A stretch of DNA of 64,000 bases from Defluviicoccus sp. GTDB lineage: Bacteria; Pseudomonadota; Alphaproteobacteria; MPNO01. Shown one piece after another: positions 1 to 64,000 of the stretch. The notes beneath the pieces were generated by a model. The model did no database searches. It saw only the letters and a program-made list of their open reading frames with translations, and had not been told where the DNA came from. Location: NCBI GenBank assembly GCA_028821395.1, contig JAPPGP010000186.1, positions 1-64,000 of the forward strand, in the 5' to 3' direction. Numbering within the stretch: the stretch's first letter is position 1; each line of letters starts with the position of its first letter. A program made the position numbers and the translations under genes.

Positions 1-420
1 AAACCGCCATACAATGGGCCCTGACCTAAACCGGACAGCAGTGGATCAAGTCCGGGCATCCATGGGCGGTGCATGGAGGGCCGGGTGCGGCCCGCCCCTA
101 TCGCCATCCCTCCAGACGGACCGCCGTGCCTGTGGCGAGGCCGCATGGATGGCCGGATCAAGTCCGGCCATGACGGGGTGGTGGCGGTGGAGGAGCAGGG
201 AGCACCGGGTGCGGCCTGCGTCGAAATTCCAGACCGGACAGCAGTGGACTCGATCCGGCCATCCATGCGGCCTCTCAGCCCGCGAGGCGGTAGGGAGAAG
301 CGGCGCCAGTGGATGCCCGGATCAAGCCCCGGACTTCGATCCGGGGCAAGTCCGGGCATGACGAGGTGGGGAGCGGTTGAGCTGTGGAGGAACCTCCGAA
401 CCGCGACACTGGCGTCTTGA
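1..420. repeat. Cluster of degenerate palindromic repeats, no gene
   Basis: This stretch has no convincing gene; the ORFs called in it are low-complexity translations of repeats. It holds several copies of a GGATCAAGTCCGG palindrome family. The clearest is at 149-171, with arms ATGGCCGGA and TCCGGCCAT. Partial copies lie at about 42-59, 250-268 and 308-362. Between 60 and 175 the arrangement matches the composite element seen again near 18.6 kb and 59.4 kb: a CCATGGGCG-type joint, a spacer with an AGGCCGC motif, then the palindrome and TGACG. From 421 to 568 I see only the leader of the next gene. Confidence 0.8.
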
Positions 421-568
421 TCGGTCGCCTTGCAGGGGCGGGCACCAGCCGGCGAATTCTCGACTCGTCGTCGATATGTCGGATATTGGACTCGCCAGCC
501 AATTGACTTACATTAGCCGTATCATGTATGGCAGAGAGCTGGCGCGTGCCGGCGAGAGAGGCAAGATC

Positions 569-799
569 ATGGCGCTGAAAAAGGTCACCATGAACCTGAC
601 CGAACGGGACATCGCCAATACCGAGATCCTTACCGCTCGGTTGAACACGAGAAACAAGGCCTCGACCGTCAGCAGCGCGCTGGCGATCGCCGAGGGCATC
701 ACGAAGAAAATCGAAGACGGTGGCGAGCTGATCGTCAAGAAGAAGGACGGATCGATGGAGACGATCCTCATCGCGGGCCTGAACGGCGCGAACGCTTGA
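569..799 (+). CDS. Small ribbon-helix-helix-like protein, 76 aa
   Basis: A 76-residue protein beginning MALKKVTMNLTERD. A predicted beta strand, then two helices (about residues 15-50), then a short polar tail with a KKKDGS turn. This is the general shape of ribbon-helix-helix regulators or antitoxins, and similar small hypothetical proteins are common in alphaproteobacteria. I chose the ATG at 569 over the long ORF start at 377 because the upstream translation has no coding character and a GAGAG-type ribosome site precedes 569. Its TGA overlaps the ATG of the decayed gene that follows, so the two were probably one operon. DNA binding is inferred, not shown. Confidence 0.65.
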   Translation: MALKKVTMNLTERDIANTEILTARLNTRNKASTVSSALAIAEGITKKIEDGGELIVKKKDGSMETILIAGLNGANA

Positions 800-1080
800 T
801 GGCGATCGAGTCCAGGTCTGAAGACACGAGAGATCCGCCCGACGATTGGGGATCGGTCGAAGAGGGCCCATCGGCCCCGTTGCGGCCCGGTCCCGCCTAA
901 CTTCGCGACCGCTTCTTCTATCGGGTGGTCGGGTCTTCCCTCGCGATACTCGCTGGCCTTGCTCTAATCTGAGCGATCGTTCTCGCTGCCTACGACAAGA
1001 CGGTGCCCGATTTCGTGGTTGCTCCGGGATCGACCGCCATTGGGGCTTTGGCGGGCGTGCCGGTAGCCGACCGGCGTTAG
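799..1080 (+). pseudogene. Decayed small membrane protein with two in-frame stops
   Basis: One reading frame from the ATG at 799 to the TAG at 1078 is coding-like but broken by a TAA at 898 and a TGA at 970. The first part is polar and acidic. The middle part (RDRFFYRVVGSSLAILAGLA) starts a transmembrane helix. After the TGA the frame continues AIVLAAYDKTVPDFVVAPGS, then a GALAG segment. The pattern of one helix, a short loop and a GSxxxGALAG end is known from small bacterial membrane proteins. The TGA falls where a glycine GGA would fit. The start overlaps the upstream stop as TGATG. Confidence 0.6.
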
Positions 1081-1153
1081 ATCGGATCTCTCACCATGTT
1101 GAACAGGTCCCGGCGCTACGTCCGCCCACCCATCGGGGGAAGGCCGGCGGCAG

Positions 1154-2404
1154 TCACCGGCGGGCGGTGAGATAGTCCTCGACATGGGCGGCGACGTAGC
1201 GCGCATCGTCGCCGACGCCATAGAGCAGCCCGGACTTCCGCTTCACCATCCAGTTGAGGCCGATAAAGTAGAGACCCGGTACCGACGTCGTGCCGCGGTC
1301 CGTCACCGGATAGCCCATCCCGTCGCGCACGGGAAAGTCGATCCAGGAAAAATCGTATGAGAACCCGGTTGCCCATATGACGGTGGTGACGGTCTCGGCC
1401 GCGAGGTCGATCGAGGGACGAAGGGATACCGACCAATCGTCCTCGGGCGGTTCGCCGTCGAGCTCCTGGGCGGTCGGAGGCGGCGCGTCGATGCCGTTTC
1501 TCTCTACGAACGCGTCCACATTCCGCTGGAAGCCCCGCGAGAACGCGTCGGCACTCTCCATGTTTTGTCGCAGGTCTGCGGCAAAGCCCATGGTACCGCC
1601 GTCCGCCGCCGTTAGCCATCCCAGCAGTTCGACGCCGTCGCGGCGCAGGCGGTGCAGGCCGACCGTCCGCCCCCCGTCGCGCCCGCTGAGCTGCACCTCG
1701 GCCCGGAAACGCTGCGCCGGAGAGTCCAGCATGTCGGGGGTCCGGTCGAAGAAGCCGAGCGCGTCGAGCCACGCGACGCAATCCCGCCCCCGGTAACGAC
1801 GGGGAACGCGCATCGCCCCGCCCGTGCTCAGCATCACCCGCCGCCCGGCGAGCCGCAGCTCGTCCGCGATCTGCCCGCCCGTCTGTCCGGAGCCGACGAC
1901 CAGGACCGCGCCGGGCTCCAGATCCCCGGGATTGCGGTAGCTCTCCGCATCGAGCTGTCGTATATGCGGCGACACGCGTGCGGCGAGGGCCGGCCGGCGC
2001 GGCGTCTGCATCGTGCCGGTGGCGACGACGACCGCCCGGGCCTCGAGCGGACCGTCCGAGGTCGCGACGCGCAGCCGCCCGTTCCCGCCCCGGCCGAGAG
2101 CGGCCACGTCGACACCCGTTCGGATCGGACAGCCGAAACGCCGCGCCCACCCCTCGAGATAGGCCACGAATTCGTCCCGGCGCATGAACCCGTCCGGGTC
2201 GGGACCGTCATACTCCGCTCCCGGCAGCCGGATGGTCCAGTTCGGGGTCACCAGGCTGAAGCCGTCCCATCGGCGTTTCGACCAGCTATCCGCCAGCACC
2301 CCCCGCTCCAGGACCGCGTGGTCGATTCCGCGGTCCGACAGGAAATAGCTGGTGCTGAGCCCGGCTTGCCCCGCGCCGATAACGATGATGTCCGGTCCCC
2401 GCAT
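1154..2404 (-). CDS. Flavin-containing monooxygenase-like FAD/NADPH oxidoreductase
   Basis: A 416-residue protein of the single-component flavoprotein monooxygenase group (CzcO/FMO-like). An N-terminal FAD Rossmann motif VIGAGQAGLS lies at about residues 8-17. A second dinucleotide-binding motif, VVGSGQTGGQ, at about 165 fits NADPH. The sequence VIWATGF, typical of this family, lies in the C-terminal third. Length is normal for the bacterial group. Family members oxygenate soft nucleophiles such as amines or sulfides, or perform Baeyer-Villiger reactions; the substrate cannot be read here. It stands alone between a pseudogene and the DUF924 fusion on the same strand. Confidence 0.85.
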   Translation of the reverse strand: MRGPDIIVIGAGQAGLSTSYFLSDRGIDHAVLERGVLADSWSKRRWDGFSLVTPNWTIRLPGAEYDGPDPDGFMRRDEFVAYLEGWARRFGCPIRTGVDVAALGRGGNGRLRVATSDGPLEARAVVVATGTMQTPRRPALAARVSPHIRQLDAESYRNPGDLEPGAVLVVGSGQTGGQIADELRLAGRRVMLSTGGAMRVPRRYRGRDCVAWLDALGFFDRTPDMLDSPAQRFRAEVQLSGRDGGRTVGLHRLRRDGVELLGWLTAADGGTMGFAADLRQNMESADAFSRGFQRNVDAFVERNGIDAPPPTAQELDGEPPEDDWSVSLRPSIDLAAETVTTVIWATGFSYDFSWIDFPVRDGMGYPVTDRGTTSVPGLYFIGLNWMVKRKSGLLYGVGDDARYVAAHVEDYLTARR

Positions 2405-2524
2405 CGCGTCTCATCTCCCCGGATTCCCCGGTGGCGGAAGGTCCGCAACGCGCGCTGCGTCGGACCGAGGATCGCGGCTTTCAGTCGGCGCGGTGTGCAG
2501 CGCGACTGGAACGCGGGCCCGCAC

Positions 2525-4147
2525 TCAGCTGCCGATTCTCTTGCTCAAGCTCAGATGGTTCCGACCGTTCTCGTGCCGGTATCGCAGGTCGTCGGCATAG
2601 GTGCGGACCAGGTGCAGACCGATGCCCTCCTCCACCGTCTCTTCCATGATCGTGTCGGGTCCGGGCTGGAACATGAACGATTTCGGATCGAGCTCGCGGC
2701 CGTCGTCGACCGTGCGGATCGCGAGTCTGCGTCCCCCGTCGTCCATTTCGAGATGGACATCGATAGACTGCCCGCCGGGATCGTCGTAGCCGTGCTCAAC
2801 GATGTACATCAGCACCTCTTCGATACACAGCTGCACCTGAAACCGGTCCTGTTGCGAAAGTCCGTGCCGGTCGGCGAAACCGTCGACGGCGTCGGCAACC
2901 CGTTCCAGCTCGCTTGCGTCGTTCGGGATGGCCAGGCTGAGGCTCCGAGTCGAGTCCGGCGGCGGATCCGAAGTCGGTTCGAGGCCGTCGCGCCCGCTCG
3001 GCCTTGCGCCTGCCGTCGCCGCGGACGGCCCGTCGCCCCGAACCAGCGCGCTCAATGCCGCGACATCGATCGCGGGTTCCAGCGAGTGCTTGGCGCTGCA
3101 GGGCGGCCAGCTCGAATCTCCGTCCTTCAGGATGAGGCGCCTGACCGCGTCCGTCAGCTCGACCACCGGCGGCGCCCGCCGCAGGCGGTCGAACGTCTGC
3201 GCCTGCTCCGGGAGCCGCAGATGGCGGTAGAGGATCGGATAGGGCACGGCATCGTCACCGGCGAGTGCGAAAAGATCCATCGGCGAAGCCGGATCTTCCG
3301 GGGTAAGCTCCGCGGTGCGGAGCAGACTGGCGACCGCCTCGCGGGCTATCCGGTCTTCGTCGATCCCGTCCGCCACCCGGTGCAATGCGCCCAGCAAGGC
3401 GAAATAATCCGGGTTCAGCGGCTGGGTGAAGCTCCATAGCGGTCGCATCGGGTCGGTGAGGTAGCGCGACTCGCCGCCGCGGTGAGGGCGCATCAGGGCG
3501 GCGTTGCGATGAGGGAAGCGGCCGAACAGGAGCAGCGTCTCGGAGTGCTCGATTGCCGCCTTGACGATCGACCAGCTCACGAATTGGTTGATCCTGCGCC
3601 GATTGCCCGGCACCTCGTTTGTCAGATCGACGCTCCAGCGGGCAAATTTCCGGATCGAGAGCTCCTGGAGCGTCAGGTCCTCGGCATGCGATAGCGGAGC
3701 GTAGATCCAGAAGCGCTCGATGACGTTGTAATTTGCGAATTCGCGATCCGCCTCGCAGGCTTGCCGGGACAACGAGCCGGCGAGGGGGTCGTAGGCGTAG
3801 GCGAGCGCGGTACCGCGGTATACGGTTCGCGGAAACTGGTCGAGGACGATCAGCTTCGCCAGCAAGCCCCTCGGCGTGTTCCAGACCGGATCGCGGAAGA
3901 AGCTATCCAGCCCTTCGCGGTGAATTTGTTCGCACCAGGCGCGCTGCGTTCGAACGGCGTTCGGGTAATCGGCGCTTCTGGCGAACGGCCCGACCCGCCA
4001 TTTCAGCATCCCCTGCTGCCAGTTCTCGCGGGACGCATCCGCCGCCGACCGCAGGGGCCCGAGCCAGAAGTCCAGCACCGCCTCCGGCGATCGTTCCGCG
4101 ATACCGTCTTTTCCGCCGGGTCTCATGTCCAGGGCTGGCCCCGGCAC
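2525..4147 (-). CDS. DUF924 domain fused to anti-sigma-type HATPase domain
   Basis: A 540-residue protein with an unusual architecture. Residues ~20-215 match DUF924 (motifs VLDFWLG, LIVLDQFPRTVYRGTA, FGRFPHRNAAL), normally a stand-alone protein of about 180-200 aa. Residues ~215-390 are a helical linker region I do not recognise. Residues ~410-540 match the RsbW/SpoIIAB-type HATPase (HATPase_c_2), with QLCIEEVLMYIVEHGY as the N box, VDDGRELDP as the G1 region, and EEGIGLHLVRTYADDL. The usual Asn of the N box (EEVLxN) is replaced by Tyr, so ATP/Mg binding may be altered. No sigma factor, STAS partner or PP2C phosphatase gene is adjacent. A second in-frame Met eight codons in is an alternative start. 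Confidence 0.8.
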   Translation of the reverse strand: MPGPALDMRPGGKDGIAERSPEAVLDFWLGPLRSAADASRENWQQGMLKWRVGPFARSADYPNAVRTQRAWCEQIHREGLDSFFRDPVWNTPRGLLAKLIVLDQFPRTVYRGTALAYAYDPLAGSLSRQACEADREFANYNVIERFWIYAPLSHAEDLTLQELSIRKFARWSVDLTNEVPGNRRRINQFVSWSIVKAAIEHSETLLLFGRFPHRNAALMRPHRGGESRYLTDPMRPLWSFTQPLNPDYFALLGALHRVADGIDEDRIAREAVASLLRTAELTPEDPASPMDLFALAGDDAVPYPILYRHLRLPEQAQTFDRLRRAPPVVELTDAVRRLILKDGDSSWPPCSAKHSLEPAIDVAALSALVRGDGPSAATAGARPSGRDGLEPTSDPPPDSTRSLSLAIPNDASELERVADAVDGFADRHGLSQQDRFQVQLCIEEVLMYIVEHGYDDPGGQSIDVHLEMDDGGRRLAIRTVDDGRELDPKSFMFQPGPDTIMEETVEEGIGLHLVRTYADDLRYRHENGRNHLSLSKRIGS

Positions 4148-4276
4148 GGGCGGAACACGGCAACGGCCGGGAGATGGCGTTGGCGCAGCTTGCGGGGCGC
4201 CGATTGCCCTCCCTCCCTACGGTCTTCTGGCACCGCCACGCAGAGCTCTTGCAGTTTGCTTATATTCATTTTACTT

Positions 4277-4305
4277 ATGATATTCTTATTCCATTACATG
4301 CTCAA
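4277..4305 (-). promoter_or_regulatory. Candidate sigma70-type promoter for the DUF924-HATPase gene
   Basis: On the minus strand, TTGAGC and TATCAT are separated by 17 bases. They lie in an AT-rich pocket (about 4245-4345) that stands out from the GC-rich surroundings, roughly 130 bases before the start at 4147. The rest of the 4148-4434 gap shows no gene. Confidence 0.4.
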
Positions 4306-4434
4306 GTCGCTCGATTCAAAGCAAATCCATGCCCAAGATTGTTTAATGGTATCGTCGCAGAGGACGGTTCGACCGGACGACCCGGGCGATACCCGCGGCG
4401 ACCGAACCGGCCGTCGACGCGACCGGCGATCGCT

Positions 4435-5289
4435 CTATATCACCCGCACGGCGTCGCCCCGCTTCACCGTGCCGCCCCGGACGACGAAGGCGTAGACGCC
4501 GGCGCAGGGGAGCGGCTCGTTGTCGAGCACCGGGACCGGGATGCTGTTGTGCTCGGCGATGGCGCGGAGGATCGACGGGTCCTTGGCCAGGTCCTGCTGG
4601 GCGAGTGTCGGGATCGAACAGCGCGGCGTCGGGTCGGAGATTCGGAGCCTGACCTCGTCGCCGATGGCGAGCTCCCGGCCCACCCAGCCGTTCTCGACGA
4701 AGCCGCGCGCGCCCTCGGGCGTGGCGATGGTCACGTTGGGCCGGAAACGCCGCGCGACGAAGCTGGACCCGGGGCGAAGCTCGGCGAGGCGCGCCAGCGT
4801 CGCCGTGGTGATGAGGTGGAGCGCGGCATAGTCGGAGAACCGTCCCGCCATCATCAGCCCGCCGATGTCGACGACGGTCTCTTCTTCCGCGAGCGGGTCG
4901 AGACGTTCGACGCTGACGGCCGCCGGCCGCTCCGAAGTCAGCGAGACCGGCCGGCCCAGGGTCGCCGACAGGCGCGCATCCGCTTCCCCGCCGTCGCTGG
5001 ACACCGCGCTTCCGTCCGGCCAGAAGATGCGTACCGGCGGGAGCGGTGCGCCGATGCGCGGCGGGGTGACGAAATCGGCGGCCAGCGCCAGCAGCTTGTC
5101 CCACTTCTTGGGCGTCTTGGCGCTCCCCACCCTGCCGCTGGCCGCGTCGATCACCGCGTAGGCACGGTCGCCCAGAATGCCGCCCTCGGCTATCGGCGCC
5201 TCGTCGAGCTTGCTGCCGGCCATGGACTTGACCGGGTAGCGCCAGAGCGCCTTGACGGTGCCGCCTTCGCGTGTGTCGTGCGAAGCCAT
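4435..5289 (-). CDS. MOSC domain-containing protein
   Basis: A 284-residue protein with the MOSC N-terminal beta-barrel (ALWRYPVKSM near residue 15, then GDRAYAVID) and the MOSC core (RRFRPNVTI, then DPTPRCSIPT, which carries the conserved Cys). MOSC proteins are related to the Moco sulfurase C-terminus and to YcbX/YiiM, which act in molybdenum-cofactor-dependent reduction or detoxification. The larger ORF running to 7254 is a shadow of the TRAP genes. The start at 5289 (MASHDTR) was chosen by homology and spacing. It is the last gene of a leftward operon after the TRAP genes; a role in their pathway is not evident. Confidence 0.85.
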   Translation of the reverse strand: MASHDTREGGTVKALWRYPVKSMAGSKLDEAPIAEGGILGDRAYAVIDAASGRVGSAKTPKKWDKLLALAADFVTPPRIGAPLPPVRIFWPDGSAVSSDGGEADARLSATLGRPVSLTSERPAAVSVERLDPLAEEETVVDIGGLMMAGRFSDYAALHLITTATLARLAELRPGSSFVARRFRPNVTIATPEGARGFVENGWVGRELAIGDEVRLRISDPTPRCSIPTLAQQDLAKDPSILRAIAEHNSIPVPVLDNEPLPCAGVYAFVVRGGTVKRGDAVRVI

Positions 5290-5318
5290 CGCGGTGTCTC
5301 CCTGCGTCCGGGGCGCGG

Positions 5319-6725
5319 CTACCCGCCGAGCCAGGGCAGCCAGATCGCGATCCCGGGGAAGATCACGATCAAGAGGGCGACCAGCAGCGCGCAGCCCATG
5401 AAGGGCAGCGCGGCGATGCAGATCTCGCCGAACCGCGTGCCGGGCGGCGCGACGCCCTGCATGACGAACAGCAGCAGGCCGAAGGGCGGGGTGGTGAGGC
5501 TGATCTCCATCGCCAGCAGCATGATGACGGCGAACCAGATCAGCTTGACTTCCAGTGCCAGCCCGAAATCGAGGCCCTGCACCACGGGAAAGAAGATCGG
5601 CACCGTCAGCAGCATCATGGCGAGCTGGTCCATGAACATGCCGAGCAGCAGCAGGATCCCGAACATCATCAACAGCATCACATAGGGCGAGACCTCGAAG
5701 CCGGTGATCCAGGCGATCAGCGCGGCGCTCGACCCCGACGCCGCCAGCACGTTGGAGAACAGCGAAGAGCCGAACAGGATCATCAGCGCGATGACCGTAA
5801 CTCGCCCCGCGCCCCACATCGACTTCCACATCGCCACCGCGAAGAACGGCCCGAAGGCCAGCGCCCGGCGGAAATCGCCGCGCGCGAGCGGCACCAGGAA
5901 CAGATAGGCGACCGCCAGAAGGATCACCCCGACCGACCCGTAGGCCGCCGCCTCGGACGGCGTCGCCACGCCCCCCATGATCAGGGCGATGACGAAGACG
6001 ATGATCGAGACCATCGGCACGACATCGAGGAGAAACAGCGTGACGCGCCGGCCGAGCGGCACGGTTTCGACGTCGTAAGACGGCGCCGCCGACGGGTCGA
6101 GGGTCGCGCGGACGAAGATCAGGATGGTGTAGAAGACGGCCAGCAGCAGCCCGGGCACGACGCCTGCGATCAGCAGCCGGCCGATGTCGATCTCCGCCAG
6201 CGTGCCGAGCAGCACGGCGAGCGCGGACGGCGGGATCAGCATGGCGAGCCCGCCGGTGCCGAGGATGGGGCCGATCGACATGCTCTTGCGGTAGCCGCGC
6301 CGGGTCATCTCCGGGACCATCAGCGTGCCCAAGAGGGCGGTCGAGCCCATCGACGAGCCCGACAGCGTCGCGAAGGCCGTGCCGCCCGCCACGGTGACGT
6401 ATGAGAGACGCGCCGGCACGCGGCCCATCAGCCGTTCCACGGCGTTGAACATCCGGTTGGCGAGGCCGGTGTGGAAGAACAGCTCGCCCATCAGAAGGAA
6501 CATCGGGATCGGCACGATGGCGAAGATCGTCATGTTTCCGAAGGCGTTGTCGACATGCTGGCCGATCGCCGAGTGCACGCGCGTGTCGAAATCGCCGAAC
6601 CGGCCGAAGATGAAGAAGGCGGCCACCGTGTTGACCGCGATGAAGGCGATTCCCACCGGCAGCCCGACGAACATCAGAGCCAGGATGGAGCCGAACAGCG
6701 CGAGCAGGATCCAGTACCACTCCAT
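5319..6725 (-). CDS. TRAP transporter large permease (DctM family)
   Basis: A 468-residue, very hydrophobic protein with the DctM fold of about 12 membrane helices. It is the ion-coupled channel subunit of a TRAP transporter in the inner membrane. Family signatures include an SGSSMGSTALLG loop near residue 130, an ILGTGGLAMLIPPS segment, and TTPPFGLLLFV near the C-terminus. The start directly abuts the stop of the small permease gene (6726), so translation is probably coupled. With the binding protein at 7362-8360 it forms a complete TRAP set. Confidence 0.93.
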   Translation of the reverse strand: MEWYWILLALFGSILALMFVGLPVGIAFIAVNTVAAFFIFGRFGDFDTRVHSAIGQHVDNAFGNMTIFAIVPIPMFLLMGELFFHTGLANRMFNAVERLMGRVPARLSYVTVAGGTAFATLSGSSMGSTALLGTLMVPEMTRRGYRKSMSIGPILGTGGLAMLIPPSALAVLLGTLAEIDIGRLLIAGVVPGLLLAVFYTILIFVRATLDPSAAPSYDVETVPLGRRVTLFLLDVVPMVSIIVFVIALIMGGVATPSEAAAYGSVGVILLAVAYLFLVPLARGDFRRALAFGPFFAVAMWKSMWGAGRVTVIALMILFGSSLFSNVLAASGSSAALIAWITGFEVSPYVMLLMMFGILLLLGMFMDQLAMMLLTVPIFFPVVQGLDFGLALEVKLIWFAVIMLLAMEISLTTPPFGLLLFVMQGVAPPGTRFGEICIAALPFMGCALLVALLIVIFPGIAIWLPWLGG

Positions 6726-7298
6726 CTAGCGGGCTTCCGTGAGGCTGCGCTTGGTCTCCTCCAGCTCCAGCCGCTCGTTGGCGATCCCGGCGTCGCCGCT
6801 GTGCATGATCTCGCGGCCGAAGATGTAGCGCAGGAACTCGACCGCCATGAACAGGAACCCAACCGGGTAGGAGACGGTGATCGTCCAGAGGCGCATGCCC
6901 CGGTCGTCGCGCAGCTCGTCGAAGGCGAGCGGGTCCTCGACCTGCTCGACGAAGATGCCGAGCGTGTACCAGGCCCAGACCAGGCAGATGACGGCACACA
7001 GCGCGGCGATCCCCCGGGACAGTGCCGCCCGGCTGCGTTCCGGCACGGCGGCGGTGAGCAGTTCGATATAGACATGCCCCCGGGTCCTGACGAGCCAGGG
7101 CGAGCCCAGGAACAGGATGTAGATGAAGCCGTACTCGATGAGCGTGAAGACGAACTGGTTGTAGGCCCAGCCCGCGCTGCGGAAGATCGTCACGTAGACG
7201 ATCGCGAGCATGATGAAGCCGATATAGAGCGCGGCCAGCGCCATCAGCGCCCACAGGAGGCCGGCCCAGACCCGGTCGAGGGCGCGCAGGACGGTCAT
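6726..7298 (-). CDS. TRAP transporter small permease (DctQ family)
   Basis: A 190-residue membrane protein with four predicted helices, at about residues 15-40, 50-70, 90-115 and 140-165. This is the usual size and layout of DctQ, which joins DctM in the inner membrane. The sequence FLGSPWLVRTRGHVYIELL around the second helix is the conserved DctQ region. It lies between the binding-protein gene and dctM in the same leftward operon. The C-terminal tail is charged and cytoplasmic in the family. Confidence 0.9.
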   Translation of the reverse strand: MTVLRALDRVWAGLLWALMALAALYIGFIMLAIVYVTIFRSAGWAYNQFVFTLIEYGFIYILFLGSPWLVRTRGHVYIELLTAAVPERSRAALSRGIAALCAVICLVWAWYTLGIFVEQVEDPLAFDELRDDRGMRLWTITVSYPVGFLFMAVEFLRYIFGREIMHSGDAGIANERLELEETKRSLTEAR

Positions 7299-7361
7299 CC
7301 GCCGCCGTTCCCGCCCGTCATGCCGGCCTCCCCGGCGCGGGAAGCCGGGATCGCGAAGACC

Positions 7362-8360
7362 CTATTGCTGCTGCCAGAGCTCGCGCAGCTTGGCGACGTG
7401 CTCGGTCGGGCGCTTCGCCTTTTTCAGCCGGTCCATCATGCGGCCGTAAGCCGAATCGACGGCGAGCTTGGAATAGACGGTGGCTGCGGGGACGGTGTGG
7501 AACTTCATTCCCTCCTTGGCCAGCATTGCCCGCTCCTTCTTCGACTCCTCGAGCAGGACCTTGCGCACCGCCGTCTCGTTGGCGATCACCATGTCCTGGA
7601 CCTGCTTGCGGAGCGCGGAGTCCAGGCTATTCCACGTCTTCAGGTTGATGAACCAGCCGATATCGGTGTGGTAGAACTCCGGCTCCACCGCGTGGCGCAG
7701 GAACTTGTCCCATTTGAGGCCCTTGAGGCCGATGGTGGCCCAGGCGGCCGCGTCCACCACGCCCTTCTCCAGCGCCGAATAGACCTGCGTCGCCGGCAGC
7801 GGATGGGTGGTCGCGTTCATGGCGCGGAAGAAGGCGCCGTAGATCGGGTTGTCGCGGAGTTTCACGCCGTCGAGGTCCAGCATGCCCTTGTCGTTGAACC
7901 TGGGCGCGTTCGCCATGTAGATGCGGAAGCGCCCGCCCGCCGAGGTCCAACCGAGGTTCTTCACGCCGAAATATTTCTGCTGGAGCTCGTCCAGCATCTT
8001 GAGCCCGCCATTGGCACGCACGATCGCCGGGTTGGAGGGGGAGGTCGCCACTGCCTCGTTCTCCGGCACCGCCCGGGCGAAGAAGGCGTAGGGCCCGCAA
8101 TAGAGGTCGACCCGGCCCTTGCGCACGGCGGGCGGCTGCTGGAACATCTTGATCGAGTTGAACGGCAGCACGTTGATCGCGAGCTTGCCCTTGGCCGCCG
8201 CCGTGATGTCCGCGGCGAGCTGCTTGCACTGCTTGGTGTAGATCAGGAAGTCCGGAAACGGATAGACCAGGTTCAGCTTGACTTCGGCGGACGCCGTGGA
8301 CGCGCCGGCCCAAAGCACGGCCGCGGCGAGCAGCGCTCTTGCGGTCTTCGATCTCGACAT
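7362..8360 (-). CDS. TRAP transporter solute-binding protein (DctP family)
   Basis: A 332-residue periplasmic protein with an N-terminal signal peptide (LLAAAVLWAGASTASA, cleavage near residue 25) and DctP-family features: an early beta strand, a GRVDLYCGPYAFF segment, a VKLRDNPIYGAFFRAM segment containing the usual carboxylate-binding Arg region, and a PATQVYSALEKGVVDAAAW segment. It delivers an organic acid to the DctQM permease encoded just downstream. The ligand is not predictable. The distance to the DctQ gene is 63 bases. Confidence 0.88.
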   Translation of the reverse strand: MSRSKTARALLAAAVLWAGASTASAEVKLNLVYPFPDFLIYTKQCKQLAADITAAAKGKLAINVLPFNSIKMFQQPPAVRKGRVDLYCGPYAFFARAVPENEAVATSPSNPAIVRANGGLKMLDELQQKYFGVKNLGWTSAGGRFRIYMANAPRFNDKGMLDLDGVKLRDNPIYGAFFRAMNATTHPLPATQVYSALEKGVVDAAAWATIGLKGLKWDKFLRHAVEPEFYHTDIGWFINLKTWNSLDSALRKQVQDMVIANETAVRKVLLEESKKERAMLAKEGMKFHTVPAATVYSKLAVDSAYGRMMDRLKKAKRPTEHVAKLRELWQQQ

Positions 8361-8457
8361 GGCGGCTCTCCCCCTTTCCCGAGAGTGGCGAGTGTCCCAC
8401 AGCGGAGCGCCGCGGAACAGGGACGCCCGCCGCCGCGCCGGGCGGCGGGCGAACGCT

Positions 8458-9480
8458 CTACTTGAACCCGAACGCGGTCTTCATCTTGGCGACCAGCTCG
8501 GGCGAGACCTTCAGCCCGTCATTGACCAGCTTGACGAGCTCGGTGCCCGAGATGGGCGCCACCGGCGCGCGCCGCTTCTTGGCGTCGGCGAGGAAGGCCG
8601 GGTCGTTCATGGTCGCCATGAAGGACGTGCGCAGCGCCGCCACCCGGTCCTCGGGAACGCCGGGCGCGACCCAGAAGCCCATGCCGATCAGCTCGCAGAC
8701 CTCGATGAACCTGATCATCTTCTTGCCGTCCTCCGAGGTCACCAGGTCGCCGATGCTGGGCACGTCGGGGAGCTCCGGAATGCGCGGCCCGTACTGGATC
8801 AAGTGCTTGAGCTTGCCGGTCTTCAGCCAGTCGTTCTTGATCGTCGTCCAGCCGGTCCAATAGTTCATCCGGCCGTGCACCTCGCCCTGCGCCATCGCCT
8901 TGTTGATCGACGCGCCGCCCTTGTACCCCTTGACGATCTTGAACCTGGTGCCGAGCAGGTGGTTCATCAGCTTGGGCATCAGATAGGTCTCGGATCCGAA
9001 CCCGGTCGAGCCCATGATGACCTCGGTCTTCTTCACCCCTTCGAGCGTCGTCGCCGGGGCGTTGTGGAACACCGAGACCACGCTCGGGCGCTGGGTGATC
9101 GATCCCAGCCACTGGAAGCTGGTCGCGTCGAACTTGACGTTGCGGAGGATCGGCGCCAGCACCGAAGGCGCCAGCACCTCGGCCACGACCGTGCCGTCCT
9201 TGGGGGCGGCGTTGTAGACATAGGCCGCGCCCTTGGTGCCGCCGCCGCCCGGCCGCGACTGGACGATCACCGTGGGCTTGCCTGGAATGTGGTTCCCCCA
9301 GTGCTCGGCCAGCAGGCGGCCGTAGAGGCCGAGCGAGGCGCCGAGGCCGGCGGGAACGACGATGGTCACGGTCCTGTCCTTGTAGAAGCCCGCGACATCC
9401 GCCGAGGCCGTCGCCGCCGTGCCGAGCGCCAGAGCTCCCGCGGCCAGCCCGAGCGCCGTGCGTACGCGTTTGAACGACAT
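8458..9480 (-). CDS. TctC-like periplasmic solute-binding protein
   Basis: A 340-residue protein of the tripartite tricarboxylate transporter binding family (Bug/TctC). A signal peptide ends at TATASA, followed by FYKDRTVTIVVPAG, a SRPGGGG motif and NAAPKDGT, all typical of the family. I chose the ATG at 9480, preceded by AAGGAG, over the longer ORF. No TctA or TctB gene occurs in the window. Instead it heads an operon whose permease genes are TRAP-type. It is divergent from the UbiD operon, so it probably binds an acid related to the UbiD substrates; this is inference. Confidence 0.85.
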   Translation of the reverse strand: MSFKRVRTALGLAAGALALGTAATASADVAGFYKDRTVTIVVPAGLGASLGLYGRLLAEHWGNHIPGKPTVIVQSRPGGGGTKGAAYVYNAAPKDGTVVAEVLAPSVLAPILRNVKFDATSFQWLGSITQRPSVVSVFHNAPATTLEGVKKTEVIMGSTGFGSETYLMPKLMNHLLGTRFKIVKGYKGGASINKAMAQGEVHGRMNYWTGWTTIKNDWLKTGKLKHLIQYGPRIPELPDVPSIGDLVTSEDGKKMIRFIEVCELIGMGFWVAPGVPEDRVAALRTSFMATMNDPAFLADAKKRRAPVAPISGTELVKLVNDGLKVSPELVAKMKTAFGFK

Positions 9481-9570
9481 GTCCTGCTCCTTGTCCTGTT
9501 CTCCGAGTCGCCTCGAAACCGCTCGGAGGATACGCCCGACCTCGCGCGGGCGCAAAATCTGTCGCGCCGG

Positions 9571-9599
9571 TTGTCACGCCGATATCGCGCCAATAGATT
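9571..9599 (+). promoter_or_regulatory. Candidate sigma70-type promoter of the UbiD operon
   Basis: TTGTCA and TAGATT, separated by 17 bases, lie about 70 bases before the first UbiD start. They sit within the 189-base divergent region between the TctC-like gene and the UbiD operon. No clear promoter was seen for the opposite direction. Confidence 0.4.
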
Positions 9600-9669
9600 G
9601 CCGCACGCTTGGCTGCCGACGAACCGTTTCCGCGACTCCCGCCGGGTCGCCGGAGGGAATGCCTTGTCC

Positions 9670-11364
9670 ATGTCGATGCCCGCCCGCGGATACCGGGACC
9701 TGCACGAACACATCGCCGCGCTGCGCGAGGCCGGACTGCTGATCGAGGTCGACCGGCGGATCAACAAGGACACCGAGATGCACCCGCTGGTCCGCTGGCA
9801 GTTCCGCGGCGGCATCGACGCCGAGGACCGCAAGGCCTTCCTGTTCACCAACGTCACCGATTCCAAGGGGCGCGCGTTCGACATCCCGGTCCTGGTCTGC
9901 GGTCTCGCCGCCAACAGCCGGGTCTACGAGATGGGCATGGGCGTGCCGCTGGCCGAGATCAAGGAGAACTGGATCCGGGCGATGAACGCGCCGGTGGAGC
10001 CCAACCGCGTCAACGGCGCGCCGTGCCAGGAGATTGTCTACCGCGACGGCGAGCTGCTGAACGGGCACGGGCTCGACGCGCTGCCGGTACCGATCTCATC
10101 GCCGGGCTGGGACAACGCGCCCTACACCACCTCGTCGCATTTCATCACCAAGGACCCCGATACCGGCGTCCAGAACATGGGCAACTACCGGGGGATGCTG
10201 AAGGCGCCCAACCGGATCGGCATGAACCCGTCGATCGAGCTCAGGACCGGCGGCTACATGCACTGGGAGGCGTGGAAGAGGCGGGACGAGCCGATGCCCT
10301 GCGCGATCGTCCTCGGCGCTCCGCCGATCGTCTCGTTCACCGCCGTCCAGAAGCTGCCGGAAAGGCTCGACGAGCTCTGGGTCTCGGGCGGGCTGGTGGG
10401 GAAGCCGCTCAACGTGACGCGGGCCCGGACGGTCGATCTCCTGGTCCCGGCCGAGGCGGAGGTGGTGATCGAAGGCTTCGTCTCCACCGAGCTGCTGGAG
10501 CCCGAGGCGCCGTTCGGCGAGAGCCACGGCCATGTCAACCTCCAGGAATACAACGGCTACGTGGACGTGACCGCGATCACCAGGCGGCGCGATGCGATCA
10601 TCACCTCCTGGGTGAGCCAGGTGACGCCGTCCGAGTCCAGCGCCATCAAGCGGCCCGCCTACGAGGCGGCGCAGATCGAGCATCTGCGCGACCATCTCGG
10701 CATCAAGGGGGTGAAGCACGTCGCCACCCACGAGCCGCTTACCTCGCTGCACAAGCTGATCGTCGTCGTCGTCGCGCGCGAGACGCCGCGCACCGAGATC
10801 TGGCGCGCGCTCTACGGCGTCGCCTCGCTGCGCCGCGCCGAAGGCAAGTGGGTGATCGCGGTCAACGAGGACATCGACCCCGACGACACCAACGCCGTCT
10901 TCTGGGCGATGTCCTACCGCTCCAAGCCGCATCGCGACGTTGAGATCCTCAAGCACAAGGACGAGGGCCACGGCCCGCGCAGCCTGCTCGACTCCGAGGA
11001 TTCAGCGGTGCTGGTGGACGCGACGCTGAAGGAGACCTTCCCGCCGGTGTCGCTGCCCAAGCGCCAGTACATGGAGGCGGCGGCCGAGATCTGGAACGAG
11101 CTCGGCCTGCCGAAGCTGAGGCCGGAGCGGCCGTGGTTCGGCTACGATCTCGGCGAGTGGAACGAGGATCTGGAAACGATGGCGCGCCGCGCCGTGCGCA
11201 GCGAATATTGGGAGACCGGGCGGATCATCGCCCAGCGCCGGCGCGGCGACGTGTCGATGAACACCGAGGTTCGCACGCTGGACGAGGGGAACCCCGGGGC
11301 GAGCGGCTCGGCAAGCGAGGAGGGAGAGCTCACATGGGACGGCTTGACGGACGCGTCGCGATAG
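9670..11364 (+). CDS. UbiD family decarboxylase, copy 1
   Basis: A 564-residue UbiD-family (de)carboxylase. Enzymes of this family use prenylated FMN to remove or add CO2 on aromatic or alpha,beta-unsaturated acids. The conserved acidic active-site motif appears as PEAPFGESHGHV, and other family blocks include TEMHPLVRWQFRGG and QVTPSESSAIKR. I chose the ATG at 9670 because all three paralogs begin with a YPDLHEHI-like segment there. The ORF upstream (to 8278) is a shadow. The last ten codons overlap the SDR start. No UbiX prenyltransferase gene lies in the window. The substrate is unknown. Confidence 0.92.
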   Translation: MSMPARGYRDLHEHIAALREAGLLIEVDRRINKDTEMHPLVRWQFRGGIDAEDRKAFLFTNVTDSKGRAFDIPVLVCGLAANSRVYEMGMGVPLAEIKENWIRAMNAPVEPNRVNGAPCQEIVYRDGELLNGHGLDALPVPISSPGWDNAPYTTSSHFITKDPDTGVQNMGNYRGMLKAPNRIGMNPSIELRTGGYMHWEAWKRRDEPMPCAIVLGAPPIVSFTAVQKLPERLDELWVSGGLVGKPLNVTRARTVDLLVPAEAEVVIEGFVSTELLEPEAPFGESHGHVNLQEYNGYVDVTAITRRRDAIITSWVSQVTPSESSAIKRPAYEAAQIEHLRDHLGIKGVKHVATHEPLTSLHKLIVVVVARETPRTEIWRALYGVASLRRAEGKWVIAVNEDIDPDDTNAVFWAMSYRSKPHRDVEILKHKDEGHGPRSLLDSEDSAVLVDATLKETFPPVSLPKRQYMEAAAEIWNELGLPKLRPERPWFGYDLGEWNEDLETMARRAVRSEYWETGRIIAQRRRGDVSMNTEVRTLDEGNPGASGSASEEGELTWDGLTDASR

Positions 11365-12092
11365 TCACCGGCGCCGCGCAGGGAATCGGCGCGGCCTTCG
11401 CCCGCGCGATGGCGGCGGAGGGAGCGAAGATCGCCATCGCCGACCTCGACTCCGGACAGTCCGTGGTGGACGAGCTGAAGGCCGGCGGCGCCGAGGCCAT
11501 CGACGTGCCCACCGACGTCGCCGACGAGGAGTCCTGCAAGGCGATGGTCGCGCGCACGGCGGAGGCGTTCGGCGGGCTCGACATCGTCGTCAACAACGCC
11601 GCCGTGTTCACCGCGGTGCAGCGCAAGCCCTTCGACGAGATCACCGTCGAGGAGTGGGACAAGGTGCTTGCCGTCAACGCCAAGGGAGTCTGGCTCTGCT
11701 GCAAGGCGGCGGCGCCGGAGATGCGCAAGAAGCAATACGGCAAGATCGTCTCGATCTGCACCGGGCGGATCTTCAAGGGCGCGCCCTTCTTCCTGCATTA
11801 CGACGCGTCCAAAGCCGCGGTGCTCGGCATCACCCGCTCGCTCGCCCGCGAGCTCGGCGACGACAATATCTGCGTCAACGCCATCGCCCCGGGCTCGACG
11901 ATGTCGGAGAACGTTCTGAAGCGCACCAACTGGATGGGCGGCGGGCCGGAACGCACGCGCGCGACAAGGGCGATCAAGCAGGACGAGACGCCCGAGGATC
12001 TGGTCGGCGCCTGCATCTATCTCGCGTCCGCCGACAGCGACTTCGTCACGGGCCAGACCATCGTCGTCGATGGCGGCTCGGCCATGTGGTAG
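11334..12092 (+). CDS. SDR family oxidoreductase
   Basis: A 252-residue classical short-chain dehydrogenase. The cofactor motif TGAAQGIG is at residues 12-19, NNAA at 87-90 and YDASK at 156-160. The residue 13 before the catalytic Tyr, usually Ser, is Thr143, so a hydroxyl is kept. Asp37 after the second strand suggests NAD preference. Start ATG at 11334 follows AGGAGGGAG and lies inside the end of UbiD copy 1. The gene ends directly before UbiD copy 2, so all four genes form one operon. It probably oxidises or reduces an alcohol/ketone intermediate of the same pathway. Confidence 0.9.
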   Translation: MGRLDGRVAIVTGAAQGIGAAFARAMAAEGAKIAIADLDSGQSVVDELKAGGAEAIDVPTDVADEESCKAMVARTAEAFGGLDIVVNNAAVFTAVQRKPFDEITVEEWDKVLAVNAKGVWLCCKAAAPEMRKKQYGKIVSICTGRIFKGAPFFLHYDASKAAVLGITRSLARELGDDNICVNAIAPGSTMSENVLKRTNWMGGGPERTRATRAIKQDETPEDLVGACIYLASADSDFVTGQTIVVDGGSAMW

Positions 12093-13745
12093 ATGGCGAC
12101 CGCCCTCCCGGACCCGGCCGCGCGGCGCGCCTACCCGGACTTCCGCGACCATATCCGCGCGCTCGACCGGGCGGGCCTCCTGTTCCGCGTCGACGAGCCG
12201 ATCGACAAGGATGCCGAGATGCATCCGCTGGTCCGCTGGCAGTTTCGCGGGGGGTTGCGGGAAGACCAGCGCAAGGCCTTCCTGTTCTCCAACATCGGCG
12301 ACGCGAAAGGCCGGCGTTACGACATGCCCGTCGTCATCGGCGCGCTTGCCGCGAGCGCCCGGATCTACGCCATCGGCATGGGCGTGCCGGTGGACAAGAT
12401 CGGCGAGCGCTGGACCGAGGCGATCGCCCATCCGATCCCGCCCGTCCAGGTGGCGCGCGCGCCTTGCCAGGAGGCGGTGGTGGAGGGCGACGCGCTGCGC
12501 GGCGAGGGGCGGGGGCTCGATGCGCTTCCGGTGCCGATCTCGACCCCCGGCTTCGACGCCGCGCCCTATTTCACCGCGACCGGCTGCGTCACCCGGAACC
12601 CCGAGACCGGGGTGCAGAACATGGGGACCTACCGGGCCGGGCTGAAGGCGCCGGACCGGCTCGCGGTCCGCATGGCGACGCGGTCGGGCGGCGCCGAGGG
12701 CTATCGGCACTGGCTGCAATACCGGGAGCGCGGCGAGGAGATGCCCTGCGCCATCGTCCTCGGCCCGCCGCCGGCGGTCGCCTATTGCGCGCCCCAGAAG
12801 CTGCAGATGGGGCTCGACGAGGTGGCGGTGGCGGGGGGGATCGCCGGCGCCCCGATCGATGTCGTGCGCTGCCGGACGGTGGATCTCACGGTGCCCGCCG
12901 ATTCGGAAATCGTCATCGAGGGCCTGATCGACACCGAGCTCGTCGAGCCGGAGGCGCCGTTCGGCGAGAGCCACGGCCATGTCGCGCTCGAGGACTACAA
13001 CATGATCATGCGGGTGAGCGCGATCACCCACCGTCGCGGCGCCATCCTGCCCTCGATCATCAGCCAGGTGACGCCGTCCGAATCGAGCGTCATCAAGCGC
13101 GTTGCCTACGAGCCCCTGTTCCTCACCCACCTGACCGAGCGTCTCGGCATCAAGGGTGTCAGGCGGGTGGTCATGCACGAGCCGCTGACCAATATCCGCC
13201 GGGTGATCTTCGTCCAGTTCGAGCGCGGCGTGCCGCGGACCGAGGTGTGGCGGGCACTCTACGGGGCTTCGACGCTGCAATCGGCCTGCGGGAAGTACGT
13301 CGTCGCGGTGTCCGACGACATCGATCCCGAGAACGCCGACGCCGTCTGGTGGTCGATCGCCTACCGCGCCAACCCGCGCGAGGACTCGGCCGTGCTCGAC
13401 CATCGCCACCGCGGCCATGGGCCGAAGACGGAAGACCCGGACTTCGAGGACTCGACGCTGCTGATCGACGCCACGCTCAAGGGCGACATGCCGCCTGTCG
13501 CGCTTCCCCGCGAGGCGTTTATGCAGCGTGCGCGAAAGATCTGGGAACGCCTGGATTTGCCGCCGCTCAACCCCGAGAGCCCGTGGGCGGGGTATTCGCT
13601 GGGCGACTGGGAGGAGCGCTGGGAACAGGCAGCCGCGCGTGCCGTCGCGGGCGATTATCTGGAGAACGGCCGGCTGACCGCGCAGCGCCGGCGCCGCGCG
13701 GTCGAGCCCGAGACCCCGGTCCGCTGGGTCGAGGGCGATGTCTGA
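12093..13745 (+). CDS. UbiD family decarboxylase, copy 2
   Basis: A 550-residue UbiD paralog whose ATG immediately follows the SDR stop codon (TAGATG). The conserved blocks AEMHPLVRWQFRGG, PEAPFGESHGHV and QVTPSESSVIKR are present. It differs most from its neighbours in the loop around residues 150-220 (for example FDAAPYFTATGC, where copies 1 and 3 have WDNAPYTT), which suggests a different substrate pocket. It overlaps copy 3 by 8 bases. Same prenyl-FMN chemistry expected from the family. Confidence 0.92.
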   Translation: MATALPDPAARRAYPDFRDHIRALDRAGLLFRVDEPIDKDAEMHPLVRWQFRGGLREDQRKAFLFSNIGDAKGRRYDMPVVIGALAASARIYAIGMGVPVDKIGERWTEAIAHPIPPVQVARAPCQEAVVEGDALRGEGRGLDALPVPISTPGFDAAPYFTATGCVTRNPETGVQNMGTYRAGLKAPDRLAVRMATRSGGAEGYRHWLQYRERGEEMPCAIVLGPPPAVAYCAPQKLQMGLDEVAVAGGIAGAPIDVVRCRTVDLTVPADSEIVIEGLIDTELVEPEAPFGESHGHVALEDYNMIMRVSAITHRRGAILPSIISQVTPSESSVIKRVAYEPLFLTHLTERLGIKGVRRVVMHEPLTNIRRVIFVQFERGVPRTEVWRALYGASTLQSACGKYVVAVSDDIDPENADAVWWSIAYRANPREDSAVLDHRHRGHGPKTEDPDFEDSTLLIDATLKGDMPPVALPREAFMQRARKIWERLDLPPLNPESPWAGYSLGDWEERWEQAAARAVAGDYLENGRLTAQRRRRAVEPETPVRWVEGDV

Positions 13746-15372
13746 GCGCGGCTATCCCGACCTGCACGACCACATCGCCGCGCTGGACGAGGCCGGGCTG
13801 CTGGTCCGCGTCGACCGCGAGATCAACAAGGACACCGAGATGCACCCGCTGGTCCGCTGGCAATTTCGCGGCGGCATCCCGGAGCCCGAGCGCAAGGCGT
13901 TCCTGTTCACCAACGTGGTGGATTCGCGGGGCCGCCGCTACGACATCCCGGTGATCGTCGGCGGGCTGGCGGCGAGCCGGGAGATCTACCGCCGCGGCAT
14001 CGGCTGCGAGCTTGAGCAGATCGAGGAACGCTGGGCGGAGGCGATCGCCAACCCGATCCCGCCGCGCGAGATCGCGGACGCGCCGTGCCACGAGCTGGTG
14101 TTTACCGGCGAGGCGTTGAATGCCGCGGGCAACGCGCTCGACGGTATCCCGGTGCCGATCTCGACCCCGGGCTGGGACAACGCGCCCTATACGACGCTGT
14201 CGCAATACATCACCCGGGATCCCGACACCGGCATCCAGAACATGGGCAACTATCGCGGCCAGGTGAAGGCGCCGCGCCGTCTCGGCATGAACCCCTCGCT
14301 CGAGCTGCGGCCCGGGATCTACGCCCATTGGCAGAAATACCGGGCGCGCGGCGAGCCCATGCCGGCGGCCGTGGTGCTCGGCGCGCCGCCCTGCGTCACC
14401 TTCACCTCGACGCTGAAATTGCCGGAGACGGTCTGCGAGTTCGACATCGCGGGCGGGCTGGTGGGCCACCCGCTGAACGTGGTCAGGGCCAGGACTGTGG
14501 ACCTGCTGGTCCCGGCGGAGGCCGAGATCGTCGTCGAGGGGTTCATCGACACCGAGTACCTGGAGCCCGAGGCGCCGTTCGGCGAGAGCCACGGCCACGT
14601 GAACTTGCAGGAGTTCAACGCCTTCATGGACGTGACCGCGGTGACCCGGCGGCGGAATGCGGTGCTGACCTCGATCGTCAGCCAGGTGACGCCGTCCGAA
14701 TCGAGCACCATAAAGCGGGTGGCGATGGAGCCCCTCTTCCTCGCCCATCTCAGGGACGCGCTCGGCATCAAGGGGGTGCTCCGGGTCGGCATGCACGAGC
14801 CGCTGACCAATATCCGCAAGGTGATCGTGGTCCAGGTCGAGCGCGAGACGCCGCGCACCGAGATCTGGCGCGCGCTCTACGGCGCGGCATCGCTGCACCG
14901 CGCGGCCGGGAAGTACGTGATCGCGGTCAACGAGGACATCGACCCGGACAACGCCGATGCGCTGTTCTGGGCGATGGCCTACCGCGCCAACCCCGCTCTC
15001 GACCTCGAAGTACTGGGCCACCGCGACCAGGGCCACGGCCCGCGCAGCCTGCGCAACGACGGCGAGGATGCGAGCGTGCTGATCGACGCGACGCTGAAGG
15101 AGGATTTCCCGCCGATCTCGCTGCCCAAGCGCGAGTTCATGGAGAACGCAAGGGAAATCTGGGAGGAGCTCGGCCTGCCGCCGATCAAGCCGGAGACGCC
15201 GTGGCACGGCTACAGCCTCGGCGAGTGGTCCGACGAGTTCGATCGCGCGGCCGAGCTGGCGACGCAGGGGGATTACTTCGAGACCGGCCGCATCATCGCC
15301 CAGCGGCGGCGCAAGGACGTGGAGATGAACACCGAGGTGCGCCGGGTGAAAGGGGAAGGCGAACGCGGCTAG
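13738..15372 (+). CDS. UbiD family decarboxylase, copy 3
   Basis: A 544-residue UbiD paralog, closer to copy 1 than to copy 2 by eye (shared WDNAPYTT, NIQNMGNYRG-like and VNLQEFN/VNLQEYN segments). Active-site motif PEAPFGESHGHV retained. Its start overlaps the end of copy 2 (ATGTCTGA). It closes the operon; palindromic repeats begin about 50 bases after its stop. UbiD and UbiD-like proteins sometimes work as multi-subunit enzymes, so copies 1-3 could be subunits rather than separate enzymes. Confidence 0.92.
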   Translation: MSERGYPDLHDHIAALDEAGLLVRVDREINKDTEMHPLVRWQFRGGIPEPERKAFLFTNVVDSRGRRYDIPVIVGGLAASREIYRRGIGCELEQIEERWAEAIANPIPPREIADAPCHELVFTGEALNAAGNALDGIPVPISTPGWDNAPYTTLSQYITRDPDTGIQNMGNYRGQVKAPRRLGMNPSLELRPGIYAHWQKYRARGEPMPAAVVLGAPPCVTFTSTLKLPETVCEFDIAGGLVGHPLNVVRARTVDLLVPAEAEIVVEGFIDTEYLEPEAPFGESHGHVNLQEFNAFMDVTAVTRRRNAVLTSIVSQVTPSESSTIKRVAMEPLFLAHLRDALGIKGVLRVGMHEPLTNIRKVIVVQVERETPRTEIWRALYGAASLHRAAGKYVIAVNEDIDPDNADALFWAMAYRANPALDLEVLGHRDQGHGPRSLRNDGEDASVLIDATLKEDFPPISLPKREFMENAREIWEELGLPPIKPETPWHGYSLGEWSDEFDRAAELATQGDYFETGRIIAQRRRKDVEMNTEVRRVKGEGERG

Positions 15373-15420
15373 CGTTCCAATCGAGAAGCTCTTGTCCATT
15401 CGCACAACGCCCCCACCACG

Positions 15421-15512
15421 TCATGGCCGGACTTGATCCGGCCATCCATCCGCTTGCCCGGCGACGGGCGGACCTTGCGGAGAGAGATGCCCGGATCAAG
15501 TCCGGGCATGAC
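15421..15512. repeat. Composite palindromic repeat, inverted orientation
   Basis: Two palindromes about 40 bases apart: 15423-15445 (arms ATGGCCGGA and TCCGGCCAT) and 15487-15509 (arms ATGCCCGGA and TCCGGGCAT). They lie in the 306-base gap between UbiD copy 3 and the hydroxyacid dehydrogenase. The rest of the gap shows no gene. The GGCC-type arm comes first here, the reverse of the copies near 28 kb and 59 kb. Confidence 0.85.
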
Positions 15513-15678
15513 ATGCGAGGGGAAAGGCGCGGCCAGAGAGACCGCAAACCGGCCCGACCACGGCGAGTGAACTGTGGAAGGGGGCTATCAGGCGGCCCAG
15601 TCCCGTGCTGCCGCCGCTGGACAAGGCCGGCGCCGCGCGGCTAGACCCTGTGCGACACGTCCGGCCCGGGAGGAGCGA

Positions 15679-16761
15679 TTGGCTGACTTCGCGACACTGC
15701 ACGAGATCGTCGCCGCCGCGCGCGGCAACCTGTCGGATGGCGCGTGGGACTATCTGACCGGCGGCGCCGAGACCGAGACCTCGCTGCTGCGCAACCGGCT
15801 GGGGCTCGATTCGATCGCGTTCAGGCCGCGCGTGCTCAACGACGTGAGCGCCATCGACCTCTCGGGGACGATCGCCGGTCACGCGGTGCGGCTCCCCGTG
15901 TCGCTCGCGCCGATGGGCTCGCTCGAGCTCCTCCATCCCGACGGCTCGATGGCGGTCGCGAGGGCGGCGGAGGCCTTCGGCACCGTCTCATATCTGAGCT
16001 CGGTGACCCATCCCGGATTGGAAGCCGTCGCCAAGGGCACCGGCCATCCGAAGGTGTACCAGCTCTACGTCCGCGGCGGCCGCGATTCGGTCGCCGAAGT
16101 TGCGAAGCAAGCGATGTCCGCCGGCTACACCGCTTTCTGCCTCACCGTCGACGTGGCCGTCTATTCGCGCCGCGAGCGCGACCTGATCAAGCGCTACGTG
16201 CCGACCGCGCGCCGTTCGGCCAGCGGCGAAGGAATGGAGTACCAGGCCAGGCTCGACTGGGATCTGGTCAAGTGGTTCAAGGACTCCTTCGACATCCCGC
16301 TCCAGATCAAGGGGGTCGCGACGGCCGAGGACGCGGCGCTCTGCATCGAGCACGGCGTCGACACGGTCTACGTCTCGAACCACGGCGGGCGGCAGCTCGA
16401 CCACGGAAGGGCGACCATCGACATGCTCCCGGAGGTGGTTGAAGCGGTCGGCGGCCAGGCGGAGATCGTCGTCGACGGCGGCTTCATGCGCGGCGCCGAC
16501 ATCGTCAAGGCGATCGCCCGGGGGGCCGATTCGGTCGCTATCGGCAAGCTGCAGGGCTTCGGCCTCGCCGCCGCCGGCATGACCGGGATCGTCCGCGTCC
16601 TCGAGCTCCTGGAAGAGGAGATGCGCATCTCCATGGGGCTGATGGGCCTCACCCGGCTCGACCGGCTCGACGGGAGCTTCCTCCACCCCGCCCCGCCGGT
16701 GCGCGAACCCTCGGTATTGTCCGCCTTTCCCTTTCTCACCCTCAGGTCACCGGAGTATTGA
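15679..16761 (+). CDS. FMN-dependent alpha-hydroxy-acid dehydrogenase/oxidase
   Basis: A 360-residue protein of the lactate/mandelate/glycolate oxidase family, which oxidises 2-hydroxyacids to 2-oxoacids with FMN in a TIM barrel. It shows LAPMGSLELLHPDG, SRRERDL, and the active-site motif YVSNHGGRQLDHG with the catalytic His and Arg. I chose TTG at 15679, preceded by GGGAGGAG, over ATG 15574. From that point it aligns with the paralog at 18778-19854 (DFATLHEIV against RFETTHEIV), and the upstream 35 codons are low complexity. The TPP enzyme starts 3 bases after its stop, so the two steps are likely consecutive. Confidence 0.88.
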   Translation: MADFATLHEIVAAARGNLSDGAWDYLTGGAETETSLLRNRLGLDSIAFRPRVLNDVSAIDLSGTIAGHAVRLPVSLAPMGSLELLHPDGSMAVARAAEAFGTVSYLSSVTHPGLEAVAKGTGHPKVYQLYVRGGRDSVAEVAKQAMSAGYTAFCLTVDVAVYSRRERDLIKRYVPTARRSASGEGMEYQARLDWDLVKWFKDSFDIPLQIKGVATAEDAALCIEHGVDTVYVSNHGGRQLDHGRATIDMLPEVVEAVGGQAEIVVDGGFMRGADIVKAIARGADSVAIGKLQGFGLAAAGMTGIVRVLELLEEEMRISMGLMGLTRLDRLDGSFLHPAPPVREPSVLSAFPFLTLRSPEY

Positions 16762-16764
16762 GCG

Positions 16765-18567
16765 ATGAACATGCTGCAATTCGACCGCCCGGAGCTCGGC
16801 GGCAACCGCCAGATGGAATGGACCAGCGACGTCGCGGCCGAGATGCTGCGCCGGCTCGGCATCAAGTACGTCTCGCTCAACCCGGGCGCCAGCTATCGCG
16901 GGTTCCACGATTCGATCGTGAACTATCTCGGCAACGAAGACCCGCAGATGCTGCTCTGCCTGCACGAGGACCACGCGGTCTCGATCGCCCATGGCTACGC
17001 CAAGGTGACCGACGAGCCGATGGGGGCGATCGTCCATTCCAATGTCGGGCTGATGCACGGTCTGATGGCGATGTTCAACGCCTGGTGCGACCGTGCGCCG
17101 GTCTATGTCATGGGCGCGACCGGGCCGGTCGATGCGCCCTTGCGCAGGCCGTGGATCGACTGGATCCACACCGCCAAGGACCAGGGCATGATGCTCAGGA
17201 ATTTCGTCAAGTGGGACGACGAGCCGCGCTCGGCGGAAGCGATCGTCGAGACCATGCTGCGCGCAGGCATCATGGCGAAGACGCCGCCCCGCGGCCCGGT
17301 CTATATCTGCCTCGACGCGGGGCTCCAGGAGACCAGGCTCGCCGGCGAGGTGACGATCCCGGACGCCGCGCGCTTCGAGGCGCCGGAGACGCCGCACGCC
17401 TCCTCCGACGCGGTGGCCCGGGCGGCGGACACGCTGGTCGCCGCCGAGCGCCCGGTGATGATGGTCGGGCGGGTCTCGCGCAGCCGGGCGGGCTGGGATT
17501 GCCGCGTTCGTCTCGCCGAGATGCTGGGCGCGCGCGTGGTGACCGACCTCAAGACGTCCGCTTCCTTCCCGACCGGCCACCCGCTGCACGCCGGCCCGCC
17601 GTCGAACTGGGTGCGCGGCCCGGGCGAGGACCTCGTGCGCGAGGCGGACGCGCTTCTCGTGCTCGACTGGATCGACCTCGCCGGCACCTTCAAGGCGCTC
17701 GGCCTCGGATACGGGGTCGAGGCGCGGGTGATCGACGTGACGCTCGACTCCTACGTCCATAACGGCTGGTCGATGGACCATTTCGGGCTGGCCGTCGGCG
17801 ACCAGCGCCTGCTCGCGGATCCGGACGCGTTCGCGGCCCAGCTCCTCGCCGCGGTCGAGGACAGGTTGGGCGGGCAGCCGAAATTCGCCGGCGGCGATCC
17901 GGTGCCGTTCGCCGAGCCGGAGGTCAAGGATTCGTCCGCGCCGATCGCGCCGCGCGACATCGCGGGCGCGCTCAACCGGGTCAAGGGGGAGAGGAAGATC
18001 ACCCTCACCCGGGTGCCGCTCGGCTGGGCCGGCGATTCGTACCACTTCGCCGAGCCGCTCGATTACCTTGGCAACGATGGCGGCGGCGGGCTGGGCTCCG
18101 GCCCCGGCAACGCCATCGGGGCCGGGCTCGCGCTGATGGAATCGGGTCGGGTGCCGGTCGCGATCCTCGGCGACGGCGACTTCATGCAGGGCGGCTCGGC
18201 GCTCTGGACCGCCGCGCATTACAAAATCCCGGTGCTGTTCGTGGTGTCCAACAACCGGTCCAACTTCAACGACGAGGTCCATCAGGAGGCCATGGCGAAG
18301 GAGCGCAACCGGCCGGTGGAGAACCGCTGGATCGGCCAGCGCATCGACGACCCGGCGATCGACCTCGCCGGCTATGCGCGGTCCCAGGGCGTCGACGCGG
18401 CGGGCCCGGTCGAGACCGCGGGCGCGCTGCCGGCGGCGCTCGATGCCGCGATTGCGGCGGTCGAAAGCGGCAAGCCCTTCCTGCTCGACGTCGTGGTCCA
18501 GCCGGGCTACAGCGCGCCGATGGTGACCCGCGCGAGCGGCGAAGCGTCCACCGGCACGGCGAGCTGA
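16765..18567 (+). CDS. Thiamine pyrophosphate-dependent enzyme (acetolactate synthase/benzoylformate decarboxylase-like)
   Basis: A 600-residue TPP enzyme. The N-terminal PYR domain has the activating Glu in CLHEDHAVSIAHGYAK, the middle domain is Rossmann-like, and the C-terminal PP domain carries GDGDFMQGG through VVSNN for Mg-TPP binding. Family members decarboxylate or carboligate 2-oxoacids. It directly follows an FMN 2-hydroxyacid dehydrogenase, an order that recalls mandelate to benzoylformate to benzaldehyde, so a 2-oxoacid decarboxylase role is a fair inference. No small regulatory subunit gene is present, which argues against true acetolactate synthase. Confidence 0.88.
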   Translation: MNMLQFDRPELGGNRQMEWTSDVAAEMLRRLGIKYVSLNPGASYRGFHDSIVNYLGNEDPQMLLCLHEDHAVSIAHGYAKVTDEPMGAIVHSNVGLMHGLMAMFNAWCDRAPVYVMGATGPVDAPLRRPWIDWIHTAKDQGMMLRNFVKWDDEPRSAEAIVETMLRAGIMAKTPPRGPVYICLDAGLQETRLAGEVTIPDAARFEAPETPHASSDAVARAADTLVAAERPVMMVGRVSRSRAGWDCRVRLAEMLGARVVTDLKTSASFPTGHPLHAGPPSNWVRGPGEDLVREADALLVLDWIDLAGTFKALGLGYGVEARVIDVTLDSYVHNGWSMDHFGLAVGDQRLLADPDAFAAQLLAAVEDRLGGQPKFAGGDPVPFAEPEVKDSSAPIAPRDIAGALNRVKGERKITLTRVPLGWAGDSYHFAEPLDYLGNDGGGGLGSGPGNAIGAGLALMESGRVPVAILGDGDFMQGGSALWTAAHYKIPVLFVVSNNRSNFNDEVHQEAMAKERNRPVENRWIGQRIDDPAIDLAGYARSQGVDAAGPVETAGALPAALDAAIAAVESGKPFLLDVVVQPGYSAPMVTRASGEASTGTAS

Positions 18568-18591
18568 GGCGGCGCTGATTCGTCGTGCCGG

Positions 18592-18716
18592 GACTTGCCC
18601 CGGATCACAGTCCGGGGCTTGATCCGGGCATGCATGGGCGCCGCCACCCGTCCCGTCGGACCGTCCTGCGGGCGGAGAGGCCGCGTGGATGGCCGGATCA
18701 AGTCCGGCCATGACGT
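18592..18716. repeat. Composite palindromic repeat between convergent genes
   Basis: A longer copy of the composite element. A GCCGGGACTTGCCCCGG / CCGGGGCTTGATCCGG block is followed by CATGCATGGGCGCCGCCACC, a spacer containing GCGGAGAGGCCGCGTGG, and the palindrome at 18689-18711 with arms ATGGCCGGA and TCCGGCCAT. It sits between the plus-strand TPP gene and the minus-strand dehydrogenase gene, where a bidirectional terminator would be expected. Confidence 0.85.
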
Positions 18717-18777
18717 GGTGGAGGCACGGCGGAGGTGTGATTGGGAACTTCCGATGCCGCACACCGGCGGCCAAGGC

Positions 18778-19854
18778 TCAAAGCCGGATCTCCTCCCCCA
18801 GCAGGGGAAACGCGCCGAGCTCGGTCGCTTCGGTGACCGCTGGCGCCTCGGTGACGTAGCGGGGGTTGAGCTCCGCGAGGCTGGTGACGCCGATCAGACC
18901 CATCGCGTTGTGCATCTCGGCCTCCAGGATCTCCAGCGCGCGGATCAGGGTGGCGGTACCGCCGACGGCGAGCGCCCAGGCCTGGAGCCGGCCGATGGCC
19001 ACGGCATCGGCCCCGAGCGCCAGCGCCTTGAGCACGTCGGTGCCCCTCGCGATGCCGGAATCGAGCACGATCTCCGCCCTTCCGTCGACCGCCGCCACCA
19101 CCTCGCGAAGAATGTCCACCGTGCCCTGGCCGTGGTCGAGCTGGCGCCCGCCGTGATTGGAGACGTAGACGACGTCGATCCCGTGCTCGACCGCCATCTC
19201 GGCGTCCTCGGCGGTCTGGATTCCCTTGAGGATGAAGGGAAGCCCGCCATGCTCCTTCATCATCGCCATGGTCTCCCAGGTGATTCTGGCCTGCCATTCG
19301 CGCCCGGTCTGGGTGCGGACGCTGGGCGGCAGCCAGCGGGTGAGGAGCTGGCGCTCGCGGCGGCCGTAATGCGCCGAATCGACGGTCAGCGCCAGCGCCG
19401 CATAGCCCGCGTCGCGGGCGCGCGCGACGAGGTCGCGGATCCAGTGCTCGTCGCCCCGGATGTAGATCTGGAAGATCTTCGGGTGGTCGACCGAGTCCGC
19501 GATCTCCTCAAGGCCCGGCTGGGTCACGGTCGAGACCATCTGCAGCGTGCCGAAGGCGGCCGCCGCCCGGGCGACGGCAATCGCGCCGTCCGGCACAATA
19601 GTCTGCAGCGAGCCGATCGGGGCCAGCAGCACCGGGATGCGCAGATTGTGGCCGAGCAGGCTTCCGCTCACGTCGATGTCCGAGACGTCGCGCAGCACCC
19701 GCGGGCGAAAGGCGATGCAGTCGAGCGCGCGCCGGTTGCGCCGCATCGTGGTCTCGGTCTCGGCGGCGCCGGTGATGTAGTTCCAGACCGGCTGGCTGAC
19801 GCTCGCGCGCGCGGCGCGGACGATCTCGTGCGTGGTCTCGAAACGCTCGCTCAT
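18778..19854 (-). CDS. FMN-dependent alpha-hydroxy-acid dehydrogenase/oxidase, second copy
   Basis: A 358-residue paralog of the protein at 15679. It retains LAPIGSLQTIVPDG, GRRERQL and YVSNHGGRQLDHG. Start ATG 19854 follows GGAGCAACC; the ORF extension to 19917 is out of line with the family. It is divergent from the ABC transporter operon, with 92 bases between starts. The pair of enzymes may have different chain or ring preferences; nothing in the sequence fixes the substrate. Confidence 0.9.
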   Translation of the reverse strand: MSERFETTHEIVRAARASVSQPVWNYITGAAETETTMRRNRRALDCIAFRPRVLRDVSDIDVSGSLLGHNLRIPVLLAPIGSLQTIVPDGAIAVARAAAAFGTLQMVSTVTQPGLEEIADSVDHPKIFQIYIRGDEHWIRDLVARARDAGYAALALTVDSAHYGRRERQLLTRWLPPSVRTQTGREWQARITWETMAMMKEHGGLPFILKGIQTAEDAEMAVEHGIDVVYVSNHGGRQLDHGQGTVDILREVVAAVDGRAEIVLDSGIARGTDVLKALALGADAVAIGRLQAWALAVGGTATLIRALEILEAEMHNAMGLIGVTSLAELNPRYVTEAPAVTEATELGAFPLLGEEIRL

Positions 19855-19887
19855 GGGTTGCTCCGGTGGTTGGGTCGGGCGGCGCCG

Positions 19888-19917
19888 TTGACAGTGGCCG
19901 CGCCAGCGACGAAACAT
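19888..19917 (+). promoter_or_regulatory. Candidate promoter of the ABC transporter operon
   Basis: A perfect TTGACA is followed 18 bases later by AAACAT, ending 29 bases before the ATPase start codon. The -10 match is weak. It lies in the divergent region shared with the hydroxyacid dehydrogenase gene. Confidence 0.3.
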
Positions 19918-19946
19918 GATCCCACGCGGGCGCGGTGCGGAGAACC

Positions 19947-20753
19947 ATGGCCAATATTCTGGAGATTTCCGAGGTCTCCAAGACCTACGACGCCGACACG
20001 GAGAACCCGGTCCAGGCGCTCGACCGGGTCACGCTCGACGTGGCCCAGGGGGAGTTCGTCTCGGTGATCGGCCCGAGCGGCTGCGGCAAGTCGACCCTGT
20101 TCAACATCGTCGGCGGGCTGATCGGCCAGTACGAGGGCAGCGTGCGCATCGACGGGCGCCCGGTCGACGGCGCGCATCGCGATGTCGGCGTCGTGTTCCA
20201 GGAGGAATCGACCTTTCCCTGGCGCACCACGCTCGACAACGTCGCCTTCCCGCTCGAGGTCCAGGGCATGGCCAAGGGCGAGCGCGAGGAAAAGGCGCGG
20301 AAATTCGTCAGCCTGGTCGGTCTCGAAGGGTTCGAGAACCACTACCCGGCGCAGCTCTCGGGCGGGATGAAGCAGCGCACGGCGGTGGCGCGGACGCTCG
20401 CCTACGAGCCGCGCATCATGCTGCTCGACGAGCCGTTCGGCGCGCTCGACGAGCAGACGCGCATGCTGCTCGGCGACAAGATGCTGGAGATCTGGGCGGC
20501 GCTCAACCAGACCATGCTGCTGATCACCCACAACATCACCGAGGCGGTGCAGCTGTCCGACCGGGTGGTGGTGATGTCGTTCCGCCCTGGCAAGATCAAG
20601 GAAGTCATCTCGGTCGACCTGCCGCGTCCGCGCTCCTCGGAGGTGATTTCGACGCCCAGATTCGGCGAGTATGTCGGCCGGCTGTGGACTCTGCTGCGCG
20701 AGGAGGCATCGCGCGGCATGGTCGAGGCCGAAGCCCGGCTCGCCGCGGGGTAG
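19947..20753 (+). CDS. NitT/TauT-type ABC transporter ATP-binding protein
   Basis: A 268-residue ABC ATPase. Walker A is GPSGCGKST near residue 45, signature LSGGMKQR near 137, Walker B IMLLDEPFGALD, and the H-loop is LLITHNIT. The FPWRT Q-loop region and the overall length match the SsuB/TauB/nitrate group that imports sulfonates, nitrate, pyrimidine precursors or aromatic acids. Start ATG 19947 was preferred over GTG 19935. It is the first gene of the ABC set; the binding protein and two permeases follow. Confidence 0.93.
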   Translation: MANILEISEVSKTYDADTENPVQALDRVTLDVAQGEFVSVIGPSGCGKSTLFNIVGGLIGQYEGSVRIDGRPVDGAHRDVGVVFQEESTFPWRTTLDNVAFPLEVQGMAKGEREEKARKFVSLVGLEGFENHYPAQLSGGMKQRTAVARTLAYEPRIMLLDEPFGALDEQTRMLLGDKMLEIWAALNQTMLLITHNITEAVQLSDRVVVMSFRPGKIKEVISVDLPRPRSSEVISTPRFGEYVGRLWTLLREEASRGMVEAEARLAAG

Positions 20754-20813
20754 GGGAGGTTTCGCACGCGGCTTTCGGATAGACTGCCGCGGCTTCAAGT
20801 CAGGAGGGAACCA

Positions 20814-21779
20814 ATGGCTCGATATGTGAAGACGGCGGCGCTCGCCGTCATGGCGGCTGCGGTGGTTGCCGCGCCCGCTTCCGCGCTCGACAAGATCCGC
20901 ATGGTCAACAGCACCAAGGTGGTGTTCGAGACCGAGCATCCATACTCCGCCAAGGAGAACGGGATCTTCGAGAAATACGGGCTCGACGTCTCGATCATCC
21001 ACGGCTCGGGCGGCGCGGCGTCGCTCCAGGCGGTGATCACCGGGAGCCAGGACGTGGTCTGGGGCAACGGCGTGCTCGGCGTGGTCTCCGCCTACTCCAA
21101 GGGCGCGCCGGTCCGCGTGCTGGGCAGCAACATCCGGGGCGTGCCCGACCTCTACTGGTATGTGAAGACCGACAGCCCGATCAAGAGCTTCAAGGACCTC
21201 AAGGCGAGCGACGAGTTCGTCTATTCCAGGCCCGGCTCGACCACCAACCTCGCCGTCCTGTTCATCAAGGAGGCGCTCAACATCCCGGCCAAGGCGGTGT
21301 CGGTCGGCGGGCCGTCGGGCTCGCGCACCCAGCTGATGTCGGGGCAAGTCGCCACCGGCTGGTCGGTCTTCCCGCTCAACAAGGGGCTGGTACGCGAGAA
21401 GAAGATCCGCATCATCGGCACCGGAGCGGCGGCCGCCGCGCTGACCGGCACCACCATCCGGGTGATCGCGGCCAACGTGAACTGGCTCGAGAAGAACCGC
21501 GACGCGGCCAAGCGCCTGATGGCGGCGCTGATGGAGGGCCAGGCGCGCAGCTATACGAGCGACGAGCAGCTCCAGGCCTATGCCAAGCGCTGGAAGCTCA
21601 ACTACGAGGACATCAAGACGGCGCCGATGGATACGCCGCTCGCGCTGTCGACCTTCCTGCCGGTCTCCGGGCTCGACAACATCAACCGGATCGCGCTCAA
21701 GGAGAAGAAGATCAAGAAGCTGCTCACCGCGGAGCAGCTCAAGGAGCTGGTGCACCCGATGGGCAACAAGCCGATCTAG
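20814..21779 (+). CDS. ABC transporter substrate-binding protein (NitT/TauT family)
   Basis: A 321-residue periplasmic binding protein with a signal peptide (AALAVMAAAVVAAPASA, cleavage about residue 24). The mature protein has the two-lobe NMT1/SsuA-like pattern: EKYGLDVSIIHGSGGAASLQA early, then DLYWYVKTDSPIKSFKDLK, then a SRPGSTTN ligand-loop. A GGAGG ribosome site lies just before the ATG. The ligand is unknown, but the downstream genes for a Rieske protein and amidohydrolase suggest an aromatic or amide compound. Confidence 0.9.
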   Translation: MARYVKTAALAVMAAAVVAAPASALDKIRMVNSTKVVFETEHPYSAKENGIFEKYGLDVSIIHGSGGAASLQAVITGSQDVVWGNGVLGVVSAYSKGAPVRVLGSNIRGVPDLYWYVKTDSPIKSFKDLKASDEFVYSRPGSTTNLAVLFIKEALNIPAKAVSVGGPSGSRTQLMSGQVATGWSVFPLNKGLVREKKIRIIGTGAAAAALTGTTIRVIAANVNWLEKNRDAAKRLMAALMEGQARSYTSDEQLQAYAKRWKLNYEDIKTAPMDTPLALSTFLPVSGLDNINRIALKEKKIKKLLTAEQLKELVHPMGNKPI

Positions 21780-21803
21780 CTCGCCGCCCACGGACGGCGC
21801 GGG

Positions 21804-22565
21804 ATGACGGGCTCGTTCAGGCTGTCGAAGTCGCCCGTCCTGGTCGGCGCCCTCGGGCTCGCGGCGTTCCTCTGCGTGCTCGAGATCGCGGTCGAGACCG
21901 GGATGGTGATGGAGCTCGTCGTCCCGCGCCCGTCCGACACGTTTCTCGCCTTCCCGCCGGTCCAGGAGGACATGGACCTGGTCGGAAATTTTTTCGTCAC
22001 GCTCGGCATGACCGCGGCGTCGACGGCGATCGCGCTCTCCATCGGCGTGCCGTTCGGCTATTTCCTCTACCGCAACCGGCGCTACGGCATCGCCTATGAG
22101 GGCTGGCTCGCCGCCGCCTTCGCCGCGCCGACGGTGCTGCTCTTCCCGCTGTTCCTGGTGATCTTCGGGCGCACCTACCTGACGCTGATCATGATGGGCT
22201 TCATCCCGGGTGCGATCCCCATCATAATCCAGACGCGCCAGGGGCTGCTCGGCGTGTCCCAGACGCTGCTCAATGTCGGGCGGAGCTTCAACCTCTCCGA
22301 GCGCGAGATGTTCTGGAAGATCCAGCTTCCGAGCGCGGTGCCGACCATCTTCACGGGCATCCGCATCGGGGTGATGTATACTCTCGTCAACATCGTCGCG
22401 ATCGAGTACCTGGTCGATTTCGGCGGGCTGGGGCGGATCGTCTCGGAGATGTATTTCCGTTTCGACACGCCCGGCACCTATGCCAGCATCGTCGCGGTGA
22501 TCCTGGTCAGCGTGTTCTTCTACTGGGGCTTCGGGAGGATCGAGAAGTGGCTCAGGCCGGTGTAG
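21804..22565 (+). CDS. ABC transporter permease (NitT/TauT family), first
   Basis: A 253-residue inner-membrane permease with about six helices. The EAA-type cytoplasmic loop that contacts the ATPase is near VGRSFNLSEREMFWKIQLPSA. It starts 25 bases after the binding-protein gene and overlaps the next permease by 19 bases. Two different permeases with one ATPase suggest a heterodimeric channel. Confidence 0.9.
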   Translation: MTGSFRLSKSPVLVGALGLAAFLCVLEIAVETGMVMELVVPRPSDTFLAFPPVQEDMDLVGNFFVTLGMTAASTAIALSIGVPFGYFLYRNRRYGIAYEGWLAAAFAAPTVLLFPLFLVIFGRTYLTLIMMGFIPGAIPIIIQTRQGLLGVSQTLLNVGRSFNLSEREMFWKIQLPSAVPTIFTGIRIGVMYTLVNIVAIEYLVDFGGLGRIVSEMYFRFDTPGTYASIVAVILVSVFFYWGFGRIEKWLRPV

Positions 22566-23392
22566 TCGGAACCGCGGCGCCTGCGCTGACCGGCGGCCGC
22601 GAGGCCACGGTGTTCCGCATCCGCGTCCTCACCGTGATCTGCCTGCTCGCGGCATGGGAAGGGCTCGCCGCGCTCGGGACCCTCGAAATCCTCTACGGCG
22701 ACGTGATCCCTTCGTCGTGGAAGATCGCGCTGGCGGTATGGGGCGAGGTCACGGCGGCGGATTTCTATCGCGACCTCGGCATCACCTTCGCCGAGCACAT
22801 CGTCGGCTTCGTCGTGGGGTCCGCGATCGCGCTTGCGCTCGGCATCGCCATGGGCGTGAACCCGCTGCTGCGCAAGGCGATCGAGCCCTATCTCAACGCC
22901 ATCGGCTCGACGCCCAAGATCATCTTCCTGCCGATCCTGTTCCTGATCTTCGGCACCGGCATCGATTCCAAGATGGCCAAGGGCGCGCTGTCGGCGTTCT
23001 TCCCGGTGGTGTTCTCCACCGCGCTCGGCATGATCCTGATCAACCCGGTGCTGCTCCGGGTCGGCAAGTCGTTCAACCTCAGCCGCTGGCAGACGGTGAT
23101 CAAGATCTACATCCCGGCGATGGTGAACCCGGTCATCACCGGGCTCCGGCTGGGCATGGCGATCACCGTCATCGGCGTGCTGGTCGCCGAGCTCAAATTC
23201 GCCGACGGCGGGCTGGGCTACCGGCTGGGGAACTACTACGAGCAGTTCAAGATCGGCGAGATGTACGCGATCATCCTCATCATCTTCGCGCTCGCCGCGC
23301 TCGCGAACATGGGCATGACGCGGCTGCAGGCCTACGCCAACCGGCATCAGGGCGGGACCGGGGCGCACAGCCTCTCGGTCGCCACCAACTGA
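22547..23392 (+). CDS. ABC transporter permease (NitT/TauT family), second
   Basis: A 281-residue permease with GTG start at 22547 inside the end of the first permease gene. The EAA-type loop is VGKSFNLSRWQTVIKIYIPA near residue 185, and about six hydrophobic helices are visible. It shares the VGxSFNLS segment with its partner, so the two are old paralogs. Translational coupling through the overlap is likely. Confidence 0.9.
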   Translation: MAQAGVVGTAAPALTGGREATVFRIRVLTVICLLAAWEGLAALGTLEILYGDVIPSSWKIALAVWGEVTAADFYRDLGITFAEHIVGFVVGSAIALALGIAMGVNPLLRKAIEPYLNAIGSTPKIIFLPILFLIFGTGIDSKMAKGALSAFFPVVFSTALGMILINPVLLRVGKSFNLSRWQTVIKIYIPAMVNPVITGLRLGMAITVIGVLVAELKFADGGLGYRLGNYYEQFKIGEMYAIILIIFALAALANMGMTRLQAYANRHQGGTGAHSLSVATN

Positions 23393-23427
23393 CGCGCCGG
23401 GACAAGTTTGATCGAGAGGAGACGGGA

Positions 23428-23796
23428 ATGGCAAAGGAGATCTTTGTCGCCAAGTCCGGAGACCTGCCCGACGGCGAGCGCAAGATCGTTCCCAACGGCA
23501 ATTCGGAGATCGGCGTCTACCGGGTGAAGGGGCGGCTCTACGCCTACCAGAATCTGTGCGCCCACCAGGGCGGGCCGGCCTGCGAGGGGTTGCTGATGGC
23601 CAAGGTCGAGGAGGTCATCGCCGAGGACAAGACCTATCGGGGCATGCGCTTCAACCACGACGAGATGCACATCGTCTGCCCCTGGCACGGCTGGGAATAC
23701 GATCTCGAGACCGGCGTGATGGTCGCCGACAGGACCTTCCGCCTGAGGAAATACGACGTCGTCGAGAAGGAGGACGGCATCTATGTCCTCGCCTGA
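23428..23796 (+). CDS. Rieske [2Fe-2S] ferredoxin-like protein with a long cluster loop
   Basis: A 122-residue soluble Rieske protein. Cluster ligands are visible as CAH (about residue 43) and CPWH (about 83). The ligand pairs are separated by about 37 residues, against about 15-17 in common Rieske ferredoxins. The extra segment contains KVEEVIAEDKTYRGMRF. Ferredoxins of this type carry electrons to oxygenases, yet no oxygenase alpha subunit is nearby. Start ATG 23428 follows GAGAGGAGACGG. It overlaps the next gene by 14 bases, so the two are co-translated. Confidence 0.87.
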   Translation: MAKEIFVAKSGDLPDGERKIVPNGNSEIGVYRVKGRLYAYQNLCAHQGGPACEGLLMAKVEEVIAEDKTYRGMRFNHDEMHIVCPWHGWEYDLETGVMVADRTFRLRKYDVVEKEDGIYVLA

Positions 23797-24109
23797 GCAG
23801 CCGGCGGACGAGTTCGGCGACCTGCTCGCCGATGTCGGCGAGGAGACGGCCAGGCTCCAGGCATTCGCCGCCAAGATGCTCGAGCTCAAGGAGGGCGACG
23901 AGCCGCCCGACGCGCTGATCCAGGAGGGACTCACCGCGCTGACCAAGCTGTATACGGTCAAGTTCCAAATCGGCGAGCGCTGGTCGCCCTTCGTCGACGA
24001 CCGCGCGATGCCGGCGACGGCCGTGATGATCATGTGCACCGCGATGCTGCGCGCGGTGAATGTCGAGCTGTTCGAGCTCGGCATGTGGCAAGCCTGGTCG
24101 GGCGCCTGA
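23783..24109 (+). CDS. Unknown 108-aa helical protein in the Rieske-amidohydrolase operon
   Basis: I do not recognise this protein. It is 108 residues, acidic at the N-terminus (DEFGDLLADVGEETARLQ) and probably all helical. A conserved-looking patch is KLYTVKFQIGERWSPFVDD, followed by a hydrophobic helix (TAVMIMCTAMLRAVNVELFE) that could be a buried core or a weak membrane contact. It has no signal peptide and no metal motif. Its start lies inside the Rieske gene and the amidohydrolase starts 12 bases after it, so it is probably a small subunit or chaperone of one of these. Confidence 0.7.
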   Translation: MSSPEQPADEFGDLLADVGEETARLQAFAAKMLELKEGDEPPDALIQEGLTALTKLYTVKFQIGERWSPFVDDRAMPATAVMIMCTAMLRAVNVELFELGMWQAWSGA

Positions 24110-24121
24110 CGGAGACGGGAA

Positions 24122-25360
24122 ATGGATATTCCGACAAGCGACATCCACAAGATGAGCGTCGAGGAGTTCGACACCAAGAAGCTCCTCCTCAACGCCGCCA
24201 GGCAGCGCGACCGGCGCAAGCTGGAGGACGTGCTGATCGTCGATGTCGACTGCCACCACTACGAGAACGAGTCGCTGCGCGACATCATCCAGTACATCGA
24301 GGACCCGGTGATCAAGCAGACCGGGCTGGTCTATTCCGGCAGCGGCACCGGCGCGCAGTCCCCGCTGATTCCGGGCGTGGTCGGCTACCAGGACATCTCC
24401 GGCCGGGTGATGCGCTACCCGCTGCGCAAGCTGGAGCAGACGCCGGCCGACGGCACCCACCGCGACATCCACCTGTCGCTCAAGTGGATGGACGCGATGG
24501 GGGTCGACTACGTCTCCATGTTCCCGACGCCGATGCTGCTCTTGGGCCTGCACCCGCAGCCCGAGATCGAGGTCGCGATGTCGCGCGCCTACAACCGATG
24601 GCTGGTGGAGCAGATCCTGCCGCAGAACGAGCGCATCACCTCGATGCTCTATCTGCCGTTCAACGATCCCGAAGCCAGCTACAAGATGGTGCGGGAGTTC
24701 GGCGACAAGCCGGGCGTGGTGGGCTTTTCGGTGGTGTCGACGCGCTACAAGCCGGTCTATGACAACGCCTACATGAAGACCTACCGGCTGATGGAGGAGA
24801 TGGGCAAGCCGCTCGCCTTCCACGCCTCCTACAACTGGAACGACCCGCTGCTCGGCGCGACCAACCGGTTCCTGATCACCCACGCGATGGGCTTCACCAT
24901 CTACAACGCCATGCACTGCGCCAACTGGGTGATCAACGGCCTGCCGGAGCGTTTCCCCGGGCTTAAGGTGATCTGGATCGAATCCGGGCTCGCCTGGGTC
25001 CCGTGGCTCATGCAGCGTCTCGACAACGACTACCGGATGCGGAGCTCCGAGGCGCCGTCGCTGAAGAAGCTGCCGAGCGAGTACATGCAGGACATGTACT
25101 ACTCGTCGCAGCCGATGGAGCTCCCCAACGACCTCGACGTTCTCGAAATGACGTTCAAGATGATCAAGGCCGAGACCCAGCTCTGCTGGTGTTCCGACTA
25201 CCCGCACTGGGACATGGACCTGCCGAGCGTGATCTACGACCTGCCCTTCCTCGACGAGACGGCGAAGCGCAACATTTTGGGCGAGAACGCGCGCAAGCTG
25301 TTCAACCTCGACGTCTCCGGGCGCTTCCCCGACTACCGGCCGCCGGGCGGCAGCGCGTGA
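24122..25360 (+). CDS. Amidohydrolase family protein (amidohydrolase_2, ACMSD-like)
   Basis: A 412-residue protein of the amidohydrolase_2 superfamily. This TIM-barrel group includes aminocarboxymuconate-semialdehyde decarboxylase and resorcylate decarboxylases. Visible landmarks are the first-strand motif IVDVDCHHYEN in place of the common HxH, a middle FHASYNW, and a C-terminal CWCSDYPHWDMDLP with the conserved Asp. Either hydrolysis or non-oxidative decarboxylation is possible. It follows the Rieske and unknown genes by 12 bases and overlaps the MmgE/PrpD start (GTGA). Confidence 0.85.
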   Translation: MDIPTSDIHKMSVEEFDTKKLLLNAARQRDRRKLEDVLIVDVDCHHYENESLRDIIQYIEDPVIKQTGLVYSGSGTGAQSPLIPGVVGYQDISGRVMRYPLRKLEQTPADGTHRDIHLSLKWMDAMGVDYVSMFPTPMLLLGLHPQPEIEVAMSRAYNRWLVEQILPQNERITSMLYLPFNDPEASYKMVREFGDKPGVVGFSVVSTRYKPVYDNAYMKTYRLMEEMGKPLAFHASYNWNDPLLGATNRFLITHAMGFTIYNAMHCANWVINGLPERFPGLKVIWIESGLAWVPWLMQRLDNDYRMRSSEAPSLKKLPSEYMQDMYYSSQPMELPNDLDVLEMTFKMIKAETQLCWCSDYPHWDMDLPSVIYDLPFLDETAKRNILGENARKLFNLDVSGRFPDYRPPGGSA

Positions 25361-26676
25361 GCACCGCCGCGCAGGCAGCCTCGATCGAGCCCGCGGCCCA
25401 GCCGACGCTGACCGAAGGTCTCGTCTCGCTGATTCGCGCGAGGCCGATCTCGCGAGCCGATCTCGACGCGATGGCGTCGATCGCGCTCGACGGGATCGCC
25501 AACATGCTGGCCGGGCGGGCGACCGAACCGGGGCGCATCCTGCGGCGCTGGGGCGCGGAGAAACGGGACCCCGGACGCCGCGCGCTGGTGATGGGCGGCT
25601 GCATGCACGTCCTGGAGGTCGACGACCTGCATCGCGGCTCGGTCACCCATCCGGGATGCGTCGTCATCCCCGCCGCGCTGGCGCTCGCCGACAGCGAAGG
25701 AGCGGACGGGGAGGCCTTTCTGCGCGCGGTGCTGCACGGCTTCGAAGCGGTCTGCCGGGTCGGCATGTCGGTCGGCCCGACGCATTACAAGGTCTGGCAC
25801 AACACCGCGACCTGCGGGCCGTTCGGCGCGGCGATGGCGGCCGCTTCGCTGATCGGGCTGGACGACGAGGCGGTCGTCCATGCGCTCGGCAACGCCGGCA
25901 CGCAATCCGCCGGGCTCTGGGAGTTCCTCAACACGGGCGCGATGAGCAAGCACCTCCATGCCGGGCGCGCGGCCGAAGCCGGTGTCGTCGCGGCGGAGCT
26001 CGCCGCGGGCGGCTTCACCGGGCCGCCGGCGATCCTCGAAGGACCGCAGGGCCTCTACGCCGGCGCCTGTCCCGATGCGGACCCGGGAGCGGTGCTGCGC
26101 CACCCGGATGCGCCGTGGGCCGTGCATGCCACCTCGATCAAGCCCTGGCCGTCCTGCCGGCATACCCACCCGGTCATCGATGCCGCGCTCGAGCTGTCCG
26201 CCCGCATCGACGCGGCCGCGGTGACGGGCGTCGAGGCATCGACCTACCGGGCGGCGGTCGATGTGTGCGACCGGCCGATGCCGGCATCGCCCTATGAAGC
26301 CAAGTTCTCGCTCCAGCACTGCATCGCCGCGGCGCTCACCGACGGCGCGGTGGGCTTCGAGACCTTCGAGGCCGAATCGCGCGCCCGCCTCGCCGCGCTG
26401 CGCTCCAGGGTAAGGGTGGGCGCGGGGACGCCTTACGTGACGGATTATCCCGCCGCGTGGGGCGGCGAGGTGACGGCGATCCTCGCCGACGGCAGCCGCG
26501 CGAGCGCCGCCCGGCGGCAGTGCAAGGGCGATCCCGAGGCCGCGCTCGACCGCGGTGAAATGGCGGACAAGGCGCGCGAGCTGTTGCGCTTCGGCCGGGT
26601 CGCCGAGCCCGAGGCCGTCATCGACGGCGTGCTCGCCATGGCCGGCGGCGGGACGGTGCCCGCCTTCGATATCTGA
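25357..26676 (+). CDS. MmgE/PrpD family protein
   Basis: A 439-residue member of the MmgE/PrpD family, which includes 2-methylcitrate dehydratase and cis-aconitate decarboxylase. Typical blocks are HVLEVDDLHRGSVTHPG near residue 85, HNTATCGPFGAAMAAA, MSKHLHAGRAAEAG and SIKPWPSCRHTHPVIDA. It differs from the true PrpD at 30808. Start is GTG at 25357, overlapping the amidohydrolase stop by 4 bases. It may dehydrate or decarboxylate a small polycarboxylate in this pathway. Confidence 0.87.
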   Translation: MSTAAQAASIEPAAQPTLTEGLVSLIRARPISRADLDAMASIALDGIANMLAGRATEPGRILRRWGAEKRDPGRRALVMGGCMHVLEVDDLHRGSVTHPGCVVIPAALALADSEGADGEAFLRAVLHGFEAVCRVGMSVGPTHYKVWHNTATCGPFGAAMAAASLIGLDDEAVVHALGNAGTQSAGLWEFLNTGAMSKHLHAGRAAEAGVVAAELAAGGFTGPPAILEGPQGLYAGACPDADPGAVLRHPDAPWAVHATSIKPWPSCRHTHPVIDAALELSARIDAAAVTGVEASTYRAAVDVCDRPMPASPYEAKFSLQHCIAAALTDGAVGFETFEAESRARLAALRSRVRVGAGTPYVTDYPAAWGGEVTAILADGSRASAARRQCKGDPEAALDRGEMADKARELLRFGRVAEPEAVIDGVLAMAGGGTVPAFDI

Positions 26677-26687
26677 GGGGACGGACG

Positions 26688-27524
26688 ATGGCGGATGCCC
26701 GACAGGTGGCGAAGGCCGAAGCCTTCAGGGCGCTCCATCGCGGGCCCGAACCGCTGGTCCTGGTCAACGCCTCCGATGCGTCGATCGCGCGCATCGTCGT
26801 CGAGGCCGGCCATCCCGCCATCGCCACATCGAGCGCCGGAATCGCCTGGCTGATGGGCTATGCCGACGGCGAGAACATCCCGCGCGAGGAGATGCTCTGG
26901 ATGGTGCGGCGCATCGCCGAGCGCGTGGACGTGCCGGTGACGGCCGACATGGAGGCGGGCTACGGGACCGAGCCCGAGGCCGTCGCCGACACCGTGCGGG
27001 CGACGATCGAGGCGGGCGCGGTCGGGATGAATATCGAGGACGGCACGATCCGCTCGTCCGAGCCGCTGCTCGATTTCGACCTCGCGGTGGCGCGGATCGC
27101 TTCCGGGCGCGAGGCGGCCGACGAAACCGGCGTGCCGGCCGTGCTCAACGCGCGCTGCGACGTGTTCCTGCGCGGCGGCAAGGGGCCCGAGGCGCTGGAA
27201 GAAGCGATCCGCCGCTGCAACGCCTTCCGCGAGGCGGGCGCGGATTGCCTGTTCGTCCCCTTCGCGCGGGATGCGGACACCATAGGCGCGCTGGTCGAGG
27301 GCATCGACGGGCCGGTGAACATCCTGGCGAGCGCGGTCTCGCCGCCGCTCGCGGAGCTCAAGCGGCTCGGCGTCGCCCGGGTCAGCATCGGCGGGCTGCT
27401 CTCGCTCGCCTTCGCCACGCTGGCGCGCAGTGCCGCGGCCGAGCTCGCCGCCGCCGGCACCTACGGCTTCGCCGAGGGCGTCATCCTGCATCCCGAGATG
27501 AACGCCCTTATGGCGAACGAGTAA
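26688..27524 (+). CDS. Isocitrate lyase/PEP mutase superfamily protein
   Basis: A 278-residue (beta/alpha)8 enzyme of the ICL/PEP mutase superfamily. The Mg-binding segment VTADMEAGYG, the glycine-rich IEDGTIRSS segment and NARCDVFLRGG are visible. It lacks the KKCGH/KRCGH lyase motif of isocitrate and methylisocitrate lyases, so a C-C lyase or hydrolase of the carboxyphosphonoenolpyruvate/oxaloacetase type is more likely than ICL. It starts 12 bases after the MmgE/PrpD gene. Confidence 0.82.
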   Translation: MADARQVAKAEAFRALHRGPEPLVLVNASDASIARIVVEAGHPAIATSSAGIAWLMGYADGENIPREEMLWMVRRIAERVDVPVTADMEAGYGTEPEAVADTVRATIEAGAVGMNIEDGTIRSSEPLLDFDLAVARIASGREAADETGVPAVLNARCDVFLRGGKGPEALEEAIRRCNAFREAGADCLFVPFARDADTIGALVEGIDGPVNILASAVSPPLAELKRLGVARVSIGGLLSLAFATLARSAAAELAAAGTYGFAEGVILHPEMNALMANE

Positions 27525-27611
27525 GGCGAATCCGCGCCGGCGATTCCAATCCGGCCCGGATCGCTCTACCATGCCCGGCGCGGCGCGGACGATGCGCCGG
27601 GGGAGGATGCG

Positions 27612-28193
27612 ATGAAGACGATCGAGATCACGCCGGAGAAGATGGAGGGCCGGATTTCGCGCTATAGCGCGCTGGAGCCGCTGCCGATCCAGCAGGACCC
27701 CGAGATACCGCAGGAGGCGAACGACGTCGTCTATGCGCGCAAGCTGCTCTCGGTGATCGGCCTCGGCGGCGACATGGAGACGCCGGTCAACGCCGGCGCG
27801 CCCATCGTGGACGCCGCCGGCATGACCATGACGATTGCCGTCTGCCCGCCGGGCCAAGGTCCCTCGCTGCACGCCCATCTCCAGACCTACGAGACCTTCA
27901 CGGTGCTCAAGGGCCGCTTCGAGGTGACCTGGAACGACGACGGCAGCGGGCGGGCCGAGCTCGGCGAGTTCGACACCATCTCGGTGCCGCCGAAGGTCAA
28001 CCGCGCGTTTCGCAATATCGGCGACGAGGAGGGTGTCCTGCAGGTGCTGATCACCGGCGGCGTGCACGACATGACCGATATCGACCTCGCGCCCTCCAGC
28101 GCGGTCAAGCTCGACGCCATCAAGCCGGGGGTGAAGGAGAAGTTCACCGCCAAGGGCCTCACCTTCACCGCCCACAAGGACGCGGCCGCCTGA
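27612..28193 (+). CDS. Cupin domain protein
   Basis: A 193-residue protein with one cupin barrel. The first motif is HAHLQTYETFTVLKGRFEV (two His and a Glu for a metal), followed by a second motif region near VNRAFRNIGDEEG where the usual final His is not obvious. Start ATG follows GGGGGAGG. It is the last gene of the operon, before repeats at a convergent junction. A dioxygenase, isomerase or simple binding role is possible; none can be chosen. Confidence 0.78.
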   Translation: MKTIEITPEKMEGRISRYSALEPLPIQQDPEIPQEANDVVYARKLLSVIGLGGDMETPVNAGAPIVDAAGMTMTIAVCPPGQGPSLHAHLQTYETFTVLKGRFEVTWNDDGSGRAELGEFDTISVPPKVNRAFRNIGDEEGVLQVLITGGVHDMTDIDLAPSSAVKLDAIKPGVKEKFTAKGLTFTAHKDAAA

Positions 28194-28235
28194 AGCCTGT
28201 CCGGTTCGGATAGGGCCGCTCCCGGCGCTGCCCTC

Positions 28236-28310
28236 GTCATGCCCGGACTCGTTCCGGGCATCCACCGGGTCGACGGCGGAATGGATGGCCGGAACAAGTC
28301 CGGCCATGAC
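28236..28310. repeat. Composite palindromic repeat between convergent genes
   Basis: Two palindromes with a short spacer: 28239-28261 (arms ATGCCCGGA and TCCGGGCAT) and 28285-28307 (ATGGCCGGA and TCCGGCCAT). The central bases vary (CTCGT and ACAAG), but the arms are kept. It lies between the plus-strand cupin and the minus-strand TPP gene and is a good bidirectional terminator candidate. Confidence 0.85.
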
Positions 28311-28328
28311 GTTGGTGAGGGTTGCGGC

Positions 28329-29999
28329 CTATCCGCTTCCCGCCCTGATCCCGCTGATGGTGGCGCTCGGCAGGATCGCCTCGGGGTCGATGCGGAGCGT
28401 CAGCAGGGCAGGGGTGTCGGCCTCCCGGGCGCGCTCGAAGGCGTCCGCAAAATCCTCCGTGCGCGTCACCGTCTCGCCATATAGGCCGTAGGCCCTGGCC
28501 AGCATGGCGAAATCCGGGTTGGCGAGGTCGGTGGCGATCACCCGCCCGGGATAGTGCCGCTCCTGGTGCATCCGGATGGTGCCGTAGGTTCCGTTGTCCA
28601 CCACCAGAAAGGTGAGGTTGCGGAGGCCCTGCGCGGCGGCGGTCGCGACCTCCTGGCCGTTCATCAGGAAATCGCCGTCGCCGCACCACGCGACCACCTG
28701 GCGCTCCGGGTGCAGCAGCGCCGCCGAGACGCCCGCCGGCACGCCGTAGCCCATCGACCCGCTCTGCGGCGCGAGCTGGGTGCGGAACCCGCGATAGCGG
28801 TGGAACCGGTGCAGCCATTGCGAGAAATTGCCGGCGCCGTTGGCGATGATGGCGTCTTCCGGCAGCGCGTCCTCCAGATGGCGCACCGCCTGCGCCAGGT
28901 TGAGCGCGCCCGGCATGTCGGTGGGCTCCGCGAAGGCCTCGTAAGCCGCCCGCAGCCCGGCGCGGCGCTCGGCCCAGGGCGGGTCGGCGACCGGCTCCAG
29001 CGCCGCCAGCGCGGCGGCGAATTCCGGCATGCCGGCGTTGATCGCAAGCTCCGGCTGATAGACCTTGCCGAGCTCATCGATCCCGGGATGGGCGTGGATC
29101 AGGGGCTGGCGCGGCTTGGGAAGCGCGAGCAGGGAATAGCCCTGGGTGATGACTTCGCCGAGCTGGGCGCCGGCCACCAGCAGCAGGTCGGCGTCCCCGA
29201 TCTCCCGGGCGAGGGCGGGATTGACGCCGAGCCCGACCACCCCGGCATAGGCCGGATGGCGGTTGTCGAGCAGGTCCTGGCGGCGGAACCCGACGGCGAC
29301 CGGCAGGTCGTTGGCCTCGGCGAAGGTGCGCAGGTCGGCACAGGCCCGCTCCGTCCAGCCGCTGCCGCCGGCCAGCACCACCGGGCGCTCCGCCTCCGCC
29401 AGCATGGCGTGCAGCCGCGCCATCGCCTCTGGGGACGGGCTCGCCTGCACCTCCTCGTAGGCCGCGCCGTCCTCGGCCTCGGCGCGCTCGGTCTGCATGT
29501 CTTCCGGTAGCGCCAGCACCACCGGCCCGGCCCGCCCGGAGGTCGCGGTGCGGAAGGCGCGGTTGACGTATTCCGGTATCCGCGCCGGATCGTCGATCTG
29601 GCCGGTCCATTTGGCGAGCTCGCCCATCATCCGGCGGAAGTCGATCTCCTGGAAGGCCTCGCGCTCGGCCATGCCGCGCGCGACCTGGCCGACGAACAGG
29701 ACAACCGGCGAGGAGTCCTGGCGCGCGGTGTGGATGCCGACGCTCGCATTTGTCGCCCCGGGACCGCGGGTGACGAAGCAGATCCCCGGCCGCCCGGTCA
29801 GCTTGCCATAGGCCTCGGCCATATAGGCCGCGCCGCCCTCCTGGCGGCAGGTGACCACGCGGATCCGCTCGCTGACGTCGAACAGCGCATCCAGGGTGGC
29901 GATATAGCTCTCGCCCGGCACGCAGAAGATCGTGTCCACCCCGTGGGTGAGCAGCGCATCCGCCAGGATCTGCCCGCCGGTCCTGATATTGCTGGTCAT
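28329..29999 (-). CDS. Thiamine pyrophosphate-dependent acetolactate synthase-like enzyme
   Basis: A 556-residue TPP enzyme with all three domains. The activating Glu is in CRQEGGAAYMAEAYGK (about residue 50), the central domain is Rossmann-like, and the Mg-TPP motif is GDGDFLMNGQ through VDNGTYGT. The sequence resembles acetolactate synthase catalytic subunits, but no small subunit is present and the gene pairs with a cupin (4-base overlap). It is distinct from the TPP enzyme at 16765. A specialised 2-oxoacid decarboxylase or carboligase is more likely than branched-chain synthesis. Confidence 0.88.
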   Translation of the reverse strand: MTSNIRTGGQILADALLTHGVDTIFCVPGESYIATLDALFDVSERIRVVTCRQEGGAAYMAEAYGKLTGRPGICFVTRGPGATNASVGIHTARQDSSPVVLFVGQVARGMAEREAFQEIDFRRMMGELAKWTGQIDDPARIPEYVNRAFRTATSGRAGPVVLALPEDMQTERAEAEDGAAYEEVQASPSPEAMARLHAMLAEAERPVVLAGGSGWTERACADLRTFAEANDLPVAVGFRRQDLLDNRHPAYAGVVGLGVNPALAREIGDADLLLVAGAQLGEVITQGYSLLALPKPRQPLIHAHPGIDELGKVYQPELAINAGMPEFAAALAALEPVADPPWAERRAGLRAAYEAFAEPTDMPGALNLAQAVRHLEDALPEDAIIANGAGNFSQWLHRFHRYRGFRTQLAPQSGSMGYGVPAGVSAALLHPERQVVAWCGDGDFLMNGQEVATAAAQGLRNLTFLVVDNGTYGTIRMHQERHYPGRVIATDLANPDFAMLARAYGLYGETVTRTEDFADAFERAREADTPALLTLRIDPEAILPSATISGIRAGSG

Positions 30000-30652
30000 G
30001 TCTCGATGAGCTCGTCCACGAACACGGTGTATTTCTGCAATTTGGGCTTGTCCGCGTCCGCCGGGTCGACATAGCGGATCGAGCTCTTGCCCTTGAGCCG
30101 GCGCGGCAGGATCATCACCCGCGAGAAATGACCCGGCGCGTCGTCTGGCGCCCAGGCATAGACCGGGTCGGTGCCGGCCTCGAACCAGGCGTCGTATTCG
30201 CCGAGCTCGGTGGTCTCGCCATGCACCCGGACGTTGAACCCGCCCTTCAGCAGGCAGCGTATGCCGCCGCCCTGGTGGGTGTGGGTGTAGGCGATGCCGC
30301 CGGGCGGCAGCTCGACCTTGTCGCAGCGCAGCAGGTACCCCTCCGGATCGTCGAGCCGGAGCGTCGCTTCGAGCTTGCGCTCCGACCTCACGCCGGCGCC
30401 GGCCGGAACGCTTTCCCCGGGATCGAGCTCGTAGCGCAGCAGGCAGGCCCCCTGGCCGCTTGCGGCGATGGTCATGGGGCCGGTGTGAAACAGCGCCGAG
30501 TTCGCCGACAGCGTCGCCGTCCCGCCGCCGGCGCGGATCGAGACCATGCCGACGGCCACGTAGACCGCCCGGGTCGCCGGCGGCAGCGCCGCGTCGAGGG
30601 CGGCATTCGCACCGAAATCGTCTCGCGAGAGACGGAGCAGATGATCCGGCAT
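29996..30652 (-). CDS. Cupin domain protein
   Basis: A 218-residue protein with a single cupin fold. The metal-motif region is [20 protein letters not shown] (about residue 130), preceded by LPPGGIA, and followed by a [18 protein letters not shown] segment. Start ATG 30652 follows GGGAGC; the longer ORF to 30739 has no support. Its last bases overlap the ATG of the TPP gene (ATGA type). It may process the aldehyde or keto product of that enzyme, but this rests only on linkage. Confidence 0.8.
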
Positions 30653-30744
30653 CGAAGCTCCCGATGTCGCGCGCTCGTCACGCAAGGCGGCGCGGCTACC
30701 TAAACACACCCTCCGGTCGGCCACAACATGCGGTGCCAACGCGA

Positions 30745-30773
30745 TTGGACCCGGTCTCGCAGCGGAGTATTAT
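30745..30773 (+). promoter_or_regulatory. Candidate promoter of prpDBC
   Basis: TTGGAC and TATTAT are 17 bases apart, in the divergent region between the cupin and prpD. The -10 match is good and the -35 is weak. The predicted transcript would begin near the palindrome at 30781. Confidence 0.4.
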
Positions 30774-30780
30774 TCCCTAT

Positions 30781-30791
30781 CTGCTAAGCAG
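30781..30791. promoter_or_regulatory. Palindrome in the prpD leader, possible operator
   Basis: CTGCTAAGCAG is a perfect 5+1+5 palindrome immediately downstream of the predicted -10 and 16 bases before the prpD GTG. Its position suits a repressor site. No prp regulator gene is adjacent. Confidence 0.3.
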
Positions 30792-30807
30792 GATCGGAGT
30801 CGATAAC

Positions 30808-32319
30808 GTGACTATCAATCATACGGTTAAGGTTTATCCTTCGAAGACTGCTTTAGCCCGTGAAGACCAGCTCGCGTGGAAAATCGCGGCCGTCGCGACC
30901 GATCCTGTCGAGGTCGAGCCGGCGGTGGTCGACATGGCGGTCAACCGGATCGTCGACAACGCGGCGGTCGCGGTCGCGGCCCTAAACCGGGGGCCGGTCG
31001 CCGCCGCACGCGCCCAGGCGCTCGCCCATCCGCGCGACGGCGGAGCGGCGGTGTTTGGCATCTCCGCCGACCGCCGCTTCGCCGCCGAGTGGGCTGCCTG
31101 GGCGAACGGGACGGCGGTTCGAGAGCTCGACTTCCACGATACCTTCCTCGCCGCGGACTATTCCCATCCGGGCGACAACATCCCGGCGCTCCTCGCGGTT
31201 GCGCAGCAGACGGGGCGCGGCGGCGAGGATCTGGTGCGCGGCATCGCCACCGCCTACGAGATCCAGATCGACCTGGTGAAGGGGATCTGCCTGCACGCCC
31301 ACAAGATCGACCACATCGCCCATCTCGGGCCGTCCGCCGCGGCCGGGCTCGGCACGCTGCTGGGGCTCCCGACCGAAACCGTCTTCCAGGCGGTGCAGCA
31401 GGCGCTGCACACCTCGGTGAGCACGCGGCAATCGCGCAAGGGCGAGATTTCGAGCTGGAAGGCGTTCGCCCCGGCGCATGCCGGCAAGCTCGCCATCGAG
31501 GCGGTCGACCGGGCGATGCGGGGGGAGGGCGCGCCGTCGCCGATCTACGAGGGCGAGGACAGCGTCGTCGCCCGGGTGCTCGACGGGCCGGATGCCGAGT
31601 ACACCGTGCCGCTGCCCGCCCCGGGCGAGGCCAAGCGCGCGATCCTCGAATCCTACACCAAGGAGCACTCGGCCGAGTACCAGAGCCAGGCGATCATCGA
31701 CCTCGCCTTCCGCATGCGGGAGAAGATCGCCGACTTCGAGGAAATCGAGCGCCTGGTGCTGCACACCAGCCACCACACGCATTACGTGATCGGGACCGGC
31801 GCGGGCGATCCCCAAAAGATGGACCCCGGGGCGAGCCGCGAGACCCTCGACCACAGCATCATGTACATCCTGGCCGTGGCCCTGCAAGACGGCGAATGGC
31901 ACCACATCCGCTCCTACGCGCCGGAACGCGCCGCGCGTCCCGACACGGTTCGGCTGTGGCACAAGATCTCGACCGTCGAGGACCCGGAATGGACCGCGCG
32001 CTATCACGAGCCGGACCCCAACCGGCGCGCCTTCGGCGGCAGGCTCGAGATCGAGCTCAAATCGGGCGAGACCATCGTCGACGAGCTCGCCGTCGCCAAC
32101 GCCCATTCGGCCGGCGCGCGGCCCTTCGCGCGGGCCGACTACGTGCGCAAGTTCGAGACCCTGGCGGACGGCATCGCCGCGCCGGACGAGCAGCACCGCT
32201 TCCTCGAGCTGGTCCAGCGCCTGCCGGATCTCGGACCGGAAGATCTCGGCGGTCTCAACGTGGCCGTCGATCCCGCGGGCCTGGTCAACGCCGAGCGCGA
32301 CGACAGGGGGATTTTCTGA
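30808..32319 (+). CDS. prpD: 2-methylcitrate dehydratase PrpD
   Basis: A 503-residue PrpD, which dehydrates 2-methylcitrate to 2-methyl-cis-aconitate in propionate breakdown. The PrpD signature [20 protein letters not shown] is complete, and [19 protein letters not shown] and [14 protein letters not shown] follow. Length fits family members (about 480-500). Start is GTG 30808 with GGAG upstream; the ORF extension to 30460 is noise. Its TGA overlaps the prpB ATG. The order prpD-prpB-prpC supports the call, although prpE and a regulator are absent here. Confidence 0.93.
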
Positions 32320-33212
32320 TGCTGTTCGCCACCAGGACGGCGGCCGAGAAGCGGGCCGCGTTCCGCGCGGCGCTCGATTCGGGGGCGCTGCTGCAATTGC
32401 CCGGCGCGTTCTCGCCGCTGGTCGCGGTGCTGGTCCAGGAGAAGGGCTTCGACGGCATATACATCTCGGGCGCGGCGCTGTCGGCGGATCTCGCGCTCCC
32501 CGATATCGGGCTGACGACGCTGCCCGAGGTAGCCGTGCGGGGCCACCAGATCGCCCGCGCCACCGACCTGCCGGCCCTGATCGACCTCGATACCGGGTTC
32601 GGCGAGCCGATGAACGCGGCGCGATCGATCCAGGAGATCGAGGATGCCGGGCTCGCCGGGTGCCATCTGGAGGATCAGCTCAGCCCCAAGCGCTGCGGGC
32701 ATCTCGACAACAAGGTGCTGATCCCGGCCCAGGACATGGCGCAGAAGATCCGCGCCGCTTCCGACGCCAAGCGCGATCCCAACTTCCTGTTGATGGCCCG
32801 GACCGACGCCAAGGCGTCCGAGGGGCTGGAGGCGGCGATCGACCGCGCGAAAGCCTATGTCGACGCGGGCGCCGATGCGATCTTCCCGGAAGCCCTCACC
32901 ACGATCCCGGAATACGAGGCCTTCCGGGCGGCGATTTCGGTGCCGCTCTTGGCCAACCTCACCGAGTTCGGCAAGACGCCGCTGCTCACCCGCGACCGGC
33001 TGGTCGAGCTCGGCTACAACATCGCGATCTATCCCGTCACGACGCTTCGCCTCGCCATGTTCGGGGTCGAGGAGGGGCTTGACGTGCTGAAGGCAGAGGG
33101 CACCCAGGAAGACGCCGTGCCGAGGATGCAGACCCGCAGGCGGCTCTACGAGCTGCTGCGCTATGAGGATTACAATCGGTTCGACCAGAGCCTGTTCAAT
33201 TTCAGGATTTAG
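32319..33212 (+). CDS. prpB: Methylisocitrate lyase PrpB
   Basis: A 297-residue ICL-superfamily lyase that splits 2-methylisocitrate to succinate and pyruvate. The catalytic motif SPKRCGH is at about residue 125, the Mg segment LIDLDTGFGEP at about 85, and the FPEALTTIPEYEAF segment is typical of PrpB. Start ATG overlaps the prpD stop (TGATG). The gene ends 26 bases before prpC. Confidence 0.95.
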   Translation: MLFATRTAAEKRAAFRAALDSGALLQLPGAFSPLVAVLVQEKGFDGIYISGAALSADLALPDIGLTTLPEVAVRGHQIARATDLPALIDLDTGFGEPMNAARSIQEIEDAGLAGCHLEDQLSPKRCGHLDNKVLIPAQDMAQKIRAASDAKRDPNFLLMARTDAKASEGLEAAIDRAKAYVDAGADAIFPEALTTIPEYEAFRAAISVPLLANLTEFGKTPLLTRDRLVELGYNIAIYPVTTLRLAMFGVEEGLDVLKAEGTQEDAVPRMQTRRRLYELLRYEDYNRFDQSLFNFRI

Positions 33213-33238
33213 GGGAAGGCGGAAGAAGGGAGGGTCGC

Positions 33239-34366
33239 ATGGCCGAGCCGCAGATCCAGAAGGGCCTCGCCGGGGTGACGGTGGACACCACCGCGATCTC
33301 CAAGGTGGTGCCGGAGACCAACTCGCTCACCTATCGCGGATACGCGGTGCAGGAGCTTTGCGCCGAGGCCTCGTTCGAGGAGGTCGCCTGGCTACTGTGG
33401 CGCGGCGAGCTGCCCACCGCCGATGAGCTCGACCGCTTCAAGGCCGAGGAGGCGAAGCGGCGCGAGCTCTCGGACGACCATATCGAGGTGATCCGCCGTA
33501 TTCCGTCCAACGCCCATCCCATGGACGCGCTGCGCACGGCGGTGAGCTATCTCGGCACCATGGAGAGCGCCTGGGGCGGCGAGCCGGAGCTCGCCGACCG
33601 CGACCGCGCGCTCGACCTGCTGGCCAAGATCCCGACGATGATCGCGACGGACTTCCGGTTCCGCACCGGCGCATTGCGGATCGCGCCGCGCGAGGACCTG
33701 TCGCTGGTCGAGAACTTCTTCAACATGTGCTTCAACAAGGTGCCGCCGCCCGAGGTCATCAAGGCCTTCGACACCTCGATGATCCTCTATGCCGAGCACA
33801 GCTTCAACGCGTCCACCTTCACCGTTCGCACCATCGCATCCAGCCTCTCGGATATCTTCTCCGCGGTCACCGGCGGCATCGGCTCGCTCAAGGGCCCGCT
33901 GCATGGCGGCGCCAACGAGGCGGTGATGAAGATGTTCCTCGAAATCGGCGACCCCGAGATCGCCGAGGAGTGGATGCGCGAGGCCATCGCCCGCAAGAGG
34001 CTGGTGATGGGGTTCGGCCACCGGGTCTACAAATCGGGCGATTCCCGCGTGCCGACCATGCGCCGCTGCCTCGAGGACCTCGCCGCCTGGAAGGGCGACG
34101 ACACCTGGATCCGCATGTCCGACGGGCTGCAGAGGGTGATGATCGAGGAGAAGGGGATCTACCCCAACCTCGATTTTCCCGCCGGCCCGTCCTACTACAT
34201 GATGGGCTTCGAGATCGAGATGTTCACGCCGATCTTCGTCATGAGCCGGATCACCGGCTGGACGGCGCATTATCTCGAACAGAACCTCGACAACCGGCTG
34301 ATCCGCCCGCTCAGCGCCTATAACGGCGTGGCGCAGCGCCCGGTGCCGCCGATCGGCGAACGCTGA
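33239..34366 (+). CDS. prpC: 2-methylcitrate synthase/citrate synthase family PrpC
   Basis: A 375-residue type of small citrate synthase. Active-site motifs are HGGANEAVMKM (His), GFGHRVYKSGDSR (His) and NLDFPAGPSYYMMG (Asp). Its location after prpD and prpB indicates condensation of propionyl-CoA with oxaloacetate. A GAAGGGAGG ribosome site precedes the ATG. It is convergent with the small gene at 34382, with only 15 bases between stops. Confidence 0.93.
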   Translation: MAEPQIQKGLAGVTVDTTAISKVVPETNSLTYRGYAVQELCAEASFEEVAWLLWRGELPTADELDRFKAEEAKRRELSDDHIEVIRRIPSNAHPMDALRTAVSYLGTMESAWGGEPELADRDRALDLLAKIPTMIATDFRFRTGALRIAPREDLSLVENFFNMCFNKVPPPEVIKAFDTSMILYAEHSFNASTFTVRTIASSLSDIFSAVTGGIGSLKGPLHGGANEAVMKMFLEIGDPEIAEEWMREAIARKRLVMGFGHRVYKSGDSRVPTMRRCLEDLAAWKGDDTWIRMSDGLQRVMIEEKGIYPNLDFPAGPSYYMMGFEIEMFTPIFVMSRITGWTAHYLEQNLDNRLIRPLSAYNGVAQRPVPPIGER

Positions 34367-34381
34367 GGTCCAGCGGCGGGG

Positions 34382-34714
34382 TCAGTGCCAGTCGTCGATG
34401 CCGAGCGCGGCACGCTCCTCGACCGTCTGGGCCAGCTTGAACGGCTCGACCGGGATACCGGTCGCATCGGCGATCCGCACCACGGCGTTGAAGGACGCCA
34501 CCACGCCGGCGGAATCGACGAAGCCCGCTTCGCCGACCGCCGCGGCCAGCGCGCGCCGGGTGGGGGCGATCGCCGTCTCCGCGCCCCCCACCACCGCCTC
34601 GGCGAAGTCGAGCAGCAGGCGGCCATGCGGCACGCCGCTGTCGCCGTCCCCGGAGACCCCGTCGAGCGAGTAGCTCTCGCCCAGATGCCTGCCGCTCTCA
34701 CGGAGCAGCATCAC
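34382..34714 (-). CDS. Small protein paired with an AhpD-like protein, 110 aa
   Basis: A 110-residue protein without a named domain that I can assign with certainty. The segment DSAGVVASFNAVVRIADATGIPVE resembles the C-terminal helices seen in alkylhydroperoxidase-related proteins. It starts 12 bases after the stop of the AhpD-like gene on the same strand. The two may form one split oxidoreductase or a complex. No cysteine is present, so it cannot itself be a CXXC peroxidase. Confidence 0.7.
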   Translation of the reverse strand: MMLLRESGRHLGESYSLDGVSGDGDSGVPHGRLLLDFAEAVVGGAETAIAPTRRALAAAVGEAGFVDSAGVVASFNAVVRIADATGIPVEPFKLAQTVEERAALGIDDWH

Positions 34715-34726
34715 GTGTCCGGCGGT

Positions 34727-35479
34727 TCAGTATCGGCACCGGTTGATCAGCGACACCCGGGCGGCGAGGAGCTCCATCTGCGCATGGCCGATCGCGCGGT
34801 ACTCGGTGGCGAAGTCCTTGAGCGCGAACTGCGGCAGGTAGATCGCGTCGTCGAGCTCGAAAAAGGCCGCGACCTCGGCCGGCACCAGGCTCATCCCGCG
34901 ATGGATGTTGGCGACGAGCTCCCCGGTCTTGTCGCCATAGGGGTTGGGCTCGCCCTCGCCGACGTCTTCGGGTTCGAGCGTGGGGAGCCAGGCAAGACCC
35001 CGCCGCGCCTTCGCAGGAAGATAGCGCGACGGCCCGCCGGGCACCGGTTCGGGCAGCGCGGGGCGCGCAATGCCGAGCCCCCGCGCCAGCGTGTCCAGCG
35101 CCGTCGCGATGGAGACCACGCCGACGATCTCGACATATTCGGGCTCGCTCAACCCGCCGGCGATCGTCTCCCGGAACCAGGCCTCCGTCAGCCGCCCGGA
35201 ATCGGTGCGGATGCGGTGTATCGCCTCGACGACGTTGTCCGGCAGGGCGCTCGTCGAATCGTGGGTTCCGTCGACGGCGAAGGGGGAGAGAGCGGCGGCG
35301 CGGTCGCGGCAGAGCGCGCATTCCGGCGCTTCGCGGCACGCCGCGACCATGGCGAGCCGTTGGGCGCCGGTCCACCAGGTTCCCGGCCGGGCGAGGTGTT
35401 CCCAGGCGCGGCGCCAGGCCTCGTCGAGATCGGCGCGCACCGGAAACGGGGCGAGGTCGGAAAGCATTTTGCCGCTCAT
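34727..35479 (-). CDS. AhpD-like/carboxymuconolactone decarboxylase-related protein
   Basis: A 250-residue, mostly helical protein. ACREAPECALCRDRAAAL (about residue 48) holds two cysteine pairs around a short helix. The later segment LPDNVVEAIHRIRTDSGRL followed by SEPEYVEIVGVVSIATALDTLARGL resembles the AhpD/CMD helical repeat. The ATG at 35479 follows AGGAG and overlaps the stop of the EamA gene by 4 bases. A peroxidase or disulfide role is likely for the family but not proven; the usual CXXCH motif is not evident. Confidence 0.7.
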   Translation of the reverse strand: MSGKMLSDLAPFPVRADLDEAWRRAWEHLARPGTWWTGAQRLAMVAACREAPECALCRDRAAALSPFAVDGTHDSTSALPDNVVEAIHRIRTDSGRLTEAWFRETIAGGLSEPEYVEIVGVVSIATALDTLARGLGIARPALPEPVPGGPSRYLPAKARRGLAWLPTLEPEDVGEGEPNPYGDKTGELVANIHRGMSLVPAEVAAFFELDDAIYLPQFALKDFATEYRAIGHAQMELLAARVSLINRCRY

Positions 35480-36393
35480 GACCCGCTCTCCTCGCGCTGG
35501 CGCCGCCGTTCGACCGCGTCGCGTCGCGCGATGAACAGGAGGGCCGAAACTATCACAGCCGTGCCCGCGGCCGACCAGATGTCGGGGATTTCGGCAAACA
35601 CGGCGAAGCCGAACAGGGCGGCGAGCGGCATGCGCAGGAAGTCGAGCGGGGCGATGATCGTCACCTCGCCCGCATCGTAGGCGCGGGCGAGAAAATTCTG
35701 TCCCACGCCGCCAAGCACGCCCGCGGCGACCAGCCAGCCGAGCTGGCGCCAGTCCGGCGTCTCCCAGGTAATCAGCGCCGGCGGCAGCAACAGCAGGGTG
35801 CCGAAGAGAAAGAAGTAGAACACGATCCGCGCCGGGGGTTCGGTCCGCGACAGGCTCTTGAGCGAGATGATCGCGCCGCTGGTGAGCACCGCGCTGCCGA
35901 GCGCGACCAGCATCGCGTGGTCGATCTGGCCGTGCGGCTTCACGATCATGACCACGCCGACGAACCCCGCGATGGTGGCGAAGGTCCGGTCGCGGCGTAC
36001 GACCTCGCCCAGGATCAGGCCGGACAGCAGGATCGACCAGAAGGGCGAGGTGAAGGAGAGCACCATCGCGTCCGACAGCATCAGCCGCCCGACCGCGTAG
36101 ACGACGCAGGCAAACGACGCGATGCCGAAGAACGACCGCAGGAAATGCGTCTTCAGCCGGCGCGTCGCGATGCCCGCCGGGCCGACCCGGACCAGCCAGG
36201 GGACGAACAAGGCCAGCGCCACCGTGGTGCGCATCAGCGCGACCACGAAGAACGGAAGCTCGGTCGCCATCTGCTTGATGATCGCGAACATCGCGGTCAG
36301 CAGGGTGACGGCCGCCAGCATCCACAGGATGCCGCGCAGATTGTCGAGCTTGGGACGATAGGCGCTTGCGCTCGGCGCCCGCTTGCCGTTCAC
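35476..36393 (-). CDS. EamA/DMT superfamily transporter
   Basis: A 305-residue membrane protein with ten predicted helices in two EamA repeats, the second beginning near VLTSGAIISLKSLSR. It is an inner-membrane exporter or permease of small metabolites in this superfamily. I chose the GTG at 36393 (VNGKRAPSASAYRP), which lies 4 bases after the dehydrogenase stop, over the ORF start at 36543, whose first 50 residues are a shadow of that gene. It overlaps the next gene by 4 bases. Confidence 0.85.
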   Translation of the reverse strand: MNGKRAPSASAYRPKLDNLRGILWMLAAVTLLTAMFAIIKQMATELPFFVVALMRTTVALALFVPWLVRVGPAGIATRRLKTHFLRSFFGIASFACVVYAVGRLMLSDAMVLSFTSPFWSILLSGLILGEVVRRDRTFATIAGFVGVVMIVKPHGQIDHAMLVALGSAVLTSGAIISLKSLSRTEPPARIVFYFFLFGTLLLLPPALITWETPDWRQLGWLVAAGVLGGVGQNFLARAYDAGEVTIIAPLDFLRMPLAALFGFAVFAEIPDIWSAAGTAVIVSALLFIARRDAVERRRQREESGS

Positions 36394-36397
36394 CGCC

Positions 36398-37294
36398 CTA
36401 CCGCAGCTCCGCGCGGGCGAGAAGTTCCAGCCAGCGGACGATTTCGGTGTGGTCGCGCCCGGGCTCGAGGTTCTGTTGCGCCTGGGCCCAGATCTCCCGG
36501 CTGAGCGCGGCGAGGGGGGCGGCGGTCGCGGTGTCGCGGGCAAGGTCGAGCGCGATGTCGAGGTCCTTGACCATGAGGTCCATCGAGAACCCCGAATCGA
36601 ATCTGCGCGAGAACACGAACTGGGCGAGCTTGTTGCGCGTGGCGTTGTTCATGCCGGTCGAGGAGTTGACCACCTCGGCCATGGTCTCGGGCTCCAGCCC
36701 GAACCGCCGGCCGACCAGGAACGCCTCGACGGCGGCGAGGAACCCCGCCGCGCTGATCGTGTTGTTGAGCGCCTTGAGCGCGTGCCCCGAGCCGATCGGT
36801 CCGGTGTGGACGACGCGCTTGCCCATTGCCGCCAGCAGCGGCCGGCAGCGTTCGACCAGGACCCCGTCGCCGCCCGCCATGATGGTGAGCGTGCCCTCCA
36901 CCGCCCCCTTCCGCCCGCCGGAGACCGGCGCGTCGATCATGGCGACCCCGCGCTCGGCCAGCGCGGCGGCGAGCGCGACCGTGCTCGACGGCTCGGAGGA
37001 GCTCATGTCGATGAGGATTCCACCCCCGGAGAACCCATCGGCGAGCCCGCCCGGGTCCAGCGCGGTCCGGGCGACGTCGGCGCCGGTCGGCAGCATGGTG
37101 ATGACAACGTCCGAGCCGGCGGCCACCCCGGCGGGGCCGTTGGCGACCTGCCCGCCGGCGGCCTGCGCCGCTTCTTGCGCGCGTCCCGGCTCGGTATCGT
37201 GGAGTCTCAGCGCGTAACCCGCCCGCGCGACATGCTCCGCCATCGGGCGGCCCATCGCGCCGACGCCGATCATGCCGACCCTGCGCAGCTCCAT
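36398..37294 (-). CDS. 3-hydroxyisobutyrate dehydrogenase-like NAD(P)-binding protein
   Basis: A 298-residue beta-hydroxyacid dehydrogenase. The N-terminal Rossmann motif is GMIGVGAMGRPMAEH. The substrate-binding loop is DAPVSGGRKGAVEGTLTIMAGG, and the catalytic Lys lies in GSGHALKALNN. The family oxidises 3-hydroxyisobutyrate, tartronate semialdehyde or similar compounds. It heads a leftward operon with the EamA transporter and the AhpD-like pair. Confidence 0.9.
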   Translation of the reverse strand: MELRRVGMIGVGAMGRPMAEHVARAGYALRLHDTEPGRAQEAAQAAGGQVANGPAGVAAGSDVVITMLPTGADVARTALDPGGLADGFSGGGILIDMSSSEPSSTVALAAALAERGVAMIDAPVSGGRKGAVEGTLTIMAGGDGVLVERCRPLLAAMGKRVVHTGPIGSGHALKALNNTISAAGFLAAVEAFLVGRRFGLEPETMAEVVNSSTGMNNATRNKLAQFVFSRRFDSGFSMDLMVKDLDIALDLARDTATAAPLAALSREIWAQAQQNLEPGRDHTEIVRWLELLARAELR

Positions 37295-37375
37295 GGCGCG
37301 CGCCTTCCTGCCAATTTCCGCGGATCGCGCATTCTACCGCGTCGGAAGGGGCCGCGAAACGGCGCGCGCCGGAGC

Positions 37376-38494
<1,119 letters not shown>

Positions 38495-38574
38495 GGACCC
38501 CTCCCTCTCGGTCCCGGCCGGGGCCGGTTCGCCAAACATGGGTCCCTTCGGGTTCGACAACAAGGAGTTTCAGC

Positions 38575-39558
38575 ATGCGCGCGATCGTTGCCGGGGCCGT
38601 CGGTCCGCCCGAGGCGCTGACGATGGAGGACCTGCCCGATCCCGCGCCGGGGCCGGGCGAGGTGCTGGTCGACATGCGGGCGGCGGCGGTCAACTTCCCC
38701 GACCTGCTGGTGATCGAGGGCAAGTACCAGATCATCCCGCCGCACCCCTTCGTGCCCGGCAAGGAGGGGGCGGGGGTGGTCGCCGCCGTCGGCGAGGGCG
38801 TGGAGGGCCTCGCCATCGGCGACCCGGTGATGGTGCAGGTCGAGTGGGGCACCTATGCGGAGAAGCTGGCGGTCGCGGCCGATCACTGCTTCCCGATACC
38901 GGACGGCATGGGTTTCGACGAGGCCGCGGCGATCGGCATCGCCTATCAGACCGCGCATTTCGCGCTGGTCGCCCGCGCCCAGGTCAAGGAAGGGGAACGC
39001 GTGCTGGTCACCGCGGCGACCGGGAGCGTCGGCATCGCCGCCATCCAGCTCGCCAAGGCGTTCGGCTGCACCGTTCTCGCCGGGGTCACGACGATGTCGA
39101 AGGCCGGGGTCGCGCTCGAGAACGGCGCCGACTGCATCGTCGACCTCTCCGTCGGGAACCCGCGCGAGACGATTCGCGACCAGGTGCGCGCGGCCTGCGG
39201 CGCGGTCGACGTGGTCATCGAGAGCGTCGGCGGCGAGGTGTTCGACGGCGCCATACGCGCGCTCGATTTCGGCGGCAGGGCCGTCGTCGTAGGCTTCACC
39301 GGCGGCGAGATCCCGTCGTTCAGGACCAACTACGCGCTCCTGAAGGTGATCGCGGTCACCGGCGTGAACTGGGCCGCCTATCGCGACCGCGACCCGGCCT
39401 GGGTGCGCCGCGTGCAGGGGGAGATTTTCGAACTCTATTGCGAGGGCAGGATCGCGATCCCGGTCCAGGCCAGCTTCCCGATGGCCGAGTACGTCAAGGC
39501 GTTCGACGTAATTCGCGACCGCAAGGTGCGCGGCAAGGTGATCCTCAGCCTGGTTTAG
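38575..39558 (+). CDS. NADPH:quinone oxidoreductase/zinc-independent MDR family protein
   Basis: A 327-residue medium-chain reductase. The N-terminal GroES-like domain has AVNFPDLLVIEGKYQ and HPFVPGKEGAGVV. The NADPH motif is VLVTAATGSVGIAAIQLAK, a quinone oxidoreductase variant of the AxxGxxG loop. Zinc ligands of alcohol dehydrogenases are absent. The ATG follows AAGGAG. It is the only plus-strand gene between alanine dehydrogenase and the TRAP operon. Confidence 0.92.
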   Translation: MRAIVAGAVGPPEALTMEDLPDPAPGPGEVLVDMRAAAVNFPDLLVIEGKYQIIPPHPFVPGKEGAGVVAAVGEGVEGLAIGDPVMVQVEWGTYAEKLAVAADHCFPIPDGMGFDEAAAIGIAYQTAHFALVARAQVKEGERVLVTAATGSVGIAAIQLAKAFGCTVLAGVTTMSKAGVALENGADCIVDLSVGNPRETIRDQVRAACGAVDVVIESVGGEVFDGAIRALDFGGRAVVVGFTGGEIPSFRTNYALLKVIAVTGVNWAAYRDRDPAWVRRVQGEIFELYCEGRIAIPVQASFPMAEYVKAFDVIRDRKVRGKVILSLV

Positions 39559-39693
39559 CTACGCCGGCGCGCCTTCCGGCCGACGGTCGAGGGCGAGCGC
39601 AACGGCGAATGGGTCGAGATCCCGAAGACCGTGCGGCTCGCCTGCTTCGCCCTGTCGCGCGGCTGTGAGGACTATTCCGGTCCGGGCGAGTAA
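39559..39693 (+). pseudogene. Possible remnant of a gene 3' end
   Basis: Directly after the quinone oxidoreductase stop, the same frame stays open for 44 codons to a TAA at 39691 and reads like protein: FRPTVEGERNGEWVEIPKTV, then RLACFALSRGCEDYSGPGE. No ATG is available; one internal GTG exists. It may be the 3' end of a deleted gene. I do not recognise the family, and chance coding in GC-rich DNA cannot be excluded. Confidence 0.3.
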
Positions 39694-39696
39694 GAG

Positions 39697-41061
39697 CTAC
39701 CTGGTGATGATCTCCGGCCCCATCAGGGCGGTCGGGATCCAGGTCGAGATCCACGGCACGTAGGTCACCAGGATCAGGAACACGAACATGATGCCCACCC
39801 AGGGCAGGGCGGCGCGCACCACGTTCATCACCGACATCGAGGCGACGCCCGCGGTCACGAACAAATTCAGCCCTACCGGCGGGGTGATCATGCCGATCTC
39901 CATGTTGACCACCATGATGATGCCGAGATGGATCGGGTCGATGCCGAGCTCGATGGCGATCGGGAAGACCAGCGGCGCGACGATGATGAGGAGGCCGGAG
40001 GGCTCCATGAACTGACCGCCGATCAGTAGCAGCACGTTCACCACCACGAGGAACAGGATCGGCCCGAGCCCGGCGGCGAGCATCGCCTCGGCGATGTCCT
40101 GCGGGATGCGCTCCTCGGTCAGCACGTGCTTGAGGATCAGCGCGTTGGCGATGATGAACATCAGCGTGACGGTGAGCTTGCCGCCTTCGAGCAGGGTCTT
40201 CCTGGTGTCCGGGTGCCAGAGCACGGCGACCGTGCGCGTCGCCAGCGCGAGACCCCCCGGTCCGGCCTCGGCGAAGGGCCCCATGTCGCGATAGACGAAG
40301 TTGGCGATCAGGAAGGCGTAGACGGCTGCGACCGCGGCGGCCTCGGTCGGGGTGAAGACCCCGCCATAGATGCCGCCCAGGATGATGAAGATCAGCAGCA
40401 GCCCCCAGAACGCGTCGCGCGCCGATTCGAACAGCTCGCGCCAGCCCGCCCAGGGCTGGGACGGCAGGCCGCGGATGCGCGCGGTGACGTAGATCCCCGC
40501 CATCAGCATCAGCCCGGCGACGATGCCGGGCAGGATGCCGGCGAGGAACATGCGCCCGACCGAGACGTCGGTCGCCGCGGCGTAGACCACCATCACGATC
40601 GAGGGCGGGATCAGGATGCCGAGCGTGCCGGCATTGCAGATCACGCCGGCGGCGAACTCCTTCGAGTAGCCGACCTCGCGCATGCCGGCGATGACGATCG
40701 AGCCGATGGCGATCACCGTCGCGGGGGAGGAGCCCGACAGCGCCGCGAACATCATGCAGGCGACCACCGAGGCGATGGCGAGCCCGCCCTTGATGTGGCC
40801 GACCAGCGCGATGGCGAAGCGGATGATGCGCCTGGCCACCCCGCCGGTCGACATGAAGGTCGAGGCCAGGATGAAGAACGGGATGGCGAGCAGCGTGTAG
40901 TGCCCGTCGAAGGCGGAGAACAGGGTCTGCGCGATGGAGGCGAGCGAGCCGTCCGAGTGGAGCACCAGGAACAGGATGCTGGAGAGCCCGAGCGAGACCG
41001 CCACCGGGACGCCGATCACCATCAACAGGATGACGAGGCCGAACAGGAGGGCGACGGTCAC
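39697..41061 (-). CDS. dctM: TRAP transporter large permease DctM (C4-dicarboxylate type)
   Basis: A 454-residue DctM permease with about 12 helices. Signatures are IPFFILASTFMSTGG, SGSSPATVIAIGSI, LGILIPPSIVMVVYA and MITPPVGLNLFV. Near residues 290-310 there is an inserted hydrophilic stretch (RTVAVLWHPDTRKTLLEGG), compatible with a cytoplasmic loop. It is the last gene in the dctP-dctQ-dctM order and lies 3 bases after dctQ. The inner-membrane complex uses an ion gradient. Confidence 0.93.
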   Translation of the reverse strand: MTVALLFGLVILLMVIGVPVAVSLGLSSILFLVLHSDGSLASIAQTLFSAFDGHYTLLAIPFFILASTFMSTGGVARRIIRFAIALVGHIKGGLAIASVVACMMFAALSGSSPATVIAIGSIVIAGMREVGYSKEFAAGVICNAGTLGILIPPSIVMVVYAAATDVSVGRMFLAGILPGIVAGLMLMAGIYVTARIRGLPSQPWAGWRELFESARDAFWGLLLIFIILGGIYGGVFTPTEAAAVAAVYAFLIANFVYRDMGPFAEAGPGGLALATRTVAVLWHPDTRKTLLEGGKLTVTLMFIIANALILKHVLTEERIPQDIAEAMLAAGLGPILFLVVVNVLLLIGGQFMEPSGLLIIVAPLVFPIAIELGIDPIHLGIIMVVNMEIGMITPPVGLNLFVTAGVASMSVMNVVRAALPWVGIMFVFLILVTYVPWISTWIPTALMGPEIITR

Positions 41062-41064
41062 GCC

Positions 41065-41670
41065 TCAGCCCTCCGCGCGGTCGGACTCGGCGACCTCGTG
41101 CGAGGCGATCACGGTGGCCTGCGTGCCGCGCGCGATGGCGATTCCCGCCTGGACGAAGCGCCAGGTGAGCAGCGCCATGCCGATGGGAAGCGCGGCGTAG
41201 GGGATGAAGCGGGGCATCTTCTCGTAGGCCTCGCCTTCGTTGAACCACTCGGCGAGGAACTGGAGGAAGCCCGGCATCGGCACGTCGTTGACTTCGAGGA
41301 AGGCCCGCTTGGTGGCGAACGGGTACCAGTATTCCCAGGACCCGATCAGCAGCAGCACCGCGAAGGCGAGGCAGGCGGCGACCGAGACCAGGCCCAGCGC
41401 GCGCCTGGCCGCCGGGCCGAGCGCGTTGACCAGGAGGTCGATGCCGAGATGGAGCGAGTGCTTGACCGCGTAGGAGGCGCCCAGCAGCACCAGCCAGGCG
41501 AACAGGAAGACGGTCGCCTCCAGCGCCCACAGGATGTTGTCGTTGAAGACGTAGCGCGCGACCACGTTGGCGAAGGTGATCACGGTCATCAGGCCGAGGA
41601 AGACCGCGATCAGGGTCTCCTCGAGCCGGTCGAAGACCTGCCCGATTCTGGAATCCGAAGGTTCCGGCAT
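41065..41670 (-). CDS. dctQ: TRAP transporter small permease DctQ
   Basis: A 201-residue protein with four membrane helices (about residues 15-35, 45-70, 85-110 and 150-170). The conserved loop ASYAVKHSLHLGIDLLVNAL is present. A cytoplasmic C-terminal tail follows. The insertion between helices three and four (FATKRAFLEVNDVPMPGFLQ) is longer than average. It lies 69 bases after dctP. Confidence 0.9.
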   Translation of the reverse strand: MPEPSDSRIGQVFDRLEETLIAVFLGLMTVITFANVVARYVFNDNILWALEATVFLFAWLVLLGASYAVKHSLHLGIDLLVNALGPAARRALGLVSVAACLAFAVLLLIGSWEYWYPFATKRAFLEVNDVPMPGFLQFLAEWFNEGEAYEKMPRFIPYAALPIGMALLTWRFVQAGIAIARGTQATVIASHEVAESDRAEG

Positions 41671-41739
41671 GCCCCGGCTACCGGGTCGACTGCCCCCGCC
41701 CGGCCCTGCCCGGGCGGGGGTTGGCGGGCAACGCGCGGA

Positions 41740-42744
41740 TCAGCTGCCGACGTTGGCCGCCTGCGCGGCCTCGATCAGCTCGGCGCCGATATCCTTCTCG
41801 AACTTCTTCCACACCGGCTGGAGCGCCTTCACCCAGGCCTGGCGCTGCTGCGCGTCCAGGGTGCGGATCTTGCCGCCCGACTCGACGATCTTCTGCTTGT
41901 TCTCCTGGTTCACGGTCCAGGCTTCCTTGTTGCGCTTGACCGTGACCTCCATGAGGATCTTGGCGAATGGCCCGCGGACGTCCTCGGGCAGCCCGTCCCA
42001 CCATTCGGTCGAGGCGACGACGAGGTAGTCGATGATGCCGTGATTGGTCTCGGTCACGCCGTCCTGCACCTCGAAGAACTTCTTGCCGTAGATGTTCGAC
42101 CAGGTGTTCTCCTGGCCGTCGACCACCTTGGTCTGGAGCGCGCCGTAGACCTCCTTGAAGGCCATCTTCTGCGGGTTGGAGCCGAGCTGCCTGAACTGGG
42201 CGACCAGCACGTCGGAGGGCTGGACGCGGAACTTGAGCCCCTTGGCGTCCGCCGGCACCAGCAGCGGCCTGTTGGCCGACATCTGCTTCATGCCGTTGTG
42301 CCAGAACTGAAGCCCCTGCAGGCCGCGGCGCTTCATCGAGTCCTTCAGCGCCTGGCCGGCGTCGGAGTTCTGGAACCGGTCGACCGCGGCGATGTCCTTG
42401 AACATGAAGGGCAGGTCGAAAATGCGGAACTTCTTGGTGAACTTCTCGAACTTCGACAGAGACGGCGCGGCGAGCTGGACGTCGCCCTGGAGCATCGCCT
42501 CCAGCACCTTGTTGTCGTCATAGAGGGTGGAGTTGGGGAAGACCTGCATGCAGGCCTTGCCGTTCATCTCGGCGTTCACCCGCTTGGCCAGAAGCGTCGC
42601 CGCGATCCCCTTGGGGTGCTTGTCGGTGTTGGTGACGTGGCTGAACTTGATGACCTTCTCGCCCTTGTCGCACTTGGCGGACGCCTCGGCGGCAAGGCCG
42701 GCCACGGCGACGGCCGCGACAGCGGTGACGATCGCTTTCCGCAT
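41740..42744 (-). CDS. dctP: TRAP transporter solute-binding protein DctP (C4-dicarboxylate type)
   Basis: A 334-residue periplasmic binding protein with a signal peptide (IVTAVAAVAVAGLAAEASA). The mature sequence matches the classical DctP pattern: IKFSHVTNTDKHPKG, VFPNSTLYDDNKVLEAML, DLPFMFKDIAAVDRFQ and LKFRVQPSDVLV with the carboxylate-binding Arg. This is closer to malate/succinate/fumarate DctP than the first TRAP binding protein is. Start ATG 42744 follows AAGGGAGAA; the ORF extension is not real. Confidence 0.9.
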   Translation of the reverse strand: MRKAIVTAVAAVAVAGLAAEASAKCDKGEKVIKFSHVTNTDKHPKGIAATLLAKRVNAEMNGKACMQVFPNSTLYDDNKVLEAMLQGDVQLAAPSLSKFEKFTKKFRIFDLPFMFKDIAAVDRFQNSDAGQALKDSMKRRGLQGLQFWHNGMKQMSANRPLLVPADAKGLKFRVQPSDVLVAQFRQLGSNPQKMAFKEVYGALQTKVVDGQENTWSNIYGKKFFEVQDGVTETNHGIIDYLVVASTEWWDGLPEDVRGPFAKILMEVTVKRNKEAWTVNQENKQKIVESGGKIRTLDAQQRQAWVKALQPVWKKFEKDIGAELIEAAQAANVGS

Positions 42745-42832
42745 CGAATTTCTCCCTTGAGGAATGCCTTGGTGGAACCGGGGTCCAGCCCCGTCCACCT
42801 TGGCGGCACGGTAGGTAATCGGGCGAGGACCG

Positions 42833-43879
42833 TCAACTTTCCCGGCCGGCTTCCCCGGACCCGCCGGCGATGGCGCGGTGCAGGTCGAGCAGGCTGAGAA
42901 CGGTTTCAGGGTCGCGCCTGCCGAAGCCGCATTCGGTGGCGATCCCGAAGCCGGAAACCACGCGTTCGGCCGCGGCGATGCGCCGCCTCGCACCGGCGAT
43001 CCCGTCGGTGAAATGGACCAGCCCGAGATGGAGCCGGGTGCCCGGATCGAGCGCGAGGCCGGCGAGCGGTGCGAAATAGGCGTCGTCGTCGCGCTCGCGC
43101 GGTACCGGGATGTGGATCCAGTCGATCGGGCGGGCGACCGAAGCGGCGATCGCGTTGGCGATGCGGACGAGGACGGCCGTGTCCTCCGGCTCCTTCCAGT
43201 GCCGGTGGTTCATGTCGCCGTAGCAGAGATGGAAGCCGAGCTCGACCTCCGCCGGCACCGCATCGCCGAGACGCGCGATGCGCTCGATCAGCGCCCGCTC
43301 CGGCGCCTCGCCGAGAAAGGGGAGGGGAAAAAGGCCCTCGAAGATGCTCATCTCGGTGGCTACGTCCCACTGCACCGCGAGCCGGGTGGCCGGCACCGTG
43401 CGGCAGATCTCGGCGAGCTCCGCCAGCATGCGGGCCTCGTAGAGCGGCGCCACCGCGCCCTGGTCGCGATAGGCGACGAAGGAATAGACCGGCGCGAAGG
43501 GGGTGGGCAGGCAGACCTGGAAGCGGCAGCTTTCCGGCACCGCGCCCTCCTCGACGGCTGCCGTGAAATCCCGCCAGGAGGCCGCCGCCGCGCGCGCATA
43601 GCCGAGCTCGCCAAACGCCATATCGTCCGCGCCCCGGCCCGGCGCGAGGCGAAACGGCGGTCCGAGCTGGTACTCGCGCTCCTTCGCTTCCGATACGACC
43701 AGCGCCTCCTGCTCGGCGAACAGGCGATGCTGCCACGAGATCCAGTTTCTGCGGATCCCGGTCTCGCCGTCGGGTATGCGCGCAAGACGGTCGCCGAGGC
43801 GCCGTCCCGCCTCGCGAAACACCGTGGCCGCATCTTCCAGCGGGATGCTGCCGACAAGATGGACCGGACGTTCCGCCAT
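42833..43879 (-). CDS. MetE-like (cobalamin-independent methionine synthase fold) protein
   Basis: A 348-residue protein related to the catalytic half of MetE/UROD-like barrels. The zinc-ligand pattern is kept: His-x-Cys in GFHLCYGDMNH (about residue 215) and a late Cys in IATECGFGRRDP (about 320). The glutamate and phosphate sites of MetE are not clear, so it is probably a methyltransferase for another thiol or a C-S lyase. It starts two bases before the RidA stop in a leftward operon. Confidence 0.8.
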   Translation of the reverse strand: MAERPVHLVGSIPLEDAATVFREAGRRLGDRLARIPDGETGIRRNWISWQHRLFAEQEALVVSEAKEREYQLGPPFRLAPGRGADDMAFGELGYARAAAASWRDFTAAVEEGAVPESCRFQVCLPTPFAPVYSFVAYRDQGAVAPLYEARMLAELAEICRTVPATRLAVQWDVATEMSIFEGLFPLPFLGEAPERALIERIARLGDAVPAEVELGFHLCYGDMNHRHWKEPEDTAVLVRIANAIAASVARPIDWIHIPVPRERDDDAYFAPLAGLALDPGTRLHLGLVHFTDGIAGARRRIAAAERVVSGFGIATECGFGRRDPETVLSLLDLHRAIAGGSGEAGRES

Positions 43880-43881
43880 GT

Positions 43882-44286
43882 TCAGCCCGGGACCACCGCC
43901 AGCAGGTCGATCTCGATCAGGAATTGCGGGTTGGACAGGCGGGTGACGCCCACCAGGGTCGAGGGGGCCGGCTTGTCGGGATCGCCGAATACCGGGGTGG
44001 TGGGATCGGTCTGGATCCTAAGATACTCGTCCACGTCGAGGACGAAGATCCGGCGGTACACCACGTCTTCCCAGCCGGCGCCGGCGGCCTTGAGCTGGAC
44101 TTCCAGGTTCTCGTTCACCTGGATGTACTGCGCCCGGTAGTCGCCCGGCGCCACCGGGCGGTAGTTCTCGTCCGACGGCGTCTGGCCGGCGATGAAGACC
44201 AGCTTCATCGGCCCGGTGACGGTGACCACGCGGGTGAAGGCGGGGTGCCTGTAGATCCCGTCGGGGTTGATGTGCTCGCGTTCCAT
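43882..44286 (-). CDS. RidA family protein
   Basis: A 134-residue YjgF/YER057c/UK114 (RidA) protein. Most members deaminate enamine/imine intermediates or act on related reactive compounds. It has FIAGQTPSDENY, a mid-segment VNENLEVQLKAAGAGWEDVV, and PAPSTLVGVTRLSNPQFLIEI, where the family has an Arg facing the ligand. Length is normal for the family. It precedes the MetE-like gene by 2 bases. Confidence 0.88.
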   Translation of the reverse strand: MEREHINPDGIYRHPAFTRVVTVTGPMKLVFIAGQTPSDENYRPVAPGDYRAQYIQVNENLEVQLKAAGAGWEDVVYRRIFVLDVDEYLRIQTDPTTPVFGDPDKPAPSTLVGVTRLSNPQFLIEIDLLAVVPG

Positions 44287-44312
44287 CGCCGCTCTCCCTG
44301 GTCGTGGAGGCG

Positions 44313-45005
44313 CTACTCTAGCGGACGCTCGGGGTCGGGTGGCAGGGCGATGCCGAAGCGGCGTCGCAACAGGTCATCGATCAGGTCGAAGCAGGAGCCG
44401 TAGCGCACCACCCGCATGCGCCCGACATCGATCATCGTGGAAGACTTGCCGTAGCGGTTCCAGCGCGCGAGCCCGTAATCGATCACGATGTCGGCGGCCG
44501 CGCGGATTTCGGGCTCGATGTCTTCGGCGCGGAATTTCACCCCCTGGAGCGAGATGTTGGCCGACGAGCCGATCACCAAACGGTCGTCGGCAAACGCGAT
44601 CCGCGCCAGCTCGTCGAGCAGCTTCCCGGCGTTGAGCAGCATCGCGATGGTGCCCTCGTCGGTGGTCTGGTCGAGCACGTCCTCGTCCAGCGAGGCGAGC
44701 GCCGGGTGGTCGAGCCGGCCCGGCGCGACCGTTCCCATCGGCAGGTCCGCATCGCCCACGATGGCCGAGACGACGGCGCGGCGGTTATCGTCCAGCACGT
44801 GCAGGTCCCGGTGCATCTCCAGGCAGCCGCACATGGCGTTGAGCTTGTCGGGCAAGCGCCGCTTGACCTCGAAGATCTTCCAAATCGCGGCACCGGAGAC
44901 GCCGAGGATGACGTAGCCCACGTCGGTCGGAACGATCCCGACACCGCCCTCGGCCAGCGTCGCATAGACCCGCTGCGCGTCCGCTCGATAATCATGAAAA
45001 GACAT
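44313..45005 (-). CDS. YrdC/Sua5-domain protein (threonylcarbamoyl-AMP synthase-like)
   Basis: A 230-residue protein with the YrdC/Sua5 fold. GGVGIVPTDVGYVILG, EVKRRLPDKL (the KRxxxxP motif), VIGSSANISLQG and SSTMIDVGRMRVVRYG are all in the expected order. Sua5/TsaC proteins make threonylcarbamoyl-AMP for t6A at tRNA position 37. Residues after 205 are a short extra tail. It lies 4 bases after a TrmO-like gene, which acts on the same nucleotide. It may be a specialised paralog, so an essential role is not assumed. Confidence 0.8.
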   Translation of the reverse strand: MSFHDYRADAQRVYATLAEGGVGIVPTDVGYVILGVSGAAIWKIFEVKRRLPDKLNAMCGCLEMHRDLHVLDDNRRAVVSAIVGDADLPMGTVAPGRLDHPALASLDEDVLDQTTDEGTIAMLLNAGKLLDELARIAFADDRLVIGSSANISLQGVKFRAEDIEPEIRAAADIVIDYGLARWNRYGKSSTMIDVGRMRVVRYGSCFDLIDDLLRRRFGIALPPDPERPLE

Positions 45006-45009
45006 AATG

Positions 45010-45507
45010 TTAAGAAGGTTTCTTCCAGTAGCTCTTCATCACGTCTTCGACCCAGCCCGGCTCGCGGATCTCGCTGCGCGGGGCGAAGGCGGTCATGTAG
45101 GGCTTGATGTCGATCACCGGCGTGCCGTCGATGGCATCGAGTCCCTGGACACGGACCGTCGTCCTCTCCACGCCCAGCACGCGGCACACCGTGGAGCCGA
45201 TCAGGTTGGGCCGGTAATGGCCGCGCTGGGCGAAGATCCCGGTGAGCGGCAGGTCGGGATCGTTGCGCGGGTGGCGCGCGCCGGTGACGATGGTCGAGGG
45301 ATCTGTGACGTGGAAGCGGAACAGGACGACGGCGTGGGAGAAGCCGTCGAGCCCGCGGATCGAATCGGCGCCGAGCCAGTCGGTGTCGAGCTCGATGGCG
45401 GCCTTCACGCTGTCCCAGTCGTCGTTGAACGGCTCCTTGCGCCCGCCGCGGACGAAGCCGATGGGGCGCAGCGCGACGGTCGCCGTCACGGCGCGTTCGG
45501 CGTCCAC
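45010..45507 (-). CDS. trmO: TrmO-like tRNA t6A37 methyltransferase
   Basis: A 165-residue TsaA/UPF0066 (TrmO) protein. The fold signature RPIGFVRGGRKEP, GLDGFSHAVVLFRFH, and RGHYRPNLIGSTVCRVLGVE is followed by GTPVIDIKPYM. E. coli TrmO methylates t6A to m6t6A in tRNA-Thr using SAM. The usual Arg-x-Pro segment (RSPxRPN) is altered to GHYRPN. It overlaps the nitroreductase gene by 22 bases and precedes the YrdC-like gene by 4 bases, so the three are co-transcribed. Confidence 0.85.
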   Translation of the reverse strand: MDAERAVTATVALRPIGFVRGGRKEPFNDDWDSVKAAIELDTDWLGADSIRGLDGFSHAVVLFRFHVTDPSTIVTGARHPRNDPDLPLTGIFAQRGHYRPNLIGSTVCRVLGVERTTVRVQGLDAIDGTPVIDIKPYMTAFAPRSEIREPGWVEDVMKSYWKKPS

Positions 45508-46067
45508 TCGCGGACCACGGTCTCGTACTCCGCCCGGGTGCGTTCGGCGGGCGGTTCCTTGGCGGTGCCGACATAGACGAAACCCGCCACCCGCTCGTTC
45601 TCGCCGCAGCCGAGCGCCGCCGCCACGTCGTCGTTATAGGCCGGCCACTCGGTCAGCCACTGCGCTGAGTAGCCGATGGCATGCGCCGCGTTGAGCATGT
45701 TCATGCAGACCGCGCCCGAGGACAGCGTCTGCTCCCATTCCGGGATCTTGTGCTCGGGCGTGATCCGCGAGGTGACCGCGACCACGACGGGGGCGCGCTG
45801 GAAGCGCTCGCGTTCGACCTCGATCAGCTCGTCGAACGCATCCGGGTTCTCCTTCTTGAACGCCTCCGCCAAGATATCGCCGAAGGCGGCCCGGGCGGCG
45901 CCCTTGATGACGGCGAACCGCCAGGGTCCGAGCTTTCCATGGTCCGGCACCCGCATGCCGGTCTTGAGGATCATGTCGAGCTCTTCGTCGCTCGGCCCCG
46001 GGTCGCCCAGATTGCGCGCCGTCACCGAGCGGCGGGTCATCAGAAAGTCCAAAATTTCGGCGTGCAT
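45486..46067 (-). CDS. Nitroreductase family protein
   Basis: A 193-residue FMN nitroreductase-like protein of the YdjA type. The N-terminal FMN segment TRRSVTARNLGDPGPSDEEL and the middle KLGPWRFAVIKG are typical. The segment SSGAVCMNMLNAAHAIGYS is followed by GCGENERVAGFVYVG at the C-terminus. Start ATG 46067 follows GAGGAGGAAAA. The reaction is unknown; it may reduce nitro, quinone or enone groups. It leads the TrmO-YrdC operon. Confidence 0.88.
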   Translation of the reverse strand: MHAEILDFLMTRRSVTARNLGDPGPSDEELDMILKTGMRVPDHGKLGPWRFAVIKGAARAAFGDILAEAFKKENPDAFDELIEVERERFQRAPVVVAVTSRITPEHKIPEWEQTLSSGAVCMNMLNAAHAIGYSAQWLTEWPAYNDDVAAALGCGENERVAGFVYVGTAKEPPAERTRAEYETVVREWTPNAP

Positions 46068-46157
46068 GTTTTCCTCCTCGCCGTCCGGGGCGGGGCAGGC
46101 CCTGCCCCGGACCCCGGCTCCTCCGTCCATGTCTATGGAAGCGATCCCGGGGCGGTT

Positions 46158-46430
46158 CTATTGCGCCGCCTGCCGGCCCGCAACCGCTTCGCGGAGACCA
46201 TCGAGCAGCCCTTCGAGCCGGGCCACCCGCTCCACCAGGGCGGTCAGCCGCTCGTCCACCCCGCCGATCCGCGCCTCCAGGCCGTCCATCCGCCTATCCA
46301 GGCTGTCCATCCACCGCTCGAGCCGTTGCTCCAGTCGGTCGATCCGGCGGTCCAGCCGGCCGAGCAGGGTAAGCATCGTCCCGGCCAGGGCGACCCCGAC
46401 GGCGAGGATGGCGATCAGCTCGGGCGACAT
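46158..46430 (-). CDS. Small membrane-anchored coiled-coil protein
   Basis: A 90-residue protein with an N-terminal transmembrane helix (LIAILAVGVALAGTMLTLL) followed by a heptad-rich coiled coil (RLDRRIDRLEQRLERWMDSL and on). The end ERVARLEGLLDGLREA is a pattern common in small proteobacterial proteins of unknown role. It lies 34 bases after the aryl-CoA ligase-like gene. Confidence 0.75.
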   Translation of the reverse strand: MSPELIAILAVGVALAGTMLTLLGRLDRRIDRLEQRLERWMDSLDRRMDGLEARIGGVDERLTALVERVARLEGLLDGLREAVAGRQAAQ

Positions 46431-46464
46431 GGGCCGAGCCTAGTGCAGGCTGCGCCGGATGTCA

Positions 46465-48111
46465 TCACCCGCCGGTCCCGGCGCGCTCGCGTTCGAGGGC
46501 GCGCAGCGCGCCACGCTGGATCTTGCCCGTCGGGGTCAACGGCAGGGCGTCGACGAACTCGATGGCGCGCGGGTACTTGAAGGCGGAGATCTGCGATTTC
46601 ACGTAGTCCTGCAGCTCCTCGGCCAGGGTGGAGTCGCCCACCGCTCCGTCGAAGAGCGCGACGAAGGCCTTCACGATCGCGCCGCGGTCGGGATCGGGCG
46701 AGCCGACGACGGCGCATTCGCGCACGCTCGGGTGTTCGAGCAGCACCGCCTCGACCTCCAGCCCCGAGACGTTGTACCCGCTGGTCAGGATCATGTCGTC
46801 GGTGCGCGCCTCGTAGTAGACATAGCCGTCCTCGTCGACGCGGCAGAGATCGCCCGACAGGTTCCAGCCGTCGCGCACGTATTTCGCCTGGCGCTCGGCG
46901 TCGTCGAGATAGCGGCAGCCGTTGGGGCCCCTGACGATCATCTGGCCGATCTCGCCCGGCGCGGTGTCCTCGAACTCTTCGTCGACCACCCGCACCCGGA
47001 AGCCCGGTATCTCCTTGCCGATGGCGCCCGGCCTGATGTCGTCGCCGGCGGCCGAGATGAAGATGTGCAGAAGCTCCGAGATGCCGAGCCCGTTGATCAT
47101 CGAGACCCCGGTGATGTCCTTCCAGCGCTCGAACACCGCTGGCGCCAGCGGCTCCCCGCCGCCGACGCAGACCCGGAGGCTGGACAGGTCGTAGCTCGCG
47201 GCCTCCTCCAGCATCAGCTTGTAGCCCGAGGGCGTCGAGAAGCAGACCGTCGCGCGGGTCTTCTCGATGGTCTCCAGCAGCAGCTTCGGCGTCGCCCGCT
47301 CCAGCAGCACGGTCTCGGCGCCGAAGCGAGGCGCGTCGACCAGGAAGGCACAGAGCCCGTACAAAAAGGCGATCTGCGGCGAGCCGCAGACGATGTCGCC
47401 CGGGCGGATGTCGACGATGCGCCCGGCGAAGCAGTCGGCGGCGGCGAGCAGGTCGCGGTGGAAGTGGATGGTTCCCTTGGGCGTCCCGGTCGAGCCCGAG
47501 GTGAAGCCGACGATGGCGACGTCCTCGGCGGCGGTGTCGACATTGGCGAAGGTCGCGGGCTTGGCCTCGGCGAGGGCCTCCAGACCGTCCGCCGGGTCGC
47601 CGAAATAGAGCACGCGGCGGAGGTCGGCGCAGGACGGCGCCGCCGCCTCGATATCGGCGGCCAGATCGCGATGGGAAATCGCCAGTTGAATCCGCGCCTT
47701 GCCGGCGATGTACTCGATCTCCCGGGCGCGCAGCGTCGGCATGGTGGTGACCGCGACCCCGCCCGCCTTGAGCACCGCGTACCAGGCAGCCGCCAGCATC
47801 GGGTGGTTGCCCGAGCGCAGCAGCACTCGGTTGCCGGGGACCAGCCCGCAATCCTCGACCAGGAAATTGGCGATGCGGTTGGCCCGGGCCAAGACCTCGC
47901 CATAGGTCCAGACCGACCCGCCGAAGCGGAACATGGGCTTGTCCGCCGAGCCGCCCGCCGCCTGCCGGTCGAGCAGCTCGACGGCGGCGTTGAACCGCGC
48001 CGGGTAGGCGGCGAGCTCCGGCAGGACGGAATAGTCCATCTCCGGCCACAGCGCGCGCGGCGGCAGGTTGTCATTGAGGAAGTGGTCGACATGCGCAGAC
48101 GGTTCGCTCAT
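46465..48111 (-). CDS. AMP-dependent acyl/aryl-CoA ligase (benzoate/2-aminobenzoate-CoA ligase-like)
   Basis: A 548-residue adenylate-forming enzyme. The ATP loop GFTSGSTGTPKGTIHFHRD is at about residue 183. SGDLCRVDEDGYVYYEARTD carries the hinge and motif A8 region, and the C-terminal catalytic Lys motif is PTGKIQRG. The N-terminal DNLPPRALWPEM and YSVLPELAAYP segments are like 2-aminobenzoate- and benzoate-CoA ligases. The gene is leftward and divergent from the toxin-antitoxin pair. It probably activates an aromatic acid for degradation. Confidence 0.87.
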   Translation of the reverse strand: MSEPSAHVDHFLNDNLPPRALWPEMDYSVLPELAAYPARFNAAVELLDRQAAGGSADKPMFRFGGSVWTYGEVLARANRIANFLVEDCGLVPGNRVLLRSGNHPMLAAAWYAVLKAGGVAVTTMPTLRAREIEYIAGKARIQLAISHRDLAADIEAAAPSCADLRRVLYFGDPADGLEALAEAKPATFANVDTAAEDVAIVGFTSGSTGTPKGTIHFHRDLLAAADCFAGRIVDIRPGDIVCGSPQIAFLYGLCAFLVDAPRFGAETVLLERATPKLLLETIEKTRATVCFSTPSGYKLMLEEAASYDLSSLRVCVGGGEPLAPAVFERWKDITGVSMINGLGISELLHIFISAAGDDIRPGAIGKEIPGFRVRVVDEEFEDTAPGEIGQMIVRGPNGCRYLDDAERQAKYVRDGWNLSGDLCRVDEDGYVYYEARTDDMILTSGYNVSGLEVEAVLLEHPSVRECAVVGSPDPDRGAIVKAFVALFDGAVGDSTLAEELQDYVKSQISAFKYPRAIEFVDALPLTPTGKIQRGALRALERERAGTGG

Positions 48112-48175
48112 CGGCGGAACCTAGCCGCGCCGCCATGGCGAGCCAAGGGGCGCTGGCTCCAACGCCATGATTGTC

Positions 48176-48195
48176 TTGACCAAGCACTTGACCAA
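48176..48195 (+). promoter_or_regulatory. Tandem TTGACCAA repeats before a toxin-antitoxin pair
   Basis: Two TTGACCAA units lie 12 bases apart (48176-48183 and 48188-48195), about 50 bases before the antitoxin ATG. Either unit could act as a -35 box (TTGACC), and the close repeat is a candidate operator for autoregulation by the Phd-like antitoxin. The -10 is unclear. Confidence 0.4.
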
Positions 48196-48244
48196 CGTTA
48201 GCGTCCGGCCTCCAACTACGAACGGCGCAGGGAACACCGAAAAC

Positions 48245-48487
48245 ATGGCACGCCACGTCAAGATCGGAGAAGCCAAGACGCACCTGTCCGCGCTGCTCGC
48301 GCGCGTCGAGGCCGGCGAAGAGCTCGTGATCTGCCGCGGCTCCACGCCGATCGCCCGCGTCACGCGAATCGTTTCCGCCACCGATCACGCAGCCCTCGTC
48401 GAAACTCTCCGCCGGGAAAGAGCCAAGCAGCAGCCGGTGACCACGGCCGAAATCCTTGCCTGGCGACACGAAGGGCACGCGCGCTGA
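48245..48487 (+). CDS. Phd/YefM-type antitoxin
   Basis: An 80-residue antitoxin. The N-terminal DNA-binding fold (HVKIGEAKTHLSALLARVEAGEELVICR) is typical of Phd/YefM/VapB, followed by ARVTRI. The C-terminal part is expected to wrap the toxin. The ATG at 48245 is chosen over the ORF start at 48167. Its last base overlaps the toxin start (TGATGG). Confidence 0.9.
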   Translation: MARHVKIGEAKTHLSALLARVEAGEELVICRGSTPIARVTRIVSATDHAALVETLRRERAKQQPVTTAEILAWRHEGHAR

Positions 48488-48888
48488 TGGCATTGGTGAT
48501 CGACGCCTCTATCGCGGCCGCCTGGCTGCTGCCCGACGAACGGGCCGAACTGGCGGAAACGGCCATTAGGCGGCTCGCTGACGAAACCGCCAGCGTTCCG
48601 GACCTTTTCTGGCACGAGCTCCGCAACATCCTGATTTCCGCCGAGCGCCGCGGACGCATCGACCGGCACCATGCAGACGCTTCCCTGGCGCGCATCCGGG
48701 GGCTTCCGATCCACGCTCCGCGCCAGGCTGAGGACGCTCACGTTCTTGCCCTGGCGCGGCGTCACCGCCTGACCGCCTACGACTCCAGCTATCTCGCTCT
48801 GGCGATCCAGGAACATTGTCCGCTGGCCACGCTCGACCGCCAGTTGAACGATGCCGCTACGGCGGAAGGATTGCCGGGATTCGCCTGA
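48487..48888 (+). CDS. vapC: PIN-domain ribonuclease toxin (VapC type)
   Basis: A 133-residue PIN nuclease. The acidic residues are Asp6 (LVIDASI), Glu in FWHELRN, Asp in YDSSYLALA and Asp in ATLDRQL, giving the four-acid Mg site. This kind of toxin cleaves RNA and is neutralised by the upstream Phd-type protein. Its start overlaps the antitoxin stop, the classical arrangement of vapBC-type modules. Confidence 0.92.
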   Translation: MALVIDASIAAAWLLPDERAELAETAIRRLADETASVPDLFWHELRNILISAERRGRIDRHHADASLARIRGLPIHAPRQAEDAHVLALARRHRLTAYDSSYLALAIQEHCPLATLDRQLNDAATAEGLPGFA

Positions 48889-48987
48889 TCCCATCCTCCG
48901 GCCCTGTCGACGAACGCCGCTCCGTGGCGGTTCCATCCGGGGCGGATACGCTATAGGGTCCGGCGCCCGCCACGAAGGTCGCCGCCG

Positions 48988-51000
48988 ATGAACCCGATCG
49001 TCCGTCTCGAGCTGATCCGCGAATCGCTGATCGCCGTGGTCAACGAGATGCGCGCCAACATCATCCACTCGTCCTACGCGCCGATCATCTACGAGGGGCA
49101 CGATTTCTCCTGCGCGCTGATGTCGGCCGATGGGCGGCAGATTGCCCAGGGGCTGGCCGACCATCCGCTGCACATCTTCGCCGTGCCCTATTCGACGCAG
49201 CGCGTGGTCGAGGCCTTCGCCGGCGACATCCACGAGGGCGATTTGTTCCTGCACAACGACCCCTATACCGGCGGCACCCATCTGAACGACGTGCTGCTGC
49301 TGCACCCGGTGTTCTTCGAGGGCGATCTCGCCATGTTCGCCGCCATCCGCTGCCACTGGAACGACGTGGGCGGGATGACGCCGGGCAGCCTGTCGGGAAG
49401 GGTGAACGAGGTCTACCAGGAGGGGATGCGGATCACGCCGACCAGGATCTGCTCGAAGGGCGACATGAACGACGCCTTCCTCGAGCTCCTGTTCAACAAC
49501 ATGCGGGGGCGCAACGAACGCCTCGGCGACTTCAACGCGATGCTGGGGACGGGCCGCAAGGCGGCCGAGCATATCGGACGGCTGTTCGTGCGCTTCGGCG
49601 GGCAGGGGCTGCTCGACGGGATCGAGGAGCTGATGCGGCGCTCGGAGGGCCTGCTGCGCGCCAGGATCGCCGAATGCCCGGACGGCGTCTATTTCGCCGA
49701 GGGCTATATCGAGAGCGACGGCACCAACCCCGAGCCGCTGGTCGTCCGCCTCCGGCTCACCGTGGACGGCGAGGCGATCACCGCCGATTTCACCGGCACG
49801 TCGGCGCAGACCAACGGGCCGACCAATTGCGGGCCGGCGATGGCGCTCAACGGGGCCGGCACCATCGTCAAGGCCTTCCTCGATCCGAAGACGCCGATCA
49901 ACCACGGCTCGTTCAACCCGATTACCGTGATCGCGCCCGAGCGCAGCATCGTCAACGCGCGCGAGACCGCGCCCTGCGGCGGCATGGCGGAGGTCAAGTT
50001 CCTGATCGATGCCGTCGTCGCCCAGGCGATGAGCCAGGTGGTGCCGGAGATGAGCGTGGGCGACCTCAAGGGCGGGGCCAACCACATCCACATCGCCGGC
50101 CCCGCGCCCACCGGCGAGGGCACCTATATCCACTACGAATGGCCGGCGGGCGGCACCGGCGCGTCCCTCGGCGTCGACGGCAACAACGCGTGCCGCAGCT
50201 ACAACGAGGGCGACTTCAACTCCATTCAGTCGGTAGAGACCGTCGAAGGCGCGTTCCCGCTGCGCGTCGAGCGCTGCGAGCTGCGCCGGGGCTGCTGCGG
50301 CGACGGCGCGTCTCGCGGCGGGTTCGGGCTGCGCCGCGACATCCGAATCCTCGGCGAGAGCGCGATGCTGTCCGTGCTGTCGGAGAAGAACGTCATCCCG
50401 CCCTACGGCGTCGAGGGCGGCAAGGCGGGGGCGTCCAACCGGTTCTTCGTCATCCGCGGCGGCGAGACGGTCGAGCCCTCCGACATGCCGGGCAAGGTGT
50501 CGGGCTTCCGGCTGGAGGCGGGCGACGTTGTGCGCGAGGAGACCGCCGGCGGCGGCGGTCACGGCGATCCGCTCTCGCGAGATCCGGAGCGGGTGCGGGA
50601 GGACGTGGTGGGGGACTACCTGACCCCCGGCCAGGCCGAACGCCGCTACGGCGTGGTGCTCGGCCCCGACCTCGAGGTCGATACGCAAGCGACGCGGACG
50701 AAGCGGGAGGCGCTGGCGGCCGCGCGGCCGAGACCGCGGATCGAGGCGGCGAACGAGGAGATGTTCGACGGCACCAGGCGCCGCGTCATCGTGCCCGCCC
50801 GGATCGCCGAGCAGGCCGGCATCGCCGACGGCGCCCTGGTCGAGGTCTCGACCGGCCGCGGCGCGCCGCTCAGGGCCTGGGCGCGGATCGCCGACGAGGG
50901 CTCGGCCGTGCTCGCCGGTGCATCCAGCCTCGCCATCGTCCGTGCCTCTCCAGGCGACCCGATAGAGATCGCAGCCGCCCGCTCGGTTCCCGAGCTATAG
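48988..51000 (+). CDS. hyuB: Hydantoinase B/oxoprolinase family protein with C-terminal extension
   Basis: A 670-residue HyuB-type subunit. The signature region (EMRANIIHSSYAPIIYEG), the VPEMSVGDLKGGANHI segment and GGGGHGDPLSRDPERVREDV close the usual 570-590-residue body. Beyond this, residues ~590-670 form an extra compact region (RRRVIVPARIAEQAGIADGA and on) that resembles a small beta-barrel. HyuA/HyuB pairs split hydantoins or 5-oxoproline with ATP. The expected hyuA partner lies about 3.8 kb further on, not adjacent. Confidence 0.88.
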   Translation: MNPIVRLELIRESLIAVVNEMRANIIHSSYAPIIYEGHDFSCALMSADGRQIAQGLADHPLHIFAVPYSTQRVVEAFAGDIHEGDLFLHNDPYTGGTHLNDVLLLHPVFFEGDLAMFAAIRCHWNDVGGMTPGSLSGRVNEVYQEGMRITPTRICSKGDMNDAFLELLFNNMRGRNERLGDFNAMLGTGRKAAEHIGRLFVRFGGQGLLDGIEELMRRSEGLLRARIAECPDGVYFAEGYIESDGTNPEPLVVRLRLTVDGEAITADFTGTSAQTNGPTNCGPAMALNGAGTIVKAFLDPKTPINHGSFNPITVIAPERSIVNARETAPCGGMAEVKFLIDAVVAQAMSQVVPEMSVGDLKGGANHIHIAGPAPTGEGTYIHYEWPAGGTGASLGVDGNNACRSYNEGDFNSIQSVETVEGAFPLRVERCELRRGCCGDGASRGGFGLRRDIRILGESAMLSVLSEKNVIPPYGVEGGKAGASNRFFVIRGGETVEPSDMPGKVSGFRLEAGDVVREETAGGGGHGDPLSRDPERVREDVVGDYLTPGQAERRYGVVLGPDLEVDTQATRTKREALAAARPRPRIEAANEEMFDGTRRRVIVPARIAEQAGIADGALVEVSTGRGAPLRAWARIADEGSAVLAGASSLAIVRASPGDPIEIAAARSVPEL

Positions 51001-51029
51001 CCTAAAATTTCGTTTCATGCAAATAATGC

Positions 51030-51058
51030 TTGACATGGGACGCAATTTATAGTAAATT
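51030..51058 (+). promoter_or_regulatory. Strong candidate promoter of the CysN-CysC-like gene
   Basis: A perfect TTGACA is followed after 17 bases by TAAATT, within an AT-rich pocket (51001-51065) that contrasts with the surrounding GC-rich DNA. The coding start (GTG) follows about 87 bases later. This is the clearest promoter in the window. Confidence 0.5.
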
Positions 51059-51144
51059 CTCTACGGTGGAGAATTGAGGGCGGGAAGGCGGTTGCGGCGA
51101 GTCGAGCTCCTCCCTGTCGTCACACCGAGCGGAGCCCCGGGGCG

Positions 51145-52590
51145 GTGACGGATGCGGACGCGTCGGGCGGCTCGAAGCCGGAGCTCCGCTTCGTCGTCTG
51201 CGGCGCGGCCGACGCTGCCGCTTTCTCTTTCGAGACCGATACCCGCCGGTTCGTTGGCTTCGACATGCCCGACGGCGGGCGATACACGCGGAATTGGTTC
51301 GCCGAGGCGGCGAGCGCCGACCTCGCTCTCGTCTTGGCCGATGCCCGCACCGGCGTTTCGGCCCGGACCCGGCGGCACCTCTATATCGCCGCGCTGGCGG
51401 GGGTCCGCCGGGCGATCCTGGCGGTCGACAATGTGGACCTGTTGGATTGCGGCGGCGACGCGTTCGCGGCCATATCCGAGGAATGTCGCGGGTTCGCGCG
51501 CGAGCTCGGGATAGACGAGGTCGACGCCGTTCCACTCTCCGCCCGCGCCGGAGAGGATGTCTTCGCGGCCCCCTGGCATGACGGCCCGACGCTGATGAAA
51601 GCGCTCGAGGGTGCCGAGATCGATCGCGGCGATACGGCGGCGGAGCGGGAGCGACCGACGCGATCGGCCGACCAGTTCGCCGTTCATTTGGTCTGGACGG
51701 GTGCCGAGCCGATGCTGCCGGGAAGGCCCTATGCGGTCCGTTTCGCCGGCGCGTCGGCTGTCGCGCAGGTGACCGATCTGACGCACCGGGTCGAGGTCGA
51801 GACGCTGAGGCATCTCGCCGCCAAGACGCTGGCGGCGAACCAGATCGGCTATTGCAAGATCGCGCTCGACCGTCCGGTCCCGTTCGACACCGGCGCGGCG
51901 GGCGCGTTCGAGCTGGCCGACCGGTTCAGCGGCGCCACGGTGGGGGCCGGCGCGATTCGCTTCGCGCTCCGCCGCGCTTCCAACATCGCCTGGCAGGAGA
52001 CCGGGATCGACAAGGCGGCGCGGGCCCGCGCGATCGGCCAGAGACCCTGCGTCGTCTGGCTGACCGGGCTGCCGGGGGCGGGCAAGTCGACCGTCGCCGA
52101 CCTCGTGGAACGGAAGCTGCAGGCGGCGGGGCGGCACACCTATCTGCTGGACGGGAACAATTTGCGCCACGGTCTCAACCGGGATCTCGGCTTCACCGAC
52201 CGGGACCGGGTGGAGAACATCCGCAGGGTCGCCGAGGTGGCGAAGCTGATGGTCGACGCCGGGTTGATCGTCATCGTCGCCCTGATCTCCCCGTTCCGCT
52301 CCGAACGGGCGATGGCGCGGGGGACGATGGAGGAGGGGGAGTTCTTCGAGGTGTTCGTGGACACCCCCGTCGAAGTCTGCGAGGCGCGCGATCCCCGGGG
52401 GCTGTACGCCAAGGCGCGGCGGGGAGAGCTGGCGAACTTCACCGGGATCGATTCGCCCTACGAGGCGCCGGAGACCCCCGATTTGCGCATCGACACGACG
52501 GCGCTCCCGGCCGACCGGGCGGCGGACGAGGTGCTGCGGCTGTTGCGGACCCGGGGCTCGAGGGCAGGGGACAGAGAGCGTTCGTCCTGA
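51145..52590 (+). CDS. APS kinase fused to a degenerate CysN-like region
   Basis: A 481-residue protein. Residues ~300-470 are a complete APS kinase with Walker [10 protein letters not shown] at 308-316, [12 protein letters not shown], and [12 protein letters not shown]. The rest matches CysN but is damaged. The GTPase P-loop position reads CGAADAAA (about 19-26) instead of GSVDDGKST. The DTPGH motif is DMPDG (40-44), and NKMD has become DNVD (95-98). The whole of CysN domain II is missing; domain III follows directly (about 178-280). CysN-CysC fusions normally have about 620-640 aa. No cysD is nearby. It probably retains APS kinase activity but not sulfurylase GTPase function. Start is GTG at 51145. 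Confidence 0.85.
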
Positions 52591-52602
52591 GGGGTGCCGC
52601 GA

Positions 52603-53031
52603 TCACCCGGTCTCTTCGACCAAGCGTTCCCTGAACTCGACCGGGGTCAGGATCGGAACGGCGGAGCTTCCGGCACGTGCCAGCAGACCCTTGTCGCCGG
52701 TGACCAGGGCGTCCGCTTCGGCGGCAAGGGCCAAGGCGGGGAACGGCCGGTCGAACGGGTCGGGGCAGTGGGGAATTCCGCTGAAGCTCAGGACGGCGAT
52801 CGCCTCGCACCGGGGCAGGTAGTCGCCCAGAAGGTGTTCGCGGTCGTCTTCGGTCAGAGCGAATTTCGGGTGGGCCAGAACGCGGATCAGCTCTTCCGTC
52901 GTGGCCCGGCTGGCCAGCGGGCGGATGGAGCCCGATTGCCAGGCGTGCCGCAGCCAGGCGAGCGAGTGCGCCGGGAACAGCAATGCCGAGAGCAGCACAT
53001 TGGTGTCGAGCACCACGCGCGGCGCGGTCAT
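52603..53031 (-). CDS. PIN-domain toxin (COG1569-like)
   Basis: A 142-residue PIN nuclease of the group often called putative toxin component. The sequence begins MTAPRVVLDTNVLLSALL and retains ALVTGDKGLL, placing the first and third acidic residues. A conserved Glu is in TTEEL. ATG 53031 is chosen because it coincides with the expected ATGA junction of the antitoxin; the ORF extends 11 codons upstream only as an overlap. It ends 12 bases from the convergent APS kinase gene. Confidence 0.88.
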   Translation of the reverse strand: MTAPRVVLDTNVLLSALLFPAHSLAWLRHAWQSGSIRPLASRATTEELIRVLAHPKFALTEDDREHLLGDYLPRCEAIAVLSFSGIPHCPDPFDRPFPALALAAEADALVTGDKGLLARAGSSAVPILTPVEFRERLVEETG

Positions 53032-53263
53032 CGGTCTCGCGGTCGCCGCCGCGGGCCCACGCAACCGCGTCGGCCATGTCCTTCTCGCTCATCCCAAGCT
53101 CGGCGAGCTTGGCGCGCACGGCATCCGCCCGGTTGAGGCGTACGGGGGTCAGCACGATCCTTCCCTGGTCCTGCGAGACTTCGAAATACTCGGTCCCCGG
53201 ACAGAACGCCAGGACCGCCTTCGGCAGCGTCAGCTGGTTCTTGGAGGTGAACTTGGCCAGCAT
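53028..53263 (-). pseudogene. AbrB/SpoVT-type antitoxin with a probable frameshift near its 3' end
   Basis: The N-terminus MLAKFTSKNQLTLPKAVLA is an AbrB-like swapped-hairpin antitoxin domain, followed by a helix containing MSEKDMADAVAWARG. The frame then runs on through the toxin gene with no stop for about 190 more codons, which is not credible. One added base in the GGCGGC run just after WARG would give a stop at TGA 53028-53030, overlapping the toxin ATG as ATGA, the standard layout. A one-base deletion or a sequencing error is the likely reason. The TTG at 53275 is an alternative start. Confidence 0.7.
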
Positions 53264-53600
53264 GGTCGTTTCCAATTGTAAGGTAGTAAGGAAAACATAC
53301 GAATTCCTACCCCAGGCTTAAACCTCCGCACAACGCCTCTGCCCGGGGCGACGGATATCGCCGTCCCGCGCGTGTCAGGGAGGCATGAGGGGACGATCGC
53401 CATGAAGGGCCTCGCGAGCTTCATCGTGCTCGACCGCTTCGGCCTCGGGGCGCGACATCCGTTCCACGACCGACTGCGAGAGCCTTTTCAAGGGGGTGCA
53501 GATCGGCCACCTTGGGGTCTCTCCCGCCGCCGTCGAAGACGCGGTCTTCCTCGACAGCCGCGACCTCGCGCCGGCTGACCATCGCATGGAGGTTTGGGCA
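53264..53600 (+). other. Intergenic stretch with a possible decayed ORF
   Basis: No intact gene. The first 50 bases are AT-rich and probably carry the toxin-antitoxin control region. From ATG 53402 the frame reads MKGLASFIVLDRFGLGA, and a one-base shift gives DIRSTTDCESLFKGVQIGHL and on to the yceI start. The combined reading looks like protein. This may be a broken gene of unknown family, or merely an upstream extension of yceI; evidence is weak. Confidence 0.25.
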
Positions 53601-54176
53601 ATGACCGCACGCGTCCTGGGGGCTCTGTTCGCCGTGGCCGTCATCGCGTTCCCGGGCGCGGCGAGCCGCGCCGCCGAGTACCGCATCGACCCGGCCCACA
53701 GCGTCGTCCAGTTCAAGATCTCCCATCTCGGCTTTTCCTGGATGGTCGGCGTCTTCGACAGGATCTCCGGAAGCTTCACCTTCGATCCGGCGGCGGGGCC
53801 GGCGGGCCAGAACGTCTCGGTCGAGATCGAGACCGCCAGCATCGATACCGGCCATGCCGAGCGCGACAAGCATCTGCGCTCGCGGGGCTTCCTGAACGTG
53901 AGGAAGTTCCCGAACGCGAATTTCGTCAGCACCGGCTACGAGGGCGGCGCCGAGGCCGGCACGATGAAGGGCAACCTCACCCTGATGGGGGTGACCAGGC
54001 CGATCGCCATCGCGGTGAAGAAGGTGGGCGAGGGGGACGACCCCTGGGGCGGCTACCGGGCCGGGTTCGAGGGCACGGTGACGCTCAACCGGCGGGATTT
54101 CGCCGCCGGTCGCAGGCTGGGCCCGGCGTCGGAGACGATGGAGTTCTTCCTCTCCATCGAGGGCATCCGCAACTAG
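53601..54176 (+). CDS. yceI: YceI family periplasmic protein
   Basis: A 191-residue YceI-like lipocalin-fold protein that binds polyisoprenoid compounds in the periplasm. The signal peptide (LGALFAVAVIAFPGAASRA) is clear. The mature part has AEYRIDPAHSVVQFKISHLG, GVTRPIAIAVK and FLSIEGIRN. The ATG 53601 gives a proper signal peptide, with GGAGG upstream. It sits 15 bases before a cytochrome b561 gene, as in the E. coli yceJ-yceI pair, although here yceI comes first. Confidence 0.9.
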   Translation: MTARVLGALFAVAVIAFPGAASRAAEYRIDPAHSVVQFKISHLGFSWMVGVFDRISGSFTFDPAAGPAGQNVSVEIETASIDTGHAERDKHLRSRGFLNVRKFPNANFVSTGYEGGAEAGTMKGNLTLMGVTRPIAIAVKKVGEGDDPWGGYRAGFEGTVTLNRRDFAAGRRLGPASETMEFFLSIEGIRN

Positions 54177-54191
54177 GCGGAGAGCGCCGCC

Positions 54192-54815
54192 ATGTGGCGC
54201 AACGGTGCCGACGGCTACGGTCTGGTCTCGATAGCGCTGCACTGGACCATCGCCCTCGGCACGATCGGCCTGGTGGCGCTCGGCGCGTGGATGGTGGGGC
54301 TCACCTACTACGATCCCTGGTACAACGAGTCGCTCGCGCTCCACAAGGCGTTCGGCATCGCGGTGCTGGCGCTGGCGGCGGCCAAGCTCGGCTGGCGGGT
54401 CGCCGGCCGGAGCCCCGGCTTCGACCCCGGGATCGGGCCCTGGGAGCGCGCGGGCGCGACCGCAATGCATTGGGTGCTGAACGCCGCCATCGTGCTGCTT
54501 CCGGTCACCGGATACCTGATCTCGACCTCCGAGGGCGCGGGCATCGACATGTTCGGCGTATTCGAAGTGCCCGCGCTGTTCGGGATATCCGAACGAACCC
54601 GCGACCTCGCGATCGAAATGCACTTCTACCTGGCCTACGGGCTGATCGTCCTGGTCGCCGGCCACGCGGGCGCGGCGCTCAAGCATCACTTCGTCGACCG
54701 GGGATCGACGCTGCGGCGCATGCTGGTTCCGCGACCCCCCTCACGCCGCCGCGGCCGATCTGCTAAATGGAGCGGCTTCCGCGCCCGAAACAGTCGTCGG
54801 AACGACCGGACATGA
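54192..54815 (+). CDS. Cytochrome b561-like di-heme membrane protein
   Basis: A 207-residue inner-membrane protein with four helices and candidate heme ligands: His in SIALHWTIALG, His in ALHKAFGIAV, His in AMHWVLNAAIV and His in EMHFYLAYG. This four-helix layout fits bacterial cytochrome b561 (YceJ/YodB), which moves electrons between quinol and periplasmic partners. The C-terminus is rich in Arg. It overlaps the next gene start by 4 bases (ATGA). Confidence 0.88.
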   Translation: MWRNGADGYGLVSIALHWTIALGTIGLVALGAWMVGLTYYDPWYNESLALHKAFGIAVLALAAAKLGWRVAGRSPGFDPGIGPWERAGATAMHWVLNAAIVLLPVTGYLISTSEGAGIDMFGVFEVPALFGISERTRDLAIEMHFYLAYGLIVLVAGHAGAALKHHFVDRGSTLRRMLVPRPPSRRRGRSAKWSGFRARNSRRNDRT

Positions 54816-56854
54816 CCGAAACGCAGACCGGATACCGCATCGGGGTCGATGTGGGGGGGACTTTTACGGACATCCTCTGCCTCGACGGGGAGAGGCTGCT
54901 GTCCGCCAAGGTGCCTTCCCTGCCGGGCCGCCAGTGGCGCGGCGTGCTGAACGCGCTCGCCGAGCTCGGCATCGACGCCGCCGCGATCCGGGTCTTCGTG
55001 CACGGCACCACCATCGCGACCAACACCCTGCTCGAGCGCAAGGGCGCGAAGACCGCGCTGGTGACCACCGAGGGGTTCCGCGACACGCTCGAGATCGGCC
55101 GCACCAGGCGGCTGATCGGCGGGCTCTTCGACATCAAGTTCCAGCGTCCCAGGCCGCTGGTGCCGCGGGACCGGCGGTTCGAGATCGGCGAGCGCGTCGC
55201 GGCCGACGGCGACATCCTGTCCGATGTCGAGCCGGTCGGAATCGCCGCCATTGCCGAGCGGCTGCGCGGGCGCGGCTGCGAAGCGGTGGCGGTCTGCTTC
55301 ATCAACTCCTACGCCAACGACGCCAACGAACGCCGCGCCGCAGACGCGCTGGCACAGGCGCTCGACGGCGTCGCGGTGTCGCAATCGGCGGCGGTGGTGC
55401 GCGAGAAGGGCGAGTTCGAGCGCTTCTCGACCTGCGTGCTCAACGCCTATCTGACGCCGGTGATCGACGACTATCTCGACACGCTGACCTCGGAGCTGGA
55501 AGGGCAGGGGATCGCCGCCCCGGTCAGCATCATGGGCTCCAACGGCGGCGTGATGACGCTGGCCAAGGCGTCCGAGTTCGCCGCCGGCACGTTTCTCTCC
55601 GGCCCGGTCGGCGGCGCCGGCGGTGCGGTGCGCATCTGCGAGATGGCGGGCGTCTCGTCGTGCATCACCTTCGACATGGGCGGCACCTCGACCGACGTGT
55701 CGCTGATCCACGAGCTCACGCCCCGGATCAGCCACGCCAACCAGATCGACGCCTACCCGCTCCAGGTGCCGCAGCTCGACATCCACACCATCGGCGCCGG
55801 CGGCGGCTCGATCGCCTGGATCCGGGAGGACGGCACGCTGGAAGTCGGCCCGCAGAGCGCCGGCGCGATCCCCGGCCCCGCCTGCTACGGGCGCGGCGGC
55901 GTCGAGGCGACGATCTCGGACGCCAACCTGATCCTCGGCCGGCTGCCCGGCGACCGCGCGCTGGCCGGCGATTTGCGGCTGTCGAAGGCGCTGGCGGAGG
56001 ACGCATTCCGCCGGCTTGCGGACGCGCTCGATGCCGAGGACATCGTCCGGCTCGCCGACGGCGTGCTCGGGGTCGCCGTCGCCAAGATGGCGGGCGCGGT
56101 GCGCGAGGTCTCGGTCCATCGCGGCTTCGATCCGCGCGATTTCTGCCTGCTGGGCTTCGGCGGGGCGGGGCCGATGCATGTCTTCCTGGTCGCCGAGGAG
56201 CTCGCAATCCCGCGCGTCCTGATCCCCCGCTATCCCGGACATCTGTCGGCGCTGGGACAGCTCCTCGCGGATCTGCGGCGCGACTTCGTGCGGGTCTGGG
56301 GCGGGCGGCTGGCGGCGCTCGACATCGCCGATTTCCGCGCCGAGGCAGATGCGATGCGGAGCCAAGCCAGGGCGCTGCTGGAGGGCGACGGATTCGCCTC
56401 GGACCGCCACGCCCACGATTTCAGCGTCGACATGCGCTATGTCGGGCAGTCCTACACGCTCGCCGTCCCTTGCGATCCCGAGTCCGCGGAGCTCGCGGAG
56501 CTCAGGGCCGCGTTCGGCGCGAGCCACGCCCGCACCTTCGGCCACGACGACACCGCGTCGGATGCGGAGATCGTCAACATCCGGCTGGTCTCGCGCGGCC
56601 TCGCCGACCGGCCCGCGCTCGCCTTCGGCCCGGAGCGCAAGGGCGATCCGCTGCTCGAACGGCGCCCCGTCTGGTTCGAAGACGGCTGGGTCGACTGCCC
56701 GGTCTACGACCGCGCCGCGATGCCGGCCGGCTACGCCCTGGAGGGGCCCGCGATCGTCGAGGAGGCGGGCGGGACCTCGGTGATCCCGCCGCGCTGGCGG
56801 GTCGAGGTCCACCGATCCGGGTCGCTGGATTGCCGGTTGCCGGCCGAAGGGTGA
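54812..56854 (+). CDS. hyuA: Hydantoinase A/5-oxoprolinase family protein
   Basis: A 680-residue HyuA-type ATP-dependent subunit. The phosphate loop GVDVGGTFTDILC is at the N-terminus, followed by HGTTIATNTLLERKGAKTAL, MGSNGGVMTL, FDMGGTSTDVSLI and GAGGGSIAWI. It is the partner expected for HyuB at 48988. ATG 54812 overlaps the cytochrome b561 stop. The gene is likely in the same transcript as the yceI-b561 pair, which is an odd context for hyuA. Confidence 0.9.
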   Translation: MTETQTGYRIGVDVGGTFTDILCLDGERLLSAKVPSLPGRQWRGVLNALAELGIDAAAIRVFVHGTTIATNTLLERKGAKTALVTTEGFRDTLEIGRTRRLIGGLFDIKFQRPRPLVPRDRRFEIGERVAADGDILSDVEPVGIAAIAERLRGRGCEAVAVCFINSYANDANERRAADALAQALDGVAVSQSAAVVREKGEFERFSTCVLNAYLTPVIDDYLDTLTSELEGQGIAAPVSIMGSNGGVMTLAKASEFAAGTFLSGPVGGAGGAVRICEMAGVSSCITFDMGGTSTDVSLIHELTPRISHANQIDAYPLQVPQLDIHTIGAGGGSIAWIREDGTLEVGPQSAGAIPGPACYGRGGVEATISDANLILGRLPGDRALAGDLRLSKALAEDAFRRLADALDAEDIVRLADGVLGVAVAKMAGAVREVSVHRGFDPRDFCLLGFGGAGPMHVFLVAEELAIPRVLIPRYPGHLSALGQLLADLRRDFVRVWGGRLAALDIADFRAEADAMRSQARALLEGDGFASDRHAHDFSVDMRYVGQSYTLAVPCDPESAELAELRAAFGASHARTFGHDDTASDAEIVNIRLVSRGLADRPALAFGPERKGDPLLERRPVWFEDGWVDCPVYDRAAMPAGYALEGPAIVEEAGGTSVIPPRWRVEVHRSGSLDCRLPAEG

Positions 56855-56908
56855 GCCGGGCATTATGCGCCGCCGACGCGGGATCCCTGCGAAATCGAGG
56901 ATGTGACG

Positions 56909-58234
56909 ATGGCGGACACGCTGGTCGAGGCGGCGCCCGAGCGCCCCGGCGCGATGGACAAGGCGGCGTATTTCGAGATTGCCGAACAGGCGCTGCCGGG
57001 CGGCGGGTTCGGCGGCTACAAGCTGCCGGACGATGTCCGCTTCGTGATCCACAAGGGCGAGGGGTCGAGGCTCCAGGACACCGACGGCAACTGGTACATC
57101 GACTATGTTGGCGGCGCCGGCGCGCTGATCCTCGGCCACGCGCCGCCCGTCGTGGTTGCCGCCGCCCAGGAGCAGGTGGCGCACGGGCTGCACCAGTTCG
57201 GCGCTCCCAACGCGCCGGTGCTGCGCTTCGCCGAGCGCCTGGTCGACGTCATCCCGTGTGCGGAGAAGGTGATCTTCGCGACCACCGGCTCGGAGGCCAC
57301 GGCCTACGCGCTCAGGCTTGCCCGAGCCCACACCGGTCGCGACAAGATCTTGAAATTCGAGGGTGCCTTTCACGGCAACCACGACTATTCGAATTTCAGC
57401 GTGATCCCGAACGCGCTGTCCAACTACCCGCGGGGCCGGCCCGATTCGGCCGGCATCCCCGGGCCGCTGCACGATTGCGTGCTGGTGGCGCCCTATAACG
57501 ATCTCGATGCCGCCGAGCGCATCGTCGCGGAACACCGGGACGACCTCGCCTGCGTGATCGTCGAGCCGGCACAGCGGGTGATCTTCCCGACGGACGAGTT
57601 TTTGCCCGGGCTGCGCCGGATCTGCACGGAAAACGAAGTGCTGTTGGTGTTCGATGAATCGGTAACCGGTTTTCGGCTCGCCCTCGGCGGCGCGCAGGAG
57701 TTCTTCGGAGTCGTGCCCGACCTCGCGGCCTACGCCAAGATCGTCGGCGGTGGCGTGGCGCTGTCGGCGGTCGCGGGCCCGGCGGAGATCGTCGACCGGG
57801 CCGATCCGGCGCTCGAGACCACTCCGGAATACGCCCACGTCAAGGGGACGATGCACGGCAGCCCGATTGGCGCGGCGAGCGGGATGGCGACGCTCGACAT
57901 ATTGTCCGAGCCCGGCTTCTACGCCCGCCTGCATGAAGGTGCGGAGGCCTTCGGCGCCGAGTGCCAGGCCGTGCTCGACCGCCACCGGCTGCCCGCCATC
58001 GTCACCGGCAAGGCCTCGCTCTGGCAGATCCTGTTCGCCGACCGGCATCCGGTGAACCACGGCGACATCATGGCCTCGGACCGGGCGGCGAGCCGCGCGC
58101 TCGACCTCGCGCTCCTCAAGAACGGGATCTACGTGCTGCCCAACGTGCGGCGCTTCGTCTCGGCGGCGCACGGGGCCGACGATTTCGAGCAGACCCTGAA
58201 GGCGCTCGACGCGGCCTGCCGCAGCGTCGCGTGA
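56909..58234 (+). CDS. Class III aminotransferase (glutamate-1-semialdehyde aminomutase-like)
   Basis: A 441-residue PLP enzyme of fold type I. TTGSEATAYALRLARAHTGR is the phosphate-binding region, LLVFDESVTGFR holds the conserved Asp, and AYAKIVGGG carries the Schiff-base Lys. It is nearest to the GSA aminomutase/omega-transaminase group. Ser in DESVTGFR replaces the usual Val/Met. ATG 56909 follows GAGG; the GTG 6 bases earlier is possible. It overlaps the EthD-like gene by 4 bases, so a role in amine or amino-acid catabolism is likely. Confidence 0.88.
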   Translation: MADTLVEAAPERPGAMDKAAYFEIAEQALPGGGFGGYKLPDDVRFVIHKGEGSRLQDTDGNWYIDYVGGAGALILGHAPPVVVAAAQEQVAHGLHQFGAPNAPVLRFAERLVDVIPCAEKVIFATTGSEATAYALRLARAHTGRDKILKFEGAFHGNHDYSNFSVIPNALSNYPRGRPDSAGIPGPLHDCVLVAPYNDLDAAERIVAEHRDDLACVIVEPAQRVIFPTDEFLPGLRRICTENEVLLVFDESVTGFRLALGGAQEFFGVVPDLAAYAKIVGGGVALSAVAGPAEIVDRADPALETTPEYAHVKGTMHGSPIGAASGMATLDILSEPGFYARLHEGAEAFGAECQAVLDRHRLPAIVTGKASLWQILFADRHPVNHGDIMASDRAASRALDLALLKNGIYVLPNVRRFVSAAHGADDFEQTLKALDAACRSVA

Positions 58235-58938
58235 CGGGCGCGCGCATCAAGGGGAGCGCGGTCCTCTTCTCGGAGATGACGCCGGCGCCGGGCGACGAGG
58301 GCCGGTTCAACGACTGGTACGACAACCACCACACGCCGAACCACGTGACCGGCGTGCCGGGGTTCCTGAGCGCCCACCGCTACGCCGCGCCGGACGGCCC
58401 GGGCTATCTCGCCGTCTACGACCTCGACGGCCCCGAGACGCTGGAGAGCCCGGAATACCGGTCGCGCAAGTACACCCCCGATGCGCGCACCAAGGCGATG
58501 CTGTCCTCGGTGTCGGGCTTCACCCGCTATGTCGGGCGCGAGATCGACTGCGCGTGCGCAGAAGGCGCCGGCGTCGAGGCCCTGGACTGTCCCTACATCC
58601 TCGCCGTCTTCTTCGCCGTGCCCGACGCGGCGCGGCCGGATTTCGAGGACTGGTACCGGAGCGAGCACATGGGGATGCTGCTCGCCTGCCCGGACTGGCG
58701 GATGGCGCGCATGATGGCGGTGGTGGCCGCCGACCCCGATCCGTTCACCCACATGATGCTGCACTACGTCCGACGCGCGGACGTGCTCGATGCGCCCCAG
58801 ATCCGCGCCGCGCGCGACACCCGGCGCCGCAACCGCCTCGCCGCCGAGAGCTGGTGGAACCCGCGCTTCGTCACCTACCGCAAGCGCGGCCGGCGATTCC
58901 TGAAGACCGATCCGTTCCTGGAGGGAGACAAGAGATGA
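58231..58938 (+). CDS. EthD/DUF4286-like dimeric alpha-beta barrel protein
   Basis: A 235-residue protein with two ferredoxin-like repeats. The first has FNDWYDNHHTPNHVTGVPGF and the second has FEDWYRSEHMGMLLACPDW. These two DWY...H blocks are typical of EthD-like and related proteins that bind small molecules or act in degradation pathways. Start is GTG at 58231, overlapping the aminotransferase stop. It overlaps the next gene by 4 bases. Confidence 0.78.
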   Translation: MTGARIKGSAVLFSEMTPAPGDEGRFNDWYDNHHTPNHVTGVPGFLSAHRYAAPDGPGYLAVYDLDGPETLESPEYRSRKYTPDARTKAMLSSVSGFTRYVGREIDCACAEGAGVEALDCPYILAVFFAVPDAARPDFEDWYRSEHMGMLLACPDWRMARMMAVVAADPDPFTHMMLHYVRRADVLDAPQIRAARDTRRRNRLAAESWWNPRFVTYRKRGRRFLKTDPFLEGDKR

Positions 58939-59315
58939 CCAAGGCCTATGACGACGGGCTGGAAATCCGCCGCAGCGTGCTCGGCGCCAAGTGGGTGGAC
59001 CCGCAGCTCGAGAAGGCGAAGTCCGACGATTTCGTCAACACCATCCAGGAACACGTCACCGAGCACTGCTGGGGCCTGGTCTGGACCCGCGACGGGCTCG
59101 ACCGCAAGACCCGCTCGATGCTGACGCTCGCGATCCTGACCACGCTCGGCAAGATGACCGAGCTCAAGGGCCATGTCCGGGGCGCGATCCACAACGGCTG
59201 CACGGTCGACGAGATCCGCGAGGTGCTGCTCCACGCCACCGTCTATGCCGGCGTACCGGCGGGGGTCGATGCGTTCCGCAACGCCAAGGAGGCGCTGGAC
59301 GGGCTGGAGCGGTAA
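58935..59315 (+). CDS. Carboxymuconolactone decarboxylase family protein
   Basis: A 126-residue CMD/PcaC-like protein. The sequence HCWGLVWTRDGLDRKTRSML, then LGKMTELKGHVRGAIHNGCT and EIREVLLHATVYAGVPAG, matches the gamma-carboxymuconolactone decarboxylase pattern, where the CMD domain lacks the CXXC of AhpD. The ATG overlaps the upstream stop (ATGA). It ends 36 bases before a palindromic repeat at a convergent junction. Its substrate may not be the protocatechuate lactone. Confidence 0.88.
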   Translation: MTKAYDDGLEIRRSVLGAKWVDPQLEKAKSDDFVNTIQEHVTEHCWGLVWTRDGLDRKTRSMLTLAILTTLGKMTELKGHVRGAIHNGCTVDEIREVLLHATVYAGVPAGVDAFRNAKEALDGLER

Positions 59316-59348
59316 CGCCGCTCGATACGCCGTTGGCGTACCCTGCTC

Positions 59349-59458
59349 GTCATGCCCGGACTCGATCCGGGCACCCATGGGCGCCGCCACCGCTCGCGTC
59401 CGACCGCCATGCAGGCGGAGAGGCCGAGTGGATGACCGGAACAAGTCCGGCCATGACG
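59349..59458. repeat. Composite palindromic repeat between convergent genes
   Basis: A CGTCATGCCCGGAC...GTCCGGCCATGACG composite. The first palindrome is 59352-59374 (arms ATGCCCGGA and TCCGGGCAC), then CCATGGGCGCCGCCACC, a spacer with AGGCGGAGAGGCCGAGTGG, and the second palindrome 59432-59454 (arms ATGACCGGA and TCCGGCCAT, one mismatch). Same plan as the copy at 18592. It separates the plus CMD gene from the minus maleate-isomerase-like gene. Confidence 0.85.
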
Positions 59459-59502
59459 CGGTGGGGCGGGTTGCACAGGCGATCGGGAGCCTGGCCCCGC
59501 CC

Positions 59503-60243
59503 CTAAAAATCCCGCAGCAGACGCCCGCAGCCGGCGATCCGGTCCTCGATGCCGAGCGCCCTCAACGCGGCCCAGAGGGTCGCGCTGTTGCTGGTGACGA
59601 CCGGCTTGCCGAGCGCTTCCTCCAGCGGCTCGATGGCATCGACGGTGTTGAAGTCGGTGCAGCAGACCAGCAGCGCCTCGGCTTCGGGCCGGTCGACCGC
59701 CATCGCGTGGTCGAACACTGCCCGGGGCGGGACGCGCGAGATCCGCTGGATGCCTTCGAGCGAGGCATTGAGCCCGAGCCCGGAGGCGGCGACCACCTCG
59801 ATGCCGTGTGCGGCGAGGTACTCCGTCTCGTGCGCGTTGGTCTCCTCGGTATAGGGCGTCGCCATGGCGATCCGCGCGACGCCGAGCGCCTCCAGCGCGG
59901 CGAGGATCGCGCCCGCGGTCGAGATCCCCTCGACCCCGGAGACCTCGCGCATCTTGCCGAGCAGGCGGTCGGCGGGGCAGGCCATCGACCCGGCGGTGCA
60001 GCCATAGGCGACGAGGTCGACCGCGCAGGTCGCGAGCTCGCCGCAGGCGCGGTGGAGGTCGCGCATCATCTCCGCGAAGTCGTCCGCGGCCGGGTCGGGG
60101 TGCAGCGGCGAGCGGGTGAAATGGAAGGTGACGCCGTCCGGCTTCAGCCGGTTGAACTCGGTCTCGTTGACGGTGTTGCTCGGCGGCACGATCACCCCGA
60201 TGCGGGCGCGCCAGCCGTCGGGCCTGATGCGATCCAGGGACAC
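59503..60243 (-). CDS. Maleate isomerase/arylmalonate decarboxylase-like Asp/Glu racemase superfamily protein
   Basis: A 246-residue protein of the Asp/Glu racemase superfamily. Two catalytic-type cysteines are visible, in VAYGCTAGSM and LVCCTDFNT, in the places used by maleate isomerase and arylmalonate decarboxylase. IVPPSNTVNETEF near the N-terminus is typical. Start is GTG at 60243 with GAGG upstream; the ORF begins earlier at 60300. It is divergent from the flavin reductase gene. Cis-trans isomerisation or decarboxylation of a dicarboxylate is likely. Confidence 0.87.
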   Translation of the reverse strand: MSLDRIRPDGWRARIGVIVPPSNTVNETEFNRLKPDGVTFHFTRSPLHPDPAADDFAEMMRDLHRACGELATCAVDLVAYGCTAGSMACPADRLLGKMREVSGVEGISTAGAILAALEALGVARIAMATPYTEETNAHETEYLAAHGIEVVAASGLGLNASLEGIQRISRVPPRAVFDHAMAVDRPEAEALLVCCTDFNTVDAIEPLEEALGKPVVTSNSATLWAALRALGIEDRIAGCGRLLRDF

Positions 60244-60397
60244 GGGCGTTTCCTCTGTCCGGTTGGCTTCGAGCTTGCCAAGCCGGTGGCGGCCGGACAA
60301 GCGCGCAAGGGGGCGGCCAAGCGGGCGGCACGAGCCGCCGGTTCCATCGCCGGCGGATGCGCTTTACTGTGTGGCGGCAGACTGCGGGGAGGGGGAC

Positions 60398-61015
60398 ATG
60401 GCCGAGACGCTCCGCAACAAGGAGGCGAGTTGCCTGCTCGTCTCCTGTCATCCGCTGGAGGACAGCCTGTGCCACCATCTGGTGGCGCGGGTGGAGGCGG
60501 GGCTGAAGGCGAACGGCGTCGTCTACGAGCATCTCGACCTCTACCGGCACGGGTTCGAGGCGCCGCTGTCGGCGGCCGAGCGCGGCAGCTATTTCGACGG
60601 CTTCGACGGCAGCCGGGTCGAGGCCGAAATGGCCCAGCTCAAGCGGGCGGAGACGGTGGTCCTGGTCTTCCCCACCTGGTGGTTCGGCATGCCGGCGCTG
60701 CTAAAAGGCTGGTTCGACCGGGTGTGGGCGCCCGACGTCGCCTTCGTCCACGTGCCGGCGACCGGCAGCATCTCGCCGATCCTGGACGGTCTCAAGCACT
60801 GCCTTGCGATCACCACGCTCGCCTCGCCCTGGAAAGTCGACCGGTTGCTGCTGCGCCAGCCGGTCAAGCGGGTCCTCAAGGGCGGCATCCTCAAGGGCTG
60901 CGCGCCGCAGGCGACGCTGGAGATGCTGAGCCTCTACGGCGTGAACCTGCTCGACGAGAAGCGGCTCGAGGCGTTCCGCCTGAAGATCGACCGCGCGGTC
61001 GCGAGGATACGCTGA
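60398..61015 (+). CDS. Flavodoxin-like NAD(P)H oxidoreductase
   Basis: A 205-residue protein of the NQO1/KefF-like flavodoxin-fold group. LLVSCHPLEDSLCHHLV is the phosphate loop region, VLVFPTWWFGMPALLKGWFDRVW is the conserved FMN/FAD-binding segment, and ISPILDGLKHCLAITT follows. ATG 60398 follows GGGGAGGGGG. It could supply reduced flavin or reduce quinones for neighbouring monooxygenases. The next gene begins within its last bases. Confidence 0.87.
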   Translation: MAETLRNKEASCLLVSCHPLEDSLCHHLVARVEAGLKANGVVYEHLDLYRHGFEAPLSAAERGSYFDGFDGSRVEAEMAQLKRAETVVLVFPTWWFGMPALLKGWFDRVWAPDVAFVHVPATGSISPILDGLKHCLAITTLASPWKVDRLLLRQPVKRVLKGGILKGCAPQATLEMLSLYGVNLLDEKRLEAFRLKIDRAVARIR

Positions 61016-62214
61016 GCGGGACCCAAGATCGCGTCCTGATTGCGGGGGCGGGTCCGGTCGGCAGCGTCGCCGCGCTGGCGCTGGCGCGCGCCGGCATCCC
61101 GGTGACCCTGGTCGAGGCCTGTGACAGCCTGCCGCTCGATCTTCGCGCCTCGACCTTCCACCCGCCGACCCTCGACATGCTCGACGAGCTCGACGTCGTC
61201 GATGCGCTGATCGCCCAGGGCATCGTCTGCCCGGTCTGGCAGAACCGCGATACCGCGCGCGGCATCGTCGCCGAGTGGGATCTCGGCGTTCTCAGGGACG
61301 ACACCGGCCACCCCTACCGGGTGCAGGCCGAGCAGTACAAGCTCAACGGCATCGTCGTCGACATCCTGGAGGGGATGCAAGAGGCCGAAGTCAGGTTCTC
61401 CACCGAAGCGGTCGCCGCCCGCCAGGATTCCGACCGGGTCATGCTCGACGTGGACGGGCCGGGTGGCGCGATAACCCTGACCGGGCGCTACCTGATCGCC
61501 GCCGACGGCGCATCGAGCGTTGTCCGCATCGGCGCGGGGATCGGGTTTCCCGGCCTCACCTTCCCCGAGCTCTGGCTCTGCACCTCGACGGAATACGACT
61601 TCGCGGCCCATTTCGAGAATCTCGCGCCCATCGCCTATGTCGCCGACCCGGAATCCTGGTTCGTGTTCGTGCGCGTGCCCGGCCTGTGGCGGCTGCTGAT
61701 GCCGACCCGGCCCGGCGACACCGCCGAGGAGCTGGTGAGCGAGGAGGTGGTCCAGGCGCGGATGCACGCCGTCTGTCCCAAGGAAGGGCCGTACGAGACC
61801 TATCACCGGACGGCCTACGCGGTGCATCAGCGGGTCGCGGAGACCTACCGCGCGGGACGGATCTTCCTCGCCGGCGATTCGGCCCACATCAACAACCCGC
61901 TCGGCGGGATGGGGATGAACGGCGGCATCCACGATGCGGTCAATCTGTGCGCCAAGATCGTCAAGGTGTGGCACGGCGAGGCGGACGAGGCGCTGTTCGA
62001 CCTCTACGACGCGCAGCGCCGGCCGATCGCCGTCGAATACGTGCAGGCGGCGACGCTGCGCAACAAGGCGCTGCTGGAGGAAAGGGACCCCACGGTGCGG
62101 GAGAAGCGGCTCGACGACCTCGCCCGCCAGGCCGAGGACCCGGCGAAGGCGCGCGAGTTCCTGCTGCGCTCCTCGATGATCGCGGCGTTGAGAAAGGCGG
62201 AGGCGGTCGGCTGA
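61012..62214 (+). CDS. FAD-dependent aromatic-hydroxylase-like monooxygenase with a CTG start
   Basis: A 400-residue group A flavoprotein monooxygenase (PHBH fold). VLIAGAGPVGSVAAL is the FAD loop, LIAADGASSVVR fits the DG motif, and FLAGDSAHINNPLGGMGMNG is the GD motif. The frame has no ATG, GTG or TTG in front of the FAD loop. CTG at 61012 overlaps the upstream stop (CTGA) with GAGG 6 bases before it, so I take this as the start. The enzymes hydroxylate aromatic substrates. Confidence 0.85.
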   Translation: MSGTQDRVLIAGAGPVGSVAALALARAGIPVTLVEACDSLPLDLRASTFHPPTLDMLDELDVVDALIAQGIVCPVWQNRDTARGIVAEWDLGVLRDDTGHPYRVQAEQYKLNGIVVDILEGMQEAEVRFSTEAVAARQDSDRVMLDVDGPGGAITLTGRYLIAADGASSVVRIGAGIGFPGLTFPELWLCTSTEYDFAAHFENLAPIAYVADPESWFVFVRVPGLWRLLMPTRPGDTAEELVSEEVVQARMHAVCPKEGPYETYHRTAYAVHQRVAETYRAGRIFLAGDSAHINNPLGGMGMNGGIHDAVNLCAKIVKVWHGEADEALFDLYDAQRRPIAVEYVQAATLRNKALLEERDPTVREKRLDDLARQAEDPAKAREFLLRSSMIAALRKAEAVG

Positions 62215-62218
62215 AGCG

Positions 62219-63412
62219 CTACTCGGCGGCGATCGCCGCTTCAAGCCCGGCGTAGTTGCCGTCGTCGAGCGCGCGCACGCCCGGCATCACCTGCTCGGCG
62301 AACAGGTCGATGTTCCTCCGTGTGAGGTCGGCCGGCAGGGTGGCGAACTGCAACATGGCGACGAAGTTCTGGAAGCCGGTCAGGCGGTGCGCCTCCGCGA
62401 TCCGCTTCAGCACTGTCTCCGGGCTGCCGCAGAGGAAGGTGCCGGCCTCGATGAGCCGTTCGATCGAGGGGCCCTGGCCGCCGCGCAGTTGGCGCTTGTG
62501 CTTGAGCACGCCCTTGAGCGAGGCATGGCTCAGATAGCCGGGCGGAAAGTGCATCTCCATCGGCATGTTGAGGAACTTCGAGAAGAAGGTCTCGATATGC
62601 GGCCTCGCCTCTTCTATCGCCCGCTCGTCGGTTTCGGCCACATAGGTCGGCGCGGCCCAGCCGATCTGGCTCGACGCGGCGGCATATCCGTGCGTCCGCC
62701 TCGCCACGTCGCGGTACAGGTTGAGGTAGCGCGCGACCGAGGCGAAGGGGCTGTAGGTCTGGAGATAGACGTAGCGCCGGTCGGGGTGCGAGGCCCATTC
62801 GATGGTCTCGGTCGAGCCCTGCGACGGGCACCAGATCGGCGGGTGCGGCTGCTGATAGGGACGCGGCCAGAGATTGACGTATTCGAAGTGGTAGTGCCTG
62901 CCCTCGAAGGCGAACGGCCCCTCCTCGGTCCAGGCGCGCACCACGAGTTCATGCGCCTCCTGGTGGCGTGACAGCGACTGCGTCGGGTTGCCGCCCATCG
63001 AGTAGTACTCGGCGCCGATGCCGCGCACGAAGCCCGAGATCAGCCGCCCCTCGGTGATGCAGTCGATCATCGCGTGCTCTTCGGCCAGCGTCAGCGGATG
63101 CTCGCGGAGGCAGAAGGCGTTGCCCAAAATGGCGATCTTCGCCCGCGAGGTGCGGCGCGCGAGCGCGGCGGCCATCACGACCGGCGAGGGCATCAGACCG
63201 TAGGCATTCTGATGGTGCTCGTTGACGCAGAGCCCGTCGAACCCGGCCTGCTCGCAATATTCGAGCTCGTCGAGATAGCGGTTGTAGAGCCGATGCCCCT
63301 CTTCGGGGTCGAACAGGCTGTTGGGCAGCACCACCCAGGCCGCCTTGTGCTTCGCCCGCTCGGCCATGTCGAGCGCGGCATAGGGCATCAGGTGGAACGA
63401 GAAGACCTGCAT
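62219..63412 (-). CDS. LLM-class flavin-dependent monooxygenase
   Basis: A 397-residue luciferase-like monooxygenase. It has GFDGLCVNEHHQNAYGLMPS, ILGNAFCLREHPLTLAEEHAMID and RLISGFVRGIGAEYYSMGG, all matching the bacterial luciferase/alkanesulfonate monooxygenase barrel. The ATG at 63412 follows AAAGGAAGAG. It pairs with the second LLM gene on the same strand, and the flavodoxin-like reductase at 60398 could serve both. Substrate unknown. Confidence 0.9.
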   Translation of the reverse strand: MQVFSFHLMPYAALDMAERAKHKAAWVVLPNSLFDPEEGHRLYNRYLDELEYCEQAGFDGLCVNEHHQNAYGLMPSPVVMAAALARRTSRAKIAILGNAFCLREHPLTLAEEHAMIDCITEGRLISGFVRGIGAEYYSMGGNPTQSLSRHQEAHELVVRAWTEEGPFAFEGRHYHFEYVNLWPRPYQQPHPPIWCPSQGSTETIEWASHPDRRYVYLQTYSPFASVARYLNLYRDVARRTHGYAAASSQIGWAAPTYVAETDERAIEEARPHIETFFSKFLNMPMEMHFPPGYLSHASLKGVLKHKRQLRGGQGPSIERLIEAGTFLCGSPETVLKRIAEAHRLTGFQNFVAMLQFATLPADLTRRNIDLFAEQVMPGVRALDDGNYAGLEAAIAAE

Positions 63413-63441
63413 GGACTCTTCCTTTGCGGGGGGCTGCCGGC

Positions 63442-64000
63442 TCACGCCGCCTTGCGCATCGGGCTCCGCTGGCCAGCCTGTTCCATCAGCGGCATGACCC
63501 GGTCGATCCACTGGGCGAGCTCGGTCTTGTAGTCGACCCAGGACATCAGCACGCCGTCGATGCCGATCTCGATCAGCTTGTCGATCTCGGCGACGATGGT
63601 CTCCGGCGTGCCGACCAGCGGGTAGCCGCCATGGCCGGCGATGAAGTGGAAGCGGAACTCGTCGAGCACCTTGGGATCCAGGGTCTTGGACTGCATGCCG
63701 AAGATGTCGAGCAGGTTGTTCACCGCCTCGTAGTCGCCCTTCCGGCGCACGTAGTAGTCGAGATAGTCCGCGGCCTCGGCGTCGGTGTCGCGGCAGACGA
63801 CATAGACGTGGATCCAGCTCTGAACCTCGCGCCCGGCCTCGCGCGCCATCGCCTTGAGGCTGGCGATCTGCGCCTTGCCGGCCTCGGCCTCGTGCTCCTT
63901 GAGGATGACGAAGTTCATGTCGGCCTGGGTGGCGGCGAAACGCTGGCCTGCCGGCGAGCCGCCGGCGTTCATGACGGGCAGGACCGGCTGGACCGGCTTG
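63442..64000 (-). CDS. LLM-class flavin-dependent monooxygenase, 5' end outside the window
   Basis: The C-terminal part (about 185 residues visible) of a second luciferase-like monooxygenase. The frame is open at the window edge and reads KPVQPVLPVMNAGGSPAGQR, then EAADYLDYYV and GTPETIVAEIDKLIEIGIDG, typical of the RutA/SsuD type. The ORF start listed at 63972 is only an internal Met. It precedes the other LLM gene by 29 bases, so both are in one transcript. Confidence 0.9.
   Translation of the reverse strand, partial: KPVQPVLPVMNAGGSPAGQRFAATQADMNFVILKEHEAEAGKAQIASLKAMAREAGREVQSWIHVYVVCRDTDAEAADYLDYYVRRKGDYEAVNNLLDIFGMQSKTLDPKVLDEFRFHFIAGHGGYPLVGTPETIVAEIDKLIEIGIDGVLMSWVDYKTELAQWIDRVMPLMEQAGQRSPMRKAA

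Follow-up and report, generated by a model that had tools for sequence, protein, structure and literature searches.

A DUF924 protein fused to a degenerate RsbW-type GHKL domain in Defluviicoccus and other bacteria

Domain architecture and predicted fold

The window (the whole 64,000-nucleotide stretch analysed here) lies on contig C227 of a Defluviicoccus sp. genome assembly of 266 contigs with an estimated contamination of 5.3%. An open reading frame at positions 2525–4147, on the reverse strand like all features of the fusion given below, encodes 540 residues in a single frame without a break and carries a DUF924 domain, a middle helical domain and a degenerate GHKL domain; the next gene downstream (1154–2404, reverse strand) encodes a FAD-dependent oxidoreductase. 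The initial annotation had read the frame as DUF924 fused to an RsbW-like HATPase, and Pfam places both domains in it above their cut-offs, DUF924 (PF06041, residues 23–232, positions 3452–4081) with 115.4 bits against a gathering cut-off of 27 (E 4e-33) and HATPase_c_2 (PF13581, residues 406–535, positions 2543–2932) with 71.1 against 27.4 bits (E 1e-19). The frame begins with GTG at 4147, but homologues align from about Met8, so translation probably begins at the in-frame ATG of this residue, 4124–4126. The architecture has apparently not been described until now.

The structure predicted from a 47-sequence alignment has a mean pLDDT of 81, most of the HATPase domain, though not its lid, reaching roughly 90 or above (an earlier model built from six close sequences reached a pLDDT of 51 and was discarded). 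Foldseek comparison with the PDB matches the modelled C-terminus to SpoIIAB (1til, TM 0.80) and RsbW (6m37 and 6m36, TM 0.86–0.89), i.e. to the GHKL fold, and the DUF924 part to 2i6h_A (TM 0.72). In a library of viral structures a single match falls below E 0.001, to a GHKL protein from a Streptomyces phage.

The likeness of the N-terminal part to Atu0120 (2I6H, PF06041) consists of the fold together with the conserved DQxPR, HxE and RFPHRN residues. The fusion keeps the motif residues D-Q-x-P-R, R, D, H-x-E and RFPHRN, and alignment columns show that it retains the majority of the polar positions conserved among stand-alone DUF924 proteins. Stand-alone members differ in having neither the fusion's insert at residues ~180–198 nor its middle domain and GHKL tail. 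A literature search found no paper on DUF924, and it has no known function or activity.

Between the two Pfam domains the initial annotation had placed a long unassigned linker, a description that holds only for a variable hinge at residues ~346–400, the low-confidence core of which (residues ~373–396, positions 2960–3031) falls below pLDDT 50 at 376–394. Residues ~246–340 (positions 3128–3412) are instead conserved among homologues and are modelled mostly as confident helices, with two short strands at 266–268 and 300–302. This middle domain has no Pfam match, EF-hand included. It gives weak profile matches to EF-hand proteins, and a direct hhalign comparison with EF-hand is likewise weak (P 0.019 against 0.15–0.78 for controls, probability 2.5%). 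Neither candidate EF-hand loop has the position-12 Glu when the alignment is read by eye, and calcium ligands are missing. The evidence for an EF-hand-like pair is therefore weak and, despite the pattern of helices and strands, we treat it as a lead only, given the silence of Pfam and the missing ligands.

The ATP site of the GHKL tail

The ATP site was compared across 11 fusion copies with a readable N box and 18 other HATPases, stand-alone or joined to PP2C sequence, in an alignment that also included 17 stand-alone DUF924 proteins. The N box of the window's protein reads EEVLMYIVEHGY, with Tyr448 (codon 2804–2806) at the position of the Mg-coordinating Asn, just as the initial annotation had noted, and this Asn is absent from all 11 fusion copies (Tyr in ten, His in one) and present in 18 of 18 other HATPases. 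Two positions of the lid behave in the same way: Arg504 is found in 0/11 fusion copies against 17/18 other HATPases, and the first lid glycine, Gly507, in 0/11 against 16/18. Other residues of the site are kept, namely the N-box Glu444 and Gly510 (each 11/11) and, in nine of eleven copies, Asp481 of the G1 box, which the remaining two lack. Since the 29 HATPases compared are related by descent, these counts are not independent trials.

Compared with RsbW and SpoIIAB, the tail thus has in common the fold and topology (TM 0.80–0.89), the N-box Glu, the G1 Asp in most copies and the lid GLG, and differs in the loss of the N-box Asn, lid Arg and first lid Gly, in being joined to DUF924 and in lying on a contig without STAS or PP2C genes. 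Its scores against the NCBIfam equivalogs for RsbW/SpoIIAB are below the cut-offs (37.5 against 145 bits and 29.4 against 155 bits), as are those of the canonical HATPases of the same genome. The genome's two other strong HATPase_c_2 genes, on contigs C187 and C212, have a canonical ATP site.

In related domains, changing the active-site Asn to Ala strongly reduces phosphorylation of CapS by CapK (N218A, PMC13373217) and abolishes the function of SspH (N54A, PMC9137472). By analogy with these mutants, the family-wide loss of the Asn argues against catalysis by the tail, which appears to be kinase-dead. The tail may still bind a nucleotide, since the N-box Glu and, in most copies, the adenine-binding Asp are kept.

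The degenerate tail is maintained and is not decaying, as both it and the DUF924 domain are under purifying selection. Pairwise dN/dS values (Nei-Gojobori) are 0.14–0.49 for the HATPase and 0.09–0.30 for DUF924, and those of the middle domain and hinge lie mostly above both. A decaying pseudogene is ruled out for the family, with omega well below 1, although individual broken copies do exist (in L036, in L037 and as the second copy of G004). With the N-box Asn lost at one fixed position, purifying selection still acting and a domain of unknown function attached, the family is a natural experiment on the uses of a GHKL fold in the absence of catalysis.

Distribution and genomic neighbourhood

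Searches of other genomes for the same domain order recovered full-length homologues from two orders of Alphaproteobacteria and from another three MAGs. The fusion is kept end to end, at ~59–72% identity, in G003 (two copies), G004, L034, L035, L036, G408, G303 and G210; G003 and G004 (one intact copy) belong to the window's own genus, and L034, L035 and L036 come from public MAGs labelled Rhodobacteraceae and Rhodospirillales. The intact G004 copy lies on a 5952-base contig that matches L033, from a public Defluviicoccus sp. MAG. In no relative are the two halves encoded as adjacent separate genes. As the three-part protein and the same Asn loss recur in other bacteria, this is a real protein architecture and not an accident of annotation. 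A split gene or assembly artefact is ruled out by full-length copies in several independent assemblies.

The fusion is nevertheless rare and patchy in its occurrence, as a profile of the middle domain is positive in few genomes of any order or class: three of 27 in the window's order, all from its genus, 3/11 in the order of G303, and 4 of the 385 genomes sampled from the class, including the window's own and one marginal case. The match in G058 is weak (E 8e-4), and a full protein search gave it no confirmation. Some copies are broken. In L036 a frameshift interrupts the DUF924 domain, and the copy of L037 (5024–6984) is truncated to the DUF924 part, 78% identical, beside a recombinase-like ORF; the latter comes from a MAG labelled Immundisolibacterales, for which horizontal transfer or a binning error is possible. 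In G004 the other copy breaks off within the hinge, where two contigs end (L041 5641–5798 and L042 6241–6404). Both ends carry an inverted repeat of 20 bases, TTAACCCGACTTCCGCAACT on one and the complement on the other, which suggests interruption by an inserted element. The COS and RHO names of the MAGs would fit the sponge hosts Coscinoderma and Rhopaloeides, which are among the species sampled in PMC8163846, and hint at most at a life as sponge symbionts.

In G408 and G303, which are close relatives, the fusion is far more diverged than its surroundings. The dnaK and dnaJ genes beside the locus are 99.5% identical between the two genomes (dS 0.11–0.19), against 71.7% for the fusion (dS 0.60), a divergence that equals the distance between orders (window against L075, dS 0.64). 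Sliding nucleotide identity of L075 (5000–8200) against L076, from G408 and G303, is 96–99% over dnaK and 82–91% over the intergenic approach, 95–96% where the fusion gene begins and 63–85% through its remainder. It drops to as little as 52% in the gap downstream of the gene and is 85–97% over the oxidoreductase. With a diverged gene between far more similar flanks, the simplest reading, suggested by this one genome pair, is that the fusion was replaced by a foreign allele at a fixed locus.

The FAD-dependent oxidoreductase is the next gene downstream in six genomes (the window's, G003, G004, G408, G303 and G210), an operon-like pairing with an intergenic gap of 12 to about 130 bases and an association that spans two genera only. 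It scores 436.8 bits against TIGR04046 (MSMEG_0569), below the equivalog cut-off of 498.35, and is thus a close relative of that family only. Among 42 genomes searched at E 1e-80, close orthologues (66–80% identity) occur only in those six, counting both pieces of the G303 gene, which is split across two contigs, and never without the fusion; G417 and G024 have more distant orthologues (40–53% identity). A functional link between fusion and oxidoreductase seems plausible from this distribution. It would not be obligatory, as the oxidoreductase is absent from G414–G416, which have the fusion, and does not adjoin the second fusion copies of G003 and G004. Gene comparison around L034, L035, L036 and L038 found no shared conserved neighbours.

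The claim that no STAS or PP2C gene lies nearby stands at the level of the contig, C227 carrying neither: the genome has a single SpoIIE-type PP2C, which lies on C212, and six STAS matches, all on contigs other than C227. At C212:52804–53831 a canonical, Asn-bearing HATPase adjoins the PP2C, which is SiaA-like, and a STAS gene lies about 8 kb from this pair, at 61267. These C212 genes are likely the genome's partner-switch module.

Possible roles of the fusion

The reading we favour, tentatively and at somewhat less than even odds, is that of a cytoplasmic three-part adaptor or regulator that would serve the flavin oxidoreductase. The TPR-like DUF924 domain, its conserved motifs intact, would form the N-terminal body, connected by the helical middle domain and flexible hinge to a GHKL head of the RsbW/SpoIIAB kind. 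Being putatively kinase-dead, this head would not phosphorylate a STAS protein but would act as a protein–protein module, possibly dimerising, which may or may not bind nucleotide in a metal-free manner. Where the oxidoreductase adjoins, the fusion might take part in that enzyme's pathway as activator, scaffold or sensor. The protein-binding head is favoured by the loss of function in the Asn-to-Ala mutants and by the precedent of MTOPVIB, a degenerate GHKL protein that does not bind ATP and is still a subunit of a dimeric complex (PMC11077084). The likeness to MTOPVIB lies in the use of a degenerate GHKL fold as a structural subunit; MTOPVIB belongs to the eukaryotic topoisomerase VIB lineage, has an unrelated architecture, and its lack of ATP binding was measured, whereas that of the fusion would be an extrapolation. 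CapK (HTH-STAS-GHKL) likewise joins a GHKL domain of serine-kinase type to other domains in a non-sigma role, but retains the active-site Asn and phosphorylates CapS, and the fusion's tail is without that Asn (PMC13373217). Architecture, predicted fold and the conserved loss of ATP-site residues are observed; kinase deadness, partner binding and a regulatory role are inferred.

Other readings start from the same residues and neighbours. The tail could have diverged and yet remain active as an anti-sigma or serine kinase, with Tyr or some other residue taking the role of the Asn and with STAS partners encoded elsewhere in the genome. The retained Glu444, Asp481 and Gly510 would fit this, as would the STAS matches and PP2C on other contigs, but we regard it as improbable given that Asn, lid Arg and first lid Gly are gone from every copy and the G1 Asp from two, that the corresponding mutants of related domains lose function (PMC13373217, PMC9137472) and that the tail scores so far under the NCBIfam RsbW cut-off. 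A little less improbable, if still unlikely, is a tail that acts as a dominant-negative partner, forming heterodimers with canonical RsbW-like kinases and so titrating the kinases or their STAS targets. The predicted RsbW fold is kept and the same genome does encode canonical HATPases on C187 and C212, the latter beside the SiaA-like PP2C; however, the fusion has no genomic linkage to these modules, and both DUF924 and the conserved oxidoreductase gene would be left unexplained.

The pairing with the oxidoreductase could also mean that the DUF924 domain has an enzymatic or ligand-binding activity of its own, towards that enzyme's substrate, with the GHKL tail as no more than an allosteric or structural appendage. 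The polar residues shared with stand-alone DUF924 proteins agree with this, although no DUF924 activity is known and the literature search found no paper on the family, and we give it the same low standing as the dominant-negative partner. Whichever holds, the pairing is a concrete lead on the role of a DUF924 protein. The adaptor reading extends, more doubtfully, to a new class of bacterial pseudokinase regulators in which a DUF924 body with a kinase-dead RsbW-type head would control or scaffold a specific flavin oxidoreductase, its alleles being exchanged at a fixed locus.

Elsewhere in the window, on the forward strand at ~9900–15369, three consecutive ORFs have similar starts (GYRDLHEHIAALREAGLL, YPDFRDHIRALDRAGLL and GYPDLHDHIAALDEAGLL), and by eye they resemble tandem UbiD-type decarboxylase paralogues.

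Follow-up and report, generated by a model that had tools for sequence, protein, structure and literature searches.

A Rieske protein, a small helical protein and an amidohydrolase-fold protein as the probable components of a monooxygenase in Defluviicoccus

Amidohydrolase-related dinuclear oxygenases (AROs) are recently described C–H hydroxylases, some of which use Mn and Fe; a partner set or a substrate is known for few of them. According to the Rittle group's report (PMC10811679), they were discovered through small Rieske genes located beside PF04909 genes, and four candidates from this Rieske/PF04909 pairing bound redox-active di-iron centres. The 2-aminoisobutyrate monooxygenase of Rhodococcus wratislaviensis, AibH1H2GF, is encoded in a catabolic operon with a transporter. 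Its PF04909 subunit AibH2 pairs with the mononuclear AibH1, the Rieske protein AibG is encoded in the adjoining position, and the reductase AibF belongs to the same operon. AibH1 is described as a non-catalytic partner with an unsettled exact task (PMC7782822, PMC10401708). The two metals of AibH2 are reported to be held by D25, H27, H211, E265, D337, and H340; D342 is a second-sphere residue (PMC7782822, PMC12141560). AibH1H2 is stated to need Mn and SfbO to prefer Mn/Fe (PMC10401708, PMC10811679). PtmU3, from platensimycin biosynthesis, is an amidohydrolase-fold di-iron hydroxylase with corresponding ligands, and no auxiliary mononuclear protein is reported for it (PMC10401708).

The window analysed here, a stretch of 64,000 nucleotides of Defluviicoccus sp. 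DNA, contains a tight cluster of three forward-strand genes, the products of which we call R, S, and H. R (23428–23796) is a Rieske protein of 122 aa (Pfam Rieske, E = 2.8e-14), S (23783–24109) is a helical protein of 108 aa, and H (24122–25360) is a 412-aa Amidohydro_2 (PF04909) protein. The R and S genes overlap by 14 nt and H starts 12 bases after S, in agreement with the preliminary description of this locus. At its 3' end, H overlaps by 4 nt (GTGA) the gene of an MmgE/PrpD family protein (25357–26676, forward strand), whose GTG start lies inside the H stop. A PEP mutase/isocitrate lyase superfamily protein follows on the same strand (26688–27524). Four forward-strand ABC transporter genes (19935–23392) are located directly upstream of R, confirming the reported position of the trio downstream of a NitT/TauT transporter. 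They encode an ATPase of the NitT/TauT/SsuB type (19935–20753), a substrate-binding protein of the NMT1/SsuA type (20814–21779), and two permeases, both ORFs assigned from their place in the cluster (21804–22565 and 22547–23392), the second of which ends 35 bases before R. The transporter probably imports the substrate of H.

A phmmer search of the PDB with H places all six distinct ARO hydroxylase sequences at the top of the list, in the order 8sm7 (E = 2.5e-39), SfbO (8sm6), 8sm9, AibH2 (6m1w_B), 8sm8, and PtmU3 (2e-15). AibH1 and then the decarboxylases give far weaker matches, the latter at 4e-8 or worse. The first 21 Foldseek matches of the AF2 model of H are likewise chains of ARO entries, the model being of middling quality (pLDDT 76, pTM 0.81) and poor at the ligand loop 361–364. 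H shares with its best matches, SfbO and the further AROs in PDB entries 8SM6–8SM9, a nearby Rieske gene and the DxH and DYPH.D motifs. Its identity to the characterised AROs is only ~20–25%, and the reaction may differ.

The counterparts in H of the AibH2 site are D43, H45, H234, E287, D359, and H362, with D364 in the second sphere. The match of D43 and H45 to AibH2 D25 and H27 was made via 8sm6 and 8sm7, the AibH2 N-terminus being unaligned in the PDB search. The predicted dinuclear ligand set of H thus comprises three histidines and three carboxylates plus the second-sphere acid, and all seven residues are kept without exception in its clade (S-type H; 79 of 79 distinct sequences). An acid in the place of D364 is, according to PMC7782822, conserved in dinuclear superfamily members only. 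The preliminary description had termed H an amidohydrolase with DVDCHHYE in place of HxH, and the motif D41-V-D43-C-H45-H-Y-E indeed stands where HxH is expected; the hydrolase role does not hold, as AROs lead by both sequence and fold and the dinuclear ligands are complete. Because the full AibH2 ligand set is invariant in H, we read DVDCH as the D-x-H ligand pair of AROs and not as a degenerate hydrolase motif. H lacks the HxH of mononuclear ACMSD-type enzymes, having DxH and a dinuclear ligand set instead. It combines a PF04909 fold closest to AibH2, SfbO, and PtmU3 with the full set of ligands and a small Rieske gene in the operon. Judged by these features, H is very probably an O2-using two-metal ARO enzyme fed electrons by R, and not a hydrolase. 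The earlier statement that no oxygenase alpha subunit is present is thus misleading, since H itself is the likely oxygenase.

S is present in 26 of the 27 genomes of the host's order and in 3 of 299 sampled across the phylum. Among 385 alphaproteobacterial genomes, where S-type H was defined by an HMM score above 450, S and S-type H occur in exactly the same 17. The genomes sampled were chosen by kinship, and a common ancestry underlies both the tree and the contingency counts. Because S-type H genes form a single clade (FastTree support 0.93), the association between S and H is partly one of shared descent. In the 385-genome sample, 24 of 25 S genes adjoin an S-type H gene, the exception being genome G336, where R-S lies ~6 kb from H. 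Over all loci, R and S both lie close to 69 of the 80 distinct S-type H genes, 11 have neither, and none has one alone; G336 is counted among the 11, its S lying outside the stretch that was read. Both S-type loci found in the Burkholderiales sample carry S. The genes are found in the orders RSH (48), HRSH (11), HRS (4), RHS (2), HSR (1), and RSHH (1). The association persists while gene order varies, which speaks for a function in addition to shared descent. R, S, and H are one functional unit, as had been proposed, and the co-occurrence search suggested for the three families finds the trio recurring in other genomes. Eleven H paralogues, of which the host genome holds four, have no R and S beside them, so S may act in trans or be dispensable.

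The trio is also found on large plasmids of Sinorhizobium, Neorhizobium, Mesorhizobium, Phaeobacter, Salipiger, and Aminobacter. In one family of the order, several loci show an H-R-S-H layout in which both H loops are intact. Where S-type loci carry two H genes, both keep the second-sphere acid (DYPHWD or DWPHWD).

The Rieske ligands of R are arranged as CAH-X37-CPWH. Relative to the naphthalene dioxygenase ferredoxin (2qpz), ~21 residues are inserted (R 59–80 against 1 residue), which bears out the earlier observation of ligands about 37 residues apart, roughly 20 more than usual. In S-type loci the spacer is 36–38 residues long, against 37 for the Halobellus ARO pair and 32 for AibH1H2-type loci; on these sequences, the ~20-residue insertion is general to ARO-linked Rieske proteins (32–38 spacer) and not special to the window operon. 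R has the features of an AibG-type ferredoxin, namely a CxH-Xn-CxxH motif, an extended spacer, and an adjoining ARO gene. As a Rieske domain alone, it does not have the fused mononuclear-iron domain of a Rieske oxygenase alpha subunit. Because H has complete dinuclear ligands and groups with AibH2, SfbO, and PtmU3, R is best read as the electron donor of H. The Rieske centre had been given a redox or regulatory role with the hydrolase: a redox partnership with an amidohydrolase-fold protein stands, whereas regulation of a hydrolase falls away, H being an ARO by ligands, sequence, and fold.

Ka/Ks values of 0.14–0.22 against four close relatives indicate that S is a true gene. Homologues occur in several orders, so its restriction to the host genome, which would have spoken against the trio, is not observed. 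As had been noted, the protein is helical and unrecognised: its AF2 model has four helices (mean pLDDT 75), and S belongs to no Pfam or NCBIfam family, weak matches of single members being taken as chance. A profile search against PDB sequences gave no E-value under 0.19, and the best Foldseek match of the model to PDB folds reached only 0.94. S has neither a Pfam effector match nor a PDB fold match of the kind expected for a MmoB/TmoD effector, and the alignment of its members contains no recognisable active-site motif. Conservation is highest at the C-terminus, with F-[DE]-L-[GA]-M-W in most members and FELGMWQAW in the window. In those plasmid loci where S is annotated, it is labelled only a hypothetical protein. 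One S match was discarded as a chance match within a large unrelated protein. Residue 360 of H (Tyr or Trp) pairs perfectly with the C-terminal motif of S (52 and 22 cases, no crossings); this pairing was set aside as evidence of contact because one deep branch of the tree seems to account for the division in both.

Outside the clade, the AROs examined keep R and have no S, often with a second amidohydrolase of the AibH1 type in its stead, as observed for the Halobellus pair (R without S) and for AibH1H2-like H-H-R loci. The second-sphere acid is missing from the second amidohydrolase of the H-H-R loci (DYPHW[HQ]), as in AibH1, and such AibH1-like genes are seen only in the examined loci without S. 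The window operon resembles that of AibH1H2GF in its PF04909 protein with the same ligands, its adjoining Rieske gene, and its catabolic setting with a transporter. It differs in having one dinuclear H plus S, and neither a mononuclear second amidohydrolase nor a reductase gene, whereas no S is listed for AibH1H2GF. PtmU3, unlike H, is biosynthetic and acts on a CoA-linked substrate. The main text of PMC10811679 mentions no S-like component for SfbO and the 8SM6–8SM9 proteins, and S would be, by the text of the ARO papers, a third component without a counterpart in the related systems that have been studied. In outline, the set recalls soluble methane monooxygenase (sMMO) and toluene-4-monooxygenase (T4MO), with a hydroxylase, a Rieske ferredoxin (in T4MO), a reductase, and a small effector. 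This is an analogy only, as their hydroxylase is a four-helix bundle and H a TIM barrel, and S matches no effector family. The probable role of S is that of an auxiliary or effector subunit dedicated to this ARO clade, and on the simplest reading it was gained once and would have a role comparable to that of AibH1.

In two genomes, an NRAMP-family Mn2+/Fe2+ transporter gene directly adjoins the hydroxylase. In G851 (Burkholderiales), the order is reductase, MntH, H, S, R, and with 544 bits the transporter exceeds the cut-off (430) of the MntH model NF001923. In G378 (Alphaproteobacteria), R, S, and H are followed 6 bases downstream by a homologue of the G851 transporter. These NRAMP/MntH-type genes, found in two classes (L162:5908-7236 and L072:2703-4034), fit a Mn/Fe cofactor. 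The neighbourhood is suggestive because AibH1H2 needs Mn and SfbO prefers Mn/Fe, the two cases standing among several dozen loci. No ferredoxin reductase is encoded in the window operon. Candidates elsewhere in the host genome are three PF00175 (oxidoreductase NAD-binding) genes, one of which shares the contig of the window and lies ~11 kb past it. The G851 cluster includes a Fer2/NAD-binding reductase, and related genes are found near the Salipiger trio and that of genome G117.

Other families of the order keep a cluster composed of a thiamine-diphosphate-dependent (ThDP) enzyme (16765–18567, forward strand, in the window), the ABC transporter with all four of its genes, R-S-H, MmgE/PrpD, the PEP-mutase relative, and a second ThDP enzyme. 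Upstream, window positions 11133–16761 carry an SDR, two adjoining forward-strand UbiD-family decarboxylases (12093–13745 and 13738–15372), and an FMN-dependent dehydrogenase, suggesting decarboxylation of an aromatic or unsaturated acid in the same pathway. The Aminobacter trio adjoins a 4-hydroxybenzoate 3-monooxygenase and an aromatic-catabolism aldolase. The gene content makes catabolism of an imported organic acid the likely pathway, although the neighbours that point to it (UbiD, ThDP enzymes, FMN-dependent hydroxy-acid dehydrogenases, MmgE/PrpD, and the PEP-mutase-like lyase) single out no compound. A second ORF of the MmgE/PrpD family (30460–32319) and a citrate synthase (33239–34366) are located near the cluster.

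The host genome contains at least six S-type H genes against only two R-S pairs. A second, divergent R-S-H trio is complete on contig C265, with a DWPHWD loop in H and FDLAMWFRR at the end of S. Solitary S-type H genes are found on contigs C10, C82, C46, and C24, and those examined retain the metal ligands. Their neighbours include DctP/TctA-type transporter genes in one case, a UbiD decarboxylase with an aldehyde dehydrogenase in another, and a cytochrome P450 in a third. One R-S pair may serve several hydroxylases.

We consider it highly likely that R, S, and H form a multicomponent ARO-type monooxygenase, with H as the catalytic protein, R as its electron donor, and S as a dedicated auxiliary subunit. 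The analysis shows that H is homologous to AROs in sequence and fold and has all the ligands, that the trio is conserved, that H and S are strictly associated, and that the other AROs examined lack S; oxygenase activity, metal identity, electron flow, and the role of S are inferences. H would bind Mn/Fe or di-iron through its six ligands, activate O2, and hydroxylate a small organic substrate. R would take electrons from an NAD(P)H reductase whose gene lies elsewhere and deliver them singly to H. S would dock on H in the place taken by AibH1, as a structural partner or as a coupling or effector protein. That H is instead an ordinary hydrolase or decarboxylase of the ACMSD type, with R as its redox sensor or regulator, would agree with its Amidohydro_2 membership and its matches to decarboxylases. 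These matches are outranked by AROs in sequence and fold alike, and the invariant dinuclear set includes D364, the acid tied to dinuclear members in PMC7782822, making this explanation very improbable.

Among readings that keep H as a monooxygenase, S could lie outside the catalytic complex as a chaperone for metal insertion or Rieske assembly. The usual overlap of the S and R genes, the Mn/Fe importer at two loci, and the lack of a recognisable active-site motif in S would all suit such a role. We nevertheless regard it as unlikely, as the AROs examined outside the clade have Rieske partners without S, so that neither function needs S generally, and the conserved C-terminus of S, hydrophobic and Trp-containing, appears more usual for docking than for metal transfer. 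6-Hydroxypicolinate 3-monooxygenase, PicB, is a four-component enzyme. It is doubtful that S belongs to such a known enzyme, for example as one of the PicB1–B4 subunits: picB1–B4 encode PicB, and among the Pic proteins PicB2 shows the lowest conservation, with 47% similarity (PMC10142695), but the Burkholderiales sample yielded no recognisable pic cluster.

With S as a dedicated subunit of the monooxygenase, this operon type adds to the AROs a third component that is undescribed in the text of the ARO papers and strictly tied to one clade. The trio tells which proteins to co-express for an active enzyme, and the loci with a manganese importer make the metal question testable. The misleading annotation as amidohydrolase is corrected for a gene present at least six times in the host genome. 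It is an evenly balanced proposition that S founds a new family, a small helical replacement of AibH1 that an entire clade of Mn/Fe monooxygenases needs; these enzymes would then be a distinct three-component class of dinuclear oxygenases, near-universal in one alphaproteobacterial order.
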